This document shows, piece after piece, positions 1 through 32,366 of a stretch of DNA of 32,366 nt. Positions within the stretch are counted from its first letter, which is position 1, and each line of letters begins with the position of its first letter. The translations under genes and the position numbers were made by a program. Below the pieces are notes generated by a model. It saw only the letters and a list, made by a program, of their open reading frames with translations. It did not search any database and was not told the origin of the DNA. Location of the stretch: NCBI GenBank assembly GCA_023132135.1, contig JAGLYR010000031.1, positions 1-32,366 on the forward strand. The letters are read 5' to 3'. The DNA comes from Candidatus Eiseniibacteriota bacterium. Lineage in GTDB: Bacteria; Arandabacterota; Arandabacteria; JAGLYR01.

Positions 1-1
1 C

Positions 2-838
2 CGGGCAGTGTTGGCGGCATGGATGCTTCTACAGGCGGTGCCCTGCGCCGCGTCCGACCTTCAGCCTACGATCGTAATCGACCTCGAGGAGTGCGGGTCT
101 GTCCCGAATCACCAGTTTGTCGCCTTCGACACCTTGCTCGTGATTGACGATCCTTCCGCACAGAATGCTCTCGTTGTTCTGAACGGCCAGCGGATGGAGT
201 ATCCCTTCACGCTGACTGTTGGGTGGAAAGACGAGGAGCAGCGACGCGGAGAGTTTCATATTAACGGGGTTTTGGCTCGCACTTTGCCAAAACCCAAACC
301 TATGCCAGACTACCCCGTGGGGGACTTGGCGAAAAGGAGGCGACTGTTCGACCACGCCCGTGAATTGGAAGCTAGGCTGTATGACCAGGGTCTGTCGCGC
401 ACGGAACGAGTGAGGGCATTGGCAGAGATGTTTAGATCTGTCCCTTGGATCGAGTACATAGAGGTCTTCCCTACTTCCGTGATGATCCATCCAAGGCCGG
501 AGGAGGACATCTCCGCAACCGCATTCAACGTGTACCCTCGCGGTGCGGAAAGGTCGCCGAATGAAGTACCCCCAGGACCGCCAGACGTGCGTGGGGTGTT
601 TTTGTCTAATGCCAAGAGCTACGGAAGGCTCATCGGTAGCGGTGGTTACCTAATCATGGGGGACGATCACTTTCCAGTTGTCGGAGGCTGCAATCTGCGG
701 AGGAGAATCGAGGAGAAGACCTCCGAGATGCTGAATTCAGGCGAGAGCGACCCGAACGCTCTGTTGGCCGATATTCCCGAGCTGGCATTCGCGGAAGCAG
801 CGGCTGAGGTTATCCTTAGCGCAGAACAAGCGAAGTAG
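2..838 (+). CDS. Secreted protein of unknown function, probably 5'-truncated
   Basis: The reading frame is open from the first bases of the window to a TAG at 836-838. An internal GTG at 8 could start a 276-aa protein, but the encoded sequence there (LAAWMLLQAVPCAASD) is the hydrophobic core and cleavage region of a signal peptide whose positively charged start appears to be missing. The true start therefore probably lies upstream of the window. The mature part is a mixed alpha/beta, hydrophilic sequence with no repeats, no membrane segment and no domain I recognise. It carries a lysine/arginine-rich stretch near residues 105-125. No downstream partner is obvious; the next genes, a toxin-antitoxin pair, begin about 400 bases away. 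The coding assignment is secure; the function is unknown. Confidence 0.7.
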   Translation, partial: RAVLAAWMLLQAVPCAASDLQPTIVIDLEECGSVPNHQFVAFDTLLVIDDPSAQNALVVLNGQRMEYPFTLTVGWKDEEQRRGEFHINGVLARTLPKPKPMPDYPVGDLAKRRRLFDHARELEARLYDQGLSRTERVRALAEMFRSVPWIEYIEVFPTSVMIHPRPEEDISATAFNVYPRGAERSPNEVPPGPPDVRGVFLSNAKSYGRLIGSGGYLIMGDDHFPVVGGCNLRRRIEEKTSEMLNSGESDPNALLADIPELAFAEAAAEVILSAEQAK

Positions 839-1029
839 GGAAGCTAAGTAGGGGACGCAGTCAGCTTTGTTAGCTTATTGTGCTGCCACCGGCCTATCTG
901 CCCATGCCTGATCGGCAGGGGGGATTCCTGTTGATCCGTCGGACGGCGGTGCGGACGGCCTGTGGTTTGACTGCAAGCGCTGGGAGGACTCTCGGCCTTT
1001 GCGGGTGGAGAATCGGGCCATTGGGGTCG

Positions 1030-1051
1030 GATCTTGCAGTGCCACAAGATC
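1030..1051. repeat. REP-like hairpin element, upstream copy
   Basis: GATCTTG (1030-1036) and CAAGATC (1045-1051) form a 7-bp stem around an 8-nt loop. The 15-mer TCTTGCAGTGCCACA at 1032-1046 occurs again, in inverted orientation, at 2027-2041 on the other side of hicAB. The motif resembles the terminal hairpins of REP/IS200-type elements, but no transposase is present. Confidence 0.5.
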
Positions 1052-1077
1052 GGAGCTAAGTGTTGAAATAGCGACGG

Positions 1078-1106
1078 TTGACAGGAGCAGTCCGGCAGGG
1101 TAGGGT
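1078..1106 (+). promoter_or_regulatory. Possible distal promoter for hicAB
   Basis: A perfect -35 hexamer TTGACA (1078-1083) is followed after exactly 17 bp by TAGGGT (1101-1106), which keeps the three most conserved -10 positions. A second, weaker candidate overlaps the operator (TTGCGG 1191-1196, 17 bp, TACCAT 1214-1219). Which of the two is used cannot be decided from sequence. Confidence 0.35.
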
Positions 1107-1197
1107 ATCTGTAGTGGTGGGATAGTCAGGTTGGAGCGACCGGCGGGGCACACGCGCGGTCGTCTTTTTCTTTCCTGGGAGATAAAGTCCTTGCGGA

Positions 1198-1219
1198 ATG
1201 GTACCGAATACGGTACCAT
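1198..1219. promoter_or_regulatory. Inverted-repeat operator candidate of hicAB
   Basis: ATGGTACCG (1198-1206) and CGGTACCAT (1211-1219) are perfect 9-bp inverted arms around AATA. The site ends 17 bp before the hicA start and overlaps a possible -10 element (TACCAT). Toxin-antitoxin operons are usually autoregulated by the DNA-binding antitoxin on such palindromes, and the hicB product here has a DNA-binding-like C-terminal half. The role as operator is inferred. Confidence 0.6.
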
Positions 1220-1236
1220 CAGGATCAGGAGTCGGG

Positions 1237-1488
1237 ATGACTCGCAGGTCGAAGTTGATCTCCAGGGCACTCCGTGACCCGGGTGGCCTGCGTTTTGCGG
1301 AGGGATGTGCGCTCGCGAAGCAACTGGGTTTTGAACTCGTGCGAACAAGGGGAAGTCATTCTATCTTCAAGCGTGAGGGATACGATCGGCTTCTGAACCT
1401 CCAGAATGTGAACGGGGTGGCGAAGGCGTATCAGGTACGGCAGATTCTTGACGCGGCGCGGGAGCTTGGTCTGATCGAGAAAGAGTGA
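1237..1488 (+). CDS. hicA: HicA-family toxin (mRNA interferase)
   Basis: This encodes an 83-aa protein of the HicA/YcfA family, small double-stranded-RNA-binding-fold toxins that cleave mRNA and block translation until neutralised by HicB. The diagnostic segment is RTRGSHSIFKREG (about residues 37-49), in which the Gly-Ser-His contains the catalytic histidine. I chose ATG 1237 because AGGAG at 1227-1231 is well spaced and the family normally begins with a residue pattern like MTRRSKL. An earlier ATG at 1198 lies inside the operator palindrome and would add 13 unrelated residues. The antitoxin gene follows almost immediately, with its start 7 bp after this stop. The family call is good; activity is not tested. 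Confidence 0.85.
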   Translation: MTRRSKLISRALRDPGGLRFAEGCALAKQLGFELVRTRGSHSIFKREGYDRLLNLQNVNGVAKAYQVRQILDAARELGLIEKE

Positions 1489-1495
1489 GGTGGAA

Positions 1496-1915
1496 ATGTC
1501 TCGCTACAGTATCAGAGTGGCGTGGAGTGAAGAGGACAGGATGTTCGTTGCGGTGTGTCCGGAGATGGGGGACTTGTCTGCGTTGGGCAGGAGTCAGAAG
1601 GCGGCGGTCGTGGAGCTGGAGAAGGTGATTGAGTTGGCTCTGGAAGCATACGCAGCGGAGGGAGGGGTCATACCCGAGCCGAAGCTGGTTGAGCCATACA
1701 GCGGGCAGTTTCGACTTCGGCTTCCGAAGTCCCTCCATGGATGGCTGGCGCATGAAGCGGAGCGGCAGGGAGTGTCGTTGAATGGTCTGGTGACGAGCAT
1801 TCTGGCGGAGGCACAGGGGAGTGTGGAGGCGCGGGCGACGGTGGCTGCTGAGGACAAGTGCGGAGGGAAATACAGAGTCGCTAGCAAGAGACAGAGAGGA
1901 GGAACGCGGGAATAG
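1496..1915 (+). CDS. hicB: HicB-family antitoxin
   Basis: This is a 139-aa partner of the preceding toxin. The N-terminal half (residues 1-65, from MSRYSIRVAWSEEDRMFVA through CPEMGDLSALG to an amphipathic helix) is the partly degraded RNase-H-like HicB fold that binds and inhibits HicA. The segment around residues 70-105 (FRLRLPKSLHGWLAHEAERQ followed by GVSLNGLVTSIL) matches the ribbon-helix-helix DNA-binding domain found at the C-terminus of many HicB proteins, consistent with autorepression at the palindrome at 1198-1219. The last 30 residues are a basic tail of low complexity. ATG 1496 is preferred over GTG 1490 because GAGG at 1487-1490 sits at normal distance. Confidence 0.85.
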   Translation: MSRYSIRVAWSEEDRMFVAVCPEMGDLSALGRSQKAAVVELEKVIELALEAYAAEGGVIPEPKLVEPYSGQFRLRLPKSLHGWLAHEAERQGVSLNGLVTSILAEAQGSVEARATVAAEDKCGGKYRVASKRQRGGTRE

Positions 1916-1979
1916 GGATAGTCTGGGTCTTCGCGGGACACAATACGCGTTTGATACTTTCGTGAGAATCACAGGCTCT

Positions 1980-2050
1980 GGTGCCAGGTCTTGCAATGCC
2001 ATATCGGTGTGGGCCGGGCCCAGCAATGTGGCACTGCAAGACCTGGCACC
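1980..2050. repeat. Long hairpin, REP-like element
   Basis: GGTGCCAGGTCTTGCA (1980-1995) and TGCAAGACCTGGCACC (2035-2050) are perfect 16-bp inverted arms enclosing 39 bp, which themselves hold a GGGCCGGGCCC-like GC-rich core. Two versions of TCTTGCA(A/G)TGCCA are present, one per arm, and a third lies at 1032-1044. It resembles non-autonomous REP/IS200-type elements. The surrounding 1916-2157 interval holds no gene that I can support. It could also act as a transcription barrier between hicB and the convergent FapA-family gene. Confidence 0.6.
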
Positions 2051-2157
2051 GGGAGCGCTATGTCCCCAGATTCCTCAGGAAAGGGGGGCGGACCAGAAAC
2101 GGGGAGGACTTAAGGGGAACGATATGGGTCTAGTTGAACCGGCAGGGAGCGACTAGG

Positions 2158-3660
2158 TCACGGGTCTTCGGGAGGTGCTACATCACCGTCAGATGTACCC
2201 TTCTCCTCCTCTTCTCCTTCTGTCTCCTCTCCCGTCTCCCCTTCTTTGGGCTCTACCTCTACCCTGAACAGCCAGTCCGGTGGAGGGTTCTGCTGGGTGC
2301 CTTCGACGAAGAGAACCTCATCGTCCCGGCAGATCAGCTCGAATGGTCTCCTGTACTTGTCCCTGGCCGTGAGAGTTGTCCCCTCAAGGCGAAAGGCGGC
2401 GCCGGGGAAGATCTTGTTGCGTACCTTGACACGGTTCTCGGGAGGCGCGCAGGACTCCCCCCGGATTTCCTCCACTTCGTCCTGCAGATCCTGCCGGGTC
2501 GTCTCCATCTCCTCGACATCAGGACCGGGCTGTCCGAATTCCCTCGCAAGCCTCTGCTCAAGGAGTTCAATTTCCATTCTGTCTGTCAGGGCAGTCTCCT
2601 CCAGCGAGTAGTCTTCCCCGGCGACGACAGTTGTGGAGACGTTGGCCACACTGCCGACCTGCCCCGCCACGACGCCCCGCAGGGCCCGGATCTCTCCGCC
2701 CACGACTCTGCCGTTGGGGATACTGATCGATCCCCGTGATATGACGTGGGATCGTATGATCTCCCTCTCGACATAGACATCCCCGCCAGCGAGGACATCC
2801 GCGTCCATAATGAACTTGGCATGAATGTCGCCGGAAACCACGATGCGTTGTCCCTCCGCCCCGATCATGCCACCGCGCACCATGAGGCTCCCGCTGGTTT
2901 GGAGCTGCGCCGCCTCGACGAAGCCCCGAACCTCGATGTCGCCGAGAGACTCGATGTTGTACCCCTCCTGGACGTCGCCTGTTACCACGACCGCCCCGGG
3001 ATGCAGAATGTGCCCCGTAGTGGGGCCGACATTGCCGCGTATCTGGTAGACGTTGTCCACCGAGAGAACCCCGTCGACCCAGCGGACTCGCCCTCTCTCG
3101 GCGGCGTAGTAGGCGGACTCCTCTTTGTCGTGACGAACGTTCTTCCCCACACGGATCCGAGGACGGCGCGGTTTCGCGGTCCTGACCGGCCGGCCGAGCA
3201 CATCAAGGCCTTCCCTCCCTTCCGTCGGGGGAATAGCGCGGGCCAGCAGATCACCTTCCATTACAGAGGTCATTGCCACCCGCTGCTTGTAGTCGATCTT
3301 GCCGGTCTCCTCGTCCACAACGAAACCGGGGTTGAAGAAGTCGCCCGCCCACTCGATCCTGCCGTCCAACGGCTGAACCGGCTTCAGCCCCTCAGCCAGC
3401 TCCAGTTCTTTTATCCTCGGGTCTTTCTTGGCAGCGGCCGTCAGCAGTCGCAGCAGTCGCGCGCCGTCCGGAGGTTCGGCGATCCCCATGCTCAACATCC
3501 GCTCCCGGATCGCTTCCTCCAGCTCCCCCAGGTCGACGGATGATGTGTCACAGTCAAGAAGGACCGCCATACGGTCGGGTGAGACCCGGAGATTGAAATC
3601 CCCGCGTCGCGACTGATCAGAGTCCCTATCTGTGGTCGGTTCTCCGGGCGGCGTGTCCAT
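2158..3660 (-). CDS. FapA-family (DUF342) polymer-forming protein
   Basis: A 500-aa protein of the FapA/DUF342 family. The N-terminal 170 residues form the family's mixed domain (for example DPRIKELELAEGLKPVQPLDGR near 78-99 and the GREGLDVLGRPV motif near 148-159). Residues about 175-330 are glycine-rich parallel beta-helix repeats (GDIEVRGFVEAAQLQTSGS, GDIHAKFIMDADVLAGGD, RGSISIPNGRVVGGEI), followed by an alpha-helical stretch and an acidic low-complexity tail (about 470-500, rich in E and G). Family members are cytoplasmic and have been linked to flagellar assembly or cell-surface properties, but no flagellar gene is in this window, so the role here is open. It is the last gene of the minus-strand run that starts at 6846, about 90 bp after the PgeF-family stop. 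Confidence 0.8.
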   Translation of the reverse strand: MDTPPGEPTTDRDSDQSRRGDFNLRVSPDRMAVLLDCDTSSVDLGELEEAIRERMLSMGIAEPPDGARLLRLLTAAAKKDPRIKELELAEGLKPVQPLDGRIEWAGDFFNPGFVVDEETGKIDYKQRVAMTSVMEGDLLARAIPPTEGREGLDVLGRPVRTAKPRRPRIRVGKNVRHDKEESAYYAAERGRVRWVDGVLSVDNVYQIRGNVGPTTGHILHPGAVVVTGDVQEGYNIESLGDIEVRGFVEAAQLQTSGSLMVRGGMIGAEGQRIVVSGDIHAKFIMDADVLAGGDVYVEREIIRSHVISRGSISIPNGRVVGGEIRALRGVVAGQVGSVANVSTTVVAGEDYSLEETALTDRMEIELLEQRLAREFGQPGPDVEEMETTRQDLQDEVEEIRGESCAPPENRVKVRNKIFPGAAFRLEGTTLTARDKYRRPFELICRDDEVLFVEGTQQNPPPDWLFRVEVEPKEGETGEETEGEEEEKGTSDGDVAPPEDP

Positions 3661-3750
3661 GCCGACAGATCCTCAGTAGATGTCCCTCCCCAGAACCGCT
3701 GGAGAGTCGGTGAGCCATTGCCGTTCCCGTGCGCGGAAACCCGTCGGCTC

Positions 3751-4563
3751 TCATGATACATGCGGACGGGCGACATGCAACGGAGAAAGCGTGGCCTGCT
3801 CCCCGAGACCGATCACGGAGAGCATTCCCCCGGTCACGCCGTTGTCCCGGCGGTAGGAGAAGAAGAGATCGGGGTGGCAGAGGGTACAGAGATTGGCCAT
3901 GTCGATGTGAGCATCGGTGAGACCGGCTTCGAGGAGCTGGTGGCGGTTGGATGCCCAGAGGTCGAGGTGGGGCCGTTTGCCGGGCAGCCGCACGACGTAG
4001 TCGGGGGCGAATTTGCCTGCGACGTAGGGGCCGACCTCGTAGCAGCATGGGCCGGCGGCAGGACCGATGGCAGCTCGGATTCCCCCGGGGCGCGAGCCGA
4101 AGGCATCGATCATCTTCCGGATTGCCCGCCGGGCAATTCCCAGGGCAGCTCCCTTCCAACCGGCATGCACGGCGCCGATCGCGTGGTGCTCGGGATCCCA
4201 GAGGAGAATGGGAACGCAATCGGCGGTCCCGACGGCCAGGACCACACCGGCTTGATCCGTCACCACACCATCGGCGTCAAAGGACCGGTCACAAAACGAC
4301 TCGCGGACGTCTATGACCTGATCACCATGGACCTGCCGGGCGGTCGAGAGCTCGGGCGGGTCGATATTGAGAGCTGTCGCCAGGCGGGATCGGTTTTCCA
4401 GCACGTTCCCGGTCGGGTCCCCGGATTCATGCCACAGATTCAGAGATGCGTAGGGACCGCGGCTCACACCGCCCAACCGCGTGCTGAACCCGTGGATGAG
4501 CGCCGCGTCCGCCAGAAGCTCGGACTGGAGGAATTGCACGCCGTGGCTGTCGGAGATCTTCAT
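3751..4563 (-). CDS. pgeF: PgeF/YfiH-family (laccase-domain, LACC1-like) protein
   Basis: A 270-aa protein of the YfiH/PgeF family. Family signatures are clear: HGFSTRLGGVSRGPYASLNL near the N-terminus, ARQVHGDQV, VGTADCVPILLW (with the metal-site Cys), AVHAGWKGAALG, AIGPAAGPCCYEVG, and LCTLCHPDLFFSYRRD near the C-terminus. Relatives have been described as peptidoglycan-editing factors and as purine-nucleoside-processing enzymes; the old name polyphenol oxidase is less certain. ATG 4563 is preferred: an upstream in-frame start (4614) would add 17 residues encoded by the intergenic CACGAAG repeat at 4565-4589, giving an Arg/Pro/Ser-rich sequence unlike the family. It lies downstream of the DUF35 gene on the same strand, 28 bp away. 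Confidence 0.85.
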   Translation of the reverse strand: MKISDSHGVQFLQSELLADAALIHGFSTRLGGVSRGPYASLNLWHESGDPTGNVLENRSRLATALNIDPPELSTARQVHGDQVIDVRESFCDRSFDADGVVTDQAGVVLAVGTADCVPILLWDPEHHAIGAVHAGWKGAALGIARRAIRKMIDAFGSRPGGIRAAIGPAAGPCCYEVGPYVAGKFAPDYVVRLPGKRPHLDLWASNRHQLLEAGLTDAHIDMANLCTLCHPDLFFSYRRDNGVTGGMLSVIGLGEQATLSPLHVARPHVS

Positions 4564-4564
4564 G

Positions 4565-4589
4565 ATTCGTGTGCTTCGTGGACTTCGTG
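4565..4589 (-). repeat. CACGAAG short tandem repeat, copy A
   Basis: On the minus strand three CACGAAG-type heptamers follow with a 9-bp period (+ strand CTTCGTG at 4583-4589 and 4574-4580, variant ATTCGTG at 4565-4571), ending one base before the PgeF-family start codon. Related arrays occur at 4952-4976 and 6934-6957. Confidence 0.8.
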
Positions 4590-4591
4590 GT

Positions 4592-4933
4592 TCAAGCTTC
4601 CGGGTAGAAGGCAAAACCGTACACCGGCTCGCCGTCGCTATCGCGGATAGGCTCCCAGCGGACTTCCACCTGTGTCCCCGTCTCAGCTCCCTCGAAGGTT
4701 ACCCAGCCCATCGCGCGCGCTCCGCCGGCAAACTCCACGATCCCGACCCGTAGGAACCGCTCGTCAAAACCCACGGGGAGCTGGTGAATTTCCGTCAAGG
4801 TCAGCAGAGTGGCCGTGTCGGGCAGGGCGGCTGCCTCGAACGTCTCTCCCCTGCAGTTGAGGCAGCGGAGGCGGGCATACGTCGTGGTACGGCCGCAGTT
4901 GGAGCATTTGTATGCGGGAGGTGCAGGTTGCAT
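4592..4933 (-). CDS. DUF35 zinc-ribbon/OB-fold protein, thiolase partner
   Basis: A 113-aa protein with the two-part DUF35 architecture: an N-terminal rubredoxin-like zinc ribbon with paired cysteines C10-x2-C13 and C24-x2-C27, then an OB-fold of about 75 residues (TATLLTLTEIHQLP through RVGIVEFAGGARAMGWV to the C-terminus). DUF35 proteins form complexes with thiolase-fold enzymes and are thought to bind or channel the acyl-CoA substrate, as in archaeal acetoacetyl-CoA thiolase/HMG-CoA synthase and in steroid or aromatic side-chain degradation. The gene directly follows the thiolase gene on the same strand with 60 bp between them, the usual arrangement. That interval contains CACGAAG repeat copy B. 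Family call is firm; substrate is unknown. Confidence 0.85.
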   Translation of the reverse strand: MQPAPPAYKCSNCGRTTTYARLRCLNCRGETFEAAALPDTATLLTLTEIHQLPVGFDERFLRVGIVEFAGGARAMGWVTFEGAETGTQVEVRWEPIRDSDGEPVYGFAFYPEA

Positions 4934-4951
4934 GGTCAGTTGTCCTTCCTG

Positions 4952-4976
4952 CTTCGTGCCCTTCGTGCTCTTCGTG
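4952..4976 (-). repeat. CACGAAG short tandem repeat, copy B
   Basis: Three perfect CACGAAG units (read as CTTCGTG on the + strand at 4952-4958, 4961-4967 and 4970-4976) with a strict 9-bp period, located in the 60-bp gap between the thiolase and DUF35 genes. Confidence 0.85.
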
Positions 4977-4993
4977 CTTCAGTCTTTTAGGCA

Positions 4994-6172
4994 CTATGTC
5001 TTCTTCAAGACAAAAGCCAACACGTTGTTTCCAAAACCACCGAAGTTGAGCGTAAATCCGGTCTTTGCCTTCTTGACCTGCCGCTGCCCGGCGTCGCCCC
5101 GGAGCTGCTTCGTGATTTCCACCAGCTGCGCGATCCCGGTGGCTCCCACAGGATGACCTCGCGCCTTGAGTCCCCCGGACGGGTTGATCGGCAGCTTCCC
5201 GCCGATCTGTGTCTCCCCCCGTTCCAGCGCCTTGTGCCCCTCGCCCTTGGGGAAGAACCCGGCATGCTCGCTCTCGGCGATCTCGAGGATCGTGAATGCG
5301 TCGTGGAGCTCCGCCACGTCCACCTGATCCGGCCCCACCCGGGCCATCTTGAAAGCCTGCTCCGAGGCCAACGTGACAGCTTTGAGGTCCGTGGGGTCCT
5401 CGCGTTCATGGACAACGTGAGTGTCTGTTGCCTGCCCGACGCCGGCGATGAGGACCGGTTTGTCGGTGAACTGCCCGGCCCGCTCGGCGGCGCAGAGAAC
5501 AAGCCCTGCCGCACCGTCGCTCACCGGACAGCAGTCGAACATCCTCAGCGGATCTGCAACGATGGGATTGTTGACCACGGCTTCGGGACGATGGAGAATG
5601 CCCTCCATTGTGATCCGCTGCTGGACGTGGGCTTCCGGATTGAACATCGCATTGTTGTGGTTCTTGATGGCTACCATGGCCAGGTGTTCGGGCGTGATCC
5701 CGTACTTCTCCATGTACAGGCGGGCAAAGAGTCCCGCCATGGAGGGGAGGGTGACGCCGTAGATGTACTCTGCGAAGGGATGAGTCAGGGTGGCCACGAA
5801 ATCGGTGGATTCCCATCCGTTGACGGCCCGCATCTTCTCGCCGCCGATCACGAGAACCACATCGTAGTAGCCCGCGGCGATCCCGAGAAATGCCATCTTG
5901 ACGGCCGAGGCGCCGGAGGCGGGGCCATTCTCCACCAGTTCGGCGTGGGCCGGAAACAGGCCCAGGCCGTCGACCACGGCGCTCGCAACGCCGCTCTGAT
6001 GGTTCAGGATGCCGGCGCCCATGTTGGCGACGACGACCGCCTGGATTATGGATTCGTCAATTTCCACGTCCGCCAGTGCGGTCCGGGCTCCCTCGACCAG
6101 CAGGTCGATCAGCGGCCACTCCGTTCTTGCGAATTTGGTCTGACCCGCAGCGATGATGGCAACGTCTCTCAT
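4994..6172 (-). CDS. SCP-x/thiolase-like protein lacking the nucleophilic Cys
   Basis: A 392-aa thiolase-superfamily protein of the type paired with DUF35 proteins. Recognisable elements are the N-terminal VAIIAAGQTKFAR, the loop VENGPASGASAVKMA (80-94), VAELHDAFTILEIAE with the catalytic-region His, GGLKARGHPVGATGIAQL with the second His, and the C-terminal NFGGFGNNVLAF. In normal thiolases the loop reads close to VExACASG, with the acyl-accepting Cys; here that position is Pro84 (codon at 5921-5923). The protein may therefore not form a covalent acyl-enzyme and could be a structural partner or use other chemistry. Its ATG overlaps the stop of the upstream GNAT-like gene (ATGA), indicating translational coupling, and the DUF35 gene follows. 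Confidence 0.85.
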   Translation of the reverse strand: MRDVAIIAAGQTKFARTEWPLIDLLVEGARTALADVEIDESIIQAVVVANMGAGILNHQSGVASAVVDGLGLFPAHAELVENGPASGASAVKMAFLGIAAGYYDVVLVIGGEKMRAVNGWESTDFVATLTHPFAEYIYGVTLPSMAGLFARLYMEKYGITPEHLAMVAIKNHNNAMFNPEAHVQQRITMEGILHRPEAVVNNPIVADPLRMFDCCPVSDGAAGLVLCAAERAGQFTDKPVLIAGVGQATDTHVVHEREDPTDLKAVTLASEQAFKMARVGPDQVDVAELHDAFTILEIAESEHAGFFPKGEGHKALERGETQIGGKLPINPSGGLKARGHPVGATGIAQLVEITKQLRGDAGQRQVKKAKTGFTLNFGGFGNNVLAFVLKKT

Positions 6173-6846
6173 TTCGCCCTCCCGCTGACCTGGGTCACGA
6201 GCAAATCGGGATCCGGAATCTCGAAATCGAGCGTGGAGGCCAGCATTTCCTCCGAAACGGGCCGCTCGCCCACCACGAGTCGATCCTTGCTGGCAAAGTA
6301 CAGGTCCCGCGTCAGCGCATAGGACATCACCCCACCCAACTCATGGGCCACGTGGCGCCGCTCCTCCAGTGCGTATTCAATCATCCAGCGCCGGAACCCG
6401 ATGGGGCTCTCAGCCACGACGTAGATTTCCCTTTGGTTCAGATACTCGATGTGGTACTCCATCTTGGCGGCGAAGAGATGCGCCCCCACTCTCAATCCCC
6501 GGTGGAACGCCATCGTATGGAGACTGATCCCGATGTTCCTGCTGAGACTCCGTCCGTTGACGAGTCCCACGAGCATGCCGTTCATCACGCCGACCAGGCA
6601 GTATTCGTCCTTCACCCGGAACCGCTTCCACCCCAGAAGCTCCGAGAACATGCGGGCGCCCACGATGTCGTAGTAGTCGCGTTCGACCCAGATGAGCGGC
6701 TCCAGCACCTCGAGCAGCTTGGGCACTTCTTGCCGCGTGGCCTGGCGCACAATCATCGATTCCCCGCTGGCCAGCACGACCCGCTTGGGGGGATAGGGGG
6801 GCTGTTCGGTCTCTTTGGGTCGCAGTGTGGCTTCCAGTTCGTTCAT
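6169..6846 (-). CDS. GNAT-like N-acetyltransferase, putative
   Basis: A 225-aa protein with the size and pattern of a GNAT-fold acyltransferase: an N-terminal strand-helix (ESMIVRQATRQEVPKLLEVL), a central strand (CLVGVMNGMLVGLVNGRSL), and a motif-A-like turn RGLRVGAHLFAAKMEYH (about 125-141) where acetyl-CoA would bind, then an FRRWMIEYAL segment. The match is structural rather than strong, so the acceptor is unknown. ATG 6846 is chosen because GGAGAG lies 4-9 bases upstream and because the start sits about 25 bp after the expected transcription start of the promoter at 6879-6907. An ATG 30 bases further upstream would start at or before that transcription start. It is the first gene of the minus-strand operon and overlaps the thiolase start. 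Confidence 0.6.
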   Translation of the reverse strand: MNELEATLRPKETEQPPYPPKRVVLASGESMIVRQATRQEVPKLLEVLEPLIWVERDYYDIVGARMFSELLGWKRFRVKDEYCLVGVMNGMLVGLVNGRSLSRNIGISLHTMAFHRGLRVGAHLFAAKMEYHIEYLNQREIYVVAESPIGFRRWMIEYALEERRHVAHELGGVMSYALTRDLYFASKDRLVVGERPVSEEMLASTLDFEIPDPDLLVTQVSGRAK

Positions 6847-6878
6847 GCTGTGCTCTCCGAATCGAGGGTTAGACAATC

Positions 6879-6907
6879 AGTATAGCCGCCGGGGTGGCGG
6901 ATGACAA
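6879..6907 (-). promoter_or_regulatory. Sigma70-type promoter of the thiolase operon
   Basis: On the minus strand, TTGTCA (6902-6907) and TATACT (6879-6884) are separated by exactly 17 bp. Both hexamers are near consensus. Transcription would begin near 6872, about 25 bases before the GNAT-like start codon. Confidence 0.7.
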
Positions 6908-6933
6908 GGGAAACCCGGACAACAGGATTTCAC

Positions 6934-6957
6934 CACGAAGGAGCGAAGAGCACGAAG
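6934..6957 (+). repeat. CACGAAG short tandem repeat, copy C
   Basis: CACGAAG at 6934-6940 and 6951-6957 flank a degenerate AGCGAAG unit (6942-6948). It lies between the divergent promoters of the thiolase operon and the glycosyltransferase gene. Confidence 0.75.
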
Positions 6958-6977
6958 GGAATTCCTTGCTTCGGGGC

Positions 6978-7005
6978 TGGACCAATGATCTTCCTGTGCT
7001 ATAGT
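6978..7005 (+). promoter_or_regulatory. Promoter candidate for the GT-C gene
   Basis: TGGACC (6978-6983), a 16-bp spacer and TATAGT (7000-7005) make a reasonable sigma70-type promoter about 30 bp before the GTG start. An AAGGAGG ribosome binding site follows at 7016-7022. Confidence 0.5.
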
Positions 7006-7034
7006 CGTTTGCCAGAAGGAGGGCTTGGCGGCTC

Positions 7035-8537
7035 GTGTCAACCCGGACGGCATTGCTGGTTACCATCACCGCAGGCGCAACGTTGTTGCGACTGCCCGGG
7101 TTGTTCCACGCCCTGTGGTATGACGAGTTTCTGACTGTCGGTGCGGCTCAGTCTTTCCAGGATCTGCCAACCAAGGTGTTGGAGCACTATCACGCTCCTC
7201 TTTTCCTCGTGCTACTCAACCTTGCGATGAAGATCACAAGCTCAGAGCCGATTTGGCGGACGATTCCCCTTGTCGCCGGCGCGCTCTCGATACCCGCCAT
7301 CTACTTTGTGGGAAGTACGTTGGCCAATCGGCGAGTGGGCCTTGGAGCTTCTGCACTCCTTGCCATCTCGATATTCCATATTGAGCAATCGACGGAGCTG
7401 AGGCCCTACTCGTTCCTCGTCCTGTTCTCGATCCTGTCCGTCGGTTTTTTCTGGCGTGCTCTAAGGACAGGCAGGTGGCGTGACTGGATCCTTCTGTCGT
7501 TCTTCAGCGCGGGAGCTCTGTACACCCACTACGTGAGCCTGTTTCTGACGCTATCCTTGGTTCTCGTCTTCCTGATATTCCTGTGGGTGGGTTTCCCGCG
7601 AGAAGGGGCCACGGCCGGGTTACATCGGCCGCGAGTCATACATCTCGTTGTGGCCGCGGGCTGCATGGTGCTCATGTATGTCCCCGGGCTACCCAGCGTG
7701 TGGGCTCTTGCCGCTCACTACTTCAAGACCGGTGTGGTCGGATTTGCGCCGACGATGAATGTCGGTAGACCGCTGGATCTAGAGTTCCTCAACAAGCTTG
7801 CATTCGAGTTTTCGGGCCGAAGTCTCCATGCTCTTGTACTCTGTGTGTTCATGTTTGGAGTGGGGTTTGTTTCGTGGCTATTGGACAGAGACCGGCGGGC
7901 AATTCTGGTAGGCGTGACTTTTGCTGTCCCCTTCGCTGTGCTTCTGGTGATGCGTCCGGAGCGCTTCCTGGCGCCGCGATACCTGATCTACCTTTTGCCG
8001 CTCTTCCTGGTGACGGTTGCCCACGGGGTCCTGGTCAGCTGGAGCCGGCTGTGGAGCAGATTCTCCGCCAAACAACCGACGGGCGGAGCGGTGGCAGTAG
8101 TTGTCTCGATCTTCGCGGTTCTCACGGTCGCACCGGGTACACAATTGCGTGCGTACGCCCAAGCAGAGGATTGGGAGGACGTGGTGTCCTTCGTCGGCGA
8201 AGTCTCTCTGCCGAGAGAAGCGATCTACGTACATCCCGGTTTCAAGTCTCCCGCTATGCTCAGGAGATACATGGATGACGAGTTGATGAAAAGAACACGG
8301 CTGCGGGGTAAGCTTCCCTACAGGAACCCGAATGCTCTGTTCCTGGGCGGTGCAGACAAGGCGTGGGTGATCTGCCGCCAACCCAATCTCACGCGCAAAG
8401 TGGGGTTGGCGGTTTCGACAGCCCGGGCAGAATCATGCCGAGTGTTTCACATGGTCAATGCACGCGTGACGGTGTGCAGATTCACAACCAAAGAACTGGC
8501 CGCCGAGCTGGCAGAGAGAAGCCGCGGGAAGCGCTAG
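7035..8537 (+). CDS. GT-C membrane glycosyltransferase (PMT/ArnT-like)
   Basis: A 500-aa polytopic membrane protein with about ten hydrophobic segments and the hallmark of the GT39/GT83 lipid-linked-sugar glycosyltransferases: after the first membrane segment comes LWYDEFLTVGAAQSF with the catalytic-type acidic pair D30-E31 facing the periplasm, followed by EHYHAPLFLVLLNLAMK. Such enzymes transfer a sugar from a polyprenyl-phosphate donor to lipid or protein. The soluble C-terminal part (about 380-500) is probably periplasmic. GTG 7035 is chosen on the AAGGAGG at 7016-7022. It is a single-gene unit between the divergent thiolase operon and the molybdenum hydroxylase operon. Acceptor unknown. 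Confidence 0.8.
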   Translation: MSTRTALLVTITAGATLLRLPGLFHALWYDEFLTVGAAQSFQDLPTKVLEHYHAPLFLVLLNLAMKITSSEPIWRTIPLVAGALSIPAIYFVGSTLANRRVGLGASALLAISIFHIEQSTELRPYSFLVLFSILSVGFFWRALRTGRWRDWILLSFFSAGALYTHYVSLFLTLSLVLVFLIFLWVGFPREGATAGLHRPRVIHLVVAAGCMVLMYVPGLPSVWALAAHYFKTGVVGFAPTMNVGRPLDLEFLNKLAFEFSGRSLHALVLCVFMFGVGFVSWLLDRDRRAILVGVTFAVPFAVLLVMRPERFLAPRYLIYLLPLFLVTVAHGVLVSWSRLWSRFSAKQPTGGAVAVVVSIFAVLTVAPGTQLRAYAQAEDWEDVVSFVGEVSLPREAIYVHPGFKSPAMLRRYMDDELMKRTRLRGKLPYRNPNALFLGGADKAWVICRQPNLTRKVGLAVSTARAESCRVFHMVNARVTVCRFTTKELAAELAERSRGKR

Positions 8538-8550
8538 CCCGCATTTCTGC

Positions 8551-8579
8551 TGGAATGCCATTGGTTTCAGTGATATTCT
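8551..8579 (+). promoter_or_regulatory. Weak promoter candidate for the molybdenum hydroxylase operon
   Basis: TATTCT (8574-8579) is a fair -10 element; a poor -35 (TGGAAT at 8551-8556) sits 17 bp upstream. It lies in the only gap of the 7.0-8.6 kb region, about 43 bp ahead of the first catabolic gene. An activator may compensate for the weak -35. Confidence 0.3.
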
Positions 8580-8621
8580 GACCGTCCAACGCTGAGTTCA
8601 CTTCCGAAGAGGAGGCCCAGG

Positions 8622-9452
8622 GTGTTTCCTCCCTTCAGATACTTCAAGCCCAAACGGATCGAAGAGGTCACCGCGTTCCTCGCCGAGCACGGAGAGTCCG
8701 CGCGCATCCTGGCCGGTGGGACGGATCTCCTTGTCGGAATGCGAAGGGGTGAGTTCACCCCGGACGTCCTCATCGACATTAAGGGAATCCCCGAACTTCA
8801 GAATCTGAGCGCGGACAATGGAACCCTGCCCATCGGAGCAGCGGTTTCCGTCAACGATCTCCTGGATTCGGCGGAGGTCGCCGCGCTGTTTCCCATCCTC
8901 ATCCAGACGGCGCTCAGGATGGCATCCCATCAGATCCGGAACCGCGCCACGGTGGTGGGGAACCTCTGCAACGCATCCCCCGCGGCGGACATGGGCGCCG
9001 CGCTTCTGGCGCTGGGCGCGCGGGTCACGATTGCGAGTCCCCGAAGCAGGCGGGTGCTCCCACTGGGAGAATTCTTCACGGGAGTCAAGAAATCCGCCCT
9101 GGGCCGGGACGAGTGGGTGATCTCTGTGGAGGCGGACACGCCTCCGCCCGGGAGCAGGATGGGATTTCTCAAGCAGGCGCGCGTTCGGGGGCCGGATCTC
9201 TCGACTGTCAACTGCGCGGCCGTGCTCTTGCCGGACGGCGCGCTCACGCTTGTGCTGGGCGCGGTGGCCGAGACGCCGGTCGTAGTAACGGGTTGTGGAT
9301 CCGACAAGGGCAATGGAATTGCGGATCGGGTCCGGGAGGCTATTGCCCCCATCGACGATGTGAGAGGGTCGGCCGAGTACCGGATGGATCTCGCCTGCCT
9401 CATGACGCGACGGATGGTCGAGAAGCTCACCGCGGATTCCCGGAGAGGATAG
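8622..9452 (+). CDS. Molybdenum hydroxylase FAD-binding (medium) subunit
   Basis: A 276-aa protein of the CoxM/XdhB family, which passes electrons from the iron-sulfur subunit to FAD. The N-terminal pattern FKPKRIEEVTAFLAEHG followed by ARILAGGTDLLVGMRRGE (about 29-46) is the FAD pyrophosphate-binding motif; RNRATVVGNLCNASPAADM (about 107-125) is the second FAD motif, and LLALGARVTI follows. Length matches the family (about 270-290). GTG start with a GA-rich ribosome binding site about 10 bases upstream. It opens an operon in the order medium, small, large subunit; the small-subunit start follows 6 bp after the stop. Confidence 0.9.
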   Translation: MFPPFRYFKPKRIEEVTAFLAEHGESARILAGGTDLLVGMRRGEFTPDVLIDIKGIPELQNLSADNGTLPIGAAVSVNDLLDSAEVAALFPILIQTALRMASHQIRNRATVVGNLCNASPAADMGAALLALGARVTIASPRSRRVLPLGEFFTGVKKSALGRDEWVISVEADTPPPGSRMGFLKQARVRGPDLSTVNCAAVLLPDGALTLVLGAVAETPVVVTGCGSDKGNGIADRVREAIAPIDDVRGSAEYRMDLACLMTRRMVEKLTADSRRG

Positions 9453-9458
9453 GGATCG

Positions 9459-9947
9459 GTGGACAGTCACACGATCGAATTCGAGATCAATGGCAAACGC
9501 GCATCGCTTGAGGTGGTGAGCCACAGAACCCTGCTCCAGGTTCTCCGGGAGGACCTTCACCTCTCCGGCACGAAGGAGGGGTGCGGTGAGGGCGAGTGCG
9601 GGGCATGCACCGTCCTGGTGGACGGCCGCAGTGTTACTGCATGCCTGACACTGGCGGTGGAAGTGGACGGCTGTTCTGTCCGTACGATCGAGGGAGAGAG
9701 TGAGGGACCGGACCTGAGCCCGCTTCAGGAAGCCTTTGTGAAAAATCATGCCCTGCAGTGCGGGTTCTGCACGCCGGGAATGATCATGTCCGCCAGGGCT
9801 CTCCTGGAACGGAATCCTTCCCCGACGGAGGATCAGATCAAGGAGGCAATAGCGGGCAATCTCTGCCGGTGCACAGGTTACCGGCCCATCATCCAGGCGA
9901 TTCGTGAAGCAGCAGCAAGACGAAAGGACCAGAGCGCGAAAGGGTGA
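9459..9947 (+). CDS. Molybdenum hydroxylase [2Fe-2S] (small) subunit
   Basis: A 162-aa CoxS/XdhC-type iron-sulfur subunit. The plant-ferredoxin-like N-terminal cluster is bound by C42, C47, C50 and C62 (GCGEGECGACTV...TAC) and the C-terminal helical-bundle cluster by C101, C104, C136 and C138 (LQCGFCTPGM and NLCRCTGY). All eight ligands are present, so the electron path from the molybdenum centre to FAD should be intact. GTG start. The stop at 9945-9947 is 4 bases from the start of the large subunit, supporting co-translation. Confidence 0.93.
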   Translation: MDSHTIEFEINGKRASLEVVSHRTLLQVLREDLHLSGTKEGCGEGECGACTVLVDGRSVTACLTLAVEVDGCSVRTIEGESEGPDLSPLQEAFVKNHALQCGFCTPGMIMSARALLERNPSPTEDQIKEAIAGNLCRCTGYRPIIQAIREAAARRKDQSAKG

Positions 9948-9951
9948 AAGC

Positions 9952-12294
9952 GTGAGCGAGGGGTTGATCGGCAAGGGTGTTCCCAGGATCGAGAGCTTTG
10001 AGAAGGTGACGGGAACCGCCCGGTTTGTCGGAGACATGGACCTTCCCGGAATGCTCCATGGGAGGATGCTCCTGAGTCCCCACGCCCACGCGCGCATTGT
10101 CCGGATAGACACTTCGAAAGCGGAATCCCTGGATGGTGTTGCAGCTGTTCTGGTCGGGGAGGAGCTTCCCTACCGGCTGGGACTCTACATGGTGGACAAA
10201 CCGGTGCTGGCGAGTGGGAAAGTCCGGCACCACGGGGAGGTGGTCGCCGCGGTGGCCGCCGTGAGCGAGGAGATTGCGGCCCGGGCCGCAGATCTCATCG
10301 AAGTCACTTACGAACCGCTGGCGGCCGTGTTTGACCCGGTGGAGGCTGTGAAGCCCGATGCCCCCCTGGTCCATGAGGATCTCCATACCTACCATACAAT
10401 CAAGGGTGTCTTCTTCCCCAGGCCCCACACGAATATCGCCAATCATGCCCGTCTCCGGAAGGGAGATGTCGAAGAAGGGTTCGCCGCCGCCGATGCGATT
10501 GTCGAGAACGAGTTCAGTTTGCCCCAGGTAGCGCATGTTCCTCTGGAAACCCACAGAACGGTAGCGCACTGGAAGCGCAATGGGGCCATTGAAATATGGA
10601 GCAGCGCGCAGTCTCCCTTTGCCGTGCGGAATCTTCTGAGCGTGGCGCTCGGGATGTCCCATTCCAGGATTCGCGTGGTGGTTCCCCATGTTGGAGGCGC
10701 CTTCGGCGGAAAGGCGGGAATCCACCTGGAGCCGTTGGTTTCGCTTCTCTCGCGCAAGGCGGGACACCGGCCGGTGAAACTGGCAGCCACCCGCGAGGAG
10801 GAGTTCAGCACACTTCCGTGCAGGCAGGGCCTGGTGGCCCGGATCAAGACGGGAGTCACAAAGGAAGGGAAAATCACGGCTCAGAAGATCGAGTACCTGT
10901 GGGACGCCGGGGCGTACGCCGACTACGGTGTCAACATCGGCCGGGCCGCCGGCTACTCGGGCGCCGGGCCCTACGACATTGACAATGTGTGGATCGACTC
11001 TCTCACGATCTACACCAATCGCCCCTTCGGTACAGCCTACAGGGGATTCGGCCACGTCGAGTTTTTCTGGGCCATCGAGCGGCAGATGGATATGGTCGCC
11101 CGGGAAATCGGGATGGATTCCTGCGATTTCCGAATGAGAAACCTCCTGAGGCCGGGCTCGGTCACCATCACGGGCGAGGAGATCACGGAGAACACAGGAA
11201 GTGTTGAGAAGTGCCTCGAGGCGGTGGCCGCGGAGGTTGGGTGGAAGGAGAGGTCATCGCTCGGAAGCGGTGGCAACGGGAAGGTCCGCGCCAGGGGCAT
11301 AGCGGTTCTCCACAAAGCGCCGGCGATGCCGTCGAACACGGCGATCTCGGCGATTCTCAAGTTCAACGAGGACGCGACTGTCGACCTCATGATCAGCGGG
11401 GTGGACTACGGGCAGGGCACGGCAACGGCCTTCTGTCAGATGACGGCCGAGCACCTGCGGATCCCGATGGAGAATGTCCATTTCATCTGGAACAAGGACA
11501 CCGACCGCATGCCCTACGACTGGCAAACCGTGGCCAGTCGCCTCACCTTCATGGGTGGGAACGCAGTGATCCGGGCGGCGGAGGACTGCGTGTCTCAGCT
11601 CAAGGACATGGCCTCCAGAGCTCTCGATGTTCCCGTCGGGGATCTTGAGATCCAGGACGGGAAAGTCTTTGTGGCGCGTGAGCCGGCCAGGTCCATCGAC
11701 TACCGGGCTCTGGTGATGGGCTACATGTTCCCGAGCGGCAACTCCATCGGCGGTCCCGTGATAGGCCGGGGAACCTGCATTGCCGAGGGGCTCACGGTCC
11801 TCGATCCTGAGACCGGCCAAGGGCTTCCCGCTGCCAACTGGACGTTCGGAGCGCATGGCGTAGAGATCGAAATCGACACCGCTACAGGTGAGATCCAGGT
11901 CCTGAAGCTAGCTTCGGCCTTCGATGTGGGCAGGGTCATCAACGAGGCTCTCTGCCGGGGACAGGTGGTTGGAGGGTGCCTTCAGGGTTTGGGGACGGCA
12001 TTGCTCGAGACCTTCATCTACAATGATGAGGGATGCCTGATCAACAATTCCTTCACGGACTACAAGATTCCCACCGCAAGGGACATTCCCATCGAGACGA
12101 AGGAGATTTTCATAGAGACCCCCCAGCTCAACGGCCCCCACGGAGCGCGGGGCGTGGCCGAGCATCCCATGATTTCCATCCCTTCAGCCGTGGGCAATGC
12201 AATCGCCGATGCACTCGGTGTCGAGATCATGGAACTTCCACTTTCCCCGGAGCGGGTGTACCTGGCGCTCAAACGGAAGGGGAACAGGGATTGA
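9952..12294 (+). CDS. Molybdenum hydroxylase large (molybdopterin) subunit
   Basis: A 780-aa catalytic subunit of the xanthine dehydrogenase/aldehyde oxidase family, containing the cytosine- or guanine-dinucleotide molybdopterin site. Visible landmarks are GKGVPRIESFEKVTGTARF at the N-terminus, VPHVGGAFGGKAGIHLEP (cofactor loop), TAYRGFGHVEFFWAIERQM, VDYGQGTATAFCQM, QTVASRLTFMGG, FDVGRVIN, and near the end HGARGVAEHPMISIP, whose Glu is the family's catalytic base. The CO-dehydrogenase active-site loop (AYRCSFR) is absent, so this is a hydroxylase of an N-heterocycle or aldehyde rather than a CO dehydrogenase. GTG 9952 is preferred because it follows AAAGGG and avoids the 44-bp overlap that ATG 9904 would need. 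No XdhC-type maturation chaperone is in the window. Confidence 0.92.
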   Translation: MSEGLIGKGVPRIESFEKVTGTARFVGDMDLPGMLHGRMLLSPHAHARIVRIDTSKAESLDGVAAVLVGEELPYRLGLYMVDKPVLASGKVRHHGEVVAAVAAVSEEIAARAADLIEVTYEPLAAVFDPVEAVKPDAPLVHEDLHTYHTIKGVFFPRPHTNIANHARLRKGDVEEGFAAADAIVENEFSLPQVAHVPLETHRTVAHWKRNGAIEIWSSAQSPFAVRNLLSVALGMSHSRIRVVVPHVGGAFGGKAGIHLEPLVSLLSRKAGHRPVKLAATREEEFSTLPCRQGLVARIKTGVTKEGKITAQKIEYLWDAGAYADYGVNIGRAAGYSGAGPYDIDNVWIDSLTIYTNRPFGTAYRGFGHVEFFWAIERQMDMVAREIGMDSCDFRMRNLLRPGSVTITGEEITENTGSVEKCLEAVAAEVGWKERSSLGSGGNGKVRARGIAVLHKAPAMPSNTAISAILKFNEDATVDLMISGVDYGQGTATAFCQMTAEHLRIPMENVHFIWNKDTDRMPYDWQTVASRLTFMGGNAVIRAAEDCVSQLKDMASRALDVPVGDLEIQDGKVFVAREPARSIDYRALVMGYMFPSGNSIGGPVIGRGTCIAEGLTVLDPETGQGLPAANWTFGAHGVEIEIDTATGEIQVLKLASAFDVGRVINEALCRGQVVGGCLQGLGTALLETFIYNDEGCLINNSFTDYKIPTARDIPIETKEIFIETPQLNGPHGARGVAEHPMISIPSAVGNAIADALGVEIMELPLSPERVYLALKRKGNRD

Positions 12295-13106
12295 TCGAAC
12301 GGGTCGCCACCTCGGTCAGCCGTTCCCTTCTGTCGGGTCTCCCGGAATCACCACACGACGGAATCGTGCACTCCGTGTTCGCCCGGGCCGTGAACCTGGA
12401 ATGGGGATGCGACGGATGGGTCTCCCTTCTGGAAGAGCCCCTGCCCCTGAACCCGTGGGCGGTTCGGCTGAAAAACCTCCCGCAGCTCGGGCGGGGCAAT
12501 CCCTGTGTGATCTCCCGCCGGGACATCCTCTTCCCGCACCGGGCAATGCGGATTGATCTGGAGATGTGTGTCCCGGTTGATCTGGGCATGCGCCCGGAGA
12601 CGTCCGTGGATCCGGATTTTGTCCGGGCGCGATGTCGGCCGTTGATGGATCTGGAGAGTCGCGGACAGGATACGGATCCATTCCGGCTTCGCGCTCGCGA
12701 GATCCTGGACGACGTCCAGCTGGCGAAGAGTGGGACCCGGGCGGCTCAACACCTGTTCTCCCTCGTGGGGCTGGGCAGCGGTCTGACTCCGGCCGGCGAT
12801 GATTTCCTTGCCGGTTTCCTCGCGGCATCGGTATTCTTCGGTGCGGCGGCTGTTGAGCGGGATTTCCTGGTCGGCGCTCTTTCGAAAAATGCCGGCCCGC
12901 GAACGACGGACGTGAGCCGGCGAATGCTGCTCGCGGCCTGCAGGTGTGAGTTTGCCGAGCCTGTCGGGCGCCTTCTGAGGTCGATCGTTCGCCCCGGCAA
13001 CGGAGTGGAAGAATCGGCCCGGGAACTCCTCGCTCTGGGCGGATCGTCCGGCGCCGACACGCTGGCCGGGATCCTATTCTGTGTCCGGGAGTTCCTGAAA
13101 GGATAG
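12291..13106 (+). CDS. allH: AllH (YlbF, DUF2877) oxamate carbamoyltransferase component
   Basis: A 271-aa DUF2877 protein, the same length I recall for E. coli YlbF/AllH. The family signature GLGSGLTPAGDD (residues 161-171 region, preceded by Leu-Val) is intact, with a conserved GGSSGADTLAG near the C-terminus. AllF (FdrA), AllG (YlbE) and AllH (YlbF) together have been reported as the oxamic transcarbamylase that splits oxalurate into oxamate and carbamoyl phosphate at the end of anaerobic allantoin breakdown. The start is TTG 12291, overlapping the TGA of the large hydroxylase subunit, which couples the two genes tightly. AllF follows 3 bp downstream. The match to the family is good; the carbamoyl substrate here is inferred. 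Confidence 0.85.
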   Translation: MIERVATSVSRSLLSGLPESPHDGIVHSVFARAVNLEWGCDGWVSLLEEPLPLNPWAVRLKNLPQLGRGNPCVISRRDILFPHRAMRIDLEMCVPVDLGMRPETSVDPDFVRARCRPLMDLESRGQDTDPFRLRAREILDDVQLAKSGTRAAQHLFSLVGLGSGLTPAGDDFLAGFLAASVFFGAAAVERDFLVGALSKNAGPRTTDVSRRMLLAACRCEFAEPVGRLLRSIVRPGNGVEESARELLALGGSSGADTLAGILFCVREFLKG

Positions 13107-13109
13107 AAG

Positions 13110-14657
13110 TTGAAGAAGATCCGGATCAGGAAGGGTGTGTACTGCGATTCCGTCAGGCTTCTCCTGCTTTCGAGGGAGATGGGGGACCTTGACGGCGTGG
13201 ACCGCGCCATGGCGGCGATGGCCACACCCACGAACCTGGAAATCTTGGGTCAGTTGGGCTGGTCGCTGGAGGAAATCGGGGACGTGGCGGAGAACGATCT
13301 CCTGGCCGCAGTGGATGCCGCCGACGAACGTACTCTGGATGCGGCATTTCAGTGGCTGGAGACCCGGTTGAAGGAGCGAGTCTCCGGCACCGGAAAAGGG
13401 TATCACCCCAGGACGCTTCGCACAGCGGTGGCGGACGCGCCGTCCGCCAACCTGGTGCAGATTTCCATCCCCGGCGCCTACGCTTTCCGTGAGGCAAAGC
13501 GGGCCCTCATGAACGACAAGCACGTCATGCTCTTCAGCGACAATGTTTCCATCGAGGAGGAAGTCGCTCTCAAGGATCTGGCCGGAGACCGGGGACTCCT
13601 GCTCATGGGTCCGGACTGCGGGACAGCCATCATCAACGGTGTGTGCCTCGGTTTTGCCAACGTGGTTCCGAGGGGGCCGGTGGGGATTGTTGCCGCCTCG
13701 GGAACGGGCGCGCAGGAGATCAGCGTGCTCCTGGCGCGGGGTGGCATTGGAGTGTCGCAGCTCATCGGGACCGGCGGTCGCGATCTCTCCCGAAAGGTCG
13801 CAGGACGCGCGATGCGACTGGGTCTGCGGGCTCTGGCGGCGGACCCGGAGACCGAGGTGATGGTACTGGTTTCCAAGCCGCCGGAGCCGGAGGTGGCGGA
13901 GAGGATCCTGACAGACGCCGCATCGTGCGCGAAACCCGTGATCGTCAACTTCCTGGGGGAAAATCCGGATCGCATCACGCGGGGAAACGTCCGCGGAGCA
14001 GGGAATCTCGAGGAAGCAGCGCAGCTGGCGATTCAGGCGGCGGGCAGGCGGGCGATCTCTCTCGGGGAGGGCGGAGTCCCGGCACTCGTGGAACAGGAAC
14101 GATCCAGGCTCAAGCCGGGTCAGCGTTTTCTCCGCGGTCTCTTCGTGGGCGGGACGCTCGCGGACGAGGCGATGTTGCTTCTCAAAACCGAACTGGGCAC
14201 ACTCTACTCCAACAGCCCGGTTCCGGGATGCACACTGCTGGTGGACAGCAGTGTGAGTCGCGGCCACACGGTCCTGGACCTGGGTGCGGACGAGTTCACA
14301 GTGGGGCGGGCCCACCCGATGATCGACCCGACGCTGCGGAACTTCCGGATTGTGGAGGAAGCGATGGATTCGGAGGTAGCCGTTCTCCTTCTGGACGTGG
14401 TCCTGGGGTACGGGTCCCACGCGGATCCCGCGGGGGCAACGGCGGGGGCGGTGGAAGAGGCGCGCGGGATGGCCCGGAAGGATGATAGGGATCTCGTTGT
14501 GGTGGCCAGCGTGTGCGGTACGGAGGGGGATCCGCAGAACCTGGACGAGCAGGAGCAGAAGCTTCGGGATGTGGGGGTGCGGGTGTTTGCCAGCAATGCG
14601 CAGGCGTGCCGGTTCTGTCGCGAACTGCTGAGGTCAGGACATGCAGAGGATTCTTGA
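13110..14657 (+). CDS. fdrA: FdrA/AllF, acyl-CoA-synthetase-like carbamoyltransferase component
   Basis: A 515-aa FdrA-family protein built like succinyl-CoA ligase alpha chains. A family-specific N-terminus (IRKGVYCDSVRLLLLSREM) is followed by a CoA-ligase-type fold with ISIPGAYAFREAKRAL, LLLMGPDCGTAIINGV (about 163-178), VGIVAASGTGAQEISVLLA and IGTGGRDLS, then a second flavodoxin-like domain with FVGGTLADEAM and HPMIDPTLRN. E. coli FdrA is longer (about 555 aa); the missing C-terminal segment is encoded as a separate small gene that overlaps this stop by 17 bp (14641-14814). TTG start at 13110, 3 bp after the allH stop, with AAAGGA upstream. Component of the oxamate/oxalurate carbamoyltransferase by homology. 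Confidence 0.88.
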   Translation: MKKIRIRKGVYCDSVRLLLLSREMGDLDGVDRAMAAMATPTNLEILGQLGWSLEEIGDVAENDLLAAVDAADERTLDAAFQWLETRLKERVSGTGKGYHPRTLRTAVADAPSANLVQISIPGAYAFREAKRALMNDKHVMLFSDNVSIEEEVALKDLAGDRGLLLMGPDCGTAIINGVCLGFANVVPRGPVGIVAASGTGAQEISVLLARGGIGVSQLIGTGGRDLSRKVAGRAMRLGLRALAADPETEVMVLVSKPPEPEVAERILTDAASCAKPVIVNFLGENPDRITRGNVRGAGNLEEAAQLAIQAAGRRAISLGEGGVPALVEQERSRLKPGQRFLRGLFVGGTLADEAMLLLKTELGTLYSNSPVPGCTLLVDSSVSRGHTVLDLGADEFTVGRAHPMIDPTLRNFRIVEEAMDSEVAVLLLDVVLGYGSHADPAGATAGAVEEARGMARKDDRDLVVVASVCGTEGDPQNLDEQEQKLRDVGVRVFASNAQACRFCRELLRSGHAEDS

Positions 14658-14814
14658 TTTGTTCAGCCAAGACCTGTCGGTGATCAATCTCGGTCTGGAA
14701 GGATTCGGTGACGCTCTCACGGATCAGGGGGTCGACGTCGTACAGATGGACTGGCGCCCCCCGGCTGGAGGAGATCGGGATCTGATGAAGATCCTCGATC
14801 AGATGGAGGAATAG
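14641..14814 (+). CDS. 57-aa FdrA C-terminal-domain protein (split domain)
   Basis: A small gene with ATG 14641 and TAG 14812-14814, starting inside the last codons of fdrA (17-bp overlap, different frame) and ending 1 base before the allG GTG. The product, starting MQRILDLFSQDLSVINLGLE, then containing VDVVQMDWRPPAGGD, matches my recollection of the C-terminal segment of long FdrA proteins and of the short 'fdrA domain' proteins annotated in some genomes. The placement, with an AGG-rich ribosome binding site and overlaps on both sides, argues it is translated as a distinct subunit rather than being a sequencing frameshift, but a frameshifted fusion cannot be excluded. 515 plus 57 residues is close to the length of fused FdrA. 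Confidence 0.75.
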   Translation: MQRILDLFSQDLSVINLGLEGFGDALTDQGVDVVQMDWRPPAGGDRDLMKILDQMEE

Positions 14815-14815
14815 C

Positions 14816-16060
14816 GTGGGCGAGATCGAAGAGGCGAACAGGAAGGCTATGGATATCCTGCTCCAGGCCAAACCCGTCCTGAAGGGAATTGGAGTCGCGG
14901 GGAAGGACATCCCCGGGATGACGAAGACGACCATCCTTCACGCCGGCCCACCCATCGAGTGGGAGCGGATGTGCGGGCCCATGCGGGGCGCGGTGATGGG
15001 GGCCCTCCTCTACGAACGTATGGCGTCGTCCCTGGAGGAGGCCGAAGAACTGGCCGCTTCGGGCGACATCACGTACGAGCCCTGCCACCACCACCAGACG
15101 GTCGGACCGATGGCAGGGATCGTGTCCGCCTCCATGCCCGTCTGGATCGTGGAGAACGAGACGCACGGGAACCGCGCCTACTGCACGCTGAACGAAGGAC
15201 TCGGAAAAGTCCTGCGCTACGGCGGTCTGGGGGACGAAGTCATCCAGCGCTTGAGATGGATGGAGGGAACCCTGGCGCCGGCCCTGGCGCGAGCTCTGGA
15301 GCTTCATGGAGATATCGATCTTCGAACCCTGATCGCGCAGGCCCTGGAAATGGGGGATGAGGGCCATAACCGGAACCGGGCGGGAACGTCCCTGCTAATC
15401 CGGACCTTGGCTCCTCACATTGCCTCGGTCGCGGAATCCCCCGCGGTTGCGTCCGAAGTACTGGGTTTCCTCGCCGCCAACGACCACTTTTTCCTGAATC
15501 TCACTATGCCGGCGGCCAAGTGCAGCCTTGATCCCATCGCAGACATACCGGGAAGCACGGTCGTCTCCGCCATGTCCCGAAACGGGACCGAGTTCGGGAT
15601 CCGGGTGAGCGGTCTGGGAGGCCGGTGGTTTACGGCTCCCGCCCCCGAGGTCGATGGACTCTACTTCCCCGGGTACACGGCGGATGATGCCAATCCCGAT
15701 ATCGGGGACAGTGTCATTTGTGAAACGGCCGGGTTCGGGGGATTCGCAATGGCATCGGCCCCGGCCATCGTCCAGTTTGTGGGAGGAAGCGTGGATCTGG
15801 CGGTCAACTCCACCCGCGAGATGTATGAAATCACACTTGCGGAGCACCCGTTCTATCGAGTGCCCGTTCTGGACTTCCGGGGAACGCCCACGGGCATCGA
15901 TGTCCGGCGGGTCGTGGAAACCATGATCCCCCCCGTCATCAACACGGGGATTGCTCACAAGGATCCCGGTGTCGGCCAGGTGGGCGCCGGGCTCGTGAAA
16001 CCTCCGATGACATGTTTTGAGGATGCACTGAGAGCGTTTGCCGACGAGAGGAGTTCGTGA
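14816..16060 (+). CDS. allG: AllG (YlbE, DUF1116) oxamate carbamoyltransferase component
   Basis: A 414-aa DUF1116 protein, close to E. coli YlbE/AllG (about 419 aa). Conserved blocks are TILHAGPPIEWERMCGPMRG near the N-terminus, ITYEPCHHHQTVGPMAGI, VENETHGNRAYCTLNEGLGK, MGDEGHNRNRAGTSLL, and the C-terminal FGIRVSGLGGRWFTAPAP, GDSVICETAGFGGFAMASAP and NTGIAHKDPGVGQVGAG. Together with AllF and AllH it should form the carbamoyltransferase that acts on an N-carbamoyl acid and releases carbamoyl phosphate. GTG 14816 has GGAGGA at ideal distance. Its stop overlaps the start of the cyclase gene (ATGA-type, 16058-16062). Confidence 0.9.
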   Translation: MGEIEEANRKAMDILLQAKPVLKGIGVAGKDIPGMTKTTILHAGPPIEWERMCGPMRGAVMGALLYERMASSLEEAEELAASGDITYEPCHHHQTVGPMAGIVSASMPVWIVENETHGNRAYCTLNEGLGKVLRYGGLGDEVIQRLRWMEGTLAPALARALELHGDIDLRTLIAQALEMGDEGHNRNRAGTSLLIRTLAPHIASVAESPAVASEVLGFLAANDHFFLNLTMPAAKCSLDPIADIPGSTVVSAMSRNGTEFGIRVSGLGGRWFTAPAPEVDGLYFPGYTADDANPDIGDSVICETAGFGGFAMASAPAIVQFVGGSVDLAVNSTREMYEITLAEHPFYRVPVLDFRGTPTGIDVRRVVETMIPPVINTGIAHKDPGVGQVGAGLVKPPMTCFEDALRAFADERSS

Positions 16061-16908
16061 TGGTCAAATTCCGTCTGATAGATCTGACACAGCCTCTGAG
16101 TGTGATGACGCCACCCTGGCCTACGTATGAGCCCCTGCAGCTCAAGTTCTTCAAACGGCTGGCCCCCAACGGAGCCAACGGGCAGATCATCACCACCAGC
16201 AATCACGTGGGGACTCATCTGGACGGTCCCGTCCACTTCTGCACCCATGGCGGCGACATCGCCAGCCTCCCTCTCAATGACTATCTCTGCGGGCCAGGCG
16301 CGGTGGTCGATCTCAGCGACATGGCCGAGGACTACGGCATCTATACCTCGAAGGACGTGGAGGACCGTGTCGAGGTCAAACAGGGCGACATCCTTGTCAT
16401 CAACACCGGCTATCACAAATACGCCTGGGACCAGCCGAAAGCGGATGAAGTCCGTTACATGATCCGCCATCCCGGGCCCACGATGGAATTCGCCCGCTGG
16501 TGCAAGAAGAAGAAGCTGAAATGGCTCGGGTTGGACTGCGGATCGGCGGACCATCCGATGAACACCAAGATCCGGGACTGGATGCCCCGGGAGGCAGCCA
16601 GGGCCGACCGGTTCCTCAAGAAAAAGCACGGCAAGGGTCTCGATGAGTTCTTCTCGGAGGACCACTACCAGCTCATGCACGTCGCACTGTTCCACATCCC
16701 TATCGTCCATGCAGAGAATCTGGGCGGGGACATCGACCTGCTGCTCAACCGGCGTGTCCAGATTGGCTGCTTCCCGTGGAGGTTTGTGGATGGGGAGTCC
16801 AGCATCTGCCGGATCGTGGCCTTTGTGGAGGAAAGAGAACACCGGCTGCTGATGGCTAGGAAGAAGAAGGCGAAGAAGACCCGCTTTGGGGATGTGGTTC
16901 CGAAATAG
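16060..16908 (+). CDS. Cyclase-family metal-dependent hydrolase
   Basis: A 282-aa member of the cyclase/KynB-like hydrolase family (kynurenine formamidase, isatin hydrolase and relatives), which uses divalent metal to hydrolyse amides or cyclic amides. The metal motif HVGTHLDGPVH is complete (H49, H53, D55, H59), and LGLDCGSADHPMN and EDHYQLMHVALFHIPIVHAENLGG supply the later family segments. It is longer than typical members (about 210-260) and ends with a basic tail (ARKKKAKKTRF). ATG 16060 is preferred over GTG 16057 because GAGGAG precedes it and the ATG overlaps the allG stop. As the last gene of the operon it is a good candidate for ring opening of the hydroxylated heterocycle made by the molybdenum enzyme; this is inference. 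Confidence 0.85.
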   Translation: MVKFRLIDLTQPLSVMTPPWPTYEPLQLKFFKRLAPNGANGQIITTSNHVGTHLDGPVHFCTHGGDIASLPLNDYLCGPGAVVDLSDMAEDYGIYTSKDVEDRVEVKQGDILVINTGYHKYAWDQPKADEVRYMIRHPGPTMEFARWCKKKKLKWLGLDCGSADHPMNTKIRDWMPREAARADRFLKKKHGKGLDEFFSEDHYQLMHVALFHIPIVHAENLGGDIDLLLNRRVQIGCFPWRFVDGESSICRIVAFVEEREHRLLMARKKKAKKTRFGDVVPK

Positions 16909-16920
16909 GCCGATTTATGG

Positions 16921-16969
16921 TTTGCGAAGAACGCAAAAGCTTGAGATTCTTTGCCAAAAGGTCGATAAA
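16921..16969 (+). promoter_or_regulatory. Promoter candidate for the Mla-type operon
   Basis: TTGAGA (16941-16946), a 17-bp spacer and GATAAA (16964-16969) form a plausible sigma70-type promoter in the 114-bp gap after the cyclase gene. Just upstream TTTGCG-AAGAA-CGCAAA (16921-16937) is a small inverted repeat that could be an operator or a weak end-of-operon hairpin; it lacks a T-tract. Confidence 0.5.
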
Positions 16970-17022
16970 AGAGTAGACAATCTGCAGGGACGCGAGACTT
17001 GGCTGTCGCAGCGAGGTGATGG

Positions 17023-17991
17023 GTGGTCACAGCCGCACAGAGGGTCAGGCTGGGGATTTTCCTGGTGGTTGCCGCGACGCTCCTGGCCATTACTCTCGGC
17101 GTTGTCGCCGGGGGCAAACTCATGGAGCGGAGGGACCACTATGCGATCCGGTACAGGGACTTGTCCGTCGGCGGGCTCGAGCCCGGTGCGGACGTGAAGT
17201 ACAGCGGGATCCGCGTGGGGCGGGTGGACGACATCCGGATCGATCCGGAGGATGTGGCGACCGTGATCGTCGAGGTCAGTGTCCGGCAGGGCACCCCGAT
17301 CAAGGAGGACTCCGAGGCCACCATCGTCACGATGGGAATCACGGGGATGAAAACCATCGAAATCCGGGGAGGAACCCAGACATCGGCTTTGCTGTCCCCC
17401 GGGAGCGAGATCCCTGCCGGCGTCTCTGCGTTCGATGCAATCAGCGGCCGCGCCGAGATTGTTGGGGAGAAGGTCGAACAGGTTCTCAATAACCTTATCG
17501 AGCTCACCGGCGGAGAGAACCGCAATCACTTCATTGACCTGTTGTCCAACGGCGCCAGACTGGTGGCCACGCTGGACACTCTTCTGGTCCGGAACCAATC
17601 TTCGCTGGAGATGTCCATCGGCAACCTCGCGCAGCTCACGGAGGAGCTGACCGAGACCACGCGCGTCATCCGGAGCGCCGTCACGGCTGTCGACAGTCTC
17701 ATGAACAGCCCGTCGTTCCACAACACCTTCGCTAACTTGGAAGATGTGTCCGGGGATCTGAGCGAGGCCGACTTCGGCGCGCTGGCGGCCGATCTTTCGG
17801 AGGCAGCCCGGCAGGCCAATCTGACGTTTACCCGTTTGGATCTCACAGTTCTCAAGGGCCGCCAGGACATTCTCCAATCCCTCGAGTCCCTGCGAGAGGG
17901 GATGGAGTACTTCAACGAGTTTGCGCGGCTGATCGCGGAGAACCCGTCCCTTATTCTGCGCGGCAAAAAAGCGGAAGAGATCGAAGAGTAG
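17023..17991 (+). CDS. mlaD: MCE-domain (MlaD-family) lipid-transport protein
   Basis: A 322-aa protein with one N-terminal membrane anchor (RLGIFLVVAATLLAITLGVVA, about 8-28), an MCE domain (about 36-120; DLSVGGLEPGADVKYSGIRV, GRVDDIRIDPEDV, ATIVTMGITGMKTIEIRGG), and a long mostly helical C-terminal region to residue 322. MCE proteins form hexameric rings in the periplasm that shuttle phospholipids or other lipids between inner and outer membranes. GTG 17023 follows GAGGTGA. It is the first gene of an operon that also encodes the lipoprotein, an outer-membrane candidate, the permease and the ATPase. Its TAG stop is the first three bases of a dispersed repeat (17989-18009). Confidence 0.9.
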   Translation: MVTAAQRVRLGIFLVVAATLLAITLGVVAGGKLMERRDHYAIRYRDLSVGGLEPGADVKYSGIRVGRVDDIRIDPEDVATVIVEVSVRQGTPIKEDSEATIVTMGITGMKTIEIRGGTQTSALLSPGSEIPAGVSAFDAISGRAEIVGEKVEQVLNNLIELTGGENRNHFIDLLSNGARLVATLDTLLVRNQSSLEMSIGNLAQLTEELTETTRVIRSAVTAVDSLMNSPSFHNTFANLEDVSGDLSEADFGALAADLSEAARQANLTFTRLDLTVLKGRQDILQSLESLREGMEYFNEFARLIAENPSLILRGKKAEEIEE

Positions 17992-18009
17992 CCTGGATTA
18001 TTCAGGAAT
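17989..18009 (+). repeat. Dispersed TTATTCA repeat, copy 1 (supplies mlaD stop)
   Basis: The 18-mer CCTGGATTATTCAGGAAT (17992-18009), preceded by TAG, recurs with one mismatch at 26073-26090 and two mismatches at 29865-29882. Here the TAG is the stop codon of the MCE gene. Confidence 0.75.
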
Positions 18010-18044
18010 GGGTATGCCAGCTATGTGCTAGTGCGTTGTCGGAC

Positions 18045-18147
18045 AGGAGAATAGACAATAGAGAATAGACCGCAATAGAGAAGTGTGAATGTGTTTCTAT
18101 GATGCTCTTGTCCGGGATCTATTTTCTATTATCTACTTCTCTATTGC
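18045..18147. repeat. AATAGA-rich inverted repeat
   Basis: GCAATAGAGAAGT (18072-18084) and ACTTCTCTATTGC (18135-18147) are perfect 13-bp inverted arms. Further AATAGA units precede the left arm (18050-18068) and their complements precede the right arm (18118-18132), so the whole segment is a low-complexity, short-period repeat folded on itself. It lies in the 218-bp gap between the MCE and lipoprotein genes and holds no gene. Confidence 0.75.
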
Positions 18148-18150
18148 TCT

Positions 18151-18196
18151 GCCTGGACTTTGTACAAATCCTCCCGGATTTGTGCATAGTCCAGGC
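18151..18196 (+). repeat. 21-bp-arm hairpin abutting the lipoprotein ribosome binding site
   Basis: The arms 18151-18171 and 18176-18196 pair over 21 bp with two mismatches around a TCCC loop. The outer ends (GCCTGGA and TCCAGGC, then TAG) match the ends of the dispersed TTATTCA repeat, so it is probably a diverged member. The AGGAG ribosome binding site (18198-18202) begins two bases after the hairpin, so folding could influence translation of the lipoprotein. Confidence 0.75.
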
Positions 18197-18209
18197 TAGG
18201 AGAATGGGA

Positions 18210-18893
18210 ATGAGGGGTTGCGGACGATTCGGGCAATGGGTGAAGGCCGTTCTCATGGTGGTCTGGGCCGGTTCTGTTCTCGGGTGCGGAGCCAAGGTGC
18301 AGAGCACGAAGCTGTACCTGATGGACTACGAGCCCATCATCCGCCAGGCGGAAGAGGCTCGGGGTCCGCTTCCATACAGAGTCCAGGTCCGGGATTTCAA
18401 GATCCCCAGGACGTTCGACCGGACCCGGATCGTGTACCGCTACTCACCGCACGAGCTCAACTACTACAGGTACTACCAGTGGGCAGTGCCGCCGAGAGTC
18501 ATGATCACCGATCTGGTCGAAGGACACATAGCAGCTTCGGGTATGTTCGAGATCGTCCGGCGCGAGTTCTGGGACGAGCGTCCCGACTATGAGATCACCG
18601 GTACTATCGCGGCGCTGGAGAAATTCGAGAGCGGGGATTTCGGCGGGGCCCACCTGGCGATGAAGATGGAGCTCATCCGGAGCAGCGACAACGCGACTGT
18701 GGTTGCGCACGAATTCGACCGGGAGGTGGAGCTCCGGAATCCAGCTATGACTTTTTTCGCCCAGAAACTGAGTGAGATCCTCGAAGGAGAGGTGGAGATC
18801 TTTCTCCAGGCCATCGACCTGTACTTCTACCCGCCGGAAGCCGAGGAAGAGCCGGAGGATCTCCCCGTGGAACCTTTCCCCCCATTGCAGTAG
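18210..18893 (+). CDS. ABC-type transport auxiliary lipoprotein (PqiC/DUF330-like)
   Basis: A 227-aa lipoprotein. A charged start and hydrophobic stretch (MRGCGRFGQWVKAVLMVVWA) lead to the lipobox SVLGC, so the mature protein begins at Cys with GAKVQSTKLYLMDYEP. The mature part has the family pattern of the PqiC/YmbA-type lipoprotein that accompanies MCE transporters: YRVQVRDFKIPRTFDRTRIVYR, YYRYYQWAVPPRVMITDLVE, and YEITGTIAALEKFESGD. These anchor in the outer membrane and dock MCE assemblies. ATG 18210 is favoured over ATG 18204 because AGGAG at 18198-18202 is 7 nt away; frames further upstream run through the hairpin repeat. The C-terminus is acidic and Pro/Glu-rich. Confidence 0.8.
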   Translation: MRGCGRFGQWVKAVLMVVWAGSVLGCGAKVQSTKLYLMDYEPIIRQAEEARGPLPYRVQVRDFKIPRTFDRTRIVYRYSPHELNYYRYYQWAVPPRVMITDLVEGHIAASGMFEIVRREFWDERPDYEITGTIAALEKFESGDFGGAHLAMKMELIRSSDNATVVAHEFDREVELRNPAMTFFAQKLSEILEGEVEIFLQAIDLYFYPPEAEEEPEDLPVEPFPPLQ

Positions 18894-18914
18894 ACAGCCC
18901 GGGAGGTAACTGGT

Positions 18915-20453
18915 TTGTTGCGGTTCCTGTTTTGCTGGATGGCATTAGCGCTTCTCCCGTGGGGCGCGCTGGCCCAGGAAGCGGACCCGTATGCCTGGGA
19001 CAGGCCGTCTCCCGGGGAGCAACGGGACGCCGAGGCCATGATCATCCCATGGGGGCAGGGTTCCATTTTTGCCCCGGCAATGACGAATCCCGAGTACGAG
19101 CCTCTGTACTCCGTCTACGCGGGCGACTCGCTCCTTGCTGTCCAGACGATGGGACGGAGCATCCTCGCACGGCCCGGCCGGTACAAGGTGTGCCTGGGCT
19201 CAGGAGCCATGGACCAGCGGATCGAGCAGACCGTGGAGGTCCACCGGGGTCATGCCACGATGGTGACGCCCGCTTGGGGTGGGTTGGTTGTGTCCATACT
19301 GGACGAAACCCGGAACTCCGTGAAGGAATCCTATGAGATCTTCCGGATGAGTGATGCCAAGAGCTTTGGTGTAGGGACGAGTTACGAAGAGGAGATGGGA
19401 GAACACCCCATTACCTGGATTCTGCCGCCGGGGCTCTACAAAATCGTCGGGTTGGGCGAGAGCTTCAATACGTATGTGAACTTCGCGACGGTGGATCTCC
19501 GGCCCGGAGGACTCACGCGATTCACGATCGTTCAGAACACGGTGACAGGGGACTTTGTCGGGGCGGGGGTCGTGGAGCTTGGGGGGGCAGTGCGGAAGAT
19601 CGAGGACTGGCAAGCCTACACGGCGTTTCACGGCAGCTTCATCATGAATCGCTCGCAGCAGACCACAGAGGACGATCCGCAAACGGATCTCACCTTCTCG
19701 TCGCAGATGGAAGCCAGGCTGCGCTATGAACGGGAGAGGCACTCGGTTCTCTCCAGGACCCTCATAGATGAAGGATTCAGCAAACAGGAGGGGCTGGACT
19801 TCCGGACTGTCCTCGACCGGGTGAGCCTCAAGAACGTCTACGTGTTCGACGTGATTCCCCACATAGGGCTCTACGGGCGGTTTATCGTCGAGAGCCGGCT
19901 GTTCAGAGCCCACCACTACTTCGAAGAAGGGGACACGACCTCCTACGTGAAGATTGATGAAGACGGACAGCTGATCAAGCGATCGCGTGGTGAGTCGGTG
20001 GAGCTCTCTCCCAACTTCTTCCCGTTGAGTCTTCAGGAAGGGGTTGGCGTCAACCTGATTCTGCTGAGGAGCCTTCGAGCGTCGCTCTACGTCCTCTCCG
20101 GATACGGGTTCCGGCAAACATACACGTTCGATGTTTTCAAGGAGATCAAGGACGACACGACGTACGCGGTTCCGGTATTCCAGGAAGTCCCATCAACAAC
20201 GCTCCGGGGCTTTGAGAGCTGGATTATGGGAGAGCTCCGGATATCGCGGAATCTGCTCATCAACGCCGAGCTGGACATGCTCTTCCCCTCCAGGGGACAG
20301 GGCGACCCGGTATACGAGCTGGAAGCAATCTTCAGCCTCCGGTTGACCAAGGAAATCTCACTGCACTACACGATGCGCTGGCGGGATGCGAACAGCCCCT
20401 ACGTCCAGCGCGAGAGCATCATGCAACTGCGATACACGTACCTACTGTTTTAG
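18915..20453 (+). CDS. Unrecognised outer-membrane protein within the Mla-type operon
   Basis: A 512-aa secreted protein with a clean signal peptide (LRFLFCWMALALLPWGALAQ, cleaved after ALA). Residues about 25-210 look like two beta-sandwich-type periplasmic domains (for example AGDSLLAVQTMGRSILARP and PITWILPPGLYKIVGLGES). From about 215 to the C-terminus alternating polar/apolar strands and aromatic girdles (ELDMLFPSRGQGDPVYELE, FSLRLTKEISLHYTMRWRD) suggest a beta-barrel, ending in LRYTYLLF with the terminal Phe typical of BAM substrates. I do not recognise the family. TTG start (18915 or the adjacent TTG 18918) after GGGAGGT. Located between the lipoprotein and permease genes, it could be the outer-membrane acceptor or exit of the lipid pathway; that role is inferred from context. 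Confidence 0.75.
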   Translation: MLRFLFCWMALALLPWGALAQEADPYAWDRPSPGEQRDAEAMIIPWGQGSIFAPAMTNPEYEPLYSVYAGDSLLAVQTMGRSILARPGRYKVCLGSGAMDQRIEQTVEVHRGHATMVTPAWGGLVVSILDETRNSVKESYEIFRMSDAKSFGVGTSYEEEMGEHPITWILPPGLYKIVGLGESFNTYVNFATVDLRPGGLTRFTIVQNTVTGDFVGAGVVELGGAVRKIEDWQAYTAFHGSFIMNRSQQTTEDDPQTDLTFSSQMEARLRYERERHSVLSRTLIDEGFSKQEGLDFRTVLDRVSLKNVYVFDVIPHIGLYGRFIVESRLFRAHHYFEEGDTTSYVKIDEDGQLIKRSRGESVELSPNFFPLSLQEGVGVNLILLRSLRASLYVLSGYGFRQTYTFDVFKEIKDDTTYAVPVFQEVPSTTLRGFESWIMGELRISRNLLINAELDMLFPSRGQGDPVYELEAIFSLRLTKEISLHYTMRWRDANSPYVQRESIMQLRYTYLLF

Positions 20454-20464
20454 GGTGGTGAGAA

Positions 20465-21559
20465 ATGCCGGCCAGACTCGTCATCGAGGGCGATAGCGCA
20501 CACATCGAAGGGAGCCTGACCTTTCCGGATGTCCGGAGAGTTCTGGCCGAGTTCGAGCGCGCTCTGGCGGTGAGGACCGGCAGCACCCTTGAGGTTGATC
20601 TTTCCGGATTGACGCGGATCGATTCCGGGGGAGCGGCGCTGCTGGACGAAGTCACCGAACGAGGCCGGGGCAGGAACGTCCGTGTTGCCTACACGGGTGC
20701 TTGCGACGAGGTTGCGGAAATCCGGCGGATATTCTCGAGCGGCGCCGGTGCGCGTGTTGCGGAGCGGGAACGGGCAGGGCTCCTCCAGCGATGCGGGGTG
20801 TGGGGATATCACACCTGGGCCGGCTTCCTGGAGTTTCTCCAACTGACGGCGGATACCTTCTACTGGAGTTTCGCGGGGCTCGTTTCGAAACGGGGAGGAC
20901 GGAAGGGAGCATTCGTTACCCAGGCGCTCCTGATCGGTGTGGATGCCCTGCCGGTGGTACTCACTATTTCCTTTCTGGTGGGCGCCATCCTGGCGCTCCA
21001 GTCGGCCGCGCAGCTGCGACAGTTCGGCGCCAATATCTTTGTGGCGGATCTGATAGCGGTCTCCATGGCCCGGGAAATGGGGCCGCTGATGACGGCCATC
21101 ATTCTGGCGGGCCGGTCGGGTTCCGCTATCGCGTCCGAAATCGCGACTATGACCGTAACCGAGGAGATCGACGCGCTCAAGACGATGGGCATCAATCCGG
21201 TGCGGTACATCGTTGTTCCCAAGTTCTACGCCATCAGCCTGTGCATGCCGCTCCTGTCGATCCTCGCGACCCTGGTCGGGATTCTCGGCGGACTGATCGT
21301 TGCGTTCCTCTACCTGGATCTGACCCCCGCGGTGTACACACGCGAGGCCATTGAGATTCTGACTGCGAAGGACATCGTGACCGGACTGGTCAAGAGCGTG
21401 GCTTTCGCAGGCCTCATCTGCACAATAGGAGCGCACTACGGGTTCCGGGTTCAGGGTGGGGCAGAAGGCGTGGGGCGGACGACGACGGCGTCGGTGGTGG
21501 CGGCGATATTTGCAGTTGTGGTCGCGGATTGCTTCTTCAGTCTCATATTCTATTTCTAG
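20465..21559 (+). CDS. mlaE: STAS-MlaE fused lipid-transport permease
   Basis: A 364-aa protein with an N-terminal STAS domain (about 1-95: RLVIEGDSAHIEGSLTF, and LEVDLSGLTRIDSGGAALLD with the Asp-Ser turn) fused to an MlaE-type permease domain of five to six membrane segments (about 110-364: QALLIGVDALPVVLTISFL, GAILALQSAAQLRQFGANIF, REMGPLMTAIILAGRSGSAI, EEIDALKTMGINPVRYIVVP). In E. coli the STAS protein MlaB and MlaE are separate; the fusion is common in other phyla. It forms the inner-membrane core of the MCE transporter with the ATPase encoded 30 bp downstream. Confidence 0.93.
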   Translation: MPARLVIEGDSAHIEGSLTFPDVRRVLAEFERALAVRTGSTLEVDLSGLTRIDSGGAALLDEVTERGRGRNVRVAYTGACDEVAEIRRIFSSGAGARVAERERAGLLQRCGVWGYHTWAGFLEFLQLTADTFYWSFAGLVSKRGGRKGAFVTQALLIGVDALPVVLTISFLVGAILALQSAAQLRQFGANIFVADLIAVSMAREMGPLMTAIILAGRSGSAIASEIATMTVTEEIDALKTMGINPVRYIVVPKFYAISLCMPLLSILATLVGILGGLIVAFLYLDLTPAVYTREAIEILTAKDIVTGLVKSVAFAGLICTIGAHYGFRVQGGAEGVGRTTTASVVAAIFAVVVADCFFSLIFYF

Positions 21560-21589
21560 CCCGAGCCAGTATCGGAGTGATCGGGATTC

Positions 21590-22339
21590 ATGGACAAGCC
21601 GCATCCCATCGCAGAGGTGCAATCCCTGTCTGCCGGATTTGGTGGGCGGAGCGTACTTGAGGACATCAATCTCGATATCCACGAGGGTGAGATCCTCGTT
21701 GTCCTGGGCAAGTCCGGCTGCGGAAAGAGCACGCTCCTGAAGCACATGGTCGGACTTCTCAAGCCCAGCGCTGGAAGCGTGCGCCTGTTCGGGATAGACA
21801 TCTTCGCCGCGGATGAACCGGAAATGGTGGAGGTTCTGAAGAAGGTGGGGGTGCTCTTCCAATACGGGGCGCTTCTGAATTCCCTCTACGTCCACGAGAA
21901 CGTGGCGATTCCCCTGGAGCAGCATACGGATGTTCCCCCGAGCGTGATCCGCCGGCTGGTGGAGGCGAAACTGGGGCTGGTCCGGTTGACGGGAACCGGG
22001 CACCTTCTTCCATCGGAACTCTCCGGAGGAATGAGAAAGCGGGCTGCTCTGGCCCGGGCGCTGGCCCTGGACCCGGATATTCTCTTCGCGGATGAGCCCT
22101 CGGCGGGACTGGATCCGATGACCACAGCTCACCAGGACGATCTCCTGCTGGAACTTCGAGAGGATCTGGGAATGACTATGGTTGTAGTCACTCACGAGCT
22201 GGCGTCCATCCATCGTATTGCCGATCGGATCGCGTTCCTCGAGGACAAGAAGATCCTGTTCCTGGGGACCGTGAGCGATGCAAAGGGGTGCGGGGTGGAA
22301 ATCGTAGAGGAATTCTTCAGGATGGGGACGTTTGCGTAA
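21590..22339 (+). CDS. mlaF: MlaF-type ABC ATPase
   Basis: A 249-aa ABC ATPase that powers the MCE lipid transporter. Walker A is GKSGCGKS (40-47), the signature is LSGGMRKRAALARALALDPD, followed by the Walker B and D-loop ILFADEPSAGLDP, and the switch His lies in VVVTHELASIH. The GMRKR after the signature LSG is characteristic of the MlaF/Ttg2A subgroup. The gene starts 30 bp after the permease stop and completes the transporter gene set (MCE protein, lipoprotein, outer-membrane candidate, STAS-permease, ATPase). Confidence 0.94.
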   Translation: MDKPHPIAEVQSLSAGFGGRSVLEDINLDIHEGEILVVLGKSGCGKSTLLKHMVGLLKPSAGSVRLFGIDIFAADEPEMVEVLKKVGVLFQYGALLNSLYVHENVAIPLEQHTDVPPSVIRRLVEAKLGLVRLTGTGHLLPSELSGGMRKRAALARALALDPDILFADEPSAGLDPMTTAHQDDLLLELREDLGMTMVVVTHELASIHRIADRIAFLEDKKILFLGTVSDAKGCGVEIVEEFFRMGTFA

Positions 22340-22341
22340 CG

Positions 22342-22421
22342 GCATTGCGCACTGCGTGTGGCTTGAGGAGCAGTGAATGCGCGGTCTGAGATTCTCCTGC
22401 ACAATACGCATTGCGCAATAC
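22342..22421 (+). repeat. Imperfect inverted repeat around a start codon
   Basis: GCATTGCGCACTGCGT (22342-22357) and ACGCATTGCGCAATAC (22406-22421) are inverted copies matching at 14 of 16 positions. The loop contains the GAGGAG ribosome binding site (22364-22369) and the ATG 22377 of the next gene; the right arm lies inside its signal-peptide codons (IRIAQY). Confidence 0.6.
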
Positions 22422-22955
22422 GCGATCGCTTCCCTCCTTGTCCTGACCGTCCCCACCACGGCGCACGCTGAACGGACATTGACCATAGGCCTCGCAGGTT
22501 CCAATCCGCGCGGGGACTTCGCCACAGGTTGGAGCGACGGTCTTGGACTGGAGGGCAGCTATCGGTGGACCTACGTCCGCTCCTTCCAGACTTCTGTTTC
22601 GTTGACCTTCCTTGATCATCAGCCCAGGGAGAACGATGATCCCGAAGTCCTTCTTGGCGTCTGGACTCTCGGGCTGCACTGGACGCCTTCGCTGACCTCG
22701 ACGTTTGCCCTGGATCTCATGTTCGGCGCGCAACATCACACAGCGCTGTTCCATGATGGTTTTGACAAGCACGTGGGGAACAAAGGATACAACGAATCGG
22801 ATCTGGGGTGGTGTGTTGGGCTGGGGGTGGAGAGGGAACTGTCCGACCGGTGGCGAGCGAGGGTGGGGGTGAAGACAAACACCATCTTCACGCAGCCGGA
22901 GCGCGTACACTACGGATCAGTAGAATTGGGGCTGACGCGTGTTCTGTCGCCGTAG
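22377..22955 (+). CDS. Small outer-membrane beta-barrel protein, putative
   Basis: A 192-aa secreted protein: signal peptide ending TVPTTAHA, then about eight alternating amphipathic strands (TLTIGLAGSNPRGDF, SYRWTYVRSFQTSVSLTFL, VWTLGLHWTPSLTSTFALDL, GWCVGLGVERELS, WRARVGVKTNTIF, YGSVELGLTRVLS), the pattern of an eight-stranded OmpW/OmpA-barrel-size porin-like protein. No family-specific motif is seen. It begins 37 bp after the MlaF-type gene, so it may belong to the same transcription unit. The N-terminal signal codons include one arm of an inverted repeat. Confidence 0.65.
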   Translation: MRGLRFSCTIRIAQYAIASLLVLTVPTTAHAERTLTIGLAGSNPRGDFATGWSDGLGLEGSYRWTYVRSFQTSVSLTFLDHQPRENDDPEVLLGVWTLGLHWTPSLTSTFALDLMFGAQHHTALFHDGFDKHVGNKGYNESDLGWCVGLGVERELSDRWRARVGVKTNTIFTQPERVHYGSVELGLTRVLSP

Positions 22956-22959
22956 CACA

Positions 22960-24945
22960 ATGCTCCTGATCGTAAGACGTCTCGCGCTCCTCGTAACTGT
23001 GTGGGCGCTTTCGACCAGCGTAGCCTCCGCTGACACCAGGCAGCTTAGCCCACGCTGGGCTTTTTTCTCATCGATGAGCGCAGATCTGGAGAACTCGATA
23101 GGCTTTCACCCTGCCTTGGAACGATACTTCTTTAATTCTGCAGATCAGGTACTTGGGGTGCGGGGTCTGTTCTGGGAGACTGGTGTGCCCTATCTCGTTC
23201 TTCTCGATGACATGCCCGTCTCCCTACGCATCTGTGGAACGTCTTCGCTGTCGTTGCTGCCGTTATGGAATCATCACGGACGGAAGGCCGTTCGCTTCCA
23301 CCCAGAAATTGAAAAGGGGCTGTCAGCAGGGGGCGTTCTGCAACTGCCCTCCCTTCGATCAATGTCTAGGGGACGCGAGGTGACTCTCACGGTTGGCGAT
23401 GAGGCCGGGGATGCCCTGATGCTGGACTTCCTGGAAAACGGGGACAGTGTTGGCAACAGGGGGACTATCCTCGGTGTTGAAGCAGCTGCCTCATGGGCCA
23501 GCGGACACGACGACAGTTGGCGAGTGCGGGGGAGATACAGAAAGGATGACTGGCTTGCCTATCACCGGCACTCGATCCGCAACTCGATCGCGCCACTTGA
23601 TGAAGGCCGGGAGAACATTGGGACAGTTGAAAAAGGTCTGATGGCCGGAGAGGTCTGCAGGCGCTTGGGTCGCTGGAGGACCGAGACGAATGTAGTGATG
23701 CAAACGTACCCGGCTCTGTGGCTTAGAGATGCCGGCACTCTGCGTACGACCAAATGGCGGGGAAGCTCAGGAATAGGTGTCTTTACTGCACGGACGGAAT
23801 GGGGAAAGTCATACCGGCATGATGTGTTAGTGAGCGTGGCTGGTGAGGCAGTGCGAGTGGAGAGTATACACCGAGATTCACACCTGAATTCGCAGTATCG
23901 CAGTGACACAGAGAATATACGGCTCGTGGCAACGGAGCGAATCGCAGAGCGCACCGAAGCTACCCTGGTATGTCACGGTCAGGTACAGAGCATAACTGTG
24001 CGAGGTGATGATTGCAGCCGGAGCCATGGCTTTGAGGGGCCTTCTTCCCTCCTGAGCGGCGGCGTCTACTCGGCTCTGGACTACCAATTCCCGTCAGCTC
24101 CCTACACCGCAGTCCGCCTCGAAGCTAGAGCGGACAAGAGAGAACACACCGAAACCATTTGGAGCTTGGGACTCAACGTATTTCGCCAGTGGATCGACTC
24201 CCACTCCAATCGAGGTCTAAGAATCAAAGCTTTCCGAACGGGCCGGATCGCAGATCCGTTCTACGAGTTTGGGTGGTCTCGCGTGACACACGCCTCTCTT
24301 GGCACACAAGATTTCCGATTCTCGGGTCGACGCCTGAAACCTGAGATCCATGAGTTGGCGGAAATCCAACTCTACTCACATTGGGAGAGACTTGTTGGAT
24401 ACTTGACCGTGTATCACCGCAGAATCAAACGTCGGATCGTCCCCTTGGTCATGGAGTGGACTTCGCTCGGTGACGATCGAGAATGTGTGAGGTCGGGTTC
24501 TTGGGTGAACGGAGGACAAGCGGTTTCCACAGGAGCCGAGATGGAGGTCGTGCGATTCTTTGGGGACCCTACATTCTGGGGTAGATTCTCGACCTTCGTC
24601 TTCGTGAGGGACGTATCTTGGGAATCTGACCAAGCAGAGATCGTGCATCCTCCATTGGGGGGAAGGTTCGGTACCGGAGTTATGGGGTCCCTCTATGTTC
24701 CGAAGGATGTTGAGATATGCATGCGCCTGCGCTCAACCGATCCTCCAGCCTTCGCTGACATCGGTTCCTGGACGGAAGAAGCGAGCAGCAACCGCCTGAG
24801 ATGGGATGTCGAGGTATCTGTTCCGGCGAGATCCTGGACGTTCACGATCGCCGCTCTGGATATCCTCGACGACGGTCACATTGAGGTCCCCGGAGGGAAT
24901 TCGGTCGGATTCCGGGTTGTTGGAGAGCTGTGGTGGCGACCATAG
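22960..24945 (+). CDS. Large outer-membrane beta-barrel protein, TonB-receptor-like
   Basis: A 661-aa secreted protein. The signal peptide LIVRRLALLVTVWALSTSVA ends near ASA. The next 120 residues (ERYFFNSADQVLGVRGLFWE, then TGVPYLVLLDDMPVSLRI and GGVLQLPSLRSMSRGREVTL) loosely follow a TonB-receptor plug layout, and the remaining 530 residues alternate short strands and loops rich in Arg, Trp and Tyr as in a large barrel. I see no clear TonB box, and it ends WRP rather than in an aromatic residue, so a specialised or degenerate receptor is possible. ATG 22960 gives a clean signal peptide; GTG 22939 would overlap the previous gene and add seven residues. Neither has a strong ribosome binding site. 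Codon choice looks less GC-biased than its neighbours. Confidence 0.55.
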   Translation: MLLIVRRLALLVTVWALSTSVASADTRQLSPRWAFFSSMSADLENSIGFHPALERYFFNSADQVLGVRGLFWETGVPYLVLLDDMPVSLRICGTSSLSLLPLWNHHGRKAVRFHPEIEKGLSAGGVLQLPSLRSMSRGREVTLTVGDEAGDALMLDFLENGDSVGNRGTILGVEAAASWASGHDDSWRVRGRYRKDDWLAYHRHSIRNSIAPLDEGRENIGTVEKGLMAGEVCRRLGRWRTETNVVMQTYPALWLRDAGTLRTTKWRGSSGIGVFTARTEWGKSYRHDVLVSVAGEAVRVESIHRDSHLNSQYRSDTENIRLVATERIAERTEATLVCHGQVQSITVRGDDCSRSHGFEGPSSLLSGGVYSALDYQFPSAPYTAVRLEARADKREHTETIWSLGLNVFRQWIDSHSNRGLRIKAFRTGRIADPFYEFGWSRVTHASLGTQDFRFSGRRLKPEIHELAEIQLYSHWERLVGYLTVYHRRIKRRIVPLVMEWTSLGDDRECVRSGSWVNGGQAVSTGAEMEVVRFFGDPTFWGRFSTFVFVRDVSWESDQAEIVHPPLGGRFGTGVMGSLYVPKDVEICMRLRSTDPPAFADIGSWTEEASSNRLRWDVEVSVPARSWTFTIAALDILDDGHIEVPGGNSVGFRVVGELWWRP

Positions 24946-24972
24946 AGCGGGAGCGGACCCCGGACAAATGGA

Positions 24973-25001
24973 TTGCGACCCCGACCCGCCTGTGATACCC
25001 T
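24973..25001 (+). promoter_or_regulatory. Promoter candidate for the adenosine-deaminase-family gene
   Basis: TTGCGA (24973-24978), 17 bp, TACCCT (24996-25001). The three most conserved -10 bases are kept but the element is GC-rich and the call is tentative. Confidence 0.35.
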
Positions 25002-25056
25002 GCCCGGCAATCAGTCGGAATTTCCATGATTCGCTCCCTGTTTCGGAGCATGCCCG

Positions 25057-26088
25057 ATGCGCAGATACTCCATAGAAGATCAAATCGAGATCCTGAAGTC
25101 TCTCAAGATGGCGGACCTTCACCGGCATTTTGATGGAAGCGTGAGACCCGAGACCCTGTGGAATCTCTCGCAGAAGTACTACTCCGCCATCCCGGGGCTC
25201 AACTACGAGGAGTTCCGCCGCTACCTGTGTTACGACGCGGAGGGGAACGGATCGCTCATCGACTACCTGGACAAGTTCGATGTGCCCCTCCAGTACACCC
25301 AGTTCTACGACAACCTGCTCCAGATCGCCTTCGAAATAGCGGAGGATGCCTACACGGACGGAATTCGTACGCTTGAGCTTCGCATCAATCCCATCATCCA
25401 CACCCGCGCGGGCCTCACGATCCGCCAGGTTCTGCACTCCGTTCGCAAAGGCATCATGAAGTTCCAGAAGGAGCACCCGGACTTCGCCGCCGGAATCGTT
25501 GTGATTGCGCTCCGGAGTCACGGTGGGAACATGGCGCGCATTCTCCTGCGCCAGATTGCCGGTGAACACCACCAGTACCACGAACGGGTGGGCGTCGTCG
25601 GATTCGACATCGCCGGGGCCGAGCGGCCCTACCCGCCCATCCTCTTTTCCGGCGCGTACCGGTTGGCTGCCCAGATGGGATTCTTTAAGACCTGTCATGT
25701 GGGAGAGGACGAGGGACCCGAGAAGATATGGGAAGCGCTGGACTGCCTGGGACCCCAGCGGCTGGGACACGCCGTGAGCGCCGTCAAGGACGCTCCTCTT
25801 CTGAGGCGCCTGGCCCGGGACAAGGTCCTGATCGAAATATGTCTGTCATCGAATCTCCAGACCCGGGCTGTCCACTCCCTCGCCGAGCATCCCCTGCCCA
25901 AGTTCCTGGAGGCCGGCATCCCCTGCTCTCTCTGCACGGACAACACGACCGTGTCGTCGACGACCCTCGTGAAGGAATACCTGCTGGCCATCGAGACCTT
26001 CGACCTGAGCGAGAGTGATGTGCGGAAGCTCGTGGCGATGGGGCAGGACTGGAGCTTTGTGCGCAGGACTGGCCTGGATTATTCATGA
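25057..26088 (+). CDS. Adenosine-deaminase-family hydrolase
   Basis: A 343-aa amidohydrolase close to adenosine deaminase. Zinc ligands and catalytic residues are in place: HRH in ADLHRHFDGSVRPETL (H22, H24), the His/Glu of TCHVGEDEGPEKIW, the His of RLGHAVSAVKD, and EICLSSNLQTRAV followed by IPCSLCTDNTTVSSTTL. The last motif is TDDP in ordinary adenosine deaminases; here the zinc ligand D295 is kept but the next residue is N296 and the Pro is Thr, in a position that contacts the purine ring in the mouse enzyme. Substrate may therefore be a modified purine or another amine. ATG 25057 follows GGAG at 25045-25048. Its TGA lies in the centre of a 28-bp palindrome shared with the convergent gene. 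Confidence 0.88.
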   Translation: MRRYSIEDQIEILKSLKMADLHRHFDGSVRPETLWNLSQKYYSAIPGLNYEEFRRYLCYDAEGNGSLIDYLDKFDVPLQYTQFYDNLLQIAFEIAEDAYTDGIRTLELRINPIIHTRAGLTIRQVLHSVRKGIMKFQKEHPDFAAGIVVIALRSHGGNMARILLRQIAGEHHQYHERVGVVGFDIAGAERPYPPILFSGAYRLAAQMGFFKTCHVGEDEGPEKIWEALDCLGPQRLGHAVSAVKDAPLLRRLARDKVLIEICLSSNLQTRAVHSLAEHPLPKFLEAGIPCSLCTDNTTVSSTTLVKEYLLAIETFDLSESDVRKLVAMGQDWSFVRRTGLDYS

Positions 26089-26099
26089 ATAATCCAGGC
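26072..26099. terminator. 28-bp perfect palindrome between convergent genes (repeat copy 2)
   Basis: Each half is GCCTGGATTATTCA (26072-26085) and the second half (26086-26099) is its exact reverse complement. It contains the TGA stop of the deaminase gene at its centre (26086-26088) and its right end leads into the TAG stop (26099-26101) of the minus-strand gene. It could work as a bidirectional transcription barrier. It has no flanking T-tract, so intrinsic termination is not certain. It belongs to the dispersed TTATTCA repeat family. Confidence 0.6.
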
Positions 26100-26560
26100 T
26101 AGTCAGGCTCTTCCTCGTTTTCGTTCTGGAACAGCGAATCGTCGATCTTTTTCTTCCGCTGGAAGCTCTTGAGCTCGTCCTCCATGCCCTCCATCTTCTT
26201 GCCTTTTTCCTCTTCGAGGTCGTCGGAGCCAAAGAGGTTTTCCAGTCGCTCCTGCTTTTCCCGGAAGCGTTTCTCGAAATCCTCGATCTCAGCGTCCATC
26301 CCGGGACCCTTGGCCTCCCTGGGGAGCTCCTCGAGGCCGACGTGATCCTGGATCTCGATCCGGTTGTCAAATGCGGAGATCACCGTTTTCACGATGTTCT
26401 TCTCTTCGAGGCCCCGGATGATCAGCCCGACGAATTCGGGGGCGAAGCCGAGGAGATCCCCGATCTGCTTCAGCGTCGGGGGGCGGGACTCCCTGTGGGA
26501 GATCACGCGAATAGCCGAGACGACCAGATGCCCCAGCTCGTAGGCAGCTTCAGATGGCAT
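26099..26560 (-). CDS. Winged-helix-like protein with charged coiled-coil tail, unknown function
   Basis: A 153-aa cytoplasmic protein. Residues about 5-75 (AYELGHLVVSAIRVISHRE, then TLKQIGDLLGFAPEFVGLII and RGLEEKNIVKTV) look like a winged helix-turn-helix with recognition helix PEFVGLIIRGLEE. Residues about 85-153 are very charged and heptad-like (EDFEKRFREKQERLENLF, EEEKGKKMEGMEDELKSF), a probable coiled coil, ending in an acidic tail. I cannot place it in a named family; a DNA-binding or adaptor role is a guess. The start has a strong GGGGGAG (26566-26572). A possible promoter is TTGCCT (26628-26633), 18 bp, TATCCT (26604-26609) on the minus strand. Confidence 0.7.
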   Translation of the reverse strand: MPSEAAYELGHLVVSAIRVISHRESRPPTLKQIGDLLGFAPEFVGLIIRGLEEKNIVKTVISAFDNRIEIQDHVGLEELPREAKGPGMDAEIEDFEKRFREKQERLENLFGSDDLEEEKGKKMEGMEDELKSFQRKKKIDDSLFQNENEEEPD

Positions 26561-26659
26561 GGAATCTCCCCCTGTGATGAAGCGCGATCGAGAAAACGGG
26601 GATAGGATAGAAAAACAAGGGGAAAGAAGGCAAGAGAAAGATGGAATTTCGAAGCGGCG

Positions 26660-26688
26660 TTGACCGGGTTCAAGACGCGTGGTAACTT
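26660..26688 (+). promoter_or_regulatory. Sigma70-type promoter of the phosphodiesterase-like gene
   Basis: TTGACC (26660-26665), a 17-bp spacer and TAACTT (26683-26688). Transcription should start near 26695, which supports the downstream TTG 26736 as the start codon. Confidence 0.7.
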
Positions 26689-26735
26689 GGCCGAATCAGG
26701 GGAATGACGGTGCGTCTCGTCACTGGAGGGAAGGA

Positions 26736-28235
26736 TTGAAACGGCTGCTGGTAATTGGTATCGACGGGATGGACCCCAGGCTCATCGACCGGTGGGAGGG
26801 AGACCTTCCCAACCTCGCGAGTCTCACGGCCAAGGGCTCACGCAGGGTCCTCCGTTCGGCCTTTCCGCCGGACTCGGTTCCCTCCTGGATCACGATCTAC
26901 ACGGGCGAGTCTCCGGTGAACCACGGCGTCCTGGAGTCCTTCAACTACCTGGACAAGAATTTCAAACAATTCCGGATTGATGAGGGAGTCTTCCGGGAGC
27001 GGACCTTCTGGGATATTGCGAGCCGGGCCGGGAAAAAGGTGTGCGTCATCAATCCGTTCCTTGCCTACCCGCCGTGGGAAGTCAACGGTTGCATGGTCAG
27101 CGGGCCGGTGTTCGAGGGGGGGGAGGCGAAGATCTTTCCCGGGGACATTGCGGCTCGCCACCCGCTGCCCCCCCTGGGCGGAATCGTGGATTTCCCGACC
27201 CGCAAGACGCTGGCCGGGTTCGTAGAGCGCACCGAGTCCCTGACCCGGCAGCTGGCGGAGTTCTCGGCTGGCCTCCTCGGGGATCTCGAATGGGATCTTG
27301 CCTTCGTCTGTTTTCTCACGCTGGACCGGACCCAGCATTTCCTCTGGCGGTTTGGAGATCCGGAGGACCCGACCTACCCCGGTCCGACTCCATATGAGGA
27401 GACTATCAAACGGGCGTATCGGCAGTTCGACACGGTTGTTGGCGATCTCGCCGCCGCATCGGGGTCCGATACGGGAATCCTCATCGTGAGTGACCATGGG
27501 CACGGCAGGCGGTGCACGCGTGTCGTGAATTTTAACGAGCTCATGAGACGAAGGGGATGGCTTGTCTCCAAGGCGCGCAGCCGGTTCGACCATCGCTACC
27601 TGCTCGAGCGGGCCAAGAACGCGACCCTCCAGTTTGTCTACGATCACAATCTCGAGGACTGGATGTTCCGGGTGGCCAGGTTCATTCCGAACCGCAAGGC
27701 CCTCAAAAAATCGGCCCACATCGTGTCCTGGGGAGAGAATCTGGCCCAGGCTTCCTACTTTGCCGGTACCAACCCCTTCGGCGGCATAGAAGTGAACCGT
27801 GAGCGATTGAAGAGCGAGGGCGTCGACTACGAGGACTTCCGGGACACGCTGATCCGGGAAATCCTGGCGCTGGAGGATCCGGACACAGGGAAGAGGATCA
27901 CCCGTTGGGCGCGCCGCCGGGAGGATGTCCACAAGGGGAAACGCCTGGACGTTTATCCGGATGTTCTGTTCGAAATGGAAGAAGATTACGGAGTGAACTG
28001 GGCTCTCCACACCGATCTCGTCACCAACAATCCCACCCACCGGAAGATCTCCGGTGGACACGCCATGGAGGGCGTTTTCCTGCTCTCCGGTGTGGACGCC
28101 GACCTCCAGGACCGCCAGCCCGCTGTCCAGGATATTGCTCCAACGGTCCTCGACCTTCTGGGAGTTGAGTTCGAAAGCGACGTGGATGGCAGGAGTCTTC
28201 TGGTTGGTACGCGAAACCAATCTGGCGCCGATTGA
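26736..28235 (+). CDS. Alkaline-phosphatase-superfamily phosphodiesterase/phosphatase
   Basis: A 499-aa member of the type I phosphodiesterase/nucleotide pyrophosphatase branch of the alkaline phosphatase superfamily. The two-metal site is visible: VIGIDGMDP (D10), PPDSVPSWITIYTGE where S47 takes the place of the usual Thr nucleophile, CFLTLDRTQHFLW (Asp and His), ILIVSDHGHGR (Asp-His) and GGHAMEGVFLLSG (late His). A DUF-type insertion of about 150 residues (about 250-400) carries basic and aromatic residues. The start is TTG 26736 after GGAGGGAAGG; an ATG/GTG frame from 26679 would begin upstream of the transcription start. No signal peptide is seen, so the enzyme is probably cytoplasmic. 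Substrate unknown. Confidence 0.85.
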   Translation: MKRLLVIGIDGMDPRLIDRWEGDLPNLASLTAKGSRRVLRSAFPPDSVPSWITIYTGESPVNHGVLESFNYLDKNFKQFRIDEGVFRERTFWDIASRAGKKVCVINPFLAYPPWEVNGCMVSGPVFEGGEAKIFPGDIAARHPLPPLGGIVDFPTRKTLAGFVERTESLTRQLAEFSAGLLGDLEWDLAFVCFLTLDRTQHFLWRFGDPEDPTYPGPTPYEETIKRAYRQFDTVVGDLAAASGSDTGILIVSDHGHGRRCTRVVNFNELMRRRGWLVSKARSRFDHRYLLERAKNATLQFVYDHNLEDWMFRVARFIPNRKALKKSAHIVSWGENLAQASYFAGTNPFGGIEVNRERLKSEGVDYEDFRDTLIREILALEDPDTGKRITRWARRREDVHKGKRLDVYPDVLFEMEEDYGVNWALHTDLVTNNPTHRKISGGHAMEGVFLLSGVDADLQDRQPAVQDIAPTVLDLLGVEFESDVDGRSLLVGTRNQSGAD

Positions 28236-28242
28236 CACGCTG

Positions 28243-29745
28243 TCATTTCGTTGTCGCACGCGCGAGCGAGCGGCCGAGAAGCACGCTCGTACCGACAAGT
28301 GCGACTGCGATTCCCCCAAACACGAGTTGCCAGAACCGGGCCCCCGGTGTTGAGAACGCCGCTGTCAGCAGGAAGAAGTTCTTGTGCTCGAACCCCCAGT
28401 ACTGCAGAAGCGGCGCCCACTGCCATGACCAGCGCATGTCATGGTAATACGGGCTCCTGATGACCCCATGGTGGGCCTTCATGAGAGCGCAGTAGTCGTT
28501 GAAGTTCACGATCACGCCCGAGAATGCGACGACGGCCGACATACCGACGACAATCCACAGGATCCAGGTTCTCACGGCGTGACCCCGGCGGTCCTCGATC
28601 CAGTATCCCGCGGGAAGCACGAGCAGGGGAAGCACCGGAATGAAGAAGCGGGGTCCCCAGCACCATCCCCCCTCCCACGACCACCACGTAGCATGGAAGA
28701 GCAGCGGGATCAGAAACATGGCCAGCAGGAATGCGCTCAGGGCCCGCTGGCGTCTCCACAGGCTCGCCGCCACAGCGAGAGCGATCACCGCGAGAGGGAA
28801 GTAGAGAAACAGACCGCGGCCCGGAGAGACCAGCAACCCGAGGAATCCCTGGAAAAACGGATGAGTGAAATCGATCCTGGACGAGTACCCCGTTTCCCAG
28901 ATGCTCCCGAAACGAAAGGCGTTGTAGGCGAGAATGAGGGGGAAGCAGGCAGTGAGACCGGCGCCAAAGAGGACCGCGTATTTGAGGCGATCTTGGGCGC
29001 GCCGCCGGATGAATGCTATCGCCAGGGGAATCGCCGCCACAAAGAACACAGCGTTGGCGATCTTGACCAGCACAGTTGCAGACAGGGCCACGCCGGCCCA
29101 GAAGACTTCGGCCCCCCGCGAGGTCTCGCGGAATCTCAGAATAAAGAAGAGGAAGAGCAGGAGGGTCAGAGCCGCCATGGGTTCGCTGAAAAAAGTCTTG
29201 GAGTAATGCCAGAGGGGGGAGGCGATTCCAGCGATAAAAGCAAGGGCCAGCGAGGTACTCTGCCGGAAGCCAAAAGCCCAGCCTGCGGCAAAGACCATCC
29301 ATGCCACGGCAGCTGCCACAAAGGCATTGGTCAGTGACACAGCGAATATCGTAACGAAGTAGGGGAGCTCCCTCGGGTGGAACAGCTTCAGGGGATACTC
29401 GAAGACAGCTTCGCTCCCGGGGGGAACAATTCCGATGAGCGCCTTTCCGATCAGGTACGTCGGTATGGCGACAAGCGAAGGTCCGAGCCCGTAGATTGCG
29501 TAGCGCCGACCATCCTGCCCGACCTCCGTGTGCTGGAAGGGCCAGTCTCCCTCCTGGGCGGGCATCGCAGGATCGCCGCGCTCGACCAGTCCTTCGGTCA
29601 CGAGATACATCAGTACCCCGTCGGGGGTGAAGATGTGTCCGGAGGTGGTGAGGAGATAGAACAGGCAGAACCACAGGAAGAGCAGAATGCCGATGCGGTG
29701 GAAAGGCGCGTTGGGCCGCAACGTCTGCATGTCTGGAGGAATCAT
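28243..29745 (-). CDS. Polytopic membrane protein, GT-C glycosyltransferase-like
   Basis: A 500-aa integral membrane protein with about 11 hydrophobic segments. After the first segment come TSGHIFTPDGVLMYLVTEGL (first periplasmic loop with an acidic residue, D42) and a longer loop with WPFQHTEVGQDGRRYAIYG, then regular membrane helices; this is the layout of lipid-linked-sugar glycosyltransferases (PMT/GT39-like). The loop HATWWSWEGGWCWGPRFFIPV is aromatic-rich and typical of bacterial relatives. Its stop is only 7 bp from the stop of the convergent phosphodiesterase gene. The start is uncertain (29745 or ATG 29730), since no strong ribosome binding site precedes either. Acceptor and donor are unknown. 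Confidence 0.75.
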   Translation of the reverse strand: MIPPDMQTLRPNAPFHRIGILLFLWFCLFYLLTTSGHIFTPDGVLMYLVTEGLVERGDPAMPAQEGDWPFQHTEVGQDGRRYAIYGLGPSLVAIPTYLIGKALIGIVPPGSEAVFEYPLKLFHPRELPYFVTIFAVSLTNAFVAAAVAWMVFAAGWAFGFRQSTSLALAFIAGIASPLWHYSKTFFSEPMAALTLLLFLFFILRFRETSRGAEVFWAGVALSATVLVKIANAVFFVAAIPLAIAFIRRRAQDRLKYAVLFGAGLTACFPLILAYNAFRFGSIWETGYSSRIDFTHPFFQGFLGLLVSPGRGLFLYFPLAVIALAVAASLWRRQRALSAFLLAMFLIPLLFHATWWSWEGGWCWGPRFFIPVLPLLVLPAGYWIEDRRGHAVRTWILWIVVGMSAVVAFSGVIVNFNDYCALMKAHHGVIRSPYYHDMRWSWQWAPLLQYWGFEHKNFFLLTAAFSTPGARFWQLVFGGIAVALVGTSVLLGRSLARATTK

Positions 29746-29833
29746 GGCAAGATCATACAGGAAGACCCCGAATGGGCGAAAGGGCGAAAAGCTTTGCCGC
29801 GGTCTCTCTTGCGCCCTGCACGTCTGACCTGAC

Positions 29834-29862
29834 TTGGCTCAATTGACAGAATGTGGTATACT
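29834..29862 (+). promoter_or_regulatory. Sigma70-type promoter of the C25 peptidase gene
   Basis: TTGGCT (29834-29839), 17-bp spacer and a near-consensus TATACT (29857-29862). Transcription would start near 29870, within repeat copy 3. Confidence 0.65.
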
Positions 29863-29882
29863 AGTCTGGGTTATTCAGGAAT
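29862..29882 (+). repeat. Dispersed TTATTCA repeat, copy 3
   Basis: TCTGGGTTATTCAGGAAT at 29865-29882, preceded by TAG, differs from copy 1 at two positions. It overlaps the expected transcription start of the peptidase gene and so would form part of its 5' untranslated leader. Confidence 0.7.
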
Positions 29883-29910
29883 CCCTGCTGCGAGGGTCTA
29901 AGGAGGAAAC

Positions 29911-32271
29911 ATGCGACTGGTCGTTGCTGTTTGTCTTGCGGGAATGATGTGTCTCGCCGCCGTCTGTCCGGCGTCTGCGGAAATCACAGGCACCTTCAAC
30001 TTCGATCCATCCCGGGTTGTCGTAGAAAGCAGGGAAGGATTCGACGTCATCCGGATCGAGGGGTGCCACTGGGAACTGGATCCGGGCAAACCGATGATCC
30101 CGGTGCTCACCACGCATTTCTCGATTCCGGCCGGGATGAAGGCCGTTGGGGTGAGAATAGTCTCTCTGGAACAGACTGATCTGGGGACCGCTTTCTATCT
30201 CCATCCAGCGCAGCCGCCTGTCCGGCTCGACTGCGAAACCGCTGCGGACTTCGTGGATCCGGATCCCGCTGTCTACGAATCCGAAGATCTGTATCCGGGC
30301 GTCGTTGCCCGGATTGCCAACAATGGAAACATGGGGGGCTACGCGGTCGTCGGGGTTGAGATCTTCCCTCTCACCTACCGGCCGCTTCACAGGGAGGTTA
30401 TCCTCAACACCGAAATCGAGATTGCCCTGACCCTCGAGTTTGCCGGAGAGCCTGCCCGGGTGATTCGCGGCCGCACGGAGTCCGGTGAGCGTGCTATCGC
30501 CGATCGGGTGCGTTCTCTGGTCGTCAACCCCGAGGCGGTGGCCGAGAACATCGGTCCCAGGGCGAAGGCTGGAAGAGATGGGACGGTCGAGTACGCCATT
30601 GTCACGACGACCAACCTGATGGACGAGTTCCAGCCCCTGGCCGACTGGAAAACGAAGAAGGGCGTGCCTGCTCAGGTGTTCTCGGAAGACTGGATTTACG
30701 CGAACTACACCGGCGTGGATGAGCCGGAGCAAATCCGCAACTTCATCAAGGACTATGAGGCCAATCACGGATTGGTCTACGTTCTCATCGGCGGCGGTGC
30801 ATACAAGATTCCGACCCGGGTTGCCTGGGACGATCTCGGGTACGATCACATCCACTCGGAGCTCTACTATTCCGACACCGACGGCAGCTGGAATGCGGAT
30901 GGCGATGAATACTGGGGTGAGTACCCGGAGGACGGTGTGGACATGTACGGAGACGTCTACGTCGGCCGCGCGCCGGTCCCCAACTATTCCACGGCGACGG
31001 TCTTTGTCGACAAGATTCTCACCTACGAGGGAGCCCAGGCGGGAGAGCCGCTACCCACGGACTACCAGAAGGATATGCTTTTCCTGGCGGAAGTTCTCTG
31101 GGGACCGCCGCAGTACCCGTACACCGACGGTGGGATTGCGAAGGACATGATAGACAACGCCCATGTCCCGTCACGTTTCGATCCCATCACGAAGCTGTAT
31201 GAGGATGATGGGAATCTGAATCACACATCGGCCATGAACGCACTGAATGCCGGCCAGGGCATCACGAACCACTGCGGTCACGCCAATTCGAGTGTACTGA
31301 GCGTCGGCCCCAACCAGCTCAACAATGGCGATATGGATGCGCTGGTCAACGGGGCCCGGCAGGGGATTTTCTATTCCATCGGCTGCTGGCCGGCTTCCTT
31401 CGAGACCAACTGCATTGCCAACCACTACGTCAACAATGCAAACGGCGGTGGGGTGGCCTTTGTGGGCAACGACCGCTACGGTTGGGGATGCCCCGGGTAT
31501 CCCGGCGGGTGTGTCTCGGACCTCTATGACCAGCAGTTTTTCCGGGCGCTGTTCACAAGCGACCTGTACAGGCTTGGCATCGCCCACGCCGATGCAAAAG
31601 ATTACTACGTGCCGTCCAGCACCCACGACGCGTACATGCGCTACGCCCTGTACGAGCTCAACGTTCTCGGGGATCCCGAGATGCCTGTCTGGACCGACAC
31701 ACCTGAGGTCCTGGCTGTTTCCCACCCCTCGACTCTGGGTCTGGGTCTGGCGACATTCACTGTTGACGTCTCCACCTCCAGGGGATCGGTGGAAGGCGCC
31801 TGCGTGTGTCTGATGAAAGGAACGGAAGTCTACGAAGTGGACTTCACCGATGCAGGCGGCCAGGTGATTCTCCACCCCGAACCGCAGACAGCCGGGCTGA
31901 TGTGGGTGACGGTCACCAAGCACAACTGCCTGCCATACGAGGGAGAGACAGTTGTGCAGGCAACGGCCGTGGCGGCGACCGAGTTCAAGCCCGCGGAGCT
32001 CGTCCTGCGGCAGAACCGGCCGAATCCCTTCAATCCCGTGACCGAGATCGAATTCGGCCTGCCCTCACTGCAGAACATCACCCTCGAAGTCTACAACGTG
32101 CAGGGGCAGCGGATTGCCACGCTGGCCAAGGGCGCTTACCCGGGCGGTTACCATCAGGTTGTCTGGCGTGGGACCGATGATGGCGGTGTCGAAGTCTCGA
32201 CCGGCGTCTACTTCTGCCGGTTGGTGACCGACGAGAAGGTGATGACGAGAAAGATGATGATGATCAAATAG
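29911..32271 (+). CDS. Secreted C25 (gingipain-like) cysteine peptidase with FlgD-like C-terminal domain
   Basis: A 786-aa secreted peptidase. Signal peptide (RLVVAVCLAGMMCLAAVCPA, cleaved near ASA), a propeptide of about 200 residues with a beta-rich fold (LDPGKPMIPVLTTHFSIPAG), then the C25 caspase-like domain: EYAIVTTTNLMDEFQPLADW, EQIRNFIKDYEANHGLVYVL, the catalytic His in NHCGHANSS (H457) and the catalytic Cys in YSIGCWPASFE (C492), 35 residues apart as in gingipains (about 33). An Ig-like domain follows, and the C-terminal 80 residues (LRQNRPNPFNPVTEIEFGLP, GQRIATLAKGAYPGGYHQV) form a FlgD-like/sorting-type module ending KKMMMIK-like. The ribosome binding site AAGGAGG is near perfect. 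A terminator follows at 32305-32330. Confidence 0.9.
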   Translation: MRLVVAVCLAGMMCLAAVCPASAEITGTFNFDPSRVVVESREGFDVIRIEGCHWELDPGKPMIPVLTTHFSIPAGMKAVGVRIVSLEQTDLGTAFYLHPAQPPVRLDCETAADFVDPDPAVYESEDLYPGVVARIANNGNMGGYAVVGVEIFPLTYRPLHREVILNTEIEIALTLEFAGEPARVIRGRTESGERAIADRVRSLVVNPEAVAENIGPRAKAGRDGTVEYAIVTTTNLMDEFQPLADWKTKKGVPAQVFSEDWIYANYTGVDEPEQIRNFIKDYEANHGLVYVLIGGGAYKIPTRVAWDDLGYDHIHSELYYSDTDGSWNADGDEYWGEYPEDGVDMYGDVYVGRAPVPNYSTATVFVDKILTYEGAQAGEPLPTDYQKDMLFLAEVLWGPPQYPYTDGGIAKDMIDNAHVPSRFDPITKLYEDDGNLNHTSAMNALNAGQGITNHCGHANSSVLSVGPNQLNNGDMDALVNGARQGIFYSIGCWPASFETNCIANHYVNNANGGGVAFVGNDRYGWGCPGYPGGCVSDLYDQQFFRALFTSDLYRLGIAHADAKDYYVPSSTHDAYMRYALYELNVLGDPEMPVWTDTPEVLAVSHPSTLGLGLATFTVDVSTSRGSVEGACVCLMKGTEVYEVDFTDAGGQVILHPEPQTAGLMWVTVTKHNCLPYEGETVVQATAVAATEFKPAELVLRQNRPNPFNPVTEIEFGLPSLQNITLEVYNVQGQRIATLAKGAYPGGYHQVVWRGTDDGGVEVSTGVYFCRLVTDEKVMTRKMMMIK

Positions 32272-32303
32272 AAGAGCAGTGCGTAGTCCAAGGAACAGAA
32301 CAA

Positions 32304-32330
32304 GGGGCGACCCGGTGGGTCGCCCTTTTT
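32304..32330 (+). terminator. Rho-independent terminator
   Basis: GGGCGACCC (32305-32313) and GGGTCGCCC (32317-32325) form a 9-bp GC-rich stem with a GGT loop, followed directly by TTTTT (32326-32330). This is a classic intrinsic terminator 34 bp after the peptidase stop. Confidence 0.9.
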
Positions 32331-32366
32331 CTCTGCAAGCGTCGGAGGGGTTGAAGCCCCCGGAGG

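Follow-up and report, generated by a model that had tools for sequence, protein, structure and literature searches.

What is consumed by an operon that sets a molybdenum (Mo) hydroxylase beside a carbamoyltransferase of the AllFGH type and a cyclase-family hydrolase? This question is raised by a 32,366-nucleotide stretch of DNA from Candidatus Eiseniibacteriota bacterium (contig JAGLYR010000031.1), which was analysed as a whole and is called the window here. We infer each reaction and substrate proposed below from gene content, linkage, conservation, active-site residues and folds, all of which are directly visible in the data, and the operon probably represents a form of the oxidative pyrimidine pathway that is anaerobic and relies on phosphorolysis.

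Organization of the locus

Eight open reading frames occupy the + strand between 8622 and 16908, with 1 to 6 bp between neighbours or overlaps of 4 to 17 bp, and their domains were assigned with Pfam and NCBIfam profiles. The first three encode the FAD subunit (8622..9452; PF00941, FAD_binding_5, 1.9e-47), the 2Fe-2S subunit (9459..9947; PF01799, Fer2_2, 1.3e-34) and the Mo-cofactor subunit (9952..12294; PF02738 and PF20256, MoCoBD_1/2) of a Mo hydroxylase, the last of which is, from its active-site residues, a candidate uracil/pyrimidine 6-hydroxylase. They are followed by a complete AllF, AllG and AllH set, which comprises the AllH subunit (DUF2877; 12291..13106; PF11392, 3.6e-25), the AllF/FdrA subunit (13110..14657; PRK06091, 492 bits against a cut-off of 433), the FdrA C-terminal domain as a separate reading frame (14641..14814; PRK06091 positions 506-554, 2e-11) and the AllG subunit (DUF1116; 14816..16060; PF06545, 1.3e-100). 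The small FdrA piece forms the N-terminal part of AllG in relatives and the C-terminal part of AllF in E. coli. The last gene encodes a cyclase-family metal hydrolase (16057..16908; PF04199, 1.4e-33), the putative barbiturate ring opener.

The profile matches and tight packing bear out the one-direction, eight-gene operon of the initial annotation and all of its domain assignments, with the starts of the Mo gene and AllH corrected to about 9952 and 12291; its word 'fused' is apt for a single operon but not for a gene fusion. As had been noticed, the window has neither carbamate kinase nor XdhC; a search of the genome found both encoded elsewhere, carbamate kinase on contig C344. In contrast to the E. 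coli allantoin locus, there is no allB, allC, allD or allE among the window neighbours scanned, and the earlier rejection of the usual allantoin route stands.

A three-gene set (4592-6876, - strand) that was previously passed over is linked to, and divergent from, the operon. It encodes a GNAT-fold protein, X227 (6169..6876), which is a 67% identical ortholog of linked genes in relatives and whose AlphaFold model (pLDDT 90.8) matched GNAT proteins in general, and no specific family, in a Foldseek search; a thiolase-like protein (4994..6172; PF22691, 1.2e-45) in which the nucleophilic cysteine is replaced by Pro, as in 17 of 17 homologues; and an OB-fold/zinc-ribbon partner protein of the ChsH2/DUF35 type (4592..4933; PF01796, 4.8e-07).

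Conservation and linkage of the gene set

The identical eight genes are found in identical order in all five class-level genomes that contain AllG (the window genome plus L010, L011, L012 and L013), which argues that the arrangement is not due to chance; a wider search of the phylum returned no genome beyond the eight of the narrower search. Rearranged versions of the gene set occur in many phyla, as seen in 80 named loci, mostly from anaerobes, that contain a closely related cyclase. In 48 of these loci the cyclase is flanked on both sides by 5 kb or more of sequence; among these 48, AllG adjoins the cyclase in 46, AllF lies near it in 41 and the Mo subunit in 33, figures that outside the class measure cyclase linkage from one side only, the loci having been picked by cyclase similarity. 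A Mo hydroxylase was not seen in the fetched stretch of the remaining 15 loci. Gene order varies across the many phyla concerned, and the persistence of linkage despite this shuffling favours the single pathway of Mo hydroxylation, cyclase ring opening and carbamoyl-phosphate release that the initial annotation had suggested. In addition, six related clusters contain a carbamate kinase gene, and haloarchaeal cyclases with 50% identity adjoin a Mo hydroxylase and NCS2 permeases, with a cytosine deaminase and codB also present beside the one in Halostagnicola.

Substrate clues and alternative pathways

The initial annotation had left the substrate as perhaps another purine, a pyrimidine or a compound like hydantoin, and genes for uracil permeases, cytosine deaminases and malonate or malonyl-CoA decarboxylases in related clusters narrow the likely candidates to pyrimidines (uracil/barbiturate). 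For example, in 22 of 25 loci the cluster permeases are nearest to E. coli UraA/RutG, not XanQ/UacT, and four of these score 440-513 bits to UraA; cytosine deaminase (L030, L060 and L078) or cytosine permease (L060 and L075) genes are also found. A complete malonate decarboxylase operon is present in two closely related loci: in L029, MdcA, MdcC, MdcD and MdcE lie downstream of the cyclase and all exceed their curated cut-offs, and L035 has a 90% identical locus. MmdA and a Na+-pump beta subunit (malonyl/methylmalonyl-CoA decarboxylase) lie within the clusters of L034, L072 and L079. A spirochaete amidase (module A) matches malonamidase E2 (1e-40). In the window genome itself, no UraA-type permease was found, the sole NCS2 match being GhxQ-like; malonate decarboxylase is not beside the operon, and an MmdA-like gene is located on another contig. 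A search of this genome for an AtzD/Bar-type barbiturase gave no match, as did the control search.

Three other pathways were weighed against this one. It is unlikely that the Mo enzyme converts hydantoin to parabanate, which the cyclase would open to oxalurate, leaving AllFGH to act as a true oxamate carbamoyltransferase and oxamate to yield oxalate for activation by a CoA:oxalate CoA-transferase. This route would agree with the activity of E. coli AllFGH (PMC11326118), with a Streptococcus whose oxamate transcarbamylase is induced by parabanate (as cited in PMC3364942), and with the cluster CoA-transferases, which are nearest to CoA:oxalate CoA-transferase (YfdE) but fall below its cut-off. 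However, it offers no role for the uracil permeases, cytosine deaminases and malonate and malonyl-CoA decarboxylases of the clusters, and an end route through oxalurate and oxalate was rejected since oxalyl-CoA decarboxylase is found in none of the 80 loci and malonate decarboxylase appears instead.

Less likely still is a purine route, in which the Mo enzyme would be a xanthine dehydrogenase (XDH) and the cyclase would open a purine or its imidazole product. The window enzyme does have the three-subunit FAD/FeS/Mo architecture of XDH, PucR genes (annotated for purine regulation) are among the cluster neighbours, and three Synergistota permeases are nearest to UacT/XanQ. Against this, the window Mo subunit has Ala at the position of Glu802 (bovine XOR numbering), the Glu after GGK with which XDH binds its substrate xanthine, while it keeps Arg880 and the catalytic Glu. 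Of 39 cluster homologues, 38 have Ala here and one has Ser, and 38-39 retain the other two residues. In own_Xdh2 of this genome the residue is Glu. Guanine deaminase had no match in the 80 loci. Furthermore, the reductive urate pathway (PMC12507026) already has a fitting locus elsewhere in this genome, with genes for two XDH-type enzymes, XdhC, a hydantoinase, YgeW-like carbamoyltransferases and carbamate kinase. On the grounds of this separate locus and the loss of Glu802, a xanthine or purine substrate was rejected.

Least probable is that the linked genes are for a xenobiotic or an unusual imide, such as a cyanurate-like compound or methylated pyrimidine, with uracil as only a side substrate. 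On enterobacterial and Aeromonas plasmids, the same AllH-F-G set stands beside a permease, carbamate kinase and the cyanuric acid hydrolase AtzD, a pairing which implies more than one acylurea substrate for enzymes of the AllFGH type, but the window-type clusters are linked to uracil permease, cytosine deaminase and malonate decarboxylase and occur in many natural anaerobes.

Proposed pathway and comparison with known systems

Accounts of pyrimidine breakdown by anaerobes usually describe a reductive route. In the oxidative pathway that we propose, the three-subunit Mo hydroxylase would hydroxylate C6 of uracil (or thymine) to form (methyl)barbiturate, and the cyclase-family metal hydrolase would open barbiturate to ureidomalonate. 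The complex of AllF, AllG and AllH, together with the detached FdrA C-terminal domain, would then cleave ureidomalonate with phosphate to malonamate and carbamoyl phosphate, from which the carbamate kinase encoded elsewhere in the genome would generate ATP, CO2 and NH3. Ureidomalonate is an acylurea that is one CH2 longer than oxalurate. Finally, malonamate would be deamidated, and the malonyl part would lose CO2 to reach the level of acetate (malonate/acetyl-CoA), in relatives by an amidase or nitrilase plus a class III CoA-transferase, malonate decarboxylase, or Na+-pumping malonyl/methylmalonyl-CoA decarboxylase. In the window, the GNAT, Cys-less thiolase and OB-fold set is the proposed replacement. 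Since this set and the CoA-transferase module are never found together, it is assigned by exclusion and probably handles the malonyl product.

Taken more broadly, we lean towards a widespread, so far undescribed anaerobic oxidative fermentation of uracil (perhaps thymine), in which carbamoyl phosphate would yield ATP and some hosts would also gain a Na+ gradient from malonyl-CoA decarboxylation. Its barbiturase would belong to a new family and its ureidomalonate carbamoyltransferase would likewise be new, while in this lineage the malonyl product would be brought to the acetyl level by a complex of the Cys-less thiolase, GNAT and OB-fold proteins. The literature searched, which excluded preprints and most subscription journals, held no description of such a pathway. 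If true, many anaerobic phyla would possess a second, oxidative and energy-conserving route that would explain the use of nucleic-acid debris by sediment and digester bacteria, and functions could be given to hundreds of genes now annotated as 'xanthine dehydrogenase', 'cyclase family' or 'DUF1116'. It would also suggest a general family of acylurea carbamoyltransferases, to which the AllFGH-type enzymes belong and which has members for oxalurate, for ureidomalonate and possibly for biuret.

The conversion of uracil via barbiturate and ureidomalonate to malonate is an established oxidative route (PMC3758960, PMC7662398), and the same intermediates are proposed here. The known pathway uses uracil dehydrogenase, a barbiturase of the AtzD/Bar fold and a hydrolytic ureidomalonase that releases urea, whereas the window would place a cyclase-family enzyme at the second step and a phosphorolytic, energy-conserving AllFGH-type enzyme at the third. 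The cyclase shares its fold and metal motif with isatin hydrolase and kynurenine formamidase (PF04199), and its HxGTHxD...H motif and a distal His/Glu are invariant in 24 aligned sequences, but identity to these enzymes is about 20% and the proposed substrate differs.

E. coli AllFGH of the allantoin pathway, a proven acylurea carbamoyltransferase (PMC11326118), belongs to the same three protein families, and the same chemistry is expected (acylurea + phosphate to amide + carbamoyl phosphate), but identity is only 40-48% in AllF and AllG and, for part of AllH, about 33%. The window set differs in its H-F-G order, its detached FdrA C-terminus and its partners, which are a Mo hydroxylase and a cyclase rather than allantoin genes. 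The E. coli yahEFG-yahI genes, of unknown function, have the H-F-G order of the window and a carbamate kinase-like gene nearby, and YahG starts with the FdrA C-terminal domain (identity to these proteins is 52% for AllG and 45% for AllF), but no Mo hydroxylase or cyclase adjoins them; in an AllG tree that included distant references, branches were long and no one E. coli paralogue came out as closest. The reductive urate pathway of the E. coli yge cluster (PMC12507026) shares with the window the Mo hydroxylase family, a ring-opening hydrolase and the logic of a carbamoyltransferase plus carbamate kinase, but its enzymes differ from those of the window, and the window genome has a separate locus of the yge type.

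Operon organization and conservation

The eight-gene operon of the initial annotation was recovered at 8622-16908, with all eight genes on the + strand; neighbours are either 1-6 bp apart or overlap by 4-17 bp. Profile matches identify the FAD, 2Fe-2S and Mo subunits of a Mo hydroxylase, then AllH and AllF/FdrA, a stand-alone FdrA C-terminal piece, AllG and, last, a cyclase of family PF04199. Directly downstream is an ordinary, unrelated MlaD/MlaE/ABC lipid-transport-like set (17023-22339). A gingipain-like C25 peptidase with FlgD-Ig and C-terminal sorting domains is encoded at 29911-32271; similar genes occur on contig C345 of this genome and in relatives, and genes of this type suggest a Por/type IX-like secretion system in the phylum.

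A cyclase scan revealed 580 or more relatives, of which the top 80 were studied as loci; they belong mainly to Spirochaetota, Bacillota, Chloroflexota, Synergistota, Thermotogota, Atribacterota and others, with Candidatus Eisenbacteria the closest named relative. Linkage counts, which rest on this cyclase-anchored set, were restricted to the 48 loci that extend 5 kb or more to each side: 46 of these contain AllG, 41 AllF, 33 the Mo subunit and 26 AllH, which is hard to detect. Because gene order differs among these loci, selection, not descent alone, keeps the linkage. Within the class, a search proposed in the initial annotation found AllG in five of the eight genomes examined, each with the identical eight-gene order.

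The FdrA C-terminal domain is invariably placed between AllF and AllG, either fused or free: it is part of AllF in E. coli, forms the N-terminal end of AllG in 39 loci (and likewise of YahG), stands as a separate ORF in the window and 13-15 loci, and is the centre of a single AllF-domain-AllG protein of ~1040 residues in five loci (L051, L070, L089, L091 and L093). This constant position amid varied fusions is good evidence for a single complex. Among 39 aligned cluster Mo subunits, the XDH Glu802 position is Ala in 38 and Ser in one, Arg880 is kept in all (bovine enzyme numbering), and the catalytic glutamate site is Glu-His in 35.

A predicted route from uracil

We infer every reaction assigned to the window enzymes. 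The Mo enzyme would hydroxylate uracil to barbiturate, the imide of which would be opened by the metal-dependent cyclase to yield ureidomalonate. This acylurea would be phosphorolysed by the AllFGH complex to malonamate and carbamoyl phosphate, from which carbamate kinase would make ATP; the malonamate amide would then be hydrolysed and the malonyl unit decarboxylated.

Recurrent neighbour genes are diagnostic of substrate, and the strongest clues come from relatives, not from the window itself. The nearest match of cluster permeases is UraA/RutG (uracil/pyrimidine carriers) in 22 of 25 loci, and clusters also contain cytosine deaminase (three loci), cytosine permease (two) or carbamate kinase (six). 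A full malonate decarboxylase operon follows the cyclase in two related Bacillota (L029 and L035; MdcA scores 887 bits, above its cut-off of 789, and the subunits delta, beta and gamma likewise pass theirs), and malonyl/methylmalonyl-CoA decarboxylase alpha plus a Na+-pump beta subunit lie within the clusters of Carboxydothermus islandicus (L034), L072 and L079. Amidases of spirochaete clusters match malonamidase E2, a member of a broad family; oxalyl-CoA decarboxylase was not found in the 80 loci. On haloarchaeal plasmids, a 50%-identical cyclase is independently paired with a distant Mo hydroxylase, XdhC and nucleobase permeases, with cytosine deaminase and codB also nearby in Halostagnicola larsenii; no AllFGH is annotated near this cyclase. 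On Rhodococcus ruber plasmid NZ_CP145321.1 (L009, L015), a 41% cyclase homologue, with Rieske oxygenases, distant DUF1116 proteins and nitrilase-type hydrolases in its vicinity, may mark another heterocycle pathway.

Carbamate kinase and XdhC, sought elsewhere in the genome as the initial annotation had advised, were located on contigs C344 and C345, respectively. Next to the kinase are a lyase with weak similarity to YgeX and a YgeW-like carbamoyltransferase; XdhC lies between two further Mo hydroxylases and is accompanied by a hydantoinase and a second YgeW-like carbamoyltransferase. This XdhC/YgeW-like/carbamate kinase locus resembles the E. coli reductive urate pathway (PMC12507026), suggesting that purines and pyrimidines are handled by separate loci, which would have carbamate kinase and the maturation chaperone in common. 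The window genome yielded no permease of the UraA type; the sole NCS2 protein found there is GhxQ-like.

The divergent module

Separated from the operon by a glycosyltransferase-like gene (7035-8537), three further genes form a divergent module on the - strand, which the initial annotation, correct as to the operon, had missed. Its products are a GNAT-fold protein (6169-6876), a thiolase-like protein encoded at 4994-6172 and, from 4592-4933, an OB-fold protein of the ChsH2/DUF35 type; a PF02578 Cu-oxidase_4 (multi-copper polyphenol oxidoreductase) gene is directly behind the OB-fold gene (3751-4614, - strand). CoA-transferase III, usually with an amidase or nitrilase, occurs in 24 loci and the module in 17, never together (hypergeometric P = 0.001, uncorrected for relatedness), with at least six switches between them on the cyclase tree; a search of the window genome gave no match to the cluster-type CoA-transferase III. 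This mutual exclusivity suggests that the module stands in for the CoA-transferase and processes malonamate/malonate. The nucleophilic Cys of the thiolase-like protein is Pro in 17 of 17 aligned sequences, which sets the protein apart from ordinary thiolases; its likeliest role, proposed with low confidence, is stabilising an acetyl-CoA enolate, as in a decarboxylation or retro-aldol-type reaction.

Comparison with known systems

Related gene sets may act on other acylureas. An Aeromonas plasmid locus (L112; NZ_CP118989.1, 198621-213847) carries at 1567-9210 a cluster of cyanuric acid hydrolase AtzD (above the equivalog cut-off), an NCS2 permease, AllH-AllF-AllG and carbamate kinase, which predicts cyanurate use with biuret or carboxybiuret phosphorolysis; AtzD at ≥95% identity is found in ~47 plasmid records, chiefly of Citrobacter, Klebsiella, Enterobacter, Leclercia and Raoultella. 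E. coli K-12 yahEFG-yahI (L102, 333500-344000) shares the H-F-G order of the window, and YahG begins with the FdrA C-terminal domain that the window carries as a separate ORF; the yahEFG substrate may be another acylurea.

No paper describing the window cluster was found in the literature searched, the scope of which excluded most subscription journals and preprints. E. coli AllFGH is proven to convert oxalurate and Pi to oxamate and carbamoyl phosphate (PMC11326118), the same chemistry as the proposed ureidomalonate step, which has one extra CH2. In the long-known oxidative pyrimidine pathway, the barbiturase has another fold than the cyclase and urea is released in the last step (PMC3758960, PMC7662398), whereas the first two steps and the malonate product agree with our proposal. 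We regard the cluster as a putative, not proven, variant of oxidative pyrimidine degradation.
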